From Clostridia bacterium (GTDB lineage Bacteria > Bacillota > Clostridia > Oscillospirales > CAG-272), in contig JAFYBN010000111.1 of NCBI GenBank assembly GCA_017540175.1, positions 1 to 49,734 of the forward strand: DNA of 49,734 nucleotides, given 5' to 3'. Shown here piece after piece: positions 1 through 49,734 of the stretch (position 1 is the first letter of the stretch; every line of letters begins with the position of its first letter). Under the pieces are notes generated by a model. It did not search any database. It was not told the origin of the DNA and saw only the letters and a list, made by a program, of their open reading frames with translations. Made by a program: the position numbers and the translations under genes.

Positions 1-24
1 ACAATCTTTACTTAGCGGCTTAAA

Positions 25-72
25 AACCTCAGATCCGGTTGGATGCCTTGGCATCTGACCGGATCTGAGGTT
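25..72 (-). terminator. Intrinsic terminator of the helicase transcript
   Basis: A perfect 14-bp inverted repeat (AACCTCAGATCCGG and its complement) encloses a second short stem (GATGCC/GGCATC). Read on the minus strand the hairpin is followed by TTTTT, as expected for a Rho-independent terminator. It lies about 110 bp beyond the helicase stop codon. Confidence 0.75.
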
Positions 73-74
73 GC

Positions 75-94
75 CACAGCGCCGCAGCGCTGTG
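75..94 (+). terminator. Short hairpin, possible terminator on the plus strand
   Basis: CACAGCGC and GCGCTGTG form an 8-bp stem with a CGCA loop, followed by AACTTTTCG. The T-run is weak. It may end a plus-strand transcript entering from the left or simply add to the terminator beside it. Confidence 0.35.
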
Positions 95-182
95 AACTTT
101 TCGTTAATTATTTCACTGTCTACTTGACGGGGAGCGGTTCATCCCGCTCTGGGGAGTGACCGCGGCAGCTTTTTCTTATATG

Positions 183-3100
183 TTATGGCTCCATCTTCCA
201 AGGGTCGAGAAGGTCGAACGCGTCTCCCAGCGCTTCTTCTTTCGAGGCGCGGGGCGGGGAAAACTGCCCGCGCAGGACGGATTTGAAGTGCCCGGGACGG
301 TAGCGGTCTTCGAGCACGGTCACGACCTCGCCCTTGTACCGCAGGTATTCGTTCCCGCCCCGGCTTCTTTTGAGCGGAGTCTTCATAAAGGTCTCCCGCC
401 GGGCGAGACGGTTTTTGAAGGCGCTTTCGCGCGCCTTCGCGCCCTCGGGATCGCCCTCCATCCGCCCCGCGCACACGCATCCCGCGCCGACTGAGCGATG
501 ATACACCGGATGACGCATGACGTGAACATAGCGGATGATCTGATGGGAACACATCCTGCACACGCCGACCGCTTCGCCGAGATCGACGATGTTTTCGCAG
601 ACCCAGCCGGTTTTGGGCACGTCCGGACGCTTCCAAAGATTGCCGTCGGCGTCCGAAGCTGAGGTCGAATCCGTCCGTTCGAGCTGCATCGAGAGCTGGG
701 GATTGTCCGGTGGGGATTCACTCCTGACGCTCTTTTTGCGGGGAACATCCCGCTTTTTTGCCGTGCGCTTTTTTTCTCGGGGCGCTTTCTCGGCGTGCGC
801 GGGATCCGACGGGAGCTGTGGCGACGTGAGAGGCGACAAGGAAAGCTGAACGGGAAGGGCGTTTTCCGCGGCTTGCTCGTGTTGGAGGGGGAAAGAGGAA
901 CCCGCGTTTGAAGCGGACGCCGTGTGTTCCGGCGGCGTGAGAGCATGCGCGTCGGTGTCTCTGCGCTGCTCGTCGGTTTCTCCGGCTGTTTCCGCTGTGC
1001 TCGAATGGTTTACATAAGGCGAATGCAGATCGATGTTCTGCGATGCGATCGCGGTTTCGGCTCTTATATTGGACGATTGCCTAACGTCGCGCGGCGCCGA
1101 GTTCCCGGGCTTGTCGTCTGATGCCGAGGCTTCGGGCTTGTCGTCTGATGCCGAGGCTTCGGGCTTGTCGTCTGATGCCGAGGCTTCGGGCTTGTCGTCG
1201 GTTGCCGAAGCGTCCGGCGGCGGGGGCGTGCTTTCCTCCGTCTTCTCCCCGGCGGCAAGCCTGCGGACGGTGTCTCCCCACACGTCAAAATCGTAGTCCA
1301 TGCTGACGGGGCGGCGCGCTCCCGTTTTCTCGAAGAGAATGTAGTACACCCCTTTCGCGCGGTCGACGTCAGCGACGACGCCCCGTCCGAAGACGGGATG
1401 GTTCACGACCGAACCCGGCGCGCGCTCCGACTCTGAAGGGGAGCCTGTGCCGCCGGACGGCGCTGAGGCCTCGGAGAGCTCCTTCGGGACCGTGCCGATG
1501 CGGGTGTAGTTCCGCTCGCCGATATCCGCGAGAAAGCGCGAGGGCCGCTTGACGGCGCGGTCGGAGCCCGTGCCCTCGGATTCCGTGAGGTAAAGCCGTT
1601 TTTTCGCGCGCGTCACGGCGACGAAGCACAGGCGGCGTTCCTCCTCGAGTCCCGCGTCCTTGCGTTCCTCGAGGGTGCGGGACGAGGGAAAGATGCCCTC
1701 GGTCATACCGCAGACGAAGCAGGCGTCGAATTCGAGTCCCTTTGAAGCGTGGATCGTCATGAGCTTGACACGGTCCGCGTCCTCGCCGCTCTCCCGGTCG
1801 CTTTCGAGCGCGACCTCCTGCAGATAGTCGGAGAGCGGATAAAACTCCCCCTGATTGTGTTCCTTGTCCCAGACGGAACGCTTCAGCTCCGCGAGGTTGT
1901 CCAGCCGTTCCGTGCTGCCGTATTCGCGGATATAGGTCTCGTAGCCCGAGCGGGTCAAAATCTCGCCGAGCAGCTCGGACACGGGCAGGGAATCCGTTTT
2001 CGCGCGGAGCTCGAGGATCGTCCCTACAAGATCCGCGACGGATGAGCGGGCAAAGATCGGGTCGGACACATGCCGCCGCAGCGCCTCGAACAGGCTTGTC
2101 CCTTCTTCTGCGGCGATGGCGCGCAGGGCTTCGGATTTCGTTTTGCCGAAGGAGCGGCGCGGCACGTTGACGATCCGCTCGAGAGCTTCGTCGTCGTCCC
2201 ACAGCAGCAGCCGCAGATACGCCAGCGCGTCCCGGATCTCCATCCGTTCATAGAAGCGGACGCTGCCGTAGAGCTCGTAGGGGATCTTCGCGTCGAGCAG
2301 CGCGGCTTCGACGAAGCGGGAGAGAAATCCCGCGCGGTAGAGCACGGCGATTTCTTTGTACGGCGTGCTCTCCTCGGCGGCGAGGCGCTTGATCTCCTCC
2401 GCGATCCATTTCCCCTCCTCCGCCTCCGTCTTCGCGTGCAGATGGATCACGTCCGCGCCCGGCTCATCCGTGGTGAAGAGCTCCTTCGGAACGCGGTTGA
2501 TGTTGTGCGCGATGAGGGTGTTCGCGGCGCGGAGGATGTTGCCGGACGAGCGGTAATTGCGCGTCAGGAGCACGGTTTTCGCGCCGGGAAAGAGCTTGTC
2601 GAAATCCACGAGGATCTTCATGTCCGCCCCGCGCCATTCGTAGATGTTCTGGTCGGGGTCCCCCACAACGAAGAGGTTTTCATGCGAGGCGCAGAGCATG
2701 CGCAGCAGCCGAAGCTCCCGCTTGGACGAGTCCTGAAACTCGTCGACCTGGATGTAATACAGCCGCTCTGCCCACTTTTCCCGCACCTCCGGGTGGGAGG
2801 CGAAGACCGCGAACGTGAAGGCGACGAGATCGTCGAAATCGAGCCCGAAGATCTTCCGCTGTTTTTCGAGATACCGCCGCACGATTGTCTCTTCGAGGGG
2901 GGACGCGGGCTGAACGGGGGACTTCGGCGGCACTTTGATGCCGGAGAAGTCGCCGCGGACCATTGCGTCCACATATCTCTCGTCGGTTTTCAGGCGGTGC
3001 ACGGAATCGAGCACGGTCTCAAACGAGGCGCGGTCGAGCTTGATGTCGAGCTCGCCGTAGATTTCGGAGAGGATCTTGCGCTGATCGCTCTCGTCGAGTA

Positions 3101-3431
3101 TGAGAAAGGATTTCGGATAAAACAGACGGTGGATGTCCTCTCTCAGGACCCGGACGCAGAAGCCGTGATAGGTCGTGATGAGCGAGGTGTCGTATCCGTC
3201 GCCGATGAGAGCGCGGACCCGGCGCTTCATCTCGCCCGCCGCCTTGTTCGTGAACGTGACGCACAGCACGCTTCCCGGATGAATGCCCGCTGCCTTCACA
3301 AGATAGGCATACCGCCGCGTCAGCGTTCCGGTCTTGCCCGAGCCCGCTCCCGCGACCACGCGGACATAGCCCTCGGTTTCTCTCACCGCGGCGATCTGCT
3401 GCTCATTCAGTTTTCCGAACAGGTCGGACAT
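183..3431 (-). CDS. pcrA: PcrA/UvrD-type DNA helicase with C-terminal zinc-binding extension
   Basis: ATP-dependent 3'-5' SF1A helicase of DNA repair and replication restart. Visible motifs: Walker A GAGSGKT near residue 28, motif II VDEFQDSS near 230, the UvrD C-terminal block TIHASKGLEFD and VAVTRAKKRLY near 560-620, and a Tudor-like PVFGRGVV segment near 700, the module PcrA uses to bind RNA polymerase. Ordinary PcrA ends about there; this protein is 1082 residues. The extra part has four near-perfect copies of a nine-residue ASASDDKPE-type repeat (about 740-775), a disordered linker, and from about 942 a Cys/His-rich domain (CRMC, HVMRHPVYH, GCVCAGRMEGD). From memory, that domain occurs elsewhere as a separate small protein. 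The start has a GGGAGA ribosome site and a clear promoter. The helicase call is secure; the role of the tail is unknown. Confidence 0.93.
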   Translation of the reverse strand: MSDLFGKLNEQQIAAVRETEGYVRVVAGAGSGKTGTLTRRYAYLVKAAGIHPGSVLCVTFTNKAAGEMKRRVRALIGDGYDTSLITTYHGFCVRVLREDIHRLFYPKSFLILDESDQRKILSEIYGELDIKLDRASFETVLDSVHRLKTDERYVDAMVRGDFSGIKVPPKSPVQPASPLEETIVRRYLEKQRKIFGLDFDDLVAFTFAVFASHPEVREKWAERLYYIQVDEFQDSSKRELRLLRMLCASHENLFVVGDPDQNIYEWRGADMKILVDFDKLFPGAKTVLLTRNYRSSGNILRAANTLIAHNINRVPKELFTTDEPGADVIHLHAKTEAEEGKWIAEEIKRLAAEESTPYKEIAVLYRAGFLSRFVEAALLDAKIPYELYGSVRFYERMEIRDALAYLRLLLWDDDEALERIVNVPRRSFGKTKSEALRAIAAEEGTSLFEALRRHVSDPIFARSSVADLVGTILELRAKTDSLPVSELLGEILTRSGYETYIREYGSTERLDNLAELKRSVWDKEHNQGEFYPLSDYLQEVALESDRESGEDADRVKLMTIHASKGLEFDACFVCGMTEGIFPSSRTLEERKDAGLEEERRLCFVAVTRAKKRLYLTESEGTGSDRAVKRPSRFLADIGERNYTRIGTVPKELSEASAPSGGTGSPSESERAPGSVVNHPVFGRGVVADVDRAKGVYYILFEKTGARRPVSMDYDFDVWGDTVRRLAAGEKTEESTPPPPDASATDDKPEASASDDKPEASASDDKPEASASDDKPGNSAPRDVRQSSNIRAETAIASQNIDLHSPYVNHSSTAETAGETDEQRRDTDAHALTPPEHTASASNAGSSFPLQHEQAAENALPVQLSLSPLTSPQLPSDPAHAEKAPREKKRTAKKRDVPRKKSVRSESPPDNPQLSMQLERTDSTSASDADGNLWKRPDVPKTGWVCENIVDLGEAVGVCRMCSHQIIRYVHVMRHPVYHRSVGAGCVCAGRMEGDPEGAKARESAFKNRLARRETFMKTPLKRSRGGNEYLRYKGEVVTVLEDRYRPGHFKSVLRGQFSPPRASKEEALGDAFDLLDPWKMEP
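1106..1213 (-). repeat. 27-bp tandem repeat, four copies, inside the helicase gene
   Basis: Units begin at 1106, 1133, 1160 and 1187. The first three are identical or nearly so and the fourth has diverged. The repeat keeps the reading frame and encodes an acidic, Ser/Ala/Pro-rich linker. Confidence 0.95.
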
Positions 3432-3475
3432 GGCGCGTCTCCCGTCTTCTTTATTTTGGTACGTATTTGGTACAT

Positions 3476-3504
3476 ATTATAACAGATATCCCCTCTGTCG
3501 TCAA
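3476..3504 (-). promoter_or_regulatory. SigA promoter of pcrA
   Basis: On the minus strand, -35 TTGACG (3504-3499) and -10 TATAAT (3481-3476) are separated by 17 bp. Just downstream (3456-3475) lies a direct repeat on the plus strand, TTGGTACGTAT then TTGGTACATAT. It sits where an operator could block initiation, but the regulator is unknown. Confidence 0.85.
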
Positions 3505-3565
3505 GCCCTTCTTTCACCGCGGCGCAAAAAAAGAAGGGGGTGCGCCGGGCGGGGAAAAGAGAAAG

Positions 3566-3590
3566 CCGCGCCCCCGGGAAGGGAGCGCGG
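3566..3590 (-). terminator. Terminator of the solute-binding protein gene
   Basis: GC-rich hairpin of about 10 bp with one mismatch. On the minus strand it is followed by CTTTCTCTTTT. It lies about 25 bp after the stop codon. Confidence 0.7.
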
Positions 3591-3613
3591 CGGGGATAAA
3601 CGGGATCGCGGGA

Positions 3614-5122
3614 TCAGTCTTCTTCGTAGAAGAGCTTCAGGAATTTTTCGATGTTCTTGTTGAGGGATTTCTGGGACTTCTTGTACCAGGAGGCGATGTT
3701 GGAATCGTCGTTGACGACCATGACACGGAACTGGTAGGGCAGGTTCTGCAGTTTGGAGCCGTACTGGAACGTGAAGTCGAGCTTGCGGCCTGCCATGATG
3801 AGGTCGATCATCTGCGCGGTCGCGGGCTCCGCGGAGTACCGGCTCTTCAGAGCGACGTCATAATAAGCCGGGAAGACCGTCTTGTAGGTCTCGGCGCAGA
3901 GCACCTCGTAAATGATGCCGACGAATTCTGCGTCCGCCTCGGGCATGGTCTTCGGCACGGCGAAGACGGTGAACTGGTCCCAGCAGTTGGTGTAGTAGCC
4001 GGGCTGCTCCTCATCGAGCTTCGGGAGCGGGAGGATGCCGTAGGTGTCCTGCATGTCGCCGAGGGACTCGGTCGTCTCGCCGAAATAGAGCTGGGACATC
4101 GCGAGCTTGCCTTCCGCGAACATCTTCGGAATGCCGCGCCAGTCGCTTCCGCCGAAGAACGTGCCCTCGGAGTTGTGGTAGAGGTAGTTGACCTTTTCGA
4201 GCGCGGTGACGGTGCGGTCGGTGAAGATGTTGACGTCGTAATCGTCCTGCGCGCGGATGACGAGCAGCGGGGAAATGTCGAGCGCGGCGAGCCATACGTC
4301 GTGCGTGTTGATCTGACCGTTGATGACGCCGTAGCCGTGGATGTCATCCTCGTCGTGCTTGCCGTTGCCGTTCTTGTCTTCCCAGATGCCTGCGCTGATC
4401 TCGGTCAGCCGGTCGATCGTCCACTTGCCTTCGAACACGATGTCATAGAGAGCGGAGGAGGTGTAGCCGTACTGCTCCATGATGTTGTAGTTGAAGAACA
4501 TGCCGTAGGTATAGAGCAGGGTGGAGATCGAAAGGTCGCTGTTGATGGCGTAGAGGCGGTCGTTGATCATCGCGTCGTCGTTCGCAAGCTTATTGTGCCA
4601 CGGCTTGTCGAGATCAACGCGCGGGATGTCGAGCCAGTTGTAGAGCACACGGGCGGAGACCGGCGTGAGCGTCAGGTAGTTGATGAACCCGGCGACGTCG
4701 TAGTCGTGCATGCCCGCGGTGACGGACGTGACGATCTCGTTGTAGGGAGTCTCGTTTTCAATGACTCCGATTTTGACGTCGAAGCGTTTTTCGATGGTGA
4801 GGTTGCGGTTGTAGACGGCGTCGTTGCAGGACTCGCCGTTCAGCTCCTCGGAGAGGATCTCGTACACCTTGCGCGTTTCGGTTTCGATGGTGTAGGATCT
4901 GCCGTCGAACGTCACGTCGGGCAGATCGTCGGGAATGCGCTGCCGCTGCTCGAGCGCGGAGAGCTCGTCTTCGGATGGCTCGTCGGACGTGCCCGCGGTG
5001 GGATTGGCAGGCTGATTCGCGGGCGTCGATTCGCCTTCGGGCGTTCCGGCGTCGGAACAGGAAATCAGAACGCTCCCGATCATACAGAGGACGAGAAGCA
5101 GGGAAATGACCCGGATTTTCAT
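3614..5122 (-). CDS. Extracellular solute-binding lipoprotein (ABC sugar transporter type)
   Basis: A 502-residue exported lipoprotein. The start at 5122 is fixed by GGAGG six bases upstream. The N-terminus MKIRVISLLLVLCMIGSVLISCSD is a lipoprotein signal with lipobox LISC. The mature part starts with a Ser/Thr/Glu/Pro-rich linker and continues as a family 1-like substrate-binding protein. It contains a DxNxNGxxDEDD loop near residue 245, reminiscent of calcium-binding loops common in clostridial sugar-binding proteins. Such proteins deliver a carbohydrate to a membrane permease, but no permease or ATPase gene is adjacent, so partner and substrate are unknown. It has its own promoter and terminator and is a single-gene unit. 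Confidence 0.8.
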   Translation of the reverse strand: MKIRVISLLLVLCMIGSVLISCSDAGTPEGESTPANQPANPTAGTSDEPSEDELSALEQRQRIPDDLPDVTFDGRSYTIETETRKVYEILSEELNGESCNDAVYNRNLTIEKRFDVKIGVIENETPYNEIVTSVTAGMHDYDVAGFINYLTLTPVSARVLYNWLDIPRVDLDKPWHNKLANDDAMINDRLYAINSDLSISTLLYTYGMFFNYNIMEQYGYTSSALYDIVFEGKWTIDRLTEISAGIWEDKNGNGKHDEDDIHGYGVINGQINTHDVWLAALDISPLLVIRAQDDYDVNIFTDRTVTALEKVNYLYHNSEGTFFGGSDWRGIPKMFAEGKLAMSQLYFGETTESLGDMQDTYGILPLPKLDEEQPGYYTNCWDQFTVFAVPKTMPEADAEFVGIIYEVLCAETYKTVFPAYYDVALKSRYSAEPATAQMIDLIMAGRKLDFTFQYGSKLQNLPYQFRVMVVNDDSNIASWYKKSQKSLNKNIEKFLKLFYEED

Positions 5123-5170
5123 GGGATCCTCCTTCAGTATTTCAAGGATGGTGTGCTGTACAGATAAATT

Positions 5171-5199
5171 ATTGTAACATAGAATCGGCACTTTTGCAA
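5171..5199 (-). promoter_or_regulatory. SigA promoter of the solute-binding protein gene
   Basis: On the minus strand, -35 TTGCAA (5199-5194) and -10 TACAAT (5176-5171) have a 17-bp spacer. It lies in the gap between mtaB and the lipoprotein gene, so the two are probably transcribed separately. Confidence 0.75.
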
Positions 5200-5251
5200 G
5201 AGAAATCTTGCGCCGGAAGTCGTTTTTTTTGATAAATATACGGAAAACGGC

Positions 5252-6586
5252 TCAGTCATGCGCGATTCTTTCCCCGAAGCAGACGTTTCCGTCCGTTCCC
5301 GTGAGCACGACCGGGACGATCTCGCCGACCTCGGCCTTTGTCCGAACCTTTTTGATTTCGACGAAGTGCTCGCTGTGACCGGAGCACAGTCCACCGCCGT
5401 TCTTTTCGACAAGGAGGAAGACCGGTTTTTCCCGGTGCGCATCAGCGTAGCGGGAACAGAACCCGGCTCGCAGCGCTTCGTCGAGCGCGCCGAGTCTTTC
5501 CGCCCGCTCCCGCCGGACAGCTTCGGGAACCTGATTCTCCATCTCGGCGGCTTCCGTTCCCGCGCGCCGCGAGAACGGGAAGACGTGCAGGTGCAGAAAA
5601 CCGACCGCGCGGCAGAACGCCTCGGTTTCGAGATAATCCGCTTCCTCCTCGCCGGGGAAGCCGACGATGACGTCCGCGGAAAAGGTCGCGTCCGGCAGGG
5701 CTTTTTTCATCCGTTCGACGGCGGCGAGCGCCGCGGCGGCGGTGTAGCGGCGGCGCATGGCACGGAGCACGCGGTCGCTCCCGGACTGGATCGAAAGGTG
5801 AAAATGCGGCAGCAGCTTGTCACAGGAGGCGGCGGCGGAGACGAAATACTCGCTCATCACGGTCGGCTCGAGCGAGCCCAGTCCGATCCGGCGGATGCCG
5901 TCGATTTTGCCGATCTCGAGGATCAGATCGGCGAGCGCGTAGCCGTAAGGTTTGCGGTCGGGGAAATCCATGCCGTAGGACGCCGCTTCAATGCCCGTGA
6001 GAATGATTTCCTTTGCCCCCGCGCAGGCAAGCGCTTGTGCTTCGGCAAGCGCGTCGGACGGCAGCTTCGAGCGGACGGGTCCCCGCGCGAAGCGGATGCG
6101 GCAGTACGCGCAGCGGTTCGGACAGCCGTCCTCGATCTTGATGTAGGATCGGGTGCGCTGAGGAACGGTGAGGGTCGTTTCCACGCAGGCTCTCGTCCCG
6201 GGCGGGGAAACGGCGTTCTTGGGCAGATCGTCGTTTCCTCCGGCGAGCGCGAGGATCACGTCGGCGAGCGCGGCTTTCCCGTCGTTGCCGCACACATAGC
6301 GCACCCCCGGCATGGAGAGGATCGCGTCCGATTCCGTCTGGGCGTAGCATCCCGTGACGACAACGCAAACGGCGTTCTGCGCGGCGCGGCGGATCATCTG
6401 GCGGGATTTCCGGTCGCTTTCCGCCGTGACCGAGCAGGTGTTGACGACCGCGACGTCAGCGGGCTCGCCGAAGGGAACGAGCGACGCGCCTTTTCGCCGC
6501 AGCTCGTCGCTGAGCGCGTCGGATTCGTATTGATTGACGCGGCACCCGAGCGTGAGGACGGATACCGCGGGAGAGAGCGTTTTCAT
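5252..6586 (-). CDS. mtaB: tRNA threonylcarbamoyladenosine methylthiotransferase MtaB
   Basis: A 444-residue radical SAM enzyme that adds a methylthio group to t6A37 of tRNA. The N-terminal UPF0004 domain shows TLGCRVNQYESDAL, the NTCSV cysteine and the VTGCYAQ cysteine, which together bind one iron-sulfur cluster. The radical SAM motif CPNRCAYC (Cx3Cx2C) is near residue 155, and a TRAM-like C-terminal domain follows. The TLGCRVNQYE start and length fit MtaB rather than MiaB or RimO. The start at 6586 is chosen because GGGAGG lies just upstream and the conserved N-terminus begins there. Confidence 0.9.
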   Translation of the reverse strand: MKTLSPAVSVLTLGCRVNQYESDALSDELRRKGASLVPFGEPADVAVVNTCSVTAESDRKSRQMIRRAAQNAVCVVVTGCYAQTESDAILSMPGVRYVCGNDGKAALADVILALAGGNDDLPKNAVSPPGTRACVETTLTVPQRTRSYIKIEDGCPNRCAYCRIRFARGPVRSKLPSDALAEAQALACAGAKEIILTGIEAASYGMDFPDRKPYGYALADLILEIGKIDGIRRIGLGSLEPTVMSEYFVSAAASCDKLLPHFHLSIQSGSDRVLRAMRRRYTAAAALAAVERMKKALPDATFSADVIVGFPGEEEADYLETEAFCRAVGFLHLHVFPFSRRAGTEAAEMENQVPEAVRRERAERLGALDEALRAGFCSRYADAHREKPVFLLVEKNGGGLCSGHSEHFVEIKKVRTKAEVGEIVPVVLTGTDGNVCFGERIAHD

Positions 6587-6617
6587 GTCGGCCTCCCGGT
6601 TCAGCTTTTTCAGAGAC

Positions 6618-6646
6618 AGTTTAACATGATTTTCGGTCAAAGTAAA
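6618..6646 (-). promoter_or_regulatory. Probable promoter of mtaB
   Basis: On the minus strand, -35 TTTACT (6646-6641) and -10 TAAACT (6623-6618) are 17 bp apart, about 32 bp before the start codon. The match is weaker than at the other promoters. Confidence 0.45.
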
Positions 6647-6696
6647 CAATTTCCGGCAAAAAAACTGACGAAAACGAAAAAAACTCCCGCACGGGG

Positions 6697-6725
6697 TTGA
6701 AAACGGAGCCCGGATGGGGTATAAT
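6697..6725 (+). promoter_or_regulatory. SigA promoter of upp
   Basis: TTGAAA (6697-6702), 17-bp spacer, TATAAT (6720-6725). It is arranged back to back with the mtaB promoter. Confidence 0.85.
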
Positions 6726-6776
6726 GATGCAAGCCGGCAGAACGACTCCGAAATTCAGACTCGAAAGGACAGAATC

Positions 6777-7415
6777 ATGATTGATTACAAAACCTTCCAT
6801 GTGGTGGATCACCCGCTGATCAAACACAAGCTCTCGATCATGCGGGAAAAGGAAACCGGTTCGAAGGATTTCCGCCAGATGCTTTCCGAAATCGCGATGC
6901 TCATGTGCTACGAGCTGACGCGTGATCTTCCCGTCGTGGATATCGAGATCGAAACCCCCATCGCGAAAATGACCGCTCAGCAGATCGGGGGCAAAAAGCT
7001 CGCGATCGTTCCGATCCTGCGCGCGGGGCTCGGTATGGTGGAGGGTATCCTCACCCTCGTGCCCGTCGCCAAGGTCGGACACATCGGCCTGTACCGCGAT
7101 CCCAAAACCCACGAACCGGTGACCTACTACTGCAAACTCCCCGCCGATATTCAGGACCGTTACGTGATCGTCTGCGACCCGATGCTTGCGACGGGCGGCT
7201 CCGCGTCCGACGCGATCAGGATGCTCAAGAACAAGGGGGTCACGCAGATCAAGCTGCTCTGTCTGGTAGCCGCGCCGGAAGGCGTCGAGCGGCTGCAGAA
7301 GGATCATCCGGAGGTGGAGATCTTCACCGCCGCGCTCGATGAAAGACTGAACGAAAACGCATACATTGTCCCGGGGCTGGGCGACGCGGGCGACCGTCTG
7401 TTCGGGACGAAATAA
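6777..7415 (+). CDS. upp: Uracil phosphoribosyltransferase
   Basis: A 212-residue pyrimidine salvage enzyme that makes UMP from uracil and PRPP. The PRPP-binding signature [12 protein letters not shown] is near residue 128, the loop [10 protein letters not shown] near 72, and the conserved C-terminal uracil-binding segment [14 protein letters not shown] ends the protein. Length is normal for the family. AAAGGAC precedes the ATG at 6777. A terminator hairpin follows, so it is probably transcribed alone or with partial read-through into the next gene. Confidence 0.96.
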
Positions 7416-7425
7416 GGCCGACATC

Positions 7426-7450
7426 AAGCGGGAATCTTGCTTTCCCGCTT
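7426..7450 (+). terminator. Terminator of upp
   Basis: AAGCGGGAA and TTCCCGCTT form a 9-bp stem with a seven-base loop, followed by TTCTC. The T-run is short, so some read-through into the pseudouridine synthase gene is likely; that gene has no clear promoter of its own. Confidence 0.65.
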
Positions 7451-7471
7451 TTCTCATGAGCGGAAAACACG

Positions 7472-8491
7472 ATGAAATCATTTGTGATCAACGAAAACGA
7501 CGCGGGGCAGAGGCTCGATAAGTTCGTCGCGAAAACGACGCGGGGCATGCCGAAGTCCCTGCTGTACAAGTATATCCGTCAAAAGCGCGTCAAGGTCAAC
7601 CGCGCCCGGGCACACGAGGGGGACGTCCTCTCCGCCGGAGACGTTGTGGAAATGTGGATCCCGGACGAGTTTTTCGGAGAGAACGGTCTCCCCGACTACA
7701 CCCGGGTGAAGCTCGTGCCGGAAATCGTCTATGAAGACGGGGACATCCTGCTCTGCGACAAGAAGCCCGGCGTGCTCGCGCACCTCGGCGACGAGGGGGA
7801 CAAAAACCGCGCCGAGGGTGCGGAGAGGGAAACGCTGGTTTTCGCGCTGACCGCGTACCTCGTGAACAAGGGAGAATACGATCCCGCAGCGGAGCATTCC
7901 TTCGCGCCCGCTCTCTGCAACCGCATCGACCGCAACACGGGCGGGATCGTGATCCTCGCGAAAAATGCCGCCGCCCTGCGCTCCGTCAACGAGGCGATCC
8001 GGGAGAACCGCGTGACGAAGCGCTATCTCTGCGTCGTCCACGGAAGACTGCTCGGGGAGAAGACCGAGACGGCGTACCATCTCAAGGACTACCGCACGAA
8101 CACCGCGCGCATCACCGCGAACCAAGTCTCCGGATCGAAGAAAATCATCACCGCTTACCGCGCGCTTGCGTACGATCCGGAGAGGGATATCACTCTGTGC
8201 GGGATCACGCTCGTCACAGGGCGCACCCATCAGATCCGGGCACATATGGCGTTCCTCGGCTGGCCGCTGCTCGGGGAGGGGAAGTACGCGAAAAACGCGG
8301 ACGACCGCAGACTTGGATATTCTTATCAGGCGCTTTATTCCTGTTCGGTTTCGTTCCGCTTCGGCGAGGACGACGTGCTCGCGCACCTGAACGGAAAAAC
8401 CTGTTCGGTATCGGGAGAGAATATCTCATTCCTCTCCCTTTTTCCGTCGTTTTCCTATGAAAAATGGGTCGGGTCGCGGCCGAAAGGATGA
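7472..8491 (+). CDS. RluA-family RNA pseudouridine synthase
   Basis: A 339-residue enzyme that converts specific uridines in rRNA or tRNA to pseudouridine. An S4 RNA-binding domain occupies about residues 1-65 (QRLDKFVAKTTRGMPKSLLYKYI). The catalytic domain has the active-site motif NRIDRNTGG, where the Asp attacks the uracil ring, and the later GRTHQIRAHMAFLGWPLLG block. The RluC/RluD subgroup and exact target cannot be told from motifs. The ribosome site is poor, consistent with low expression by read-through from upp. Confidence 0.9.
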   Translation: MKSFVINENDAGQRLDKFVAKTTRGMPKSLLYKYIRQKRVKVNRARAHEGDVLSAGDVVEMWIPDEFFGENGLPDYTRVKLVPEIVYEDGDILLCDKKPGVLAHLGDEGDKNRAEGAERETLVFALTAYLVNKGEYDPAAEHSFAPALCNRIDRNTGGIVILAKNAAALRSVNEAIRENRVTKRYLCVVHGRLLGEKTETAYHLKDYRTNTARITANQVSGSKKIITAYRALAYDPERDITLCGITLVTGRTHQIRAHMAFLGWPLLGEGKYAKNADDRRLGYSYQALYSCSVSFRFGEDDVLAHLNGKTCSVSGENISFLSLFPSFSYEKWVGSRPKG

Positions 8492-8569
8492 TTCTTCCCG
8501 AAATTCCTCAAAAAAGCTGTTTTGGGGGCGAAATGCGCGCCCGATTCTGTCAGATTTACAAAAAGTCCA

Positions 8570-8598
8570 TTGCTTTATACGCGCGAATCGGTTATAAT
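8570..8598 (+). promoter_or_regulatory. SigA promoter of the first rnf operon
   Basis: TTGCTT (8570-8575), 17-bp spacer, TATAAT (8593-8598). The leader to the TTG start is about 50 bases and shows no aptamer I recognise. Confidence 0.8.
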
Positions 8599-8656
8599 TG
8601 ATATGATGGGTCGGTATGACTCGCCGGCCCGAATCCCGCGAGAGAGGTGATCCTTC

Positions 8657-10009
8657 TTGGCATATACGTTCAGCGGCGGCATCCACGTCGAGGAATTCAA
8701 GAATACGAAAAAATGCCGCATTGAAGCCCTGCCGCCGCCGTCCTCGGTTTCGATTTCACTGGCTCAGCACATCGGCGCGCCCGCGGAGGCCTGCGTCAGT
8801 GTCGGCGACACCGTGGGGATCGGCCAGAAAATCGGCGACCTTCCGGAGGGCATGCTCGGCTGTCCGGTGCACGCGAGCGTTTCGGGAAGAGTCAAATCGA
8901 TCACGAAAAAGGTACAGTCATCCGGCGCGGCGGCGGAATGCGTGGAGATCGAAAACGATTTTCTCGACACCGTCTGGCAGGACGTGCGTCCCATGGAAAA
9001 GAAGCTCGCGGACGTGACGACCGATGAGATCGTCTCCGTCGTGCGGGAAGCGGGCATCGTAGGTATGGGCGGCGCCGCGTTCCCGACCTGGGCGAAGATC
9101 AAGTCCGCGATCGGAAAGGTCGACCGGATCATCGTCAACGGCGCGGAATGCGAGCCGTTTATCACCGCGAACCACCGCCTGATGCTGGAACGCCCCGCGT
9201 CCCTCATCAACGGCGTGAAGATCCTTTTGAAAGCCCTCGGCGTCCGAACCGCGTACATCGCCGTGGAGGACAACAAGCCGGACGTCATAGAAAAGCTCGA
9301 AGAGCTCGTCGCGCAGAGCAGCATGATCAGCGTCCGCGTCGTGAAAACGAAGTATCCCCAGGGTGACGAGCGCCAGCTCGTGTACGCGCTGACCGGACGC
9401 GAAATACCCGCCGGAAAGCTGCCCGCCGACGTGGGCTGCGTGGTTTTCAACGCGGAGACCTGCGCGGCAATTTACCGGGCGTTCGCCGACGGAATGCCCT
9501 GTGTCAGCCGTATCGTGACGGTCGACGGGGACTGCGTGCGCCATCCGAAGAATCTGCTTGTTCCCATCGGAACGAGCGTGCGCGAGCTGATCGAATTCTG
9601 CGGGGGGCTGACGCGCGAGCCGAGCCGCCTCATCAACGGAGGCCCGATGATGGGCACGGCGCAGTGGGATACCGAAATGCCCGTGACAAAATCGACGAGC
9701 GCCGTGCTGCTGTTCTCGGATCGGTTCGGCAGAAAAAACGCCGCGTCCGCAAGCTGCATCCGGTGCGGCCGCTGTATCGCGAACTGCCCGATGCGGCTCA
9801 TGCCCATGTACATCGCTCAGTTTTCGAAAATCGGCGACATGAAGCGGGCGGAGGAATACGGCGCGATGAGCTGCGTCGAATGCGGCTCCTGCTCGTACAA
9901 CTGTCCGGGCGGCGTTGAGATCGTGCAGTACATCCGCGTCGCGAAAGCGGCGATCAAAACAGAGCGCGCCCGCGCCGCCGCCGACGCGGCGAAGAGAGAG
10001 GACCGATGA
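8657..10009 (+). CDS. rnfC: Rnf complex subunit RnfC (operon 1)
   Basis: Peripheral NADH/NAD+-binding subunit of the Rnf ferredoxin:NAD+ oxidoreductase, 450 residues. The N-terminal YTFSGGIHVEEFKNTK segment, the GMGGAAFPTWAK nucleotide/FMN-binding loop near residue 135, and two 4Fe-4S motifs near 372-420 (CIRCGRCIANCP, CVECGSCSYNCP) identify it. Translation starts at TTG 8657: AGAGGTGA lies seven bases upstream and the conserved N-terminus begins at once. The TGA stop overlaps the ATG of rnfD. It differs clearly in sequence from the second RnfC at 39087. Confidence 0.94.
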   Translation: MAYTFSGGIHVEEFKNTKKCRIEALPPPSSVSISLAQHIGAPAEACVSVGDTVGIGQKIGDLPEGMLGCPVHASVSGRVKSITKKVQSSGAAAECVEIENDFLDTVWQDVRPMEKKLADVTTDEIVSVVREAGIVGMGGAAFPTWAKIKSAIGKVDRIIVNGAECEPFITANHRLMLERPASLINGVKILLKALGVRTAYIAVEDNKPDVIEKLEELVAQSSMISVRVVKTKYPQGDERQLVYALTGREIPAGKLPADVGCVVFNAETCAAIYRAFADGMPCVSRIVTVDGDCVRHPKNLLVPIGTSVRELIEFCGGLTREPSRLINGGPMMGTAQWDTEMPVTKSTSAVLLFSDRFGRKNAASASCIRCGRCIANCPMRLMPMYIAQFSKIGDMKRAEEYGAMSCVECGSCSYNCPGGVEIVQYIRVAKAAIKTERARAAADAAKREDR

Positions 10010-11037
10010 TGGATAAGCAAGAAAAAAACCGCGGCGCGTCGAAGACGATGCCGGAGCTCTTAAAGGTTGCGCCGTCCCCGCATATCAAGGGCGCGGACAC
10101 AACCTCCGCTCTGATGCTCGACGTGCTGATCGCGCTTACGCCCGCGCTTGTCTGGGGCGTCTTCACCTTCGGGATCCGGGCCCTGCTCGTCACCGGCGTC
10201 TCAATCGCCGCGTGCGTCGTTTGGGAGATTCTCGCCGAGCTTCTGATGCACCGCCGCGTGACCGTGAGTGATCTCTCCGCCGCCGTGACGGGACTCCTGC
10301 TCGCGTTCAACCTCCCCGTGACGATCCCGCTGTGGATGCCCGTTGTCGGCGCGTTTTTTGCGATCGTGATCGTCAAGCAGCTCTTCGGCGGCATCGGGAA
10401 GAATTTCGTCAATCCGGCCCTTGCGGCGCGCGTCTTTCTCTTCTCGTGGGCGTCCGAAATGGGCACCTTCCCGGCGGCGGGTGAAAAGATTTCCTCGCTT
10501 GCCGTCACGCTGAGCGAGACGGACGCGGTCGCGGCCGCCACACCGCTCGCGAGCCTGAAAGCGGGCTCCCTGCCGGATGAAAATCTCTTCGCCATGATCG
10601 TCGGGAACATGTCCGGCACCATCGGCGAGGTCAGCGCGCTCCTGCTCATCGCTGGAGGCGTGTACCTGCTTCTGCGCCGCGTGATCACCTGGCACATTCC
10701 CGTCGCGTACATCGGAACGGTTGCGGCTCTGACCCTCGTGTTCCCGCGCGCACCGGGCCCCCATCTCAACTTTATGCTGTATGAGATTTTCGCGGGAGGA
10801 CTGATCCTCGGCTCCGTCTTCATGGCGACGGACTACGCGACCGCTCCCGTTACGCCCGGCGGCAAGCTGCTGTACGGGATCGGCTGCGGCGGTATCACGG
10901 TGCTGATCCGCTATTTCGGCAGCTATCCGGAAGGCGTGTCCTTCTCCATTTTGATCATGAATATGCTCGTGTGGTACCTTGACAGGGCGACCATGCCGCG
11001 TCCCTTCGGAGGAAAACTGAATGGCAAACAAACCTGA
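10006..11037 (+). CDS. rnfD: Rnf complex subunit RnfD (operon 1)
   Basis: A 343-residue polytopic membrane subunit. RnfD carries a covalently bound FMN on a Thr; here the acceptor motif is DAVAAATPL near residue 175. Other family landmarks are FGGIGKNFVNPALAARVFL and FMATDYATAPVTPGG. It starts at ATG 10006 overlapping the rnfC stop and its end overlaps the start of rnfG by 17 bases, so the genes are translationally coupled. The first 25 residues are a charged cytoplasmic lead. Confidence 0.93.
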   Translation: MMDKQEKNRGASKTMPELLKVAPSPHIKGADTTSALMLDVLIALTPALVWGVFTFGIRALLVTGVSIAACVVWEILAELLMHRRVTVSDLSAAVTGLLLAFNLPVTIPLWMPVVGAFFAIVIVKQLFGGIGKNFVNPALAARVFLFSWASEMGTFPAAGEKISSLAVTLSETDAVAAATPLASLKAGSLPDENLFAMIVGNMSGTIGEVSALLLIAGGVYLLLRRVITWHIPVAYIGTVAALTLVFPRAPGPHLNFMLYEIFAGGLILGSVFMATDYATAPVTPGGKLLYGIGCGGITVLIRYFGSYPEGVSFSILIMNMLVWYLDRATMPRPFGGKLNGKQT

Positions 11038-13168
11038 ACAAAACCGAGATCTCTTCTCACCGGAGGACGGCGACGAGCTTCTTCAGGAGATCAGAAAAAC
11101 CTCGGACATGAAAAAAGAACCCCGGGAGCCCGAGCCCGAAAAGAAAACGGCTCCGAAGGGGTCTGACGATTTGCTCGCGAAAATGTTCGAGGAGGAGACC
11201 GCCCGCCAGAATCCCGTCGATCTGACGCAGGTTTTCAACGAACCCGTTGAAGAAGAACCGGAGCGCCGCCCCTTCGGATGGCTGTCCGGCATTCTCAAAA
11301 ACGAAAACGATAATTCCGCAGCACGGCGTGAACGGGAGCAGGAGGAGCACGCGAAGCACAAGTCCTCCTACGAAAGCATTCCGGCAAAACCCGCGGAAGA
11401 AAAGACGTTTCACAAGGAAAACTCCGCGGCGCCGAAGGATGAACCCGCGGCTCGGAAGGACAAGCCGGACGCCCAGACGAATCGGCTTGCTGAACCGAAG
11501 CCGGCAAACGGACAGAAGAATATAACGGACGGCTCCGAACGAGCCGGGACGAAGGACAGGACCGAAGATACGGCGCAGATCGCGGAGGAAAAGGATCAGA
11601 CTCCGACGCCTCCCGAGACCGCGCCCGGAGCGGAACAGTCCGAAGCCGCTGCGGCGGCGGGTGTCTTGTCCGCGTTTGATCTTTCGGAAGCGGACGAAGA
11701 CGTGCCGTCCTTCGACGTACTTTTTGACGACGAAAGGACGGAGGAGGCAGCCCCTCAAGCCGAGAAGAAAGGCAAAAGAACCACGCTGATCCGCACCGCG
11801 GCGATCCTGACGGCGATCTGCGCGGGTGTCGCGCTCCTGCTCGCTGTCATCAACGGTACGACGAAGGACAGGATCGCGCAGAATCTGGACGCGGAAAAAC
11901 GTGCCGCGATCCTTCAGGTCTTCCCGGACGGCGAAGACATTAAGCCCTATACCGCGGACAGCGGCGAGGAAGTCTATCTTGTCACGCGCGGCGGAGAACT
12001 GATCGGCTGCTGTGTGGATACCGTCGGAACCGGCTATATCGGCGACATCGGCATGATGGTCGGGATCGACGCGGCGCACCGCGTGACCGGCATCCGGATC
12101 GTGGACATCAAGGAAACGCCCGGCACGGGCATGAAAGTGCAGTCCGAGATTTTCTTAAAGAGCTTTGCGGGACTGGATGAAGAAGCCGTGATCGGCGAAA
12201 ACGTGGACGGCATCTCCGGTGCGACCCGCTCCTCCGAGGGTGTGGCGCAGGGCGTGAACAAGGCGCTCGCCGTCAAAATCGATTTCGAGAAAGCGGCACG
12301 ATCCCTGAATACGTCCGTCTATGTGCCCGAGAAGACCGAACCGGAACCGCCGGAAAGCACGGTCGAACCCGAAAACGGCAACGATCCCATCAACGTAGGC
12401 GAAGCCGGAGAGGTTGACAGCGAACCCGTCGAAACGGAGCCTCACGAGACCGAGCCTCCGGAAACGGAGCCGGTGGAGACCGAACCTCCGGAAACGGAGC
12501 CTCCGGAAACAGAACCGGTTGAGACAGAGCCTGCGGAAACGGAGCCTCCGGAAACCGAACTTCAGGAGACTGAGCCTCCGGAGACCGAACCTCCGGCAGT
12601 GACGCCTCCGGTCGAGACGCCTCCGGTCGAGACACCGCCCGTAGAGACGCCTCCGGTTGAAACGCCGCCAGTCGAGACACCGCCGGTTGAAACACCGCCG
12701 GTAGAGACGCCTCCGGTCGAGACACCGCCCGTAGAGACGCCTCCGGTTGAAACGCCGCCAGTCGAGACACCGCCGGTTGAAACGCCTCCGGTAGAGACGC
12801 CTCCGGTTGAAACGCCTCCGGTTGAAACGCCGCCAGTCGAGACACCGCCGGTTGAAACGCCTCCGGTAGAGACGCCGCCGGTCGAGACGCCTCCGGTTGA
12901 AACGCCTCCGGTAGAGACACCGCCGGTTGAAACGCCTCCGGTCGAGACGCCGCCGGTTGAAACGCCTCCGGTCGAGACGCCGCCGGTTGACGAACAGCCT
13001 CCGGAAACCGAACCAGAGGATACGGATCCCACGGTCGAAGTCGTAGTTGATATCGACATTACGCCCGAGGATGAAGAAACGCCGCCTCCGGAGATCGAAC
13101 CGGAACCCGAAACCGAACCCGAAACGGAGAAACCTCCGACCGGTCTCATCATCAGACCCGGCCGGTAA
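11021..13168 (+). CDS. rnfG: Rnf subunit RnfG with giant N- and C-terminal extensions (operon 1)
   Basis: RnfG is a one-span membrane protein with an extracytoplasmic FMN-binding domain; typical members have about 200 residues, this one 715. Residues 1-245 form a highly charged, Lys/Glu/Pro-rich cytoplasmic arm. A single membrane span follows (TLIRTAAILTAICAGVALLLAVI, about 247-270), then the FMN_bind domain with KETPGTGMK and the flavinylation motif SGATRSS near residue 400. From about 435 a Thr/Glu/Pro repeat tail begins, ending in 25 exact PPVET units plus one variant and a short acidic end. By topology the tail lies outside the membrane. GGAGGA precedes the ATG. The RnfG core is secure; the purpose of the arms is unknown. 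Confidence 0.9.
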   Translation: MANKPEQNRDLFSPEDGDELLQEIRKTSDMKKEPREPEPEKKTAPKGSDDLLAKMFEEETARQNPVDLTQVFNEPVEEEPERRPFGWLSGILKNENDNSAARREREQEEHAKHKSSYESIPAKPAEEKTFHKENSAAPKDEPAARKDKPDAQTNRLAEPKPANGQKNITDGSERAGTKDRTEDTAQIAEEKDQTPTPPETAPGAEQSEAAAAAGVLSAFDLSEADEDVPSFDVLFDDERTEEAAPQAEKKGKRTTLIRTAAILTAICAGVALLLAVINGTTKDRIAQNLDAEKRAAILQVFPDGEDIKPYTADSGEEVYLVTRGGELIGCCVDTVGTGYIGDIGMMVGIDAAHRVTGIRIVDIKETPGTGMKVQSEIFLKSFAGLDEEAVIGENVDGISGATRSSEGVAQGVNKALAVKIDFEKAARSLNTSVYVPEKTEPEPPESTVEPENGNDPINVGEAGEVDSEPVETEPHETEPPETEPVETEPPETEPPETEPVETEPAETEPPETELQETEPPETEPPAVTPPVETPPVETPPVETPPVETPPVETPPVETPPVETPPVETPPVETPPVETPPVETPPVETPPVETPPVETPPVETPPVETPPVETPPVETPPVETPPVETPPVETPPVETPPVETPPVETPPVETPPVDEQPPETEPEDTDPTVEVVVDIDITPEDEETPPPEIEPEPETEPETEKPPTGLIIRPGR
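12421..12600 (+). repeat. Degenerate PPETE/PVETE-coding repeats in rnfG
   Basis: Imperfect units of about 15 bases encode EPPETE, EPVETE and EPAETE, directly before the regular PPVET array. It looks like an older, more diverged part of the same expansion. Confidence 0.8.
12605..12988 (+). repeat. 15-bp tandem repeat array, about 25 units, coding PPVET in rnfG
   Basis: The frame-preserving unit is CCTCCGGTCGAGACG with wobble variants (CCGCCG, GTTGAA, GTAGAG). Higher-order blocks recur, which points to growth by slippage or unequal crossing over. Nearly all changes are silent, so the peptide is kept under selection. Confidence 0.96.
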
Positions 13169-13182
13169 AAGAGGGAGTGCGC

Positions 13183-14505
13183 ATGAAAAAATCGTATCCC
13201 GATATTTTCAGGGAAGGCATCCTCACGAATAATCCCACCTTCGTCCAGCTGCTTGGCATGTGTCCGACGCTCGCGACCACGACTTCGGTCGTCAACGCGC
13301 TCGGGATGGGCGTGGCCGTTATCGCGGTGCTCTCCTTTTCGAACCTGTTCATATCCCTGCTGAGGAACATCATTCCGAAGCAGATCCGCATCGCTTCCTA
13401 CATCGTGATCATTTCCGGCTTCGTTACGGCGGTCGAGATGATCATCAAGGCTTATTTCCCGGCGATCGACAAGTCCCTCGGTCTGTTCATCCCGCTGATC
13501 GTCGTCAACTGCATCATCCTCGCGCGGGCGGAGGCGTTCGCGTCCAAAAACGGACCGCTTGCCTCCTTCTGCGACGGGATCGCCACGGGGATCGGCTTCA
13601 TGCTCGCCCTGCTTGCCATCGCGTTCGTGCGTGAGCTTCTCGGAAGCGGGATGCTCTTCTCCGCGGCGGACGGATCCGGCGGCGTGCGCATCTTCGGCGA
13701 ATGGTTCAAGCCCGCGTCGATCTTCCTGATGCCGTCCGGCGCGTTCCTCACGCTCGGGTGCCTGATTGCCCTGACGCAGAAGATCCGTTCGGGCGCGGAC
13801 GAGCGCGCGCGCAGAAGAAAAGCGGAAATCGACGTGATCGACAGCGGGTATCACGAGACCCTGATGCGCGACCCGGACAGCGGAAGAATCGTGCGCCGCT
13901 CACTTGTGAAGAAAGCCGAAGAGAACGCGGTACCCGTGCCCGCGGACGAGGAGGATTTCCTGCCCGAGCCCGCATCCGCTGAGGAAACAAAAGAACCACA
14001 GTCCGGCTCGGATCGCAAGACCCCAAGCGGCGTGCCGGAGACGAACGAGGCGCAGAACGCCTCCTCGGACGGCGAAGCGGCGGCTGTGACATCCGATGAA
14101 GCAGAAACCTCTCCGACGGAGACGGAAACCGCCCCGGCACAAGCCGGCGAGGAGGAAGAGCTGCTGTCGGAAGAGATTCTCCCGACGGACACGGAGAAAA
14201 AGTCGAAGAAGAAAGCGGCGAAAGAGAAGAAGTCAAAGAAGAAAGCCGCAAAGGCGAAGCAGGCTGCGGAGAGTGAAACGGCAAATGCCGTTTTGCCGGA
14301 CGAACCCGACGGGGAAGCGCTTGTACCCGACGAGGATATCCCCGATCTGTTTCAGATCCTCGAAGAAGCGGCGGACGACGTTCTGCCTCCGGAATCCGAC
14401 GTACAGGAGGACGGCGCAAAAGAGCGTGAGCCCGGCACGGAGAACTCCGCCCCCGCAGAGCAGGGCGCGACGGACGGCGAAGCGGAAGGGGAGGCTGAGA
14501 AATGA
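13183..14505 (+). CDS. rnfE: Rnf complex subunit RnfE with long charged tail (operon 1)
   Basis: Membrane subunit of Rnf. The first 200 or so residues are a normal RnfE (NNPTFVQLLGMCPTLATTTSVVNALGMG, IPLIVVNCIILARAEAFAS) with several membrane spans and the membrane-embedded cysteine shared by RnfA/RnfE. A tail of about 230 residues follows, rich in Glu, Ala, Ser and Lys, with a Lys block (KKSKKKAAKEKKSKKKAAK). RnfE normally ends soon after the last span. The ATG at 13183 has GAGGGAG five bases upstream; a GTG two codons earlier is less likely. The stop overlaps the rnfA start (ATGA). Confidence 0.92.
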   Translation: MKKSYPDIFREGILTNNPTFVQLLGMCPTLATTTSVVNALGMGVAVIAVLSFSNLFISLLRNIIPKQIRIASYIVIISGFVTAVEMIIKAYFPAIDKSLGLFIPLIVVNCIILARAEAFASKNGPLASFCDGIATGIGFMLALLAIAFVRELLGSGMLFSAADGSGGVRIFGEWFKPASIFLMPSGAFLTLGCLIALTQKIRSGADERARRRKAEIDVIDSGYHETLMRDPDSGRIVRRSLVKKAEENAVPVPADEEDFLPEPASAEETKEPQSGSDRKTPSGVPETNEAQNASSDGEAAAVTSDEAETSPTETETAPAQAGEEEELLSEEILPTDTEKKSKKKAAKEKKSKKKAAKAKQAAESETANAVLPDEPDGEALVPDEDIPDLFQILEEAADDVLPPESDVQEDGAKEREPGTENSAPAEQGATDGEAEGEAEK

Positions 14506-15080
14506 ACCATATCTTCATGATCATGTTCGCGGCGATTTTGACGCAGAACTTCATCTTCTCCCGCTTCTACGGCTGCTGTCCCTTCCTCGGCGTGTCCGAC
14601 AAGCCCTCCACCGCGCTCGGTATGGGGATGGCGGTGACGTTCGTCATGACGATCTCATCCGCGGCGACGTGGGCGGTCTACCGTTTCCTGCTTGAGCCGT
14701 ACGGACTCGAATACCTCAAGACGATCGCGTTCATCCTTGTGATCGCGACGCTCGTGCAGTTCATCGAAATGTTCCTGCGCCGCTTCGTTCACGCGCTCTA
14801 TTCCGCGCTCGGGATCTATCTCCCGCTCATCACCACGAACTGCGCGGTGCTCGGCGCGGCGCTCGTCAACATCGAAGAAGGCTACGATTTCATCGAAAGC
14901 GTCGTGTTCGGCTTTTCCGCCGCGCTCGGCTTCACGCTCGCCATCTGCATTTTCGCGGGCGTGCGGGAGCGGATCAGATTCGCCGAACCGCCGAAATCCT
15001 TCCGCGGCTTCCCGCTGCTTCTGATCGCCGCGGGTCTTGCCGCCATGGCGTTCTCCGGCTTTTCCGGCATGAAGTTCTGA
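14502..15080 (+). CDS. rnfA: Rnf complex subunit RnfA (operon 1)
   Basis: A 192-residue polytopic membrane subunit of normal length. RnfA and RnfE form the inverted membrane pair that holds an iron-sulfur cluster and carries electrons through the membrane. Landmarks: QNFIFSRFYGCCPFLGVSDK near the N-terminus and IYLPLITTNCAVLGAAL near residue 105. Its ATG overlaps the rnfE stop. Confidence 0.94.
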   Translation: MNHIFMIMFAAILTQNFIFSRFYGCCPFLGVSDKPSTALGMGMAVTFVMTISSAATWAVYRFLLEPYGLEYLKTIAFILVIATLVQFIEMFLRRFVHALYSALGIYLPLITTNCAVLGAALVNIEEGYDFIESVVFGFSAALGFTLAICIFAGVRERIRFAEPPKSFRGFPLLLIAAGLAAMAFSGFSGMKF

Positions 15081-15092
15081 GGGGAGGACGAT

Positions 15093-15938
15093 ATGAACAG
15101 TATCATGATCCCGGTCGCGGTATTCCTCGGGCTCGGCGTTTTGACGGGCGTTCTGCTCGCGGTCGCCGCGCGCGCGTTTACCGTTCCGAAGAATGAGACC
15201 GCCGAAAAAATCACGGAATGCCTCCCCGGCGCCAACTGCGGCGGATGCGGCTATTCCGGCTGCGCGGCGCTCGCGGACGCGATCGCGGGAGGGGAAGCCC
15301 GGGTCAGCGCGTGCACCGTGGGAGGCCCCGAGGTCGCCGCGAAGATCGCCGCCATCATGGGCGTCGAGGCACAGCCCGCCGTCCGGATGCGCGCGCAGGT
15401 CATGTGCTCCGGCACACAGGAATACGCGCGCAAGAAGTACGTCTATGACGGCATCCCTGACTGCACGGCTGCCGTGAGACTCGGCGGGGGCGACAAGCTC
15501 TGCATGAACGGGTGCATCGGACTCGGCTCCTGCGCGAAAGCGTGCCCCTTCGGGGCGATTTCCGTCGTCGAGGGCGTAGCGGTCGTTGACTACCGGAAAT
15601 GCCGCGGCTGCGGCGTCTGCGTCAAGGCCTGCCCGAAGCACATCATCCGCCTGATCCCGTACGACGCGAAGCATTGGGTCGGGTGCGTGTCCGTGGACGA
15701 CGGAAAGAACACCCGGCGCGTCTGCGATGTGGGCTGTATTTCCTGCCGCCTCTGCCAGAAGAACTGTCCCTCCGGCGCGATCGCCGTCGACAATTTCGTC
15801 GCGAAGATCGACTACTCGAAGTGCTCCGGGTGTGACACCTGCGTGGAAAAATGTCCGCGCCATATCATCTGGTCAAGCGAGCTGCAGGGACAGCACGGAC
15901 TCGTCATCCGCAGGGAAAAAGCGGAAAAGAAAAGCTGA
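15093..15938 (+). CDS. rnfB: Rnf complex subunit RnfB, polyferredoxin (operon 1)
   Basis: Electron-entry subunit of Rnf, 281 residues. One N-terminal membrane span is followed by the cysteine cluster CLPGANCGGCGYSGC (about residues 45-60), then four ferredoxin-type motifs (CIGLGSCAKACP, CRGCGVCVKACP, CISCRLCQKNCP, CSGCDTCVEKCP). GGGGAGGA lies just before the ATG. It is the last gene of the operon and a strong terminator follows. Confidence 0.94.
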   Translation: MNSIMIPVAVFLGLGVLTGVLLAVAARAFTVPKNETAEKITECLPGANCGGCGYSGCAALADAIAGGEARVSACTVGGPEVAAKIAAIMGVEAQPAVRMRAQVMCSGTQEYARKKYVYDGIPDCTAAVRLGGGDKLCMNGCIGLGSCAKACPFGAISVVEGVAVVDYRKCRGCGVCVKACPKHIIRLIPYDAKHWVGCVSVDDGKNTRRVCDVGCISCRLCQKNCPSGAIAVDNFVAKIDYSKCSGCDTCVEKCPRHIIWSSELQGQHGLVIRREKAEKKS

Positions 15939-15962
15939 GCCCTGCGTCACAAACGAAACCGA

Positions 15963-16004
15963 AAAAAGGACGCCGCCGCGTGAACAGCGGGAAGCGTCCT
16001 TTTT
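15963..16004. terminator. Bidirectional terminator after rnf operon 1
   Basis: AAAAAGGACGC pairs with GCGTCCTTTTT. The runs of A on one side and T on the other let it work for the rnf operon on the plus strand and for the sulfatase transcript on the minus strand. Confidence 0.8.
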
Positions 16005-16127
16005 ATCGTCTTTATGGAGGTTTTCTGCGCGGGGATCGGGCTTGTGCGGTCACGCTGTTTTCCCACGCCGTTTTTACGGGAAGGGAACCGACCCCCGGCT
16101 TTCCCGATCCTCATGCCTGCGCTATTC

Positions 16128-17609
16128 TTATTTTTTCCGCGTCGCCGAGATCATGGTCAGTCCGGTCGCGTAATCGAGCTGGCGGGGCTCGCCGGGGTCG
16201 TTGTCCCGCTGGCGGGTGAAGCCGTCGACGTCCCAGGACGGGGATTTGTCGGGTCTCCACGGGCGGCAGGCCCATCCGTAACCGCGGAAAGGATCGCGCG
16301 TGACGTTCATCCATTCGAGCAGCTCGTCGTGGAGCTGGTCGCGCTCATCGGCGACGGTCCCGTCGCCGATGCGGTTCACGCAGTCGTAGGGATCGGACGC
16401 GGTGACGTAGAACTCGTCCGTGTCGAGCAGATGAATGGCGAGCTTGTACTCGTCCGTGACGACCGCCCGCATGGGCTGGAATCCGCCGAAGCCGTCGTGA
16501 TCGATCTCGTACCGCCCGAATTCGATGTGGACGGGCCGACCGGTCTCGAGCGCGGGATCGCGCAGTTGGGGCAGGAGGCTCCTTCCCTCGAGCATGACGG
16601 GGCGGGGCAGACCGAACCAGTCGAGAACGGTCGCGGGCAGATCGATGTGGGATACGACGTGCGGATACACCGCGCCCGCGGGAATGCCTTCGCTCTCGAA
16701 AATGAGCGGGACCCGCGCGATCTCGTCGTACACGGACGGTCCTTTTGCTGAGAGTCCGTGCGCCCCCGCCGCGTCCCCGTGGTCGGAGGTGTAGAGGCGG
16801 ACGGCGTCGGGCAAAGTGCCGCGGACAAAGTCCAGAATGCGCCCGATCTCCGAATCGATGTAGCTCTGACAGGCGGCGAGACGCCGTCCGATGCCGGGCC
16901 TGCGGTTTTCGGGGCGGAGCAGGCCCGCTTTTTTGGCCCAGACGCGCTGATACGCGGGCTTGGAGGAAAGATCGTCGTCATACGCGGGCGTCCTCTCCCC
17001 CTGCGGTCCGTCGTACAGGGAAGCGTAGGGCTCGGGGCAGAGGCAGGGATCGTGCGGCTCGTCGTAGGACACGACGAGGAAGAAATCGTCGTCACGGTGC
17101 TCTCTGAGGTAGGCGAGGGCGCGCTCGGTCACGCGGTGACCGTAGAGGAATTCCGGGGAAAGGTCGAGGTCGCTCGCAGAGGCGCGGCGGGAGAGGACGC
17201 GCTCTTCCTCCGTCAGCTCGTCGAGATAGCGCTTCATGTCGTACCAGTAAGCGGCATCCCATCCCGCGGGGCAGACGCCCGTGCCGAAATAATCCCCGCC
17301 GTCGAGGTGCCATTTGCCGATGTAGCCGCATCGGATCCCCGCGGCGGAAAGCCGCTCGCCGAGGGTTTTCACATCCGCGCCGAGGGGCATGCAGTTGCCC
17401 CAGCTCGCGTTCGAATGGGGGTAGAGCCCGGTGAACAGCGCGCTTCGCGCCGGTCCGCACACGGGCTGGCAGGTATAGGCGCGCTCGAACAGGAGGCCTC
17501 TCTGCGCCATCGCGTCAATGTTCGGCGTCCTGACAGATGAACCATAGCAGCCGACCATGTTGAAGCCGGTGCTGTCGGTCATGATCCAGACAAACTGTTT
17601 CTTTTTCAT
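16128..17609 (-). CDS. Sulfatase (type I, formylglycine-dependent)
   Basis: A 493-residue alkaline-phosphatase-superfamily sulfatase that would remove sulfate from glycans or similar esters. Near the N-terminus are the metal-binding segment IMTDSTGFNMVGCYG and TPNIDAMAQRG, then the active-site motif CGPAR (CxPxR), whose Cys must be oxidised to formylglycine by an anaerobic sulfatase-maturing enzyme encoded elsewhere. Further metal ligands are seen at YTSDHGD near residue 270. No signal peptide is visible, so it is probably cytoplasmic. It starts 15 bases after the stop of the repeat protein at 17625-18488, with a poor ribosome site, so the two are probably one operon. Confidence 0.9.
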   Translation of the reverse strand: MKKKQFVWIMTDSTGFNMVGCYGSSVRTPNIDAMAQRGLLFERAYTCQPVCGPARSALFTGLYPHSNASWGNCMPLGADVKTLGERLSAAGIRCGYIGKWHLDGGDYFGTGVCPAGWDAAYWYDMKRYLDELTEEERVLSRRASASDLDLSPEFLYGHRVTERALAYLREHRDDDFFLVVSYDEPHDPCLCPEPYASLYDGPQGERTPAYDDDLSSKPAYQRVWAKKAGLLRPENRRPGIGRRLAACQSYIDSEIGRILDFVRGTLPDAVRLYTSDHGDAAGAHGLSAKGPSVYDEIARVPLIFESEGIPAGAVYPHVVSHIDLPATVLDWFGLPRPVMLEGRSLLPQLRDPALETGRPVHIEFGRYEIDHDGFGGFQPMRAVVTDEYKLAIHLLDTDEFYVTASDPYDCVNRIGDGTVADERDQLHDELLEWMNVTRDPFRGYGWACRPWRPDKSPSWDVDGFTRQRDNDPGEPRQLDYATGLTMISATRKK

Positions 17610-17624
17610 GCTTGCTTAAGTACG

Positions 17625-18488
17625 TCAGCCGAAGAGCCGGAAGGACGAAAGCGCGCCGAGAACGCCGCTCAGCTTGTCGACGGTCGACATCACATCGTCG
17701 ATCTTCAGAAGCAGGTTGTTGATCGCGTCCGGATCGAGCTTCGAGACGGTGTCGAGCGCGCCGGAAATATCGCCCATCTGCGAAAGCAGGGAATTGATCG
17801 CGTCCGGATCGAGCTTCGAGACGGTATCGAGCGCGCCGGAGATATCGCCTATCTGCGAAAGCAGGGAATTGATCGCGTCCGGATCGAGCTTCGAGACAGT
17901 ATCGAGCGCGCCGGAAATGTCGTCAGTCTTCGAAAGCAGGGCGTTGATCGCCTCCGGGTCGATCTTCGTTACGGCGTCCAGCGCGCCGGACATGCCGTCC
18001 ATCTGCGAGAGCAGGGAATTGAGCGCTTCCGGATCGATCTGCCCCACGATTTCAAGCGCGCCGGTGATCTCGCCGAACGTGTCGTTGATCTGCTTGATCA
18101 GCCGGTTCAGCTCTTCGGCGTCTAAAGCGGAGACCGTGCCGGTGGCGTCCGTGATCCCCGTGAGCGTTTCCTTGAGGCTTGACGCGAGATCCTGCACGGT
18201 TTGTGCGTCGAGCTCACCGAGCAGGGACGCCGCTAGGGAGCTGATGGCGGAGGTGTCGGTCGAGAGCTTTTTGACCTGGGAGGAAAGCGAACTGATCTGC
18301 GTCCCGACATCCTCCGTTCTTGTCAGGATCTCAGCCCGCTGCGCCGCCGCGTTCTTCTCGCCCGAAAGGATGAGGATCCCGAATACGAGCACGGGAATGA
18401 GCAAGAGGGCAAGCAGGACGGTCTTGAGCTTTGCCTGAATCAGGAGCTTTTTCTGAATCTCAAACATGCCGTCGTTGTATTGTTCCAT
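17625..18488 (-). CDS. Membrane-anchored protein with five 25-residue repeats
   Basis: A 287-residue protein of unknown function. A cytoplasmic N-terminal helix is followed by one membrane span (TVLLALLLIPVLVFGILIL, about residues 23-41), then an extracellular helical region. From about residue 130 come five regular 25-residue repeats of the form DPDAINSLLSQxxDISGALDTVSKL, preceded by one diverged unit. The spacing of Leu/Ile/Val suggests a helical rod or coiled-coil stalk. The start at 18488 has GGAGG nearby and its own promoter. The sulfatase follows at once. I recognise no family; a surface stalk or a scaffold for the sulfatase system are guesses. Confidence 0.75.
   Translation of the reverse strand: MEQYNDGMFEIQKKLLIQAKLKTVLLALLLIPVLVFGILILSGEKNAAAQRAEILTRTEDVGTQISSLSSQVKKLSTDTSAISSLAASLLGELDAQTVQDLASSLKETLTGITDATGTVSALDAEELNRLIKQINDTFGEITGALEIVGQIDPEALNSLLSQMDGMSGALDAVTKIDPEAINALLSKTDDISGALDTVSKLDPDAINSLLSQIGDISGALDTVSKLDPDAINSLLSQMGDISGALDTVSKLDPDAINNLLLKIDDVMSTVDKLSGVLGALSSFRLFG
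17721..18095 (-). repeat. 75-bp tandem repeat, five units
   Basis: Units begin at 17721, 17796, 17871, 17946 and 18021, exactly 75 bp apart. The three nearest 17721 are almost identical; the two nearest 18095 have diverged. It encodes the 25-residue repeats of the membrane-anchored protein. Confidence 0.95.
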
Positions 18489-18524
18489 ACGATCCTCCGA
18501 TATCCGACAATATGATCTGAATAC

Positions 18525-18553
18525 AGTATAACCGATCCGGTTCGATCCGGCAA
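18525..18553 (-). promoter_or_regulatory. Promoter of the repeat protein-sulfatase operon
   Basis: On the minus strand, -35 TTGCCG (18553-18548) and -10 TATACT (18530-18525) have a 17-bp spacer. A direct repeat CGATCCGG-TT-CGATCCGG fills the spacer (about 18533-18550) and could be an operator. It diverges from the GH63 promoter. Confidence 0.65.
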
Positions 18554-18645
18554 GCGCAGTCTGCGTCACGCTTGAAAAGTTTTTGTTAAATCCTGTCGGA
18601 TCACGCCGCAATATTACAGTTATGTTACATCTCGTTCCATCCCTC

Positions 18646-18673
18646 TTGCGTTTGCGCGGGGATATGGTAAAAT
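18646..18673 (+). promoter_or_regulatory. Promoter of the GH63-type glycosidase gene
   Basis: TTGCGT (18646-18651), 16-bp spacer, TAAAAT (18668-18673), about 47 bp before the start codon. Confidence 0.55.
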
Positions 18674-18719
18674 AGGACAGATCGGATCACCGCGAATAAA
18701 CGCTCAGGAGGAACAGCGC

Positions 18720-20483
18720 ATGCCCGAGATCGACATTACCCACATCCCCTTCAGCCGCTATGGCGCGTACGTCGCCGTGACGAGGGACAAAATTCCCGGC
18801 GGTACGGAATACGCGAAAGTTCTCACCATCCATACCGTGCGGCGCAGATTTGAGGAAGGCGCGCTTTTCACGCTCAGCTTCGGCGCGGAAGAGCCGGAGG
18901 ATTTTGAGGTGAGCGCCGTCCCGGAGGCGATCACCGTTTCGAACGAACACGGAAAAGCCCGGATCTACATCCGCGACGACAATACGGTCACGGTGGACAG
19001 CCGCGGGCTCGATCTTTGCATCAGACTGCGCTCGTTCGGCTACGGCACGGAGATGGCGGAGGGGAGCTTCCGCATGATCGCGCCCCACCTCAGCCTGATC
19101 GCGACGGTCGCCGCACCCATGGGCGAGGCGTTCACGGACGGTCCCGTACAGGGGCAGAAATGGGGGGAGAGGGATTATAAAACCGCGGTCCGCGTACGGT
19201 GCAAGGACGGCGCGGCTCAGCTTGCTCTGATGATCCGCCCGTGCGAACCCGGGAAAATCACCCTGCCGCTGTGCCCGGAGGAAGAGATCGCTCAGATCCG
19301 CGCAGAGTGGGAGGAGTTTCTCGCCTTCATGCCCGACCTTCCCGCCGCGGACGCGGAAACGGAGAACTTTAATCTCGTCACCTGGTACAACCTCTTCTCG
19401 AGCTTCGTGCGCGCGGAGGGCGACTACAAAAACGACACCATGCTCATGTCTAAAAAGACGATGAGTTCCACCTGGAGCTGGGATCACTGCTTCAACGCCC
19501 TTGCCATGGCGGAAATGAAGACTCTGGAATCCGACCCCGACCGCCGGGCGAGGGTCGCGCTCGGTCAGTTTTCCGCGCCGTTCTATCTCCAGACCCCGCT
19601 CGGCGTGCTGCCCGACATGTGGAACCCCGGGCTCGAAACGCGCTGGGGCACGATGAAGCCCCCCATCCACGGCTGGTGCTTTGAAAAACTGATGGATCGA
19701 TTCTGGATCGACCGGGACACGCTCACGGAAATTTACTTCTGGCTTGAGAAATGGACGAACTGGTGGATGAAGGAATGCGACACGGACGGCGACGGCATTC
19801 CGGACTACCCGCAGGGATGCGACAGCGGCTGGGACAACTCGACCCTGTTCGATATCGGCTATTATCTCGAATCCCCGGATCTCCCCGCCTTTCTCATTCT
19901 CCAGATGAGAGCGCTCGCTCACCTCGCGGACAAGCTGACCGCGTGGCCCGTCGTCACGGGCAAGCCGTGGGAGGCGCGCCGGGACGAATGGCTTGCCGAA
20001 GCGGACGCCCTTCTTGAGCGCTTCCTCGCCCACAGCTGGAACGGGGAACGGTTCGTCGCCAAACTCAGCGGCTCCCACCGATACGAAGAGGAGCCCACGA
20101 GCCTTCTGTCCCTCATGCCCCTTGTGCTCGGCGACCTCTTGCCGAAGGAGATCCGGGACAAGCTCGCCGCCGTTCTCGAGCGCGATTTTCTGACCGAGAA
20201 CGGCTTCGCGACGGAAATGCCCGCAAGCCCGAAATACGAATCCGACGGGTATTGGCGCGGTCCGATCTGGGCGCCCTCCACCTACCTGCTGGTGGACGGC
20301 CTGCGTCGGGGCGGGTATCACGAGCTTGCCGAAAAGGCCGCGCGGCGGTACACCGAAATGTCCTGCCGAAAGGCGAAGGGCAACTATGAAAACTTCGACG
20401 CGCTTACCGGCAAGGGATGGCGCGCGCCCGGCTATACGTGGTCGGCGAGCGTCTATCTGCTTCTGCAAAAGGAATTCGGCTGA
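18720..20483 (+). CDS. GH63-type (alpha/alpha)6 glycoside hydrolase
   Basis: A 587-residue glycosidase. An N-terminal beta-rich domain (about 1-200) precedes an (alpha/alpha)6 barrel with the hallmarks of GH63 (mannosyl-oligosaccharide glucosidase, mannosylglycerate/glucosylglycerate hydrolase group): STWSWDHCFNALAM near 255, DSGWDNS near 370 holding the likely acid Asp, GYWRGPIWAPSTYLL near 510, and NYENFDALTGKG near 555 holding the likely base Glu. A DTDGDGIPDY loop may bind calcium. There is no signal peptide, so it acts inside the cell, perhaps on an alpha-glucosylated or mannosylated small molecule. AGGAGGA precedes the ATG. The metallo-hydrolase gene follows after 30 bases. Confidence 0.85.
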   Translation: MPEIDITHIPFSRYGAYVAVTRDKIPGGTEYAKVLTIHTVRRRFEEGALFTLSFGAEEPEDFEVSAVPEAITVSNEHGKARIYIRDDNTVTVDSRGLDLCIRLRSFGYGTEMAEGSFRMIAPHLSLIATVAAPMGEAFTDGPVQGQKWGERDYKTAVRVRCKDGAAQLALMIRPCEPGKITLPLCPEEEIAQIRAEWEEFLAFMPDLPAADAETENFNLVTWYNLFSSFVRAEGDYKNDTMLMSKKTMSSTWSWDHCFNALAMAEMKTLESDPDRRARVALGQFSAPFYLQTPLGVLPDMWNPGLETRWGTMKPPIHGWCFEKLMDRFWIDRDTLTEIYFWLEKWTNWWMKECDTDGDGIPDYPQGCDSGWDNSTLFDIGYYLESPDLPAFLILQMRALAHLADKLTAWPVVTGKPWEARRDEWLAEADALLERFLAHSWNGERFVAKLSGSHRYEEEPTSLLSLMPLVLGDLLPKEIRDKLAAVLERDFLTENGFATEMPASPKYESDGYWRGPIWAPSTYLLVDGLRRGGYHELAEKAARRYTEMSCRKAKGNYENFDALTGKGWRAPGYTWSASVYLLLQKEFG

Positions 20484-20513
20484 TATCATTATTATTCCGG
20501 ACGGAGGACGGTC

Positions 20514-21326
20514 ATGAGCAATACGATCCATATGCTGCAGTCGGTTGAAGATACGATCTGCAACAGTTTCATCATCACGACGGACGACGGAAAGCTCATT
20601 GTGATGGACGGCGGTCACGACAATGAGGCCGGGTATTTTCTCGAATATCTGAAAAGCGTGGCGGGGGAAAAGCCCCACATCGACGCGTGGTTTCTTTCCC
20701 ACCCGCACGACGACCACGTCAACGTGTTCTTTCACGTGATGGAGCACCACGCGGACGAGATCACACTCGACAGGGTGTATCTGAACTTCCCGTCCAAGGG
20801 CTTTTTCGAGGGAGAGTGGGGACGCGACGAGTCCGCCGCGCAGACGATGGCGGACTTTTACCGCGTTCTTCCGCGCTTCGCGGACAAAATGCGCATACTC
20901 TGCGGCGGCGACACGCTCTCAGTCGGAGACGCGAAGTTTTTCGTCCTCTATTCGCAGGATTTCGAGATCAAGGGGTGCAACAACGCTTCCCTCGTGCTCC
21001 GCATGGAGCTCGGCGGCAAAAGCGTCCTGTTCACCGGCGACTGCGGTCCGGAGGCGGGGAAGAAGATTTTGCGGCTGTGGAAGGATTCCGGTCTGCTCAA
21101 ATGCGATATCTGTCAAATGGCGCATCACGGTCAGGACGGCTGCGAAAGGGACTTCTACGAGGCGGTCAGTCCCGAGGTCTGCCTCTGGTGCACGCCCTCG
21201 TGGCTCTGGACGAACGCCGACGGCACGGGACCGTTCAAGACCCTCATCGTGCGAGGCTGGATGGAAGAGCTCGGCGTGAAGACCCACTATGTCATGAAGG
21301 ACGGCACCCACGTCATCGATTTGTGA
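20514..21326 (+). CDS. Metallo-beta-lactamase-fold hydrolase
   Basis: A 270-residue MBL-fold protein. Metal-binding motifs: LSHPHDDHVN near residue 60 (HxHxDH), FTGDCG near 175 and the final HHG near 203. The arrangement resembles the ComEC C-terminal or stand-alone MBL hydrolases rather than glyoxalase II. There is no signal peptide. GGAGG precedes the ATG and the gene is probably co-transcribed with the glycosidase. The substrate is unknown. Confidence 0.8.
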   Translation: MSNTIHMLQSVEDTICNSFIITTDDGKLIVMDGGHDNEAGYFLEYLKSVAGEKPHIDAWFLSHPHDDHVNVFFHVMEHHADEITLDRVYLNFPSKGFFEGEWGRDESAAQTMADFYRVLPRFADKMRILCGGDTLSVGDAKFFVLYSQDFEIKGCNNASLVLRMELGGKSVLFTGDCGPEAGKKILRLWKDSGLLKCDICQMAHHGQDGCERDFYEAVSPEVCLWCTPSWLWTNADGTGPFKTLIVRGWMEELGVKTHYVMKDGTHVIDL

Positions 21327-21344
21327 TCCGGCGCGTTCTCCCGC

Positions 21345-21373
21345 TTGACACGGGCGGAAAATTGTGGTATGAT
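21345..21373 (+). promoter_or_regulatory. SigA promoter of the methyltransferase gene
   Basis: TTGACA (21345-21350), 17-bp spacer, TATGAT (21368-21373), an almost perfect promoter. It shows that the reading frame opening at the TTG at 21345 cannot be the real start. Confidence 0.9.
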
Positions 21374-21407
21374 AAAGCCGTACGACAGAACGCGGAGGAT
21401 GATGACC

Positions 21408-22202
21408 ATGGATATGTTTGAATATTTCGGCTTTTTCGGCGAGGATCGCGGCTCCGACCGGCTTCTTGAGACGGAGACCGAGGTGATCATGAAGCTCTTC
21501 GAGAAGTACCTTCCGCCCTCCGGCAAGGTTCTTGACAGCTCGGCGGGGGACGGGACATTCGCGTTCCGGCTCGCGGAAGCGGGCTACGAGGTCACCGCGG
21601 GCGATTTCATCACCGACCATGTGGAAGCGATGAAGGCAGACCCGAGAGCATCCTCGATCAAGGAATTCTACTGCTCGAGCGCGCGCAATCTCAGCCGTTT
21701 CGCGGACAAGTCCTTCGATATCGTCATTTCCCTCGGCTCGATGTATCACATGCGCGCGCGCGCCGAGAGAGAGGCGTTTTTCCGCGAATCCCTGCGTGTT
21801 CTCGGGGACGGCGGGACCTTCGCCTTCTCGTACATGACGCCCTTCGCGCTCACGATGGGGCAGTTTCTCCGCTCCGTGCGCGAGGAGGATCCGCGGGCGC
21901 GGCTCAGGGAGTTCCGCAAAATGCCGAACGTCGAAAAGACCCATGTCTGCGATATGTTCTCCGGCACGACGCTCGAAGAGCTGACCGAAATCTCGCGCGA
22001 ATACGGGCTTGAGATCCTCACCCTTGCCGCGACCTATCAGCTTCCGTACAGCATGGCGGACGACATCGGCGCGTTCAGCGATGAGGAATACGACCGCTTC
22101 CGCCACGTTCAGGCCGCCACCGCCGAGGACCCCTTCGTCTCCCGGTATGCCATGCGCGGGCTCTACATCGCGAAGCGCAAGCCGGAAGATATGTTCGACT
22201 GA
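21408..22202 (+). CDS. SAM-dependent methyltransferase, class I
   Basis: A protein of about 264 residues. SAM-binding motif I is VLDSSAGDGTFAF near residue 45, followed by the acidic end of strand 2 (VTAGDF) and FDIVISLGSMYHM near 105, typical of class I small-molecule methyltransferases. Four ATG codons (21399, 21402, 21408, 21414) follow the GGAGG at 21394; 21408 has the best spacing, but 21402 or 21414 are possible. The substrate is unknown. A strong promoter and a terminator make it a single-gene unit. Confidence 0.82.
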   Translation: MDMFEYFGFFGEDRGSDRLLETETEVIMKLFEKYLPPSGKVLDSSAGDGTFAFRLAEAGYEVTAGDFITDHVEAMKADPRASSIKEFYCSSARNLSRFADKSFDIVISLGSMYHMRARAEREAFFRESLRVLGDGGTFAFSYMTPFALTMGQFLRSVREEDPRARLREFRKMPNVEKTHVCDMFSGTTLEELTEISREYGLEILTLAATYQLPYSMADDIGAFSDEEYDRFRHVQAATAEDPFVSRYAMRGLYIAKRKPEDMFD

Positions 22203-22216
22203 GACAAAAAACAATG

Positions 22217-22263
22217 CCGCCGCGGTACGCACTCCGTTTTGACGAACGGATGGACCGCGGCGG
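22217..22263. terminator. Bidirectional terminator between methyltransferase and vanZ-like genes
   Basis: CCGCCGCGGT and ACCGCGGCGG form a 10-bp stem, extended inside by CTCCGTT/AACGGAT. On the plus strand CTTTTATT follows; on the minus strand CATTGTTTTTT follows. Confidence 0.85.
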
Positions 22264-22267
22264 TCTT

Positions 22268-22771
22268 TTATTCGTTTGGCTTGTTTTTTCGTCGGCGGTG
22301 CAGAAGGCGCATCGCGGTAAAAAAGCCCGCGCCCAGCGTCGTTCCGCAGGCGTCGATGATCATGTCCCTCAGTTGGCACGCGCGCCCGGGGACGAAGGCC
22401 TGGTGGACCTCGTCGCTGACCGCGTACAGAGCACCGGTCAAGAGCGCGAGCAGAAAAGCGGCGCGCGGCGAAAAGTCGACGGAATACGCCGCGGCGGTGA
22501 GCAGACCGAGCGCGGTGAAGATCGAAAAATGCGCGGCTTTACGAACGAAGAAATCAAGCGATTCGATCATCGCTTTCTGCTCCGCCGCGTCAAGATCGCG
22601 GAAGCCGGGGTCGAAGAAGGCGAGCAAACGCCGGATCAAGCTCCCGGACGATTGCGACGACTCGACGGCGGTTTCCGCCGAAAAAGAGAAGATCAGACCC
22701 ATCCACACAAGCACGAGCAGCCACAGGATCACCCTCAGGGCTGTTTTCTTCTTGTCCGTCTGTTTCTTCAT
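22268..22771 (-). CDS. VanZ-family membrane protein
   Basis: A 167-residue integral membrane protein with about four spans. The VanZ-like signature is present: RKAAHFSIFTALGLL near residue 75 and SDEVHQAFVPGRACQLRDMIIDACGT near 115. VanZ relatives are linked to resistance to lipoglycopeptides and other envelope-active compounds, but most are uncharacterised. The ATG at 22771 overlaps the stop of the phosphoesterase gene (ATGA), so the two are coupled; a GTG three codons upstream is an alternative start. Confidence 0.85.
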   Translation of the reverse strand: MKKQTDKKKTALRVILWLLVLVWMGLIFSFSAETAVESSQSSGSLIRRLLAFFDPGFRDLDAAEQKAMIESLDFFVRKAAHFSIFTALGLLTAAAYSVDFSPRAAFLLALLTGALYAVSDEVHQAFVPGRACQLRDMIIDACGTTLGAGFFTAMRLLHRRRKNKPNE

Positions 22772-23748
22772 GCGAGCCACGGCGTCGGATCGACGTACTC
22801 ATGGCGGAAGCCCGCCATTCCATCGCTCGTGACCGTCAGCACCGTGCCGCCGTTCAGCCGCGGATCCCAGTAGCAGCCCGGTCCCGCTTTGAGCGAGAAG
22901 GCAAGGATCACGCCGCGCCAGGCGATCACGGTGTTGTTGACGTGGTCGTGTCCGACGAGAACATGCTTTGTCGAGCCGCTCTCAAGGATCGCGTCGAGCG
23001 CGCCCTCGTCCGCCGGATAGCTTGAAATGCCCTCCCATTCGACGCCGAACGAGCTTTCGTAACCGTGATTCCAACCATAGGAGGCCTGACTGTGCTGCGG
23101 TTCGACGGCTTTCTTGTCGCATCCCGCCCGGAACGCCGCGGCGGAGGCTTCCCGGTAGGCGTAGATCGGGATATGGGTGATGATCGTTGAGTCATGGCAT
23201 CCCGCTTCCTCGAGCGCGGCGATCTGTTCCCGGTACCAAGCGAGCTGGGGCGGGGTGAGCTTCGCCCACGCCTCGGTCGTGTTTCCGTCCGGGGCGGTAT
23301 AGGGCGCGCGGTCGTGGGAATCCATCATGATGAGTCCTTCGACGGGCTTGCCGTCTTCCTCGATCCGGATCACGAAATTCCCGTTGCCGATCTCGGCGGG
23401 ACCGCGCTCATAGAGAAAGTGGGGCAGGGTAAGATACCGCGTCACGACGCGCTCGACCGTCTCCGGGCCGTTTTGATTGTCGTGATTCCCCCAGACGACG
23501 GTCCACGGGATGTTCTTCGATTCGAGAAAAGCGGCGAACGCGTCGTACGCGTCGTCGTCCCCCGCCCACGAGAGGTCGCCGCTGACGGTGATCAGGTCGG
23601 GGCGGACGCGCTCGAGAAGGATGTCGACGGTCTCGGTGAGGATTCTGCGGTTTCGGTGACCGGACTCCCATTCTCCGTTCCCGAGCTGGGGATCGGAAAG
23701 GTTCAGAACGATGAAGTCGCGGCCGGGCGTTTTTGCAAGGCTGATCAT
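22768..23748 (-). CDS. Calcineurin-like metallophosphoesterase
   Basis: A 326-residue protein. Dinuclear-metal motifs in order: LNLSDPQLG near residue 15, VSGDLSWAGDD near 50, VWGNHDN near 80, THIPIY near 170 and GHDHVN near 270. There is no signal peptide. The start at 23748 (MISLAKTPGR) is chosen because GGAGG lies at the right distance; the upstream in-frame ATG at 23796 sits only six bases from the -10 box and would be leaderless. The nucleotide or phosphoester substrate is unknown. Confidence 0.88.
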   Translation of the reverse strand: MISLAKTPGRDFIVLNLSDPQLGNGEWESGHRNRRILTETVDILLERVRPDLITVSGDLSWAGDDDAYDAFAAFLESKNIPWTVVWGNHDNQNGPETVERVVTRYLTLPHFLYERGPAEIGNGNFVIRIEEDGKPVEGLIMMDSHDRAPYTAPDGNTTEAWAKLTPPQLAWYREQIAALEEAGCHDSTIITHIPIYAYREASAAAFRAGCDKKAVEPQHSQASYGWNHGYESSFGVEWEGISSYPADEGALDAILESGSTKHVLVGHDHVNNTVIAWRGVILAFSLKAGPGCYWDPRLNGGTVLTVTSDGMAGFRHEYVDPTPWLA

Positions 23749-23802
23749 GGCTGCCTCCGTGTTGTATCGGTCAAGTATTTGATCCGTTTGATCCATGCAC
23801 CG

Positions 23803-23831
23803 ATTATAACATATTCCGTGTGACGTGTCAA
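23803..23831 (-). promoter_or_regulatory. SigA promoter of the phosphoesterase-vanZ operon
   Basis: On the minus strand, a consensus -35 TTGACA (23831-23826), a 17-bp spacer and -10 TATAAT (23808-23803). Confidence 0.9.
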
Positions 23832-23936
23832 GAATCGGCGGCGGGGAAGGGCTCCGAAAAGACGCCGATGAGCGATGAGAATGAAGAATCAACAAAAAGC
23901 AGAGATAAAAACGCCGGGATGTTGTGCTCCTGCCCA

Positions 23937-23965
23937 TTGCTTTCCCGCGTCGGTTATGATATAAT
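23937..23965 (+). promoter_or_regulatory. SigA promoter of the queT transcript
   Basis: TTGCTT (23937-23942), 17-bp spacer, TATAAT (23960-23965). Transcription would begin near 23972, just before the riboswitch aptamer. Confidence 0.8.
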
Positions 23966-23981
23966 AAAAACGCAAACCAAT

Positions 23982-24061
23982 GCGGTGAGTTCGAAACCAT
24001 CCTCACCTTAATCAAAACTACGGACAGACGCGCTCCCTTGCTGTTCGCAGGGGCGTTTTTT
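23982..24061 (+). promoter_or_regulatory. preQ1-I type riboswitch with terminator
   Basis: A stem GGTGAG/CTCACC (23984-23989 with 24002-24007) closes a 12-base loop beginning TTCG. It is followed directly by the A-rich tail TTAATCAAAACTACGG, close to the tail of the known Thermoanaerobacter tengcongensis preQ1-I aptamer as I remember it. A hairpin (24031-24055) with TTTTTT follows, so control is probably by transcription termination. A queuosine-precursor transporter gene downstream fits. The class is assigned by eye, not by a covariance model. Confidence 0.7.
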
Positions 24062-24078
24062 GTTCAGGAAAGGACAAA

Positions 24079-24627
24079 ATGAACAAAAGCACCAGATACC
24101 TCACCACCGCGGGGATGATCGCCGCCATGTATGTCGCGCTGTCGGCCGTTTCCCAGCTTGTGGGACTTTGCTCCGGCAACATTCAGTGCCGGATTTCGGA
24201 AGCGCTGTGCGTGCTTCCCGTCTTTACAAACGCCGCGGTTCCCGGCGTCACGATCGGCTGTCTCATCACGAATCTGCTGTTCGGGCTCGGTCCCATCGAC
24301 GTCGCGCTCGGTACGCTTGCGACCCTGATCGGCGCGCTCGCATGCTGGGCGATCCGGAAGAAGCTTCCGTGGTTCGCCTCCGTTCCCACCATTCTGTCGA
24401 ACATGTTCATCGTTCCCGTCGTTCTCCTGTATTACGGTTTCAGCCAGGGCTTTTTCATCGACGCGGGCTTTGTCGCTCTCGGCGAGATCATCGCCTGCGG
24501 CATTCTCGGAACGATCCTGCTGTGGTCTCTGAAAAAGAATCCGAAGGTCGTCTCCCTCCTGACCCTGGAATCCGTCTCCGAGAGTAAAAAGAGGCGGACA
24601 GATAAGACTGCCGCGTCTCAGACATAA
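24079..24627 (+). CDS. queT: QueT-type ECF transporter S component (queuosine precursor uptake)
   Basis: A 182-residue membrane protein with about five to six spans. The blocks NIQCRISEALCVLPVFTNAAVPGVTIGC and DVALGTLATLIGAL match the QueT family, which imports preQ1 or a related precursor with a shared ECF energising module encoded elsewhere. AGGAAAGGA precedes the ATG. The upstream preQ1-like riboswitch supports the assignment. The last 25 residues are charged and not conserved. Confidence 0.88.
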   Translation: MNKSTRYLTTAGMIAAMYVALSAVSQLVGLCSGNIQCRISEALCVLPVFTNAAVPGVTIGCLITNLLFGLGPIDVALGTLATLIGALACWAIRKKLPWFASVPTILSNMFIVPVVLLYYGFSQGFFIDAGFVALGEIIACGILGTILLWSLKKNPKVVSLLTLESVSESKKRRTDKTAASQT

Positions 24628-24634
24628 AAAAGAA

Positions 24635-24666
24635 CACCGTCCGGCTTTGGTTTGCGCCGGACGGTG
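24635..24666. terminator. Bidirectional terminator between queT and the lipoprotein gene
   Basis: CACCGTCCGGC and GCCGGACGGTG form an 11-bp stem. CTTTTG follows on the plus strand and TTCTTTTTT on the minus strand. Confidence 0.85.
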
Positions 24667-24689
24667 CTTTTGACTTTGTTGGGGTCTGC

Positions 24690-25355
24690 TCAGCTCATAT
24701 CGCTGCTGAGAACGAGTCGCTTGATGTAGAGAGTCCCGTCCTCCCGCTTGATGACGAGGGCAAAATAGATCTCGGAGTCCTCGCCGTTATCCGCGAGCAC
24801 CCGGAAACGGACCCGGTAGGTCTTTTCGGTTTCCTCGAGCTTCGTGACGGCGATTTCGAAGCCGTGATCCTCCGGGATCACGGGGGAGATGTACGCGCCG
24901 ACCTTTGAGAGATACATGAACCGCTTGCCGTCCCGGTGGGAGATCTTCACATCCCCGCCGAACGTACGGTACATCGTCGCCTCGAAATCCGATTCGGGAA
25001 TGATCTGCGTGATGCTGTATTCCGGGTAGGCCTTTTCCGCCTTCGCGATCAGGGCGGTGTTGCCAGAGTACTTCGCATACCCCGTTTTCAGCATGTAGGA
25101 GAGCACGGCGTCGCGGTATTCGCGGATGGCGTCCCCGGTCTTTGTGAAGGTCGGCAGGTTTGTCGAGTCGGTGACGAGGATCGAAAGAAAATCCTCGAGC
25201 ATGTCCGCCGTCTCGCCGTCCGCCGGGTGGGTGGAGAGAATGGGCTCGCTCATGTAATCGTAGGTGTCGAAGCCGAGCTTGTCGAGAAGGGATGCGCATG
25301 AAACGAGCATGAGCGAACAGAGGACAAGGACGGCGGTGAGTTTCGTTGTTTTCAC
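24690..25355 (-). CDS. Predicted lipoprotein of unknown function
   Basis: A 221-residue exported protein. I place the start at GTG 25355 because AAGGAG lies six bases upstream and the peptide then opens with a clean lipoprotein signal (MKTTKLTAVLVLCSLMLVSCAS, lipobox LVSC); an ATG at 25373 lies upstream of that ribosome site. The mature protein is a small mixed alpha/beta domain with no motif I recognise. It lies about 155 bp downstream of folC in the same direction and may be the last gene of the folT-folC operon, though nothing links it to folate. Confidence 0.75.
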   Translation of the reverse strand: MKTTKLTAVLVLCSLMLVSCASLLDKLGFDTYDYMSEPILSTHPADGETADMLEDFLSILVTDSTNLPTFTKTGDAIREYRDAVLSYMLKTGYAKYSGNTALIAKAEKAYPEYSITQIIPESDFEATMYRTFGGDVKISHRDGKRFMYLSKVGAYISPVIPEDHGFEIAVTKLEETEKTYRVRFRVLADNGEDSEIYFALVIKREDGTLYIKRLVLSSDMS

Positions 25356-25509
25356 GCGGTCTCCTTTTGGCATGATATCTGAAAACGTGCGTTTTACGCG
25401 GGAGGGAGGGATCGTCCCGGACGGTTTCGGCCTGCGCGCTTTATTTGCGGGCGGCGAAGACTTGTCCGGAAGGAAGCTCGGCTTCAAGCGCCGCGGAGGA
25501 AATGCTCTG

Positions 25510-26808
25510 TCAGCAGAGCTCGCCGAGGGCGGCGGATACGGCGCGCTTCACGTCCGCGTACATATAGAGCGAGCCGAGGCAGACGAGCGGTCTGCCTTCT
25601 TCTGTGGCCGCGCGGACGGCTTCTTTTACGCCTTCTTCAAGCGTATCGAAGGACACCGCTTCCACGCCGAGGTCGGAAAACTCCCGGCTCAGCCCCGCGG
25701 CGTCCAGAGAGCGGGCGTTCGACGGCGTGACCGTGAACACGTGCGAGACGAGCGGGGTGAGATCGGCGGTCATTTTTCGGTGATCCTTATCCGCCATCAC
25801 GCCCATGAGCAAGAGGATTTTTCCGTCCGGCGTCAGGGGGGAGAGCAGGGCGCGGATGTTTTCCGCGGCGGCTTCGATGCCCTGCGGATTGTGCGCGCCG
25901 TCGTAAACGATCAGGGGGGAGCGGGAAAGCGGCTCAAAGCGCGCGCTCCAGCGGGCGCGCCGCAGTCCCTTCTGCACGTCGTCCTCAGGCACGCAGATCC
26001 CCTCAGCGCGCAAGAGGGAGACCGCCGCGAGAACGGTCGCCGCGTTGCGCGTCTGATAGAGCCCGAGAAGGGAGAGGTGCTGAGGCTTGCCGCGGAACGA
26101 AAAATCCGTTCCGTCGAGGGAGGAGCACACGCCCGTGACCGCAGAAAAGTCCGTTCTGTAATAAGGGCTGTTCTTTTCCTCAGCCGTCGCGCGGATTACC
26201 GCTTCGGCTTCATCGCAGCCCTCGCCGAAGAGAACGGGGACGCCGGGCTTGATAATGCCCGCTTTTTCCGCGGCGATTTCGGCGGGGGTCGTGCCGAGCA
26301 GGGCGGTGTGGTCGAGATCAACGCCCGTGATGACGGAGAGCACGGGCGTCTTGATGATGTTCGTGGAGTCGAGCCGCCCGCCGAGTCCGCACTCCCAGAC
26401 GACGAAGTCGCACCCCATGCGCTTGTAGTACACAAGGGCGATCGCGGTGATCAGCTCGAATTCGGTCGGGCTGTCCGCCATTTCGGAGGCGCACGCCCGG
26501 ACCGTTTCCGTGTCGCGGGCGAGATCTTCGTCAGAAATGTCTTCGCCCGAGAGTCGGATGCGCTCGTTGAAGCGCTCGATGTAGGGGGAGGTAAAGAGCC
26601 CGACCCGATAACCGGCGGCGGTCAGCACGGAGTCGAGCATGGAGCAGAAGGAGCCCTTGCCGTTCGTTCCGGCGACGTGGATGAAGCGCAGGGAATCTTC
26701 CGGATGCCCGAGCCTCTCGGTCAGCTCCGCAATGCGCTCGAGCCCCGGGCGGCTGCCCTTCCAGTCAACGGAATGGATGTAGGCGAGCGCTTCTTCGTAG
26801 GTCATCAT
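25510..26808 (-). CDS. folC: Folylpolyglutamate synthase / dihydrofolate synthase
   Basis: A 432-residue Mur-ligase-family enzyme that adds glutamate to folates, or to dihydropteroate. The ATP-binding loop HVAGTNGKGS is near residue 45, TSPY and RFNERI follow, then VWECGLGGRLDSTN near 135, DLDHTALLG near 165 and YDGAHNP near 295. Length is normal. It starts eight bases after the folT stop, so uptake and retention of folate are encoded together. The ATG at 26808 or the next codon is the start. Confidence 0.94.
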   Translation of the reverse strand: MMTYEEALAYIHSVDWKGSRPGLERIAELTERLGHPEDSLRFIHVAGTNGKGSFCSMLDSVLTAAGYRVGLFTSPYIERFNERIRLSGEDISDEDLARDTETVRACASEMADSPTEFELITAIALVYYKRMGCDFVVWECGLGGRLDSTNIIKTPVLSVITGVDLDHTALLGTTPAEIAAEKAGIIKPGVPVLFGEGCDEAEAVIRATAEEKNSPYYRTDFSAVTGVCSSLDGTDFSFRGKPQHLSLLGLYQTRNAATVLAAVSLLRAEGICVPEDDVQKGLRRARWSARFEPLSRSPLIVYDGAHNPQGIEAAAENIRALLSPLTPDGKILLLMGVMADKDHRKMTADLTPLVSHVFTVTPSNARSLDAAGLSREFSDLGVEAVSFDTLEEGVKEAVRAATEEGRPLVCLGSLYMYADVKRAVSAALGELC

Positions 26809-26816
26809 CGGTTACC

Positions 26817-27347
26817 TCATATTTTTACATGTTTTTTAATCGTTGCGGCAAATTTCCCAAGCAGGGGGATGAGAACAAGATGAAGCGTGAAGAGCAGAAC
26901 GGTCTGCCAGATCCTGCCGACGAAATACGCGCCGTAGGTCTTGCCGCTTCCCGCGCCGTAGAGTATGGTGATCCAGAGCGTATCCACACCGAGGCTGAGC
27001 ACGAAATCCGCAAGAACGGAGGGCAGGATGACGTGGGGAAAGAAGGAGGGCTTCTCCCGATGGAGGAAGAGTCCGAAAAGGATGCCCTTGAGCACGGCAG
27101 TCAGGGTAAAGCCGGGGAAATACGCGCCGCGCGGAAAGAGGATCGCGCCGAGAAAGTCCGAGAGCCCGAAAACCGCCGCTCCTCCCGCGGGCCCGTAGAG
27201 GATCGCCGCGAGGAGACAGGGGATGAAACCGAGCGTGATTTTCAGCGAATCGGTGAAGACGATCGGCACAAAGCGGTCGAGCACCACGGAAAGCGCGGTC
27301 AGCATGGCGCAGATCACCATCGGGCGCAGCGGGATGCGATTCTTCAT
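26817..27347 (-). CDS. folT: Folate ECF transporter S component FolT
   Basis: A 176-residue membrane protein with about five to six spans. Family blocks are MLTALSVVLDRFVPI, KITLGFIPCLLAAILYGPAGGAAVFGLSDFLGAILFP and GAYFPGFTLTAVLKG. It binds folate outside and works with an ECF module encoded elsewhere. GGGAGG lies eight bases before the ATG. The gene sits directly behind a THF riboswitch and in front of folC, which makes the substrate assignment firm. Confidence 0.92.
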   Translation of the reverse strand: MKNRIPLRPMVICAMLTALSVVLDRFVPIVFTDSLKITLGFIPCLLAAILYGPAGGAAVFGLSDFLGAILFPRGAYFPGFTLTAVLKGILFGLFLHREKPSFFPHVILPSVLADFVLSLGVDTLWITILYGAGSGKTYGAYFVGRIWQTVLLFTLHLVLIPLLGKFAATIKKHVKI

Positions 27348-27350
27348 AAA

Positions 27351-27401
27351 TCAAAACCTCCCATAAATGAATTGCGGAAAAACAAAAGTCCGCCCGACCA
27401 T
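27351..27401 (-). CDS. Possible 16-codon upstream reading frame before folT
   Basis: On the minus strand an ATG at 27401 opens a 16-codon frame that ends with TGA at 27351, four bases before the folT start. Its upstream AAGGAG is about 15 bases away, too far for strong initiation. The frame covers the hairpin between riboswitch and gene. It may be chance. Confidence 0.2.
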   Translation of the reverse strand: MVGRTFVFPQFIYGRF

Positions 27402-27406
27402 TTATG
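27362..27406 (-). promoter_or_regulatory. Hairpin abutting the folT ribosome binding site
   Basis: CATAAATG/CATTTATG forms an outer 8-bp stem with an inner GCGGA/TCCGC stem. Its 3' foot touches the GGGAGG of folT. There is no T-run after it, so it is more likely to affect translation than to terminate. Confidence 0.5.
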
Positions 27407-27427
27407 AGAGTGTCTGCTCCTTAGAAT

Positions 27428-27524
27428 GACAGCGGGATGCGGCACCGCAACCGCAGCGATCCGCTTTCGTCCGTCGGGCAACTCCCCGTCCCGACGGCAC
27501 TTGACGCCGCAGTGCCTACTCTGT
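27428..27524 (-). promoter_or_regulatory. Tetrahydrofolate (THF) riboswitch
   Basis: Read on the minus strand, the leader carries the conserved pieces of the THF riboswitch in order: ACAGAGTAGG, GCGTCAAGTG, GGGACGGGGAGTTG, CGGACGAAAGCG, then GGTGCCGCATCCCGC and the closing GCTGTC that pairs with the 5' end. It lies between a promoter and folT-folC, exactly where this class is known to act. High folate would lower folT expression. Confidence 0.88.
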
Positions 27525-27549
27525 TATGGAATCTGATTCCGCGCCTTTT

Positions 27550-27578
27550 ATTATACCACGTTTCCGAACCGAATGCAA
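27550..27578 (-). promoter_or_regulatory. SigA promoter of the folT-folC operon
   Basis: On the minus strand, -35 TTGCAT (27578-27573), 17-bp spacer, -10 TATAAT (27555-27550), about 25 bp before the riboswitch. Confidence 0.8.
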
Positions 27579-27589
27579 GACGGAAAAAA

Positions 27590-27634
27590 GGGCGGGCGCG
27601 AAAATCTCACCTTTATGGCAGAGCCGCGCCGCCC
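27590..27634 (-). terminator. Terminator of hprK
   Basis: On the minus strand GGGCGGCGCG pairs with CGCGCCCGCCC (one bulge) and is followed by TTTTTT. It ends about ten bases before the -35 box of the fol operon. Confidence 0.65.
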
Positions 27635-27679
27635 CGTGGTCCTCTTTTGGGCGTAAAGCACAAATATTCGGTTATTCGC

Positions 27680-28636
27680 TCACATCATGGATGCGTCGCC
27701 GTCGAGTCCCATGGATTCCATGAGTTTTTTGTTGAACTCTTCCGCTGTGTTGTAGCCCATTTTCTTCTGGCGGTTGTTCATGGCGGCGATCTCGAGCACG
27801 ATGGCGAGGTTGCGCCCCGGCTTGATCGGGATGGTCGTGGACGGGATCTTGATGCCCATGATGTCGGTATACTCGGTTTCAAGCCCCATGCGGTCGTACA
27901 TCTTGCCCTGCACCCACGGCTCGAGGTTGATGATCATGTCGACTTTTTCCGTCTGCTTGACCGAGCCCATGCCGAAGAGGCGGCGCACGTCGACCACGCC
28001 GATGCCGCGCAGTTCGACGTAATAACGGATGAGGTCGGGCGCCTGACCGACGATCGTCGTCGAGGACACCTTTCTCAGCTCCACGGCGTCGTCCGCGATG
28101 AGCCGGTGGCCGCGCTTGAGCAGCTCGATGGCGGCCTCGCTCTTGCCGACGCCGCTGTCGCCGGTGATGAGAATGCCTTCGCCGTACACCTCGACCATGA
28201 CGCCGTGCCGCGTGATCTGCGGCGCGAGCTGAACGTGGAGATAGGAAATCAGCGTCGCCATGAAATCGCTCGTGTTCTCCGGCGTGGAAAGGACGGGGAC
28301 CTCGAAATAGGACGCGACCTCGAGCAGCGCCGGGTCGACCTCGGTGCCGTGCGCGATCACCACGGCGGCGGGATGATGCCGCATCAGATCGGTGATCCGC
28401 TCCCGGCGCAGATCGTCAGGAAGGGTTTTCAGATACATGGCCTCGGCTCTGCCGATCGCTTGGATGCGCTTCGGCTCAAAGTGATCGAAGAAGCCCGCGC
28501 CGAGCGCAAGCCCCGGCCGGTTGACGTCGGTGGAGGAGATCATCACCTGTTCGGGGTCGTCCGGAGCGTATTCGATTTTCAGATTGTTGTCCCGCGTGAC
28601 TTTTGCGAGACTGACACGGGAGGTAAAATCGTCCAT
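27680..28636 (-). CDS. hprK: HPr kinase/phosphorylase
   Basis: A 318-residue bifunctional enzyme that phosphorylates HPr on Ser46, or removes that phosphate, and so controls carbon catabolite repression. The C-terminal kinase domain has Walker A ITGDSGVGKSEAA near residue 155, followed by RLIADDAVELR and the signature LRGIGVVDVRRLFG. The N-terminal HPrK domain spans about 1-130. The start at 28636 has GGAGG at good spacing and a promoter upstream; a much longer upstream reading frame is not supported. Its presence places the organism among Firmicutes-type bacteria. Confidence 0.95.
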   Translation of the reverse strand: MDDFTSRVSLAKVTRDNNLKIEYAPDDPEQVMISSTDVNRPGLALGAGFFDHFEPKRIQAIGRAEAMYLKTLPDDLRRERITDLMRHHPAAVVIAHGTEVDPALLEVASYFEVPVLSTPENTSDFMATLISYLHVQLAPQITRHGVMVEVYGEGILITGDSGVGKSEAAIELLKRGHRLIADDAVELRKVSSTTIVGQAPDLIRYYVELRGIGVVDVRRLFGMGSVKQTEKVDMIINLEPWVQGKMYDRMGLETEYTDIMGIKIPSTTIPIKPGRNLAIVLEIAAMNNRQKKMGYNTAEEFNKKLMESMGLDGDASMM

Positions 28637-28666
28637 GGTGCCGCCTCCGTTTTTTTCGTTCCCCTG

Positions 28667-28695
28667 ATTATAGCATATCCCCGGCGCGATTTCAA
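28667..28695 (-). promoter_or_regulatory. SigA promoter of hprK
   Basis: On the minus strand, -35 TTGAAA (28695-28690), 17-bp spacer, -10 TATAAT (28672-28667). Confidence 0.85.
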
Positions 28696-28826
28696 CGGGT
28701 TTTGCATATTCTGTTCGCCCGCGCGCGATTTTTCGCTGGGAGCAACTTCCCAAGGTGAATTCCGCAGCGGGATTAACTTTGGAAATTTCCCACCGCGGGA
28801 CTGCCGAACGGGAGAACCCGCAAGAC

Positions 28827-28855
28827 TTGACAGAGCCACCGCGGCGTGGTATAAT
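28827..28855 (+). promoter_or_regulatory. SigA promoter of the zinc-ribbon membrane protein gene
   Basis: TTGACA (28827-28832), 17-bp spacer, TATAAT (28850-28855): full consensus. Confidence 0.92.
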
Positions 28856-28906
28856 CAAATGTGATCGAATCGGATTTCCCGGATACGGGAGCAAAGGAGG
28901 ATACCC

Positions 28907-29473
28907 ATGACCGGACAACCGACCGGCTTTCTCGAGCCCGACGTCGTCGCCGCGGAGAAGCAGAAAGCAAAGCTGCTGATCACCCTCGGCGGATTTTTCA
29001 CCGCGCTGTTCCTTTTCGCCATCATCGACGGGAATGTCGAAAAGAGCCTCGGCACCTACAGCGTTTTTTCGGATCTTCTCGAAGCGTATTACGTGCTCAT
29101 CATCCCCGCCGCAGCCGTGCTTGTCTTCGGCATCCTCGCGGCTCTGCGGGTGAAAACCGTGAAACGGTACGGCGCGATCTTTTCGGCTGATCGCGACGGA
29201 GTCGTCACCGCGGAAGAACTCGCACGGCAGACCGGCAAGACGGAAGAAAAGATCGCCGGGCAGCTCGGCGGGCTGTTCGAGCGTGGCTTTTTCGTCAACT
29301 GCGCCTTTGAGCCGTCCCCGTCCCCCCGCGTCGTTCTCGGGACCGCCCCTCTGCTGCAGGAAGGGATCGGTCTGACGCCGGTCACCTGTCCGTGGTGCGG
29401 CACGGTCAATCACGTCCTTGCGGGAGCGCACGCAAAGTGCTCCTCCTGCGGCGGTTCGCTGAACGAAGTCTGA
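28907..29473 (+). CDS. Two-span membrane protein with C-terminal zinc ribbon
   Basis: A 188-residue protein of unknown function. Two membrane spans lie at about 25-43 and 62-84 (LLITLGGFFTALFLFAII; YVLIIPAAAVLVFGILAAL). A cytoplasmic helical, possibly winged-helix, segment follows (SADRDGVVTAEELARQTGKTEEKIAGQLGGLFERGFF, about 98-135), then a zinc ribbon, CPWCG-x13-CSSCG, near 163-183. AAAGGAGGA precedes the ATG. The layout suggests a membrane-tethered binding or regulatory protein. It is a single-gene unit with consensus promoter and terminator. Confidence 0.78.
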   Translation: MTGQPTGFLEPDVVAAEKQKAKLLITLGGFFTALFLFAIIDGNVEKSLGTYSVFSDLLEAYYVLIIPAAAVLVFGILAALRVKTVKRYGAIFSADRDGVVTAEELARQTGKTEEKIAGQLGGLFERGFFVNCAFEPSPSPRVVLGTAPLLQEGIGLTPVTCPWCGTVNHVLAGAHAKCSSCGGSLNEV

Positions 29474-29503
29474 TAACGTCCTTCCGCAATGTGCCCAGCG
29501 AGG

Positions 29504-29537
29504 CCGACGCGTCCTTTCCGCTTTCGGGACGCGTCGG
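29504..29537 (+). terminator. Terminator after the zinc-ribbon membrane protein gene
   Basis: CCGACGCGTCC and GGACGCGTCGG form an 11-bp stem, followed by TCCCGTTTCCTTTTCC. Confidence 0.75.
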
Positions 29538-29576
29538 TCCCGTTTCCTTTTCCGCTTGTTTTTTGACGGGACTCGA

Positions 29577-29605
29577 TTGACAAAACGCTTCGTTTTTACT
29601 ATAAT
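29577..29605 (+). promoter_or_regulatory. SigA promoter of the PAP2 gene
   Basis: TTGACA (29577-29582), 17-bp spacer, TATAAT (29600-29605): full consensus. The leader is about 70 bases. Confidence 0.92.
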
Positions 29606-29679
29606 GTCGGTAATGAGCGAACAGCCCGCGCGCCGGCCGCGCGGGAGACTCTGAAATCGGACGGCATGGGGGACGGACA

Positions 29680-30627
29680 ATGACCGGAGCGGAGTTTTCA
29701 TTTCCTTGGGAAATCAGCCTCATGGAGTGGCTGCAGACGCACCTCGGAGACGGCGTCATTTCGGTGATTTCCTTTTTTTCGGTATTCGGCGAGACCCTCG
29801 TTCAGGTCCTCCTCTGCGGCTTTCTCTATTGGAGCCTGAATAAAGAAATCGGGGTCCGCGTCGGCAGATGCGTGCTTACCGGGATGGTCTGGAACCCGAT
29901 GGTGAAGAATGTTTTCGTCCGCCGCCGCCCGTATTTCGACCATCCGAACATCCGCATCCTGCGCGTGGTCGAGCCGAAAGCGGACATTTACGACGCCGCG
30001 GCGCAGGGCTGGTCCTTTCCGAGCGGGCATTCGACGAGCACCGTGACCTCCTTCGGCTCGGTCGCGGCATACGGCAAAAAGAAATGGCTTCTCATCCCCG
30101 CCGTGCTGCTCCCCCTGCTCGTCGGCTTTTCCCGGGTCACGGTCGGCGCGCACTATCCGACGGACGTGCTCGCGGGCTGGCTTGTCGGACTTCTTGCGAT
30201 CCTCTTTGTCCGTTTTCTCGAAAAGACCGTGCGGCGGGAGTGGGTGATGGATCTCATTCTGCTCGGCATCGGGGTGCCGGGGCTGTTCTTCTGCCGGAGC
30301 GCGGATTATTACGCCGGGTTCGGGCTCTTCATCGGCTTTGCCGCCATGCGGCCGTTCGAGAAAAAGTACGTTCGCTTCGAAAACGCGAAAAAACCCCTCT
30401 TTGCCGTTCTGCGCGTCGCGGGAGGCGGGGCGCTCTTTCTCGTGCTGGAGTTTCTTTTGAAGCTCCCGTTTTCGGCGGAATTTCTGGGCGGCGCCTCGAT
30501 GCCGTCTCTGCTCATCCGCTGCGCGCGCTACGCCGTGATCGCCTTCGTCGAATTCGGGGTCTACCCGATGGTCTTCCAATACGTGGAGCGGGAGAAAAAG
30601 AGCAGTACGGAAACTGAAACGGAATAG
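29680..30627 (+). CDS. PAP2-family membrane phosphatase
   Basis: A 315-residue polytopic membrane protein. The three phosphatase motifs are KNVFVRRRP near residue 80, PSGHST near 113 and SRVTVGAHYPTDV near 150. Members remove phosphate from phosphatidic acid, undecaprenyl pyrophosphate or similar lipids. The C-terminal half adds about four more spans, beyond the minimal PAP2 core, as in some clostridial homologues. The exact lipid substrate is unknown. Confidence 0.87.
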   Translation: MTGAEFSFPWEISLMEWLQTHLGDGVISVISFFSVFGETLVQVLLCGFLYWSLNKEIGVRVGRCVLTGMVWNPMVKNVFVRRRPYFDHPNIRILRVVEPKADIYDAAAQGWSFPSGHSTSTVTSFGSVAAYGKKKWLLIPAVLLPLLVGFSRVTVGAHYPTDVLAGWLVGLLAILFVRFLEKTVRREWVMDLILLGIGVPGLFFCRSADYYAGFGLFIGFAAMRPFEKKYVRFENAKKPLFAVLRVAGGGALFLVLEFLLKLPFSAEFLGGASMPSLLIRCARYAVIAFVEFGVYPMVFQYVEREKKSSTETETE

Positions 30628-30643
30628 GATGATACGCGTGAGG

Positions 30644-30668
30644 CACGGCGGCGTTATGAACCGCCGTG
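30644..30668 (+). terminator. Terminator of the PAP2 gene
   Basis: CACGGCGG and CCGCCGTG form an 8-bp stem with a nine-base loop, followed by TTTTCTTC. Confidence 0.75.
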
Positions 30669-30685
30669 TTTTCTTCACTTTACGC

Positions 30686-30714
30686 TTGACATGATTCTTG
30701 AAATGTGGTAAAAT
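30686..30714 (+). promoter_or_regulatory. SigA promoter of the first paralogous lipoprotein gene
   Basis: TTGACA (30686-30691), 17-bp spacer, TAAAAT (30709-30714). It resembles the promoter at 32071, including the flanks CGC before the -35 and TGTGGTA around the -10. Confidence 0.88.
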
Positions 30715-30749
30715 AACGACAGAATGACAAATTGAGAAAGAAGTCTGCC

Positions 30750-32042
30750 GTGAAGAAAACCGTATGGACATGCCTGCTCGTTCCGCTGTTCGCCCTTCTG
30801 CTCGCTGACTGCGCGTCCGAGACGATCATTCAGCGCGGCGACGGGACGGACACGCACCCGAACCGGAGCATGCCCCTGCCGACCGAGGAAGAGATTTGGG
30901 GCGGGAGCTCGGGGCAAAACGATCCCTCCGAGCCGATGAATACGCGGGTGAACGTCTTCCGCTCGGGCGATTCGCTCTATTTCTCGTGGGGCGGGGATCA
31001 ATGGTTTGAAGTCTGGAACGGTCAGGTGGACGGCGACCGGGTTCTGCAGGCACGTTCCCTCTGCCGCGACCCTCTGTGTCTCCACAACAGTAACACTTGC
31101 CTGAACGTCATGACGCAGGCGACAAACGCGATTTACCGCTCGGGGAACGATCTCTATTTTATGGCATGGCCCGATCCGTGTCACACATTCGTGCGCTGTT
31201 CCCTCGACACCGCGGAAACGACGGTGCTCTTTCAGTCGACCGATCCGGATCTCTACGGAGGGCGTTTCATCGGACGGCTCGGGAATTACATCTATTATTT
31301 CTATCTGCGCGAGCTTGAAACGGACGACAAGACGATGCAGGTGAAACAGGTCACGGAGGTTTTTCGGTATCATATCCCGTCGGGCGAAAACGTCTTTCTG
31401 TACGAGGGAGAGAGGAGCGAGGAAATGCTCCTCGCGACGGGAAAGAGCGCCGAGCTTTGGTATCTGAGCAAATCCGGACATCTCATCCGCTCGGACGCAA
31501 ATCTCCATGCAAAGTCCGAGGTATCACACGCAAAGATGCAGACCTTCGCCCTCGCCGACGAACAGGTGTATTATCTCACGCGGTTTGAGTCCGGCGGGTC
31601 CGGTGAGCTCCGGCGGCTGGATCTTTCGACGGGGAAGGACGAGCTTTTATACGAAAACGCGACGTGGTTCGCTTACGACTGCGGCACGCTTTATTATTCG
31701 CTCTATGATCCGATGGAAGGCTTTGCATGGGACGTGCGCGATACGGAGACGGGAAAGCTGAAACCCTACACCATTACCGTCTCAAACGGCAACCGCATCT
31801 TCGCCGTGGAAGCGGCAAAGGCGGGGAGCCGCGGCACGCCCGTCACCGCGCTCGACGGGCTGATTTCCGACGGATGGGTTCTCAGCTCCACCTTCACCGT
31901 CTCACACGGCGTGTTTTGCGGCTGTCTCATGCGCGCCTGCGAATCCGAAGGGCGGCACGGCGCTCTGAATTCTGTTCGGGCGGTCGATCTCGAGAGCGGC
32001 GCGGCGGTCGAAATCACGCGTGAGGAAAACTACTGGCAGTAG
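30750..32042 (+). CDS. Exported (lipo)protein, first of a tandem paralogous pair
   Basis: A 430-residue secreted protein. I take GTG 30750 as start because it aligns with the paralogue's start; a TTG at 30732 is an alternative. The signal ends in LLLADC, a poor lipobox, before CASETIIQRGDGTDTHPNR. The body looks like repeated short beta units (GDSLYF, GNDLYFMA, GNYIYYFYLRELE, LYYSLYD), consistent with a beta-propeller of the DUF5050 kind. Several Cys pairs occur (SLCRDPLCLHNSNTCLN). The function is unknown. It has its own promoter but no obvious terminator before the second copy. Confidence 0.75.
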   Translation: MKKTVWTCLLVPLFALLLADCASETIIQRGDGTDTHPNRSMPLPTEEEIWGGSSGQNDPSEPMNTRVNVFRSGDSLYFSWGGDQWFEVWNGQVDGDRVLQARSLCRDPLCLHNSNTCLNVMTQATNAIYRSGNDLYFMAWPDPCHTFVRCSLDTAETTVLFQSTDPDLYGGRFIGRLGNYIYYFYLRELETDDKTMQVKQVTEVFRYHIPSGENVFLYEGERSEEMLLATGKSAELWYLSKSGHLIRSDANLHAKSEVSHAKMQTFALADEQVYYLTRFESGGSGELRRLDLSTGKDELLYENATWFAYDCGTLYYSLYDPMEGFAWDVRDTETGKLKPYTITVSNGNRIFAVEAAKAGSRGTPVTALDGLISDGWVLSSTFTVSHGVFCGCLMRACESEGRHGALNSVRAVDLESGAAVEITREENYWQ

Positions 32043-32070
32043 AGTCTGTCAGATTCCCGTTTTCCGACGC

Positions 32071-32099
32071 TTGACAATCCTCTCGAATTGTGGTAGAAT
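32071..32099 (+). promoter_or_regulatory. SigA promoter of the second paralogous lipoprotein gene
   Basis: TTGACA (32071-32076), 17-bp spacer, TAGAAT (32094-32099). It is homologous to the promoter at 30686, so the duplication includes the control region. Confidence 0.85.
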
Positions 32100-32129
32100 A
32101 ATGACAAATCAAGAACGAAGGTGCGGATC

Positions 32130-33392
32130 ATGAAAAAGCGGTGGCTGATTCTTGTTTTGGCTTTCCTTATGGCAGGATGCTCGTCCGAGGTGATCATCCA
32201 GCGCGGCGACGGGACGGACACGCACCCGAACCGGAACATGCCCCTGCCGACCGAAGAAGAGATTTGGGGCGGGATCGATAAAGAAAACGACCCCTCCGAG
32301 CCGGTCAATAAGCGGGAGAACGTCTTCCGCTCGGGTGATTCGCTCTATTTCTGGTGGGGCGGCGATCACTGGTACGAGATCGGGGACACGGAGGCGCGCT
32401 CCCTCTGCCGCGATCCGCTGTGCACCCACAGCACGGACGCCTGCCTGAACGTCATGGCGAAACAGACGAACGCGGTGTGGCGCGTGGGGAACGATCTCTA
32501 TTTCATGGCGGAGACCAAAAACAGCCCGTGCCGGAGTTTTGTGCGGTTTTCGCTCGATACCTCCGAAACGAAGGTGCTCGCCCATCCGACCGAGGCGGAC
32601 ATGCTCGGCGGGGAGTTGGTCGGTCGGCTCGGAAACTACATCTATTTTTCCTATCGGCGCGAGCTTGAAAAAGATGAAATGACCTTTGAGGTACATCAGG
32701 TCCCCGAGTTTTACCGGTATCACATCCCCTCGGGCGAAACTGTCTTTCTGTATGAAGGCTCGAGAGGCGAAGAAATGCTTCAGGCGACGGGAAAGGATTC
32801 CGAGCTCTGGTATCGGAACACGTCGTACACGCTCATGCGCGCGGACGCGAATCTCTCTGAGAAGACCAAGGTTTCGGACGCGAAGATGCAGACCTTCGCC
32901 CTCGTCGGGGAAGGTGTTTTCTACCTCACGCGGTTTTCGACCGGCGAGTCCGGTGAGATCCGGCGGCTGGATCTTTCGACGGGAAAGGACGAGCTCCTGT
33001 ATGAAAACGCGACGTGGTTCGCGTATGACGGCGGCACGCTGTACTACGCGCTCTACGATCCCGTGGAAAGCTTCGTCCGCGACCGGCGCGATCCGGAGAC
33101 GGGGAAGATGAAAGAGGCTCCCATCATTGCGACGAACGGAAATAAGATCTACACGGTCCCGGCGGATGAAGCGGGGCAGGGAGGCGAGCCCGTGACTGCG
33201 CTCGATTCCCTCGTCTCCGACGGCTGGTCGCTCAGCACGACCTTCACCGTGACGGGCGGCGTCTTCATCGGCGGAGCGCGCCATCTCATCGAGCAAAACG
33301 GCACGCGCGGCTTCGCGTATGCGGAGTGGGCGGTCGACCTCACGGAAGGCACGGCGTTTGAAATCATGCGGGACGAGGTGTACGGACAATGA
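32130..33392 (+). CDS. Exported lipoprotein, second of a tandem paralogous pair
   Basis: A 420-residue lipoprotein with a good lipobox (LMAGC). GAAGGTG precedes ATG 32130. It shares long identical blocks with the gene at 30750, for example the mature N-terminus QRGDGTDTHPNR and PLPTEEEIWGG, and SLCRDPLC, RLDLSTGKDELLYENATWF. The same beta-propeller-like repeats are seen. Its TGA overlaps the ATG of the ABC-2-like membrane protein, so those two products are coupled and perhaps work together. Confidence 0.8.
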   Translation: MKKRWLILVLAFLMAGCSSEVIIQRGDGTDTHPNRNMPLPTEEEIWGGIDKENDPSEPVNKRENVFRSGDSLYFWWGGDHWYEIGDTEARSLCRDPLCTHSTDACLNVMAKQTNAVWRVGNDLYFMAETKNSPCRSFVRFSLDTSETKVLAHPTEADMLGGELVGRLGNYIYFSYRRELEKDEMTFEVHQVPEFYRYHIPSGETVFLYEGSRGEEMLQATGKDSELWYRNTSYTLMRADANLSEKTKVSDAKMQTFALVGEGVFYLTRFSTGESGEIRRLDLSTGKDELLYENATWFAYDGGTLYYALYDPVESFVRDRRDPETGKMKEAPIIATNGNKIYTVPADEAGQGGEPVTALDSLVSDGWSLSTTFTVTGGVFIGGARHLIEQNGTRGFAYAEWAVDLTEGTAFEIMRDEVYGQ

Positions 33393-35545
33393 AGCTCGTC
33401 GGTTATCAGCTTTACCGTTTCTTTTCCGATTCGCGGCGGACGCTTTTTGTCGTCGTCCTGCTCGCTTTGAATCTTGTTCTGTTCCGCTCTTACAACGCTG
33501 CCGCGCCGACGTACGACGGCGGGGAGATCCTCGGCGAAGGACGGGAACAGGTGCAAAGCGCCGCGGTCACGGATACCGTCTCCTCCGCCGAAGAATACCG
33601 GGACAACATCTCCCGCGTTCTTTCGCTCGCGCGGGAGGGCATGGGGGAGGATACCCTCGTAGGTCGGTATCAAAGCGAGGTGAACGCGGTCTATTCCGAT
33701 TTGCTCGAAGAGAACGCCGCCCGGCTTGAAAACGCATCTTTCTCCGCGTCGCGGATTTTTACCTATCGAAGCGATATGCTCGTGCTCGCCTTGATCCTGT
33801 TTCTGCTTGTAAAAACGCTCTCGGCGGACGATATCGCGCTCGGGCTTCTGCCCGTGCTGGCGGTCGCGAAAAAAGGACGCGGACCGCTTGCGCTCTCAAA
33901 AATCGCGGCGGTTTTCCTCGTCTCGCTCGGCGGCGTGCTGTTCACAACGGGCGCGGAGGCGCTTCTGTCGCTCGGCACGTCGGACTGGTTCGCCCCGGTA
34001 CAGGCGACGGCTGGCATGGCGCTCTGTCCGTTCGTGCTCACAACGGCGGGGGCGCTCATACTCGTCATGGCGGCGCGCGTCCTCGCGCTCACGGTATTTG
34101 CCCTTCTTCTGATGATCGGCTCGAACGCTCTCCGAAACGTCTGGGGGCTGATCCTTTTCACGGCGGCGGTCGTCTCGGCGGACGCGGCTCTTTCTGCGGC
34201 GGATGCCGCGGGCTTTTCTCCCGCGCGGGCTTTCGGCTTCTGGCGGCTGTCGGAGGGCGCGGGATGGCTCGCGCGTCTTGAACGCACGTCGGTCGGGGGC
34301 GCGCTCGTTCCTTTGATTGCGGCGCGGCTCATCGTTCTGGTGCTTGCCGCCGCCGCGCTCGGTCTGCTTGTTCTCGTCCTCTCGGCGCGCGCGCACCGCG
34401 TCCCGGAAAAGAAAACCGATTTGTTCCGCTTCTCCGCCGCGGGGATCAAGACAAAGGCGCGGTCTTTGGGGGAGCAGGTATCCGGGCTGTGGGCTGCGCG
34501 GTTCGTTCGCGGGCGCTCGAAGGGACTTTTCGCGCATGAGCGTTTCAAGCTCTTTTTCTCCGGGAAGATCTGGCTCTGCGTTCTGCTCCTCGTCAGCGCG
34601 AGCGCGGTCGTGATCACGTCGTCCGAAGAGGATGTCACCGCGTTCGAGCGGATGTACCGGCGCTTCGTCTCGGAATACTCCGACGGCGGGTGGACGGCGG
34701 AAAAATCCGCGCAGGTCAAAGAACGCGCGGCGCAGTTTGAGCAGGACGTGCGCCTGTTCCGCTCCGCGCCGGACGACTGGGCGGCGGGACGCATCACGGA
34801 CGAGGAATTCGGCAGGATCATGTCCGAGCTCGGCGGGGCCGAGGTCGGCCTTTCCGTCTTCCGCCGCGTGGAGCAGTACGCCGCGTACCTCGATACCGCG
34901 GGTGGGGTCATGCTCTACGACACCGGCTGGAACCGCTGGTTCGGCCGCGGTCCGGATTATCTGCTTCTTCTCATGACCGCGCTGCTCGGCTCCGCCTCGT
35001 TCGCGGTCGAATACGCGGAGAGGAGCTCGTCGGGCGGGATGGCCCCCGTCGTCCGCGCGGCGAAAAAGGGCAGGGGAAAGACCCTCGGCGCGAAAACCGG
35101 CGTTCTCGCGCTCTCCGTCTCCGCCGGATGGCTCGTGTCGGAGCTCGCCTCCGTATGCGCGCTTGCCGGGCGGTACGCTTTCCAAGCGGCGGGCGCTCCC
35201 GTGAAGTCCCTCATGCTCTTCGGCGGGGGAGACGCGCCGATCTGGCTTGCCGCGCTCGCGGCGTCCGTCGGGCGGCTCCTGTTCCTCGTCGGAGCGGCGC
35301 TGCTTTCGGCGTCCCTGACGGCGCTTACCAAGAGCGTTCTGCCGGGTTTGCTTCTTCTGCTCTCCGCGGAGGTGATCCCCCTTTTGTCGACCTTGCCGCT
35401 GGTGATCGACGCGAACCTGCTCGCCTCAGGCGGGAAGCTCCTCGTCTCGGGGCACGCCCCCGAAGCGGCGGGGATCGCGGCGGTGCTGTTTACGTGCGTG
35501 TTTTTCTCGGGCGCAAGGCGGTGGTGCGTGACGCCGAGAGCGTGA
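33389..35545 (+). CDS. ABC-2-like polytopic membrane protein, two-half architecture
   Basis: A 718-residue membrane protein. Two halves each begin with a span followed by an extracellular helical stretch (about residues 30-125 and 400-500) and then five or six spans, the layout of ABC-2 type permeases. RSDMLVLALILFLLV and GPDYLLLLMTALLGSASF open the two membrane blocks, and KKGRG loops follow both (VAKKGRGPLAL, AAKKGRGKTLG), consistent with internal duplication. No ABC ATPase is encoded nearby. Translation starts inside the stop of the lipoprotein gene. A terminator follows. The transport role is inferred. Confidence 0.65.
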   Translation: MKLVGYQLYRFFSDSRRTLFVVVLLALNLVLFRSYNAAAPTYDGGEILGEGREQVQSAAVTDTVSSAEEYRDNISRVLSLAREGMGEDTLVGRYQSEVNAVYSDLLEENAARLENASFSASRIFTYRSDMLVLALILFLLVKTLSADDIALGLLPVLAVAKKGRGPLALSKIAAVFLVSLGGVLFTTGAEALLSLGTSDWFAPVQATAGMALCPFVLTTAGALILVMAARVLALTVFALLLMIGSNALRNVWGLILFTAAVVSADAALSAADAAGFSPARAFGFWRLSEGAGWLARLERTSVGGALVPLIAARLIVLVLAAAALGLLVLVLSARAHRVPEKKTDLFRFSAAGIKTKARSLGEQVSGLWAARFVRGRSKGLFAHERFKLFFSGKIWLCVLLLVSASAVVITSSEEDVTAFERMYRRFVSEYSDGGWTAEKSAQVKERAAQFEQDVRLFRSAPDDWAAGRITDEEFGRIMSELGGAEVGLSVFRRVEQYAAYLDTAGGVMLYDTGWNRWFGRGPDYLLLLMTALLGSASFAVEYAERSSSGGMAPVVRAAKKGRGKTLGAKTGVLALSVSAGWLVSELASVCALAGRYAFQAAGAPVKSLMLFGGGDAPIWLAALAASVGRLLFLVGAALLSASLTALTKSVLPGLLLLLSAEVIPLLSTLPLVIDANLLASGGKLLVSGHAPEAAGIAAVLFTCVFFSGARRWCVTPRA

Positions 35546-35578
35546 AAGAGCGCGCCGTCTCCTTTTCCGCACATTCCC

Positions 35579-35603
35579 GAACCGTCCCTTCGCCGGACGG
35601 TTC
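35579..35603 (+). terminator. Terminator of the lipoprotein-permease unit
   Basis: GAACCGTCC and GGACGGTTC form a 9-bp stem, followed by TTTTTT. Confidence 0.88.
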
Positions 35604-35615
35604 TTTTTTCATGAC

Positions 35616-35644
35616 TTGAAAAATCGGAATTCCCGTGCTATAAT
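35616..35644 (+). promoter_or_regulatory. SigA promoter of the flavodoxin-fold gene
   Basis: TTGAAA (35616-35621), 17-bp spacer, TATAAT (35639-35644). Confidence 0.88.
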
Positions 35645-35673
35645 ATAAAAAAGACTTTCCGAGAGGTACGCCC

Positions 35674-37014
35674 ATGAATTTCCTCATCGTCAACGGCTCC
35701 CCGAAGGGGGAGAACAGCATCACCCTGCAGACCTCGCTGTATCTCGCGAAGCGGTACCCCGCGCATACGTTTGTCCCCATCCACGTCGGCAAAAATCCGC
35801 GGACGTGGGAACAGCATCCCGGCGAGATCGTCCGGCGCGTTGCCGCCGCGGACTGCGTGATCTTCTCCTATCCGGTCTATACCTTCCTCATTCCAGCCCA
35901 GCTCATGCGCTTCATGGAGGCGATGAAAGCGACGGGCGCGGATTTTTCCGGCAAGTATGCGACGCAGATTTCGACCTCCAAGCACTTTTACGACATGACG
36001 GCGCACCGCTTCGTGCGGGAAAACGCGCAGGACATGGGAATGCGCTTCGTCGACGGTCTTTCCGCGGACATGGAGGATCTGCTGACGGAGCAGGGCAGAA
36101 AACAGGCGGAGGGCTTTTTCGAGGATCTTCTCTTCAACATGAAATACGGGCTGTGCGAATCGGCGTCTCCCGCCGTGCCGCCCGCCCACCGACCGGTCAA
36201 GGTCCCCGTCTGCGGCAAAGAGAAGCCCGGCCGCGTCGCCATCGTCGCCGATCTTGACGAGGACGACGAACAGCTCGGACGGATGATCGCGCGCTTCCGC
36301 GCCGTCTTCCCGTATGGGACCGATCTCGTGAACCTGCGCGAATTCCCCTTCAAGGGCGGATGCCTCGGCTGCTTCCGCTGCGCCGCCGACGGCGTGTGCG
36401 TGTACAAGGACGGCTTCGGAGAACTGCTGAGGGACCGCATCCAGACCGCGGACGCCATCGTCACGGCGTTCACGGTCCGGGATCACGGCATGGGCTCGCT
36501 CATGAAGACCTACGACGACCGCCAGTTCATGAACGGACACCGAACCGTCACGATGGGCAAGCCCCTCGCGGCAATCGTCTCCGGCAATCTCCCCGCCGAG
36601 GAAAATCTTCGGTGCGTGCTCGAGGCGCGCGCTCAGGTCGGCGGAAACTGCTGGTGCGGCGCGGCGTGCGACGAGGTTGACCCGGACGGAGAGATCGACC
36701 GGTGTGCCATGCGCCTCGCGCGGGCGATTCATGAAAAGCGTACCTGTCCCCAAAATTTCTGGGGCGTGGGCGGCATGAAGATCTTCCGCGACCTCATCTG
36801 GCAGATGCAGGGGCTGATGCGCGCCGACCACCGCTTCTTCAAGGAGCACGGGCAGTACGATTTCCCCCAGAAAAAGCGGACGCGCATGCTTGCCATGTAC
36901 CTCGTCGGCGCGATGAATTCGAGCCCGAAGATCCGTGCGAAGCTCGGCTCGAAAATGACGGAGGGAATGCTCATGCCGTATCGGAAGATCCTCGGGGAGA
37001 CGCGGGCGAAGTGA
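35674..37014 (+). CDS. Tandem flavodoxin-fold NAD(P)H-dependent FMN reductase-like protein
   Basis: A 446-residue protein made of two flavodoxin-like domains. The first opens with NFLIVNGSPKGENS, the phosphate-binding loop for FMN, and has ADCVIFSYPVYTFLIPAQLMRFME near residue 65. The second (about 185-370) has RVAIVADLDEDDEQLGRM at the loop position and a GCLGCFRCAADGVCVYKD segment like that of iron-sulfur flavoproteins and NADPH-dependent FMN reductases, followed by ADAIVTAFTVRDHGMGSLMKTYDDR. The second loop has lost the usual Gly-Ser-Pro, so it may not bind FMN the same way. It is a single-gene unit with a GAGAGG ribosome site. The substrate is unknown. Confidence 0.78.
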   Translation: MNFLIVNGSPKGENSITLQTSLYLAKRYPAHTFVPIHVGKNPRTWEQHPGEIVRRVAAADCVIFSYPVYTFLIPAQLMRFMEAMKATGADFSGKYATQISTSKHFYDMTAHRFVRENAQDMGMRFVDGLSADMEDLLTEQGRKQAEGFFEDLLFNMKYGLCESASPAVPPAHRPVKVPVCGKEKPGRVAIVADLDEDDEQLGRMIARFRAVFPYGTDLVNLREFPFKGGCLGCFRCAADGVCVYKDGFGELLRDRIQTADAIVTAFTVRDHGMGSLMKTYDDRQFMNGHRTVTMGKPLAAIVSGNLPAEENLRCVLEARAQVGGNCWCGAACDEVDPDGEIDRCAMRLARAIHEKRTCPQNFWGVGGMKIFRDLIWQMQGLMRADHRFFKEHGQYDFPQKKRTRMLAMYLVGAMNSSPKIRAKLGSKMTEGMLMPYRKILGETRAK

Positions 37015-37049
37015 GATCCGCGGTACTCACGCGATCGTACGCTCCGTCC

Positions 37050-37078
37050 TTGACAACGCCGCGGGATTGATGTATAAT
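37050..37078 (+). promoter_or_regulatory. SigA promoter of the CBM9-like surface protein gene
   Basis: TTGACA (37050-37055), 17-bp spacer, TATAAT (37073-37078): full consensus. Confidence 0.92.
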
Positions 37079-37129
37079 GATATCAAAGCCAATCTTTTTC
37101 AATACTTTGCGTGCAGAAAGGAAAAAATC

Positions 37130-38878
37130 ATGAAAAAGCTCATTCTCTGCTTCCTGCTCGCCGTGCTGATGATGCTCGGCATTGCGGCCGGCGTTTCCGC
37201 GCTGGGCCAGGAAATGACGATCGCCCGCGGTACGCCGAAGATCGACGGCAAGATCGACGACGTCTGGGCGTCGGCGGACCGTCAGCAGCTCGGCTACTGC
37301 AAGGCGGGCGACCGCAAGACGACGCCCGACGCGCTGCCCGACACCTGCAAGGTCTACGCCTCCGCGCTGTACGACGATAAGGCGGTCTACTTCCTCTTCG
37401 AGATCGAGGACGACGAATTCACCTTTGAATCCACCCTCGGCGACTGGAAAAACGACTCGATTTACCTCTACGTCGACGAGATCGGCGACGGCGACCCGAC
37501 CTGGACGGATCAGCAGGCGCAGATCGCTCTGGTTCCGAACGAGGGCATGGAAATGATCCCGCGCAAGGGCGCGACCCCCGCGGACTACGAGCTTGAGTAC
37601 ACCTTCCCGGACGAGGGTCACTGCGTGCTCGAATTCAAGTACGTTCCCCGCGTTCTCCAGCTGAAGGAAGGCGTCGAATTCACGATGGACTTCCAGTACA
37701 ACGACGGCGTTCCGGGCGGCACCCGCGACTACTGCCTCGGCTGGTCCGACGAATCGGACGACGCTTCGAACAACTCCATGTGCTGGGGCTACGCGACGCT
37801 CGGCGGAGAAGGGGGCGCGGCAGCTCCCGCGGCGTCCGACGCGCCCGCTCAGCCCGTTGAAGTCGTGAACATCCCCGAGAAGGCCGTGACCGTCGACGGC
37901 GTGATCGCCGACGGCGAATGGGACGGCGCGACCCGCATGATCCTGAACATTTCCGAGACCTCGACCTGGACCGCGCACGGCGGCGGCATCGTGGGAACGG
38001 ACGGCTGGAAAAAGCTGAATCACACGGACAAGGATTTTGAGACGGAGCTTGCGTTCACGGTGGACGGCGAGAATCTCTACATCCTTCTCACCCGCGTGGA
38101 CTCCACTCTGAATTTCGCGTCCGACAACTATCACCGTCCGTATTCCTCCGACTGCGCGCTCATGTGGTTCTACGACACGGAGTACACCACGCAGTACGGC
38201 CTGCAGCTGCTCGCGGCGAACAAGAGCGGCGAACCCGTCATCGGCTATTTCTTCATGGACGCCGATCAGAACTCTTCCGACAACCTGATGGAGCTTGACT
38301 ACGCGTCCGCCGTCACCAAGATCACGGACAACGGATACGTGATGGAAGCGAAGATCAATATGTCCGGCATGGACGACCTCACCCACGCGATGCTCGCGGG
38401 CGGCGGCATCAACGTCACCTGGTGCGCGGTCAATATCTGCGAAGACGGATGGGACAGCGACGACGGCGCACACGAGCTCTGGGGCACCTACAACTATCAG
38501 GCGCAGTACACCGGCGTGAACGACTGGGAATACGCGCCGAAGGTCCAGCTCATCGATGCGAACGGCAATCCCGTCGAGGCTCCCGCAAAGACGGAAGAGC
38601 CCGCGAAGACGGAAGAACCGGCGGCTGAAGAGCCTGCGAAGACCGAGGAACCCGCGGCGGAAGAGCCTGCAAAGACCGAAGAGCCCGCGGCGGAAGAACC
38701 CACGAAGACGGAAGAGGAGCCCGCGAAGACCGAAGAACCCGCAGCGGACACGCCCGCGGTCACGACGGGCAGCGAACCCGCGGCGGAGAAGAAGTCCGGC
38801 TGCGGCTCCTTCCTCGGCGGCGGTCTGATCGCGTTTGTGAGCGTGCTCGGCTCCGCGTGGATCGCAAAGAGAAAATAA
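37130..38878 (+). CDS. Surface protein with two CBM9-like domains, Glu/Pro linker and C-terminal anchor
   Basis: A 582-residue exported protein. The signal peptide is MKKLILCFLLAVLMMLGIAAGVSA. Two carbohydrate-binding-module-9-like domains follow (about 30-235 and 245-480), each opening with an IDGKIDDVW or VDGVIADGEWDG segment typical of CBM9/DOMON-like folds. A linker of AKTEEPAAEEP repeats (about 485-545) leads to GCGSFLGGGLIAFVSVLGSAWIAKRK: a Cys-Gly motif, one membrane span and a basic tail, resembling C-terminal sorting or anchor signals. It probably binds glycans at the cell surface without catalysing a reaction. AAAGGAAAAA precedes the ATG. Confidence 0.78.
   Translation: MKKLILCFLLAVLMMLGIAAGVSALGQEMTIARGTPKIDGKIDDVWASADRQQLGYCKAGDRKTTPDALPDTCKVYASALYDDKAVYFLFEIEDDEFTFESTLGDWKNDSIYLYVDEIGDGDPTWTDQQAQIALVPNEGMEMIPRKGATPADYELEYTFPDEGHCVLEFKYVPRVLQLKEGVEFTMDFQYNDGVPGGTRDYCLGWSDESDDASNNSMCWGYATLGGEGGAAAPAASDAPAQPVEVVNIPEKAVTVDGVIADGEWDGATRMILNISETSTWTAHGGGIVGTDGWKKLNHTDKDFETELAFTVDGENLYILLTRVDSTLNFASDNYHRPYSSDCALMWFYDTEYTTQYGLQLLAANKSGEPVIGYFFMDADQNSSDNLMELDYASAVTKITDNGYVMEAKINMSGMDDLTHAMLAGGGINVTWCAVNICEDGWDSDDGAHELWGTYNYQAQYTGVNDWEYAPKVQLIDANGNPVEAPAKTEEPAKTEEPAAEEPAKTEEPAAEEPAKTEEPAAEEPTKTEEEPAKTEEPAADTPAVTTGSEPAAEKKSGCGSFLGGGLIAFVSVLGSAWIAKRK
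38578..38760 (+). repeat. Repeats coding AKTEEPAAEEP in the surface protein gene
   Basis: About five imperfect units of 33 bases or parts of it (GCGAAGAC-GAAGAACCC-GCGGCGGAAGAG type). They form a flexible acidic stalk between the binding domains and the membrane anchor. Confidence 0.85.
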
Positions 38879-38904
38879 ACGGCCCGGTCGAAATTCGATT
38901 CCCG

Positions 38905-38935
38905 GCCCCCGGAACACACGCAAGGTTCCGGGGGC
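38905..38935 (+). terminator. Terminator of the CBM9-like surface protein gene
   Basis: GCCCCCGGAAC and GTTCCGGGGGC form an 11-bp stem, followed by TGTTTTTC. Confidence 0.88.
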
Positions 38936-38962
38936 TGTTTTTCGCGCCGCGGCTTTTTTGTC

Positions 38963-38991
38963 TTGACAAAACCCCCGCCATGCGGTATAAT
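38963..38991 (+). promoter_or_regulatory. SigA promoter of the second rnf operon
   Basis: TTGACA (38963-38968), 17-bp spacer, TATAAT (38986-38991). The -35 and -10 boxes are stronger than those of operon 1. The leader carries a long hairpin (about 39017-39056: GGGAAGGGCGG with CCGCCCGCTTTCCC) without a T-run. Confidence 0.9.
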
Positions 38992-39086
38992 CCAAATAGA
39001 TTTATCCCGCTGAAAAGGGAAGGGCGGAGAGGGTTCGCCGCGCCGCCCGCTTTCCCGTCGGCAGGATCGAAAGGAGACCTCAGAAG

Positions 39087-40439
39087 ATGAAAGTCACGTT
39101 TCGCGGAGGGGTGCACCCGAAGGGGCATAAGGAGCTCAGCCGGGACGCAGCGCTCCGCGAGTTTCTGCCGACGGGGGAGATGGTCTTCCCCCTGTCCCAG
39201 CATATCGGAAAGCCCGCGAAGCCCGTCGTCAAAAAGGGCGATCCCGTCCTCGTCGGGCAGCGGATCGCGGAGGCGGACGGCTTTGTTTCCGCCCATATCG
39301 TCAGCTCCTGCTCCGGCACGGTAAAGGCGGTCGAAAAGCGACTGACCCTGACGGGCGCCGCGCTTGACTGCATCGTGATCGACAACGACGGTCAGTTCAC
39401 GCCGAGTGGGGAATTCGGAGAAAAAAGAGACGTCTCGGGCGTCACGGGCGACGAGATCGTGAACTGTGTCAAGGACGCCGGCATCGTTGGGCTCGGCGGC
39501 GCGGGCTTCCCGACCCACGTCAAGCTCCGCCCGAAGGACCCAGCCGCCATTCGGTATCTTATTCTCAACGGTGCGGAGTGCGAGCCCTACCTGTCCTGCA
39601 ACGATCAGCTCATGCGGGAAAAGGCGGACGCCATCATCGAAGGACTCGAGCTCATGCTGCGGCTGTTCCCGAACGCAGAGGGCGTCGTCGGCATCGAGCG
39701 CAACAAGCCTGAGGCGATCGAGGCGATGAAAAAGGCCGCCGCGGGAAAAGAGAAAATCCGCATCCTCCCGCTCAAAACGAAATACCCGCAGGGCGGCGAG
39801 CGCAGCCTGATCCAGGCGGTCGCGGGAATGGATTTCCCCATCACCTCGCTCCCCGCCGACGTAGGCTGTCTCGTGGAGAACGTCGGCACGGTCTACGCGA
39901 TCGAACGCGCGGTCGTGTTCGGCGAGCCGCTGTATTCCCACGTTTTCACCCTGAGCGGTGAGGCGGTGAAGAACCCGGGCAACTACGTCGTCCGCGACGG
40001 GACCTGCTTTACCGAACTGCTCGAGCACGCGGGCGGTCTTAAAGACGGCGTCACGCTCAAAAAGGCGCTCGCCGGAGGCCCCATGATGGGCATCGCCATG
40101 TCCTCCCTCGACGTGCCGATCCAGAAGCAGAACAACGGTCTGACCCTGCTTGCCTCCGACCCGAACGAGGAGGCGGAGGCGAGAATGACGCCCTGCCTGC
40201 ACTGCGGCCGGTGCACGACGGTCTGCCCGATGGGACTCATGCCCCAGATGATGGCGGACGCGGTCCGGGACGGCAATCTCGAACGCTATGAAAAGAAGCT
40301 CTACGGGCTCGAATGCATCCAGTGCGGCTCCTGCACTTACATCTGCCCGGCGAAGAGGCCGCTCATGCAGACCTTCAAACAGACAAAAGCGGAGATCACG
40401 GCGAAGAAACGCGCCGCCGCGGAAGGAGGAAAGAAATGA
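39087..40439 (+). CDS. rnfC: Rnf complex subunit RnfC (operon 2)
   Basis: NADH-binding subunit, 450 residues. The N-terminus is FRGGVHPKGHKELS; the loop GLGGAGFPTHVKL lies near residue 135 and the two 4Fe-4S motifs near 370-425 (CLHCGRCTTVCP, CIQCGSCTYICP). AAAGGAGA lies about ten bases before the ATG. Its stop overlaps the start of the fused rnfDG gene (ATGA). It is more conventional in sequence than the RnfC of operon 1 (GGVHP rather than GGIHV). Confidence 0.95.
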   Translation: MKVTFRGGVHPKGHKELSRDAALREFLPTGEMVFPLSQHIGKPAKPVVKKGDPVLVGQRIAEADGFVSAHIVSSCSGTVKAVEKRLTLTGAALDCIVIDNDGQFTPSGEFGEKRDVSGVTGDEIVNCVKDAGIVGLGGAGFPTHVKLRPKDPAAIRYLILNGAECEPYLSCNDQLMREKADAIIEGLELMLRLFPNAEGVVGIERNKPEAIEAMKKAAAGKEKIRILPLKTKYPQGGERSLIQAVAGMDFPITSLPADVGCLVENVGTVYAIERAVVFGEPLYSHVFTLSGEAVKNPGNYVVRDGTCFTELLEHAGGLKDGVTLKKALAGGPMMGIAMSSLDVPIQKQNNGLTLLASDPNEEAEARMTPCLHCGRCTTVCPMGLMPQMMADAVRDGNLERYEKKLYGLECIQCGSCTYICPAKRPLMQTFKQTKAEITAKKRAAAEGGKK

Positions 40440-42019
40440 ATTCGGTTCTGAATCTGTCCTCCAGCCCGCACGCACGGGATTCGTGGACGACGCGCTCCGT
40501 CATGCTGCGCGTGCTCCTCGCGCTCGCGCCCGCCTCCGTGCTCGGCGTCATCAACTACGGGCTTTACGCCCTGCTCATCCTCCTGCTCGGCGTGGCGTCC
40601 GCCGTCGCGACCGAGCTGATCTTCGACAAGATCGCGCATAAGCCGAACACCTGGACGGACGGAAGCGCGGCGGTAACGGGTCTGCTTCTCGCGCTGTCCC
40701 TCTCGCCGAGCGTTCCGGTCTACATACCGGTTTTCGGCAGCGTGTTCGCGATCCTCGTGGTCAAATGCTGTTTCGGCGGGCTTGGCAAAAACTTCATCAA
40801 CCCCGCGCTTGCCGGACGGTGCTTCCTGCTCATTTCCTTCGGACGCGTGATGTCCACCTTCAAGGTGGACGCCGTGGCGTCTGCAACCCCAATCGCGGAG
40901 ATGATGAACGGGGGAGAGGTCAACATCACCGAGATGTTCCTCGGCAGCTCCAACGCCGTCATCGGCAGCTCCATCCTCGCGCTCCTCGTCGGAGGACTTG
41001 CGCTGTGGGCGTTCGACATCATCCACGGGCAGATCTGCTTCTCCGTCATCGGCGGTTTCGTTTTGATGATGGCGCTGTTCGGAGGGCAGGGCTTTGACCT
41101 GAAATACCTGCTCGCCCATCTGTGCGGCGGCGGCGTGATCATGGGCGCGTTCTTTATGGCGACCGATTACGTCACCTCCCCCGTCAGCCGCCTCGGACAG
41201 ACGATCTACGGCATCCTGATCGGCGTGCTCGGAGGTCTCTTCCGTCTCTACGGCGGGACCGCGGACGCCTTCAGCTATTCGATCATCATCGGCAACCTCT
41301 TTACCCCGCTGATCGACACGTACTTCGTGCAGAAGCCCTACGCCTACCGCGCGCGCGCCGTCCGCCTGAGATCGGGCGACCGGCGGTCCTTCTGGCAGAG
41401 GATCCCGAAGCCCGTCTATGTGCTGACGGCGATCACGCTCATCGCGGGCGTGGCGCTGAGCGGCGTGTTCTCCATGACGAAGCACACGATTGAGGAACAG
41501 AAGCGCTTGAAGAACGCTCAGTCCTACAGCGTCGTATGTCCCGACGCCGAGGAATTTGAGCCGGACGACGAGGCCGACGACATCATCGAAAACCTCGCCG
41601 GCTCCTGGTGGGGCGAGGACTACGGAAAGTCCGTCATCAAGGAAGCCATGATCGCGAAGGGCGACGACGGTAAGATTGTCGGTTACGTCGTGCGCGTCAG
41701 CACATCCGACGCATACGACGGCTCACTCACGCTCGTGGTCGGCACCGACCCGAACGGCAAGGTCCTCGGCATTTCCTTCACGGAGCTGCACGAGACGCCC
41801 GGCATGGGCATGCGCTGCGGTGAGGCGGAATTCATGGATCAGTTCGCTGGCAAGGAAGTGGATTCCTTCGTTTTGAACAAATCCGCGATGTCCTCCGGCG
41901 CGGCGAATGAGATCGACACTGTATCCGGCGCGTCCACAAGCTCCGGCGCGGTGGTGAAAGCGGTCAACGCCGGTCTGGACTTCGTGAGAAACGTGATGAT
42001 GGGAGGCAGGGAGTCATGA
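40436..42019 (+). CDS. rnfDG: RnfD-RnfG fusion protein (operon 2)
   Basis: One 527-residue open frame joins two Rnf subunits that are normally separate. Residues 1-310 are RnfD: FGGLGKNFINPALAGRCFL, flavinylation motif DAVASATPI near residue 145, and FMATDYVTSPVSRLG near 240. A short basic linker leads to the RnfG span (PVYVLTAITLIAGVALSGVFS, about 328-348) and the outward FMN_bind domain with ETPGMGMR. The G-domain motif reads VSGASTSS, with Ser where the FMN-carrying Thr usually stands. The fusion keeps topology: RnfD ends and RnfG begins on the cytoplasmic side. The gene overlaps its neighbours by four bases at both ends. Confidence 0.92.
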   Translation: MNSVLNLSSSPHARDSWTTRSVMLRVLLALAPASVLGVINYGLYALLILLLGVASAVATELIFDKIAHKPNTWTDGSAAVTGLLLALSLSPSVPVYIPVFGSVFAILVVKCCFGGLGKNFINPALAGRCFLLISFGRVMSTFKVDAVASATPIAEMMNGGEVNITEMFLGSSNAVIGSSILALLVGGLALWAFDIIHGQICFSVIGGFVLMMALFGGQGFDLKYLLAHLCGGGVIMGAFFMATDYVTSPVSRLGQTIYGILIGVLGGLFRLYGGTADAFSYSIIIGNLFTPLIDTYFVQKPYAYRARAVRLRSGDRRSFWQRIPKPVYVLTAITLIAGVALSGVFSMTKHTIEEQKRLKNAQSYSVVCPDAEEFEPDDEADDIIENLAGSWWGEDYGKSVIKEAMIAKGDDGKIVGYVVRVSTSDAYDGSLTLVVGTDPNGKVLGISFTELHETPGMGMRCGEAEFMDQFAGKEVDSFVLNKSAMSSGAANEIDTVSGASTSSGAVVKAVNAGLDFVRNVMMGGRES

Positions 42020-42693
42020 ACAAATACATAGAACGGCTGTACAACGGCATCATCAAAGAAAACCCCGTCCTCATCCTGATGCTCGGCATGTGCCCGACGC
42101 TCGCGGTTTCGACCCGCGCGGCGAACGGCATCGGCATGGGGCTTTCGACCATGGCGGTGCTCATCCTCTCGAACCTTGTGATCTCCCTTCTTCGGAAGGT
42201 GATCCCGAACGAGGTCCGTCTGCCCGCCTACATCGTGATCGTCGCCTCCCTTGTGACGGTGACGGAGCTTCTGATCGAAGCGTACCTTCCCGCGCTGTAT
42301 GACGAGCTCGGTATTTATATCCCGCTCATCGTCGTCAACTGCATCGTGCTCGGCCGCGCGGAAGCGTATGCCAACAAGCATGAGCCCTTCCTCTCCGTCT
42401 TCGACGGCATCGGCATGGGGATCGGCTTCACGCTCGCGCTGACCCTGACGAGCCTTCTGAGAGAAGTGCTCGGCAGCGGCACGGCGTTCGGGTTCCGCGT
42501 CCTGCCCGCCGGCGTCGAGCCGATCGGGATGTTCGTTCAGCCCCCGGGAGCGTTCCTCATCATCGCGGTGATCATCGCCGTGCAGAACGCGATCGGCATC
42601 AAGACCCGTCAGCGCAAGCTCGTTGATAGCGGATGCGACGGCAACTGCGCCCTCTGCTCGAGAGCGTGCGACGGGGAAGGAGGAGCAAAATGA
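42016..42693 (+). CDS. rnfE: Rnf complex subunit RnfE with cysteine-rich tail (operon 2)
   Basis: A 225-residue membrane subunit. Family blocks: NPVLILMLGMCPTLAVSTRAANGIGMG and GIYIPLIVVNCIVLGRAEAYAN. After the last span the C-terminus reads DSGCDGNCALCSRACDGEGG, a Cx3Cx2Cx3C pattern that could bind a metal or an iron-sulfur cluster; the RnfE of operon 1 lacks it. Start and stop both overlap neighbouring genes (ATGA). Confidence 0.93.
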   Translation: MNKYIERLYNGIIKENPVLILMLGMCPTLAVSTRAANGIGMGLSTMAVLILSNLVISLLRKVIPNEVRLPAYIVIVASLVTVTELLIEAYLPALYDELGIYIPLIVVNCIVLGRAEAYANKHEPFLSVFDGIGMGIGFTLALTLTSLLREVLGSGTAFGFRVLPAGVEPIGMFVQPPGAFLIIAVIIAVQNAIGIKTRQRKLVDSGCDGNCALCSRACDGEGGAK

Positions 42694-43268
42694 AGAGTCT
42701 GATCCTCATCATCATCGGCGGGGCGCTGATCAACAACGTCGTGCTGAACCAGTTCCTCGGCATTTGCTCCTTCCTCGGCGTGTACAAGCAGATGAAGGCG
42801 TCCGCGTCCCTCGGCGGCGCGGTGATCTTCGTCATCACGGTCGCCTCCGCGGTGTCGAGCCTGCTTTATACCTATGTTCTCGCGCCGTTCGGCATCGAAT
42901 TCATGAAGACCATCGTCTTCATCCTCGTGATCGCCGCGCTCGTGCAGATCGTGGAGATGTTCCTCAAAAAGAAATCGCCGGGGGTCTACAAGGCGCTCGG
43001 GATCTATCTGCCGCTCATCACGACCAACTGCGCAGTCCTCGGCGTCGCGCTCACCAACGTGCAGAACGACTATAATTTCCTCGAGAGCGTTCTCGCGGGC
43101 TTCGGCACGGCGGTGGGCTTCACCCTCGCCATCGTCCTGCTCGCCAGCATTCGCACGCGCATTCATGAAGAGGATATTCCGGCGCCGCTCAGAGGCGCGC
43201 CCATCGTGCTGATCTCCGCCGCGCTCATGTCCGTCGCGTTCATGGGTTTTGCGGGACTTTCGTTCTGA
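42690..43268 (+). CDS. rnfA: Rnf complex subunit RnfA (operon 2)
   Basis: A 192-residue membrane subunit. Landmarks are NNVVLNQFLGICSFLGVYKQ near the N-terminus and IYLPLITTNCAVLGVAL near residue 105. GGAAGGAGG precedes the ATG, which overlaps the rnfE stop. Same length as the RnfA of operon 1 but clearly diverged, so the operons are not a recent duplication. Confidence 0.95.
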   Translation: MKSLILIIIGGALINNVVLNQFLGICSFLGVYKQMKASASLGGAVIFVITVASAVSSLLYTYVLAPFGIEFMKTIVFILVIAALVQIVEMFLKKKSPGVYKALGIYLPLITTNCAVLGVALTNVQNDYNFLESVLAGFGTAVGFTLAIVLLASIRTRIHEEDIPAPLRGAPIVLISAALMSVAFMGFAGLSF

Positions 43269-43280
43269 GGAGGCGCTGAG

Positions 43281-44108
43281 ATGGACATGAATATCATTCT
43301 GATCACTACCCTCGTGATCGCTGCGGCGGGGCTGGTCGTCGGGATCGGTTTGGTCGCGGCTGGGAAGGCGTTCCGCGTTGAGGTCGACGAAAGGGAAGTC
43401 GCGGTCCGCGAATGCCTGCCCGGAAATAACTGCGGCGCGTGCGGATTCGCCGGATGCGACGCGCTTGCCGCCGCCGTCGCGAAGGGGGAAGCCTCCGTGA
43501 ACGCCTGCCCGGTCGGAGGCGCCGCCGCGGCGGAAAAGATCGCCGCGATCATGGGGACCTCCGCGGACGCCGTGGCGCGCAAAGTCGCGTTCGTGCGCTG
43601 CAAAGGAAGCTGTGATGTCACGAAGCCCCAGGGCAATTATATCGGCATCCGGGACTGCCGCAGCGCCGCGCTCTCCGGTCTGAATCTCCCGTCCTGCGGG
43701 TACGGGTGCCTCGGGCTCGGCTCCTGTGTCACGGTCTGTCCCGAGAACGCCGTTCACGTCGTAGACGGAGTCGCCGTCGTGAACGAAGCGCGGTGCGTCG
43801 GGTGCGGGCTCTGCGTCAAGGCGTGTCCGAAGGGGCTGATCGAGCTCGTCCCCGCCGACGCCTCGGAGAGAGTGCGGTGCTCGAATCGGGATAAAGGCCC
43901 TGCGGTCAAAAAGATCTGCTCGGCGGGATGCATCGGATGCATGCTCTGCGTGAAGCAGTGCGAAGCAGGTGCGATTTCCGTGACGGACAACCTCGCGCAC
44001 ATCGATTACGAAAAATGCACGCGGTGCGGCAAATGCGCCGCGAAGTGCCCGGTGAAGGTCATCACCGCGCCCGCGGCCGAACCCGCCGCAGAGGAAAACC
44101 CCGCCTGA
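43281..44108 (+). CDS. rnfB: Rnf complex subunit RnfB, polyferredoxin (operon 2)
   Basis: A 275-residue electron-entry subunit: one N-terminal span, the cluster CLPGNNCGACGFAGC near residue 50, then four ferredoxin motifs (CLGLGSCVTVCP, CVGCGLCVKACP, CIGCMLCVKQCE, CTRCGKCAAKCP). In the third ferredoxin motif the usual Pro after the last Cys is Glu. AGGAGG precedes ATG 43281; ATG 43287 is an alternative. The small membrane peptide gene follows after 11 bases. Confidence 0.94.
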   Translation: MDMNIILITTLVIAAAGLVVGIGLVAAGKAFRVEVDEREVAVRECLPGNNCGACGFAGCDALAAAVAKGEASVNACPVGGAAAAEKIAAIMGTSADAVARKVAFVRCKGSCDVTKPQGNYIGIRDCRSAALSGLNLPSCGYGCLGLGSCVTVCPENAVHVVDGVAVVNEARCVGCGLCVKACPKGLIELVPADASERVRCSNRDKGPAVKKICSAGCIGCMLCVKQCEAGAISVTDNLAHIDYEKCTRCGKCAAKCPVKVITAPAAEPAAEENPA

Positions 44109-44119
44109 CGGAGGTACGT

Positions 44120-44239
44120 ATGGAAGGAAAAACGATTTTCAAAATCGCGGCGGCAGTCGCCGTCGCGGCAGCCGCGTTTCTCGCCCTCGGCGGCGTCATC
44201 GGCGGCGATCTCCTCTATCAGATCGCGTCCGCCGTGTAA
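44120..44239 (+). CDS. 39-residue single-span membrane peptide at the end of rnf operon 2
   Basis: An ATG at 44120 with a clean GGAGG six bases upstream opens a 39-codon frame. The product has a short basic start (MEGKTIFK), one Ala-rich membrane span (IAAAVAVAAAAFLALGGVIGG) and a short tail. It is 11 bases from rnfB and before the next hairpin, so it is co-transcribed with the Rnf genes. It could be a small accessory subunit; I know of no named Rnf subunit like it, and operon 1 has no counterpart. Confidence 0.6.
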   Translation: MEGKTIFKIAAAVAVAAAAFLALGGVIGGDLLYQIASAV

Positions 44240-44256
44240 TAAATTGGGGAACTGAC

Positions 44257-44286
44257 GAAACAGCGGCAAGAATGGGTCGCTGTTTC
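44257..44286 (+). terminator. Probable terminator of rnf operon 2
   Basis: GAAACAGCG and CGCTGTTTC form a 9-bp stem with a 12-base loop, followed by CATTTC. The T-run is weak. Confidence 0.5.
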
Positions 44287-44389
44287 CATTTCAGGGCATC
44301 ACTTTTGCGGCCGCCCGCAGAGGGCAGAGAGCCCGCGGAACATAATGCCGCGATTGACAGAAGCCCGAAGGGAAGCGCTCGGATGGGAA

Positions 44390-44495
44390 ACGCGTCGACT
44401 TCGGCGCGAACGCGTTTTCCGGCGGACGTCCGTGCGGCGGATGTCCGCCGAAGTCCGCGTGAGCAAATCGGCGGGGACGCACCGTCTGCGTCCCC
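44390..44495 (+). ncRNA. Strongly structured non-coding stretch upstream of the GDPD-like gene
   Basis: The 350-bp gap between operon 2 and the next gene holds no convincing reading frame but a long foldable region. ACGCG plus GACTTCGGCG (44390-44406) pair with CGCCGAAGTC plus CGCGT (44446-44460), about 15 bp with a two-base bulge. Inside, GACGTCCG/CGGATGTC (44425-44445) makes a second hairpin, and GGGGACGCA/TGCGTCCCC (44473-44495) a third. No known RNA class is recognised. It could be a leader of the downstream gene, a small RNA, or decayed sequence. Confidence 0.35.
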
Positions 44496-44588
44496 GATCT
44501 CCGCTTTCTCACGCCTCCGGACTTGTTTCGCGGACAATTTGACGTTGTGGCATAAATCAGGAAATCGTCGATTTTTTGGGAGAGTCGA

Positions 44589-45848
44589 ATGAAGTTGAAC
44601 CGCAATGGAAAAGCTGCCGTGATCGGAAGTCTTTTCCGCACCATGCTCGCCTTGCTCTTGATCGCACTGACCGTCATACCGTCATCGGCGGCGGAGGTGA
44701 TCGGCTCCGTTTTGACGACGGACATCCGCGCGTACATCAACGGAGCGGAGATCCCGGCGTACAACGTCGACGGAAAGCTCGCCGTCGTTGTCTCGGACCT
44801 GAACAATTACGGATTCACGACGCGCTATGACAATGATGCGCGAAAGTCCGTCGTGAACAGGAATCTCAGCGCTTCCGCCTTCACTTCCGTTCCTTCGAAG
44901 ACCTCCGGGCTCGCGGTCGGCACACCGGTCATGTCCGTTTATGCGAGCAATATCACGGTGGAACTGGACGGACTGCGGGTCGACGCGTTCAACGTGAACG
45001 GCAGGATGGCCATCTTCTTTTCGGATTTGAAGCGGTATGGGAAATACAGTTATGACGACCGGAAACGAGTTTCAAAAATAGAGCTGTCCGATGAGATCCC
45101 CGCGGTACAGATCCCGGAGGCCGACGCTTTGAGATACGTCATACATGCCGCGGGCGCTCTTGAAGGAAAGGACGCCCGAGGTGTCAAGCGGGAATATCTC
45201 GGTTCGAATTCCCTGGAAGGACTGCGGCAATGCGCCCGGGCGGGCGCGCGGATCGTGGAGCTCGATTTCTGTTTTACCTCCGACGGAGAACTGGTCTGCG
45301 CGCACGACTGGTACAAGGAGTATTTCTCGTCCGTTTCGGAAAACGGAGTTCCGCTGACCCTTGCAGAGTTTTCGTCCTCCCGCGTGTACGGATGCTTTAC
45401 ACCGGTCACGCTTGACAAGCTCGCTTCATTCCTGAAAGAACATCGGGAACTTCTGATCATAACGGACGTCAAAGACGACAACCTCGCCGGGCTGTCGAAA
45501 ATCGCCGCGGAATACCCCGAGCTTCGAAACCGTTTTATCGCTCAGATCTACGCGGAGAACGAATACGAGCCGGTGAGAAAGCTGGGATTTGATCGCATCA
45601 TTTATACCCTTTACCGCCTCGGCTGGAAAGAAAAGACCGACTGCTTATCGATCCGGCGTTTTGCGGATAAACACCCCCTGTGGGGAATCACATTCGCGGC
45701 GGAGCTTTGTGAAGTGGACGGATATGCCGCCTCGATGCTCGAAATCGGCGTGCCCCTCTATGTGCATACCGTGAACGAGGATGCGGACAAGTATTTTGAC
45801 ATGGGGATTTCCGGCGTATATACGGACTATCTACCGGGGGGGAAGTGA
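44589..45848 (+). CDS. Exported GDPD-like (glycerophosphodiester phosphodiesterase) protein
   Basis: A 419-residue secreted protein. The signal peptide (LALLLIALTVIPSSAAE) is followed by two similar modules of about 65 residues (DIRAYINGAEIPAYNVDGKLAVVVSDL and ITVELDGLRVDAFNVNGRMAIFFSDL), resembling stalk or copper-amine-oxidase-N-like repeats. The C-terminal TIM-barrel domain (about 185-419) has GDPD residues: IHAAG in place of the usual HRG, VELDF, CAHDWYKEYF and ITDVKDD. It probably acts on an extracellular phosphodiester or is a related TIM-barrel enzyme. The ribosome site GGGAGAG is present. No promoter is clear and no terminator follows. Confidence 0.75.
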   Translation: MKLNRNGKAAVIGSLFRTMLALLLIALTVIPSSAAEVIGSVLTTDIRAYINGAEIPAYNVDGKLAVVVSDLNNYGFTTRYDNDARKSVVNRNLSASAFTSVPSKTSGLAVGTPVMSVYASNITVELDGLRVDAFNVNGRMAIFFSDLKRYGKYSYDDRKRVSKIELSDEIPAVQIPEADALRYVIHAAGALEGKDARGVKREYLGSNSLEGLRQCARAGARIVELDFCFTSDGELVCAHDWYKEYFSSVSENGVPLTLAEFSSSRVYGCFTPVTLDKLASFLKEHRELLIITDVKDDNLAGLSKIAAEYPELRNRFIAQIYAENEYEPVRKLGFDRIIYTLYRLGWKEKTDCLSIRRFADKHPLWGITFAAELCEVDGYAASMLEIGVPLYVHTVNEDADKYFDMGISGVYTDYLPGGK

Positions 45849-45910
45849 AAATGCCATAGGATCAAAGCCGCTGTGCCTGATTTGGATTATCGATCATAGA
45901 AGATAAGACG

Positions 45911-45962
45911 CACGAAAAAAGTCCCTCTTCGATCGGCAAACCGCGTCGCGGACGGGTATAAG
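45911..45962 (+). repeat. Decayed copy (C) of the mobile tail repeat
   Basis: CACGAAAAAAG, then a segment similar to CTCTTCGA-CGG-AAACCGC-TCG and ending ACGGGTATAAG, aligns with 48635-48687 with one inserted and one missing base. It has lost the reading frame. The rest of the gap 45849-46246 holds nothing I recognise. Confidence 0.6.
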
Positions 45963-46246
45963 ATTATATCATCTCATCCCTCTGGAATCAATGCCTGCAG
46001 CAAATTTCGATTCGATTCCTCAACAATTTCCATAACCGAAAAGAGTCTGACCTGCAAACGAAAAGCGCCGAAGTCAAGCGAAAACAGGGAGACGGATGCG
46101 GCAGTCAGCCCCACGGATGTCCGATCGGTGCAGCCATCCGCCCGCCGACACACATTTCATCCGATCACATCATTTAAACAAGTCCCGCCTCGAATAACCG
46201 AAAGCAGAAAACCGAAACTTGAACTTATTCTACCCAAACATTCCCA

Positions 46247-46277
46247 CACATAACCTTGAATCCCCCGCTTCATACTA
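46247..46277 (+). promoter_or_regulatory. SigG-like (forespore) promoter of the spore-protein gene
   Basis: CACATA (46247-46252), 18-bp spacer, CATACTA (46271-46277). The -10 fits the CATnnTA pattern of SigG/SigF promoters, unlike the SigA promoters elsewhere in the window. It stands about 100 bp before a gene normally under SigG control. Confidence 0.65.
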
Positions 46278-46375
46278 TGGGCGTGAGACAAAGCGGATCT
46301 GCTCCGGACGGCAAAACCTCGCGGGACGGTCGGCGGCGTCTCGCGAAATCAAAAGAATCCGAATGGAGAAGAATC

Positions 46376-46648
46376 ATGGCTAACAAGACCACGAATAAGA
46401 TCGTTGTTCCCGAAGCGAAGACCGCTATGGAACAGTTCAAGCAGCAGGCCGCCTCCGAAGTGGGCGTCAACCTCTCGAAGAGCTACAACGGCGACCTCAC
46501 CTCCCGCGAAGCCGGTTCCGTCGGCGGACAGATGGTCAAGAACATGACGACCGTACGAAGCACGAAAAATTGGGTTTTTGAAAGGGAAAACCGGGTTGTC
46601 GACGGGCATAAGACAACGGTGAGGTACATAGCTGGGGTTGCGGTTTGA
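46376..46648 (+). CDS. Alpha/beta-type small acid-soluble spore protein with replaced C-terminus
   Basis: The first 57 or so residues are a textbook alpha/beta SASP: VVPEAKTAMEQFKQQAASEVGV, then NGDLTSREAGSVGGQMVKNM. These proteins coat and protect DNA in spores and carry the GPR protease site in the EVGV region. Family members end a few residues after this point; here the frame runs on into a 33-residue foreign tail (STKNWVFERENR...IAGVAV) giving 90 residues in all. The same tail peptide is encoded again at 48635. GGAGAAG precedes ATG 46376. It may still work as a SASP, or may be a disabled copy. Confidence 0.85.
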   Translation: MANKTTNKIVVPEAKTAMEQFKQQAASEVGVNLSKSYNGDLTSREAGSVGGQMVKNMTTVRSTKNWVFERENRVVDGHKTTVRYIAGVAV

Positions 46649-46656
46649 GGGGGATC
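46538..46656 (+). repeat. Mobile tail repeat, copy A (fused to the SASP gene)
   Basis: The segment from AAGAAC through the stop codon to GAGGGGGATC aligns with copy B at 48608-48730. The part from 46561 is best conserved. Most differences between A and B are at third codon positions, so the encoded peptide was under selection before the copies separated. The conserved GAGGGGG after the stop is a ribosome site for whatever gene follows. Confidence 0.75.
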
Positions 46657-46669
46657 CACTCCAAAAACA

Positions 46670-46792
46670 ATGATAGATTACGCGGCGAAAAGATATCTCC
46701 TGTGCCGAAATGATGCGTTCGTCGACTCGGAAAGAATTACCGCCGACATTTTCCGTTCTTTGGAGCACATGATCGAAATCAGTCGGACATAG
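46670..46792 (+). CDS. Possible 40-codon gene fragment
   Basis: ATG 46670 opens 40 codons (MIDYAAKRYLLCRNDAFVDS...) ending at TAG. The composition looks protein-like, but the ribosome site GAGGGGG is about 15 bases away and no family is recognised. It may be a remnant left by the rearrangement. Confidence 0.3.
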   Translation: MIDYAAKRYLLCRNDAFVDSERITADIFRSLEHMIEISRT

Positions 46793-46830
46793 TGTTTACA
46801 AACCTTTATAAACTAATTTGATCAAAACAC

Positions 46831-46859
46831 TTGATTAAAACTGTTTGTTGTGGTAGAAT
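46831..46859 (+). promoter_or_regulatory. Promoter of the ATPase-TOPRIM cassette, with upstream palindrome
   Basis: TTGATT (46831-46836), 17-bp spacer, TAGAAT (46854-46859). Directly upstream is the palindrome TTTGATCAAA (46817-46826), placed where a regulator could bind. The AT content here is much higher than in the rest of the window. Confidence 0.75.
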
Positions 46860-46887
46860 AATCGCAGTAAGAACGGAGGTGAGCAAG

Positions 46888-48006
46888 ATGAAACTGCTCC
46901 GCGTGAAAGCCAGCCACTTCAAGAACTGCTGTGATGACTTTACGATAGACCTGACATCGAAGTCAAAGAAGACGGCGGAAGATTTAGAGTACGAGCTTCA
47001 GGAAATTGCTCCCAACCTGCATGTGTTCAGCACCGCTGCCTTTATCGGGAAGAATGCGTCAGGCAAAACGACCGCCGTTGAATTGCTCGACTGCGCCTAT
47101 TCCATACTCGGGGATTTCCGTGTGGAGGACAAGCACTACAGCTGCGATGGCATAAAGCTTGAAATCACATTCTTCCATGAGGGATTTATTTATCTCTATG
47201 AAACCGTGCTGTCTTCCGGAAAGACTATGGCAAACCAGGCTTGCTTCCGGAACGAACGGATCTTCCGCAAGGAATACTTCAAGACCAATGCAAAGGAGAT
47301 TTTTGACCGCGACGGTTTTGAGGAACTGACAGATCTGGGAGACCTGCCGGAGGACACTTCCAACGTTTTCTTTATCCTGAAAAAGAAAAAGACCCGGGCT
47401 GTCTTCTTTGACAGCTACAGCGGCGGCGCGGACACCTATCAGTTGTTGTTCCGGGCTCTGAAAAATTATGATATCGGCGAAGATGTGCTCGCAAAGGTCA
47501 TCCGTATTTTTGATGAAACGATCAAGGAGCTGCACCGGATCGACGACCACAACTACCGTGTGGTGACCGAAAACGGAGAGCGGATCATGTCGGATACACA
47601 GCTCATCTATTTTCTTTCCAGTGGAACTACCAAGGGTATCCTCCTCTATACCCTGATGGCGGCATCCCTGAAGGAGGGTTTTGATCTGCTGATCGACGAA
47701 GTGGAGAACCATTTCCACAAAACTCTGGTGGAAAACATGATAAGCCTCTATAAAGACAAGAGCGTCAACCGCAGCAATGCTTCCTTGATTTTTACGACGC
47801 ATTACTGTGAGGTTCTGGATCAGATGGGGAGACAGGATAATATCTGGATTTGTAATGCAAACAGCCGCATCCACCTGACCAATATGTACGAGGACTATCG
47901 TATCCGCCCCGTACTGCTCAAGAGCAAGCAGTATTACAGCAATGCCTTCCGGACTGCCGTCAACTATGAGGACCTCATGGCGCTGAAGAAGGTGTTGAAA
48001 AAATGA
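46888..48006 (+). CDS. ABC/AAA-type ATPase of the OLD/PARIS-like kind
   Basis: A 372-residue SMC/ABC-like ATPase. The N-terminal strand LLRVKASHFKN leads to Walker A IGKNASGKTT near residue 54; a signature-like LSSGTTKG near 248, Walker B FDLLIDEVENHF near 268 and the switch His IFTTHY near 305 complete the ABC-type site. No transporter parts are present. Stand-alone ATPases of this type pair with nucleases or toxins in phage defence (OLD, AbiL, PARIS, Septu). GGAGGTGA precedes ATG 46888. The stop overlaps the next gene (ATGA), a strong sign that both products act together. GC content is clearly lower than in neighbours, which suggests transfer. Confidence 0.82.
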   Translation: MKLLRVKASHFKNCCDDFTIDLTSKSKKTAEDLEYELQEIAPNLHVFSTAAFIGKNASGKTTAVELLDCAYSILGDFRVEDKHYSCDGIKLEITFFHEGFIYLYETVLSSGKTMANQACFRNERIFRKEYFKTNAKEIFDRDGFEELTDLGDLPEDTSNVFFILKKKKTRAVFFDSYSGGADTYQLLFRALKNYDIGEDVLAKVIRIFDETIKELHRIDDHNYRVVTENGERIMSDTQLIYFLSSGTTKGILLYTLMAASLKEGFDLLIDEVENHFHKTLVENMISLYKDKSVNRSNASLIFTTHYCEVLDQMGRQDNIWICNANSRIHLTNMYEDYRIRPVLLKSKQYYSNAFRTAVNYEDLMALKKVLKK

Positions 48007-48539
48007 AGCGGCTGATCATGTGCGAAGGTCCCAATGAGCTGACGCTCATCAACATCCTGCTGGAAAACGATGCTCTGGTTTTCTCTGAGGATGACCTGCT
48101 TGGCTTGACTGCTTACCACGCAAGGCAAATCAAAACAAATGCCCAGGTACGGTTGGCATTGAACCTGTATGACGGAAACGACGTCACGGTGATGCGCGTC
48201 GGAGACAAGCAGACAGACCGATTACTCATCCCGGCGGATTTCAAAGACAAGATCTATGAGGTTGAGAAGTACTGCACTCTTCCGGAACTGGAAATGCTGC
48301 TGCTTATCTCCGAAGACCTTGTGAAGGAATACGAGAAGGTCAAATCAACAGTCAGGCCAAAAGTCTTTGCCAAAGAACACATCCGGTGCAATCGGAGACG
48401 TTACGACAACAGCTCCCGGTTTTACCGGGACTATTACGGAAATGAGTGCAGGAAGCTCATCAACGCCATCCGGGAGTACAAACGGATCAGGGGCTCCCAT
48501 GAAAAGGATGAGCTATATCTTGCGGATATTCTCAAATAA
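48003..48539 (+). CDS. Small TOPRIM-like partner of the ATPase
   Basis: A 178-residue protein. It opens with LIMCEGPNELTLINILLE, which looks like TOPRIM motif 1 (hydrophobic strand, CEG, then an acidic residue). A strand and acidic cluster follow (VTVMRVGDKQTDRL near 60-75), a possible equivalent of the DxD motif, then YCTLPELEMLLLISEDLVKEYEK and a very basic C-terminal half (HIRCNRRRYDNSSRFYRDYYG). It is not the DUF4435 of PARIS AriB nor an obvious RloB. A nuclease role triggered through the ATPase is inference from the motif and the coupled operon. No terminator is seen after it. Confidence 0.6.
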   Translation: MKRLIMCEGPNELTLINILLENDALVFSEDDLLGLTAYHARQIKTNAQVRLALNLYDGNDVTVMRVGDKQTDRLLIPADFKDKIYEVEKYCTLPELEMLLLISEDLVKEYEKVKSTVRPKVFAKEHIRCNRRRYDNSSRFYRDYYGNECRKLINAIREYKRIRGSHEKDELYLADILK

Positions 48540-48607
48540 GCCGAAATCAAGAATTTGTGACTATGTTTCTTGAACAGGATCGGATATCGTATGGTTCCCC
48601 TTTCTTG

Positions 48608-48730
48608 AAGAACGTGTTAACTAACCGTCCGACTCACGAAAAAAGCCGTCTTCGAGCGGGAAAACCGCATCGTAGAGGGGCATAAGCAAACGGTCAGATA
48701 CATAGCTGGTCTTGCGATTTGAGGGGGATC
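48608..48730 (+). repeat. Mobile tail repeat, copy B (right of the cassette)
   Basis: Homologous to 46538-46656. From 48635 one frame reads TKKAVFERENRIVEGHKQTV then RYIAGLAI and a stop, against STKNWVFERENRVVDGHK in copy A. No start codon in that frame is found upstream, so this is a gene 3' end without its body. The GAGGGGGATC after the stop serves as ribosome site for the frame at 48735. Confidence 0.75.
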
Positions 48731-48734
48731 TTAC

Positions 48735-48972
48735 ATGAAAAAAGAGTGGGAAATGGGCTTACAACATGGACACCTGCTGTGTCGAGCTAAAGCAGGCCGA
48801 CGGGACAGTAATCGCCATCGATACCCTCGCCGTGGAACGGGAATTCGTGGAGACCTGGCTCGATCGCCGGGAGCTGGATTATCTGATCTACAATGATCCG
48901 GCTGCTTATGCGGAGCTGGTGCTGAACGGCGATGTGAAGGCGTATCTGGATACAGTCAGGCAGGGACAATAA
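48735..48972 (+). pseudogene. DUF6061-like gene, apparently frameshifted near its start
   Basis: An ATG at 48735 with a good GAGGGGG site opens MKKEWEMGLQ..., but this frame soon goes astray. From 48766 a second frame reads MDTCCVELKQADGTVIAIDT through WLDRRELDYLIYNDPAAYAELVLNG to TAA at 48972. From memory, DUF6061 proteins of clostridial mobile elements read like MKxxWENGAYNMDT through this joint, which here needs two extra bases near 48755. Either a small deletion broke the gene or only the 68-codon part from 48766 is made. Confidence 0.6.
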
Positions 48973-48988
48973 TTCGGGTTCATGGAAA

Positions 48989-49041
48989 GGAGGTGGCAAA
49001 ACACCACCTCCATGAAGGGCGTGCGTTCTGTGCACGTCCTT
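48989..49041 (+). terminator. Two hairpins after the DUF6061-like gene, likely terminator
   Basis: GGAGGTGG/CCACCTCC (48989-49011) is followed by an imperfect hairpin AAGGGCGTGC with GTGCACGTCCTT (49014-49041) and then TTTCTCCATTTTT. Confidence 0.55.
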
Positions 49042-49065
49042 TCTCCATTTTTAGAAAAAGGATAC

Positions 49066-49165
49066 GGATTCAATCCTCACCCTTGAAGGAATAGAAAAGC
49101 AAGGGCACAAGTGTTGCTTGTATCCTTGCTCGATGTGAAGGAGCGGAATTCAATTCCCACCCTTG
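49066..49165. repeat. Two copies of a palindromic motif around a nested hairpin
   Basis: GGATTCAATCC followed by (T)CACCCTTG at 49066-49085 recurs as GGAATTCAATTCC followed by CACCCTTG at 49145-49165. Between them GCAAGG...CCTTGC (49099-49129) encloses ACAAG/CTTGT. Spacing between copies is 79 bp. The class is unknown: it could be a recombination site, an operator pair or a folded RNA. Confidence 0.5.
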
Positions 49166-49228
49166 CCTGCCGCACCATCGTTTGAAATGACGGTGGGAAG
49201 TCAGCTGACTGAACGATTCTCTTATCCC

Positions 49229-49564
49229 TCAGCGCAATATCTTCTCCATCGGTTTTCCTTTTGCAAGTTCGTCCACCAGCTTGTCCAGCTGCCGGATCTT
49301 CTTCATCAGCGGGTTCTCGATGGTTTCTACCTGGATTCCGCAAATTATCCCTGTGATCAGCTCCGCCCTCGGGTTGTATGCCGGCGCATTATTGAAGAAC
49401 TCCGCATAGGTCACATCGAGATCTGTCGTCTCCATATCATATCCTGTCAGCCATGCAGTGACTTCATCAACCTCTGCCTTGGTACGGCCTTTCTTCTCCG
49501 CCTTGGCAACCAGCAGCGGATATACTTTTGAGACCTTCATATCAAAAACGGATTGTCTGGGCAT
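49229..49564 (-). CDS. DUF2200 family protein
   Basis: A 111-residue cytoplasmic protein. The whole length fits DUF2200 as I know it: KVYPLLVAKAEKKGRTKAEV, AWLTGYD, TYAEFFNNAPAYNP, ITGIICGIQVE and the end PLMKKIRQLDKLVDELAKGK. The molecular function of the family is unknown. GAGGTGA lies upstream of ATG 49564 and the gene starts 11 bases after the stop of the DUF1801-like gene, so they form an operon. Composition is lower in GC than the main part of the window. Confidence 0.85.
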   Translation of the reverse strand: MPRQSVFDMKVSKVYPLLVAKAEKKGRTKAEVDEVTAWLTGYDMETTDLDVTYAEFFNNAPAYNPRAELITGIICGIQVETIENPLMKKIRQLDKLVDELAKGKPMEKILR

Positions 49565-49575
49565 CGTTCGTCACC

Positions 49576-49734
49576 TCACACATGGTTTCCGGTCTTCCGA
49601 CACCAGTCCGCGATCTCTGCGATCAGATCCAGCGGAAGATCATCGGAATACGGGATCTGGATTGACCCCTTGCTGTATTTGCAGCCCGCCTGATGCAGCT
49701 TTTCCGCAAAATACGTTACCGCTTCCGGGCCGGG
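49576..49734 (-). CDS. DUF1801 (YdhG-like) family protein, C-terminal part only
   Basis: The last 52 codons of a gene whose start lies beyond the window end. The sequence PGPEAVTYFAEKLHQAGCKYSKGSIQIPYSDDLPLD... to the stop is typical of the C-terminal part of DUF1801/YdhG-like proteins (a strand with SKGSIQIP, then PLDLIAEIADW). It is encoded just before the DUF2200 gene in the same direction. YdhG has been linked to iron handling, but the function here is open. Confidence 0.7.
   Translation of the reverse strand, partial: PGPEAVTYFAEKLHQAGCKYSKGSIQIPYSDDLPLDLIAEIADWCRKTGNHV

Follow-up and report, generated by a model that had tools for sequence, protein, structure and literature searches.

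The window, i.e. the whole 49,734-nt stretch of Clostridia bacterium DNA analysed here, contains two overlapping genes, A and B, which raise the question of whether they form a mobile phage-defence module and, if so, whether their small second product sets them apart from the known ones. A sequence-only reading had described them as a low-GC cassette between related repeats and as a possibly separate, reduced class of ATPase/TOPRIM system.

A two-gene cassette between diverged repeats

The features referred to below are as follows.

46550..46656, + strand: left flanking repeat, 107 bp, forming the tail of a SASP fusion ORF; 79% identical to the right copy
46817..46839, + strand: operator-like dyad, 23 bp, TTTGATCAA-aacac-TTGATTAAA (full sequence TTTGATCAAAACACTTGATTAAA), 8 of 9 pairs; the window's form of AAAC-N9-GTTT, without the exact core
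46831..46859, + strand: promoter TTGATT-17-TAGAAT, sigma-A-like, with TG before the -10 box and the -35 box inside the right dyad arm; region conserved in relatives
46888..48006, + strand: gene A, AbiLi/RloA-type ABC (SMC/Rad50/PtuA-like) ATPase, 372 aa; PADLOC AbiLi match
48003..48006, + strand: ATGA overlap of A stop and B start, 4 bases, read from the sequence; the same in 54 of 79 coupled loci
48003..48539, + strand: gene B, TOPRIM-like candidate effector, 178 aa, uncurated family
48624..48730, + strand: right flanking repeat, 107 bp; 79% identical to the left copy

The cassette of genes A and B is real, and the four-base overlap described earlier is present as ATGA. Gene A starts at the ATG at 46888, with GGAGGTGA just before it, while the TTG at 46831, given as its start in the ORF list, forms the first bases of the -35 box. 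The stand-alone ABC ATPase that had been proposed is borne out by three conserved motifs, which we take to be Walker A, Walker B and the switch His: GKNASGKT with G54 and N56-T61, D270 with E271, and T304-H305, respectively, these residues being invariant across 42 relatives. The PADLOC AbiLi model PDLC02335 matches gene A with an E value of 4.8e-36, and the AriA model with 1.2e-12; the AbiLi model is also matched by 42 of 42 A proteins in the family. Gene B begins with MKRLIMCEGPNE and carries a net charge of -8 over residues 1-105 and +9 over residues 106-178, in line with the TOPRIM-like start and basic end attributed to it.

The GC content of A and B together is 48.7%, vs 60.7% for positions 1-46300, and the lowest 1652-bp window in the first 45.6 kb (50-bp steps) has 55.7%. 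The pair is therefore more AT-rich than most of the window, as had been claimed, but the AT-rich stretch exceeds the two genes on the 5' side (46300-46887, 49.7% GC) and includes the genes on the 3' side (48540-49734, 50.9%). Related repeats do lie on both sides of the pair, and no third copy was found in the genome at E <= 0.001. The adjoining spore-protein gene is likewise disrupted: the SASP ORF at 46376-46656 retains Pfam positions 1-51 of 59, followed by a 26-aa tail made from the left repeat. This tail recurs behind the cassette (46376-46656 and 48624-48730), and its peptide had one match in the plasmid collection, at an E value of 6. At 79% identity, the repeats are too diverged for a fresh target-site duplication, and they likelier derive from an older recombination between two gene ends. 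Behind the cassette lie a DUF6061 gene (48766-48972) and a DUF2200 gene (49229-49564).

By eye, the remaining contig is ordinary chromosome. It includes two separate Rnf-type electron-transport operons (8657-15938 and 39087-44108, from ORFs read by eye), and an RnfG-like ORF in the first of them (11021-13168) carries a long PPVETPPVETP repeat.

Relatives, coupling and mobility

A scan of GTDB species genomes gave 182 relatives of B, 80 of which were retained, and IMG/VR contributed 11, i.e. a set of 91 loci; the plasmid and phage collections gave none. By record label, the relatives are mostly from Bacillota, many of them gut or rumen MAGs. The closest one (88%) comes from a MAG whose label, Paludibacteraceae, may reflect a binning error. 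Two candidates, L004 and L005, were rejected as chance matches (E ~1e-3), the L004 ORF resembling a PHP-type phosphoesterase by eye.

Genes A and B travel as a unit. Of the 91 loci, 81 extend 1 kb or more 5' of B; an ATPase ORF lies immediately before B in 79 of these, and in the two others (L080 and L082) B is fragmentary or shortened. The two are separate ORFs at every locus where both were found, and they have diverged together, with a Mantel r of 0.946 over 42 rows and of 0.787 over the 23 rows of the close clade (0 of 2000 permutations in either case). Two junctions were seen at single loci: at L002:1501-2982, B breaks off near residue 143 and runs on in frame into serine-recombinase-like sequence, apparently through a natural fusion of genes or a deletion, and at L080:1985-2401, residues 1-49 of B directly adjoin part of a terminase, which is a deletion or assembly join.

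The surroundings of the pair vary. Gene calling around the pair in 40 of the 91 loci yielded 233 flanking genes; grouped by similarity, their products formed one set of seven proteins of mixed lengths and otherwise sets of at most three. When 148 nearest neighbours were scanned (out of 152, six others of >1100 aa having been left out), restriction, helicase, recombinase and integrase families appeared among many others, housekeeping genes included. Single queries against all 91 loci, with flanks up to 8 kb, showed that L006, L014, L092 and L097 carry a terminase large subunit close to the pair, and L080 a fragment of it. L026, L013, L055, L030 and L094 have serine recombinases (L080 and L068 match weakly), and L017, L037 and L062 have a type I methylase. 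Pfam confirmed the queries and several of the matches as TerL, Resolvase/Recombinase, HsdM and HsdR. For HsdM, 82 matches across 147 of the order's genomes correspond to ~0.24 expected in equal flanking DNA, i.e. a rough P of ~0.002 with sizes entered by hand. Of 26 loci selected because their flanks are long, 23 have a pair with a GC content below that of its surroundings. Being rare, scattered and set among varying neighbours, the cassette is mobile and accessory rather than core, as anticipated, and at times phage-borne; phages are reported to carry hotspots of antiviral systems (PMC9122126).

The partner protein

No family in Pfam, NCBIfam or PADLOC is convincingly matched by gene B, which places the partner outside the curated families searched, and the same is true of 68 family members against Pfam, PADLOC and PHROGs. 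Weak PADLOC matches were PDC-M38B in three of the 68 (best E 0.0039) and the AbiLii model PDLC02337 in three (best E 0.013), the window's own B not being among the latter; PHROGs gave scattered weak matches, with a best E value of 0.0012 among 25 of the 27 families listed. At E values up to 1, the 25 Pfam families matched by any of the 68 proteins include neither PF13707 (RloB) nor any HNH family, and no B protein matches DUF4435 (PF14491), which agrees with the earlier view that the partner is not AriB. The description of B as too small, or reduced, does not hold: a stand-alone protein of 182 aa with TOPRIM-like motifs was also encountered, and the RloB ORFs in the order examined have ~205-230 aa.

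The predicted structure of gene B is confident (pLDDT 92.7). A structure prediction had been proposed as a check, and its outcome is divided: TOPRIM domains of OLD and Gabija are among the best structural matches, but every score is weak and falls short of what would demonstrate a common fold. The first Foldseek match is a PARIS chain, again weak, and the best match of the B profile is the OLD TOPRIM. Four acidic residues, E8, D68, E95 and E97, are invariant in the family. E8 (68 of 68 members) immediately follows strand 2-7, corresponding to the invariant Glu of TOPRIM after its first strand, and D68 follows strand 61-67, with a second acid at +4 (D/E in 67 of 67). The DxD that TOPRIM domains have after a later strand is rare here (DxD in 2/68 and DxE in 1/68 members), and the four acids would fit a TOPRIM site mostly without DxD.

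A distant relative of B at L101:7956-8774 (272 aa, behind a 408-aa ATPase) has a canonical DxD (RIVDSDSD) and may be a bridge between the B family and ordinary TOPRIM proteins. Searches for DUF3226, which we take to be the family of the top VIA match, gave four hits that did not reach its cut-off, spread over 3 of 199 genomes, and three of the four coincide with OLD-TOPRIM matches. A PDB search with the stand-alone 182-aa protein did not show PH0156 among 60 of the 76 matches, so that a link to this family is at most tentative.

Comparison with known systems

The closest likeness is to AbiL (AbiLi-AbiLii; RloA-RloB), also a two-gene operon with an AbiLi-model ATPase first and a small TOPRIM-like partner second, and by eye the motif order EG..D..PxxE is alike in the hhalign output. 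The difference lies in the second gene, which in AbiL is RloB/AbiLii (PF13707, PDLC02337), as which B is not recognised. RloB is present in 12 of 245 genomes of the order, preceded in 11 of these 12 loci by an ATPase matched by the A profile, while the B profile matches none of the 12; related ATPases thus serve two different small partners. Considering also that the AbiLi model is matched throughout the A relatives, B takes the place of RloB within a known architecture, and the earlier designation as a separate class was too strong. Since B fails the RloB and AbiLii models despite this position, we do not call the pair AbiL. Homology of B to RloB by profile comparison is not claimed either, the score of 20.3 lying between those of the controls (A profile, 19.7; reversed B vs A, 21.5).

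PARIS (AriA-AriB) resembles the pair in combining an ABC ATPase with an effector, which is TOPRIM in PARIS and a TOPRIM candidate here, the AriA model matching gene A, and its layout of an ABC ATPase with a small partner is present in 79/81 loci. PARIS itself was rejected because none of the 68 B proteins has DUF4435, and the profile score of B vs AriB (16.1) is under that of the A profile used as a negative. In OLD (reviewed in PMC10568477) and Gabija GajA, an ABC ATPase occurs with a TOPRIM domain, as it may do here, but the two are fused, whereas A and B are separate genes in the window and its relatives. Septu was rejected for want of an HNH match in B, PtuB of Septu/retron PtuA-PtuB being an HNH nuclease (mentioned in PMC10440598).

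A comparable arrangement, with separate AAA and TOPRIM genes, is found in the NetFlax TOPRIM_OLD:AAA pairs (nodes D44 and D60 with D29), which were tested as neutraliser and toxin (PMC10440598). In the passages of that paper on these pairs, a defence role is speculated only, and the pair screened against coliphages, for which no protection was seen, carries another toxin. The D44 toxin is RloB-like, unlike B, and the D60 toxin, from S. agalactiae, could conceivably belong to the family of B.

The sequence-only reading of an AbiL/PARIS-like ATPase with a TOPRIM-like partner is therefore supported, with structural matches of B to TOPRIM that are weak. A literature search found no named system with this partner, a text search being unable to find an unnamed sequence. 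We file the pair as a variant of the AbiL/PARIS kind whose partner family is uncurated and whose private operator-like dyad is unexpected.

A private dyad over the promoter

A search for sigma-A-like promoters gave four sites vs 2.4 in shuffles, so the one promoter proposed for the pair, ending at 46859, is weak by count alone; its region is conserved in relatives. The upstream regions of the relatives share a 23-bp dyad across the -35 box, e.g. TTTAAACAA-N5-TTGTTTAAA, with CG variants in a distant branch, e.g. TAAAAACGG-N5-CCGTTTTTA. Its first form, CAA-N5-TTG, occurs in 31/53 loci vs a shuffle mean of 3.5 and maximum of 9 (200 rounds), a count that is not independent, as the dyad was first noticed in promoter alignments. 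For AAAC-Nk-GTTT with k from 3 to 17 in 75 usable loci out of 79, k=9 occurs in 39, k=10 in 5 and any other k in 0-2, and with one mismatch 53 loci match at k=9, 30 at k=10 and 2-18 elsewhere, all including related and hence non-independent loci. The exact core is missing in 36/75 loci, the window among them, and L019, L040, L098 and L101 are among those without any dyad-like sequence by eye. When 52 anchored sites (46 distinct) were compared with 1000 shuffles, pair 8-16 reached 0.91 (shuffle maximum 0.78) and pair 2-22 reached 0.70 (maximum 0.67), the only non-anchor pairs above the shuffles; pairs 1-23, 3-21 and 9-15 stayed within the maximum.

Ten records were scanned for WWWAAACAA-N5-TTGTTTWWW, i.e. 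nine bacterial genomes and one virus record, nine of the ten having been picked for a good dyad at the cassette and L065 for a variant. The pattern occurs exactly once in 8/9 bacterial genomes and in the virus record, at the cassette, 38-54 nt 5' of the A start; only its uniqueness counts as a result, since its presence there was fixed by the choice of records. The L065 genome had no match, and the reversed-pattern control gave none in all ten records. The window's own genome holds no further site within two mismatches of the window dyad. The exact AAAC-N9-GTTT core precedes 39/75 A genes vs 0/9 RloA genes examined, one of the latter having just 61 bp of upstream sequence.

The dyad occurs once per genome and moves and varies with the cassette, which suggests self-regulation by a factor that the cassette itself encodes. 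Neither A nor B matches a DNA-binding domain family, so that A, B or an A-B complex becomes the candidate binder. It is tempting to speculate that A-B is a self-regulating sensor, whose complex binds the AAAC-N9-GTTT dyad and represses its own promoter until a phage trigger or DNA competitor pulls it off, thereby freeing the TOPRIM-like effector and raising its expression; we regard this as possible, although rather doubtful.

Proposed function and alternatives

Taken as a whole mechanism, a mobile two-gene abortive-infection (toxin-antitoxin-like) phage-defence cassette is the reading that we consider probable. A, as an AbiLi/RloA-type ABC ATPase, would oligomerise, bind B and hold it inactive until a phage-made trigger acted on A and freed B. 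This is proposed by analogy with AAA-neutralised TOPRIM toxins and with PARIS, in which AriB is kept bound by a hexamer of AriA and, once a phage protein has set it free, cuts tRNA as a dimer (PMC12409363); a contrary precedent is the Fusobacterium AbiLii, reported in PMC3985639 to be toxic and not neutralised by AbiLi. B would be a metal-dependent nuclease of the TOPRIM type, small and divergent, with tRNA or other RNA as its most likely target and DNA as a less likely one, and once freed would halt translation or replication before phage release. The private dyad covering the promoter would most likely serve feedback repression.

To our knowledge, ABC ATPases of A's kind are unusual as antitoxins in plain addiction modules, and A is of the type found in PARIS, Septu and AbiL. 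Both points count against an addiction (toxin-antitoxin) module that maintains mobile elements, with phage defence secondary or absent, A neutralising B and A-B repressing the promoter via the dyad. We consider such a module unlikely, even though the two-gene operon with its private operator-like dyad, the copies in phage contigs and beside recombinases, and the AAA-neutralised TOPRIM toxins described in PMC10440598 would all suit it. A phage-borne counter-defence or superinfection-exclusion pair acting for a prophage is highly improbable: in L006, L014, L092 and L097 the pair sits directly upstream of the terminase, a cargo position, but that terminase is found in only 5/91 loci (by a single query within 8 kb of the pair at most), and this reading overlaps defence in effect, as prophage-borne defence excludes rivals too. 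There is equally little probability that A and B are a Rad50/RecF-RecR-like ATPase and TOPRIM repairing or recombining nucleic acids for phage or element replication, since A, at just 372 aa, is too short for a long coiled coil and belongs to the AbiLi sequence family, and the cassette lies among unrelated genes in genomes and phage contigs alike.

With the defence cassette as the preferred reading, the ATPase/TOPRIM defence architecture of gut and rumen Bacillota and their phages gains an uncurated effector family with 182 GTDB relatives. The private operator makes it testable how sensor-effector pairs stay silent and whether the sensor controls expression. If A-B does bind the dyad, ABC-ATPase/TOPRIM immunity would gain a new class, with a guard that at rest is a transcription repressor too.
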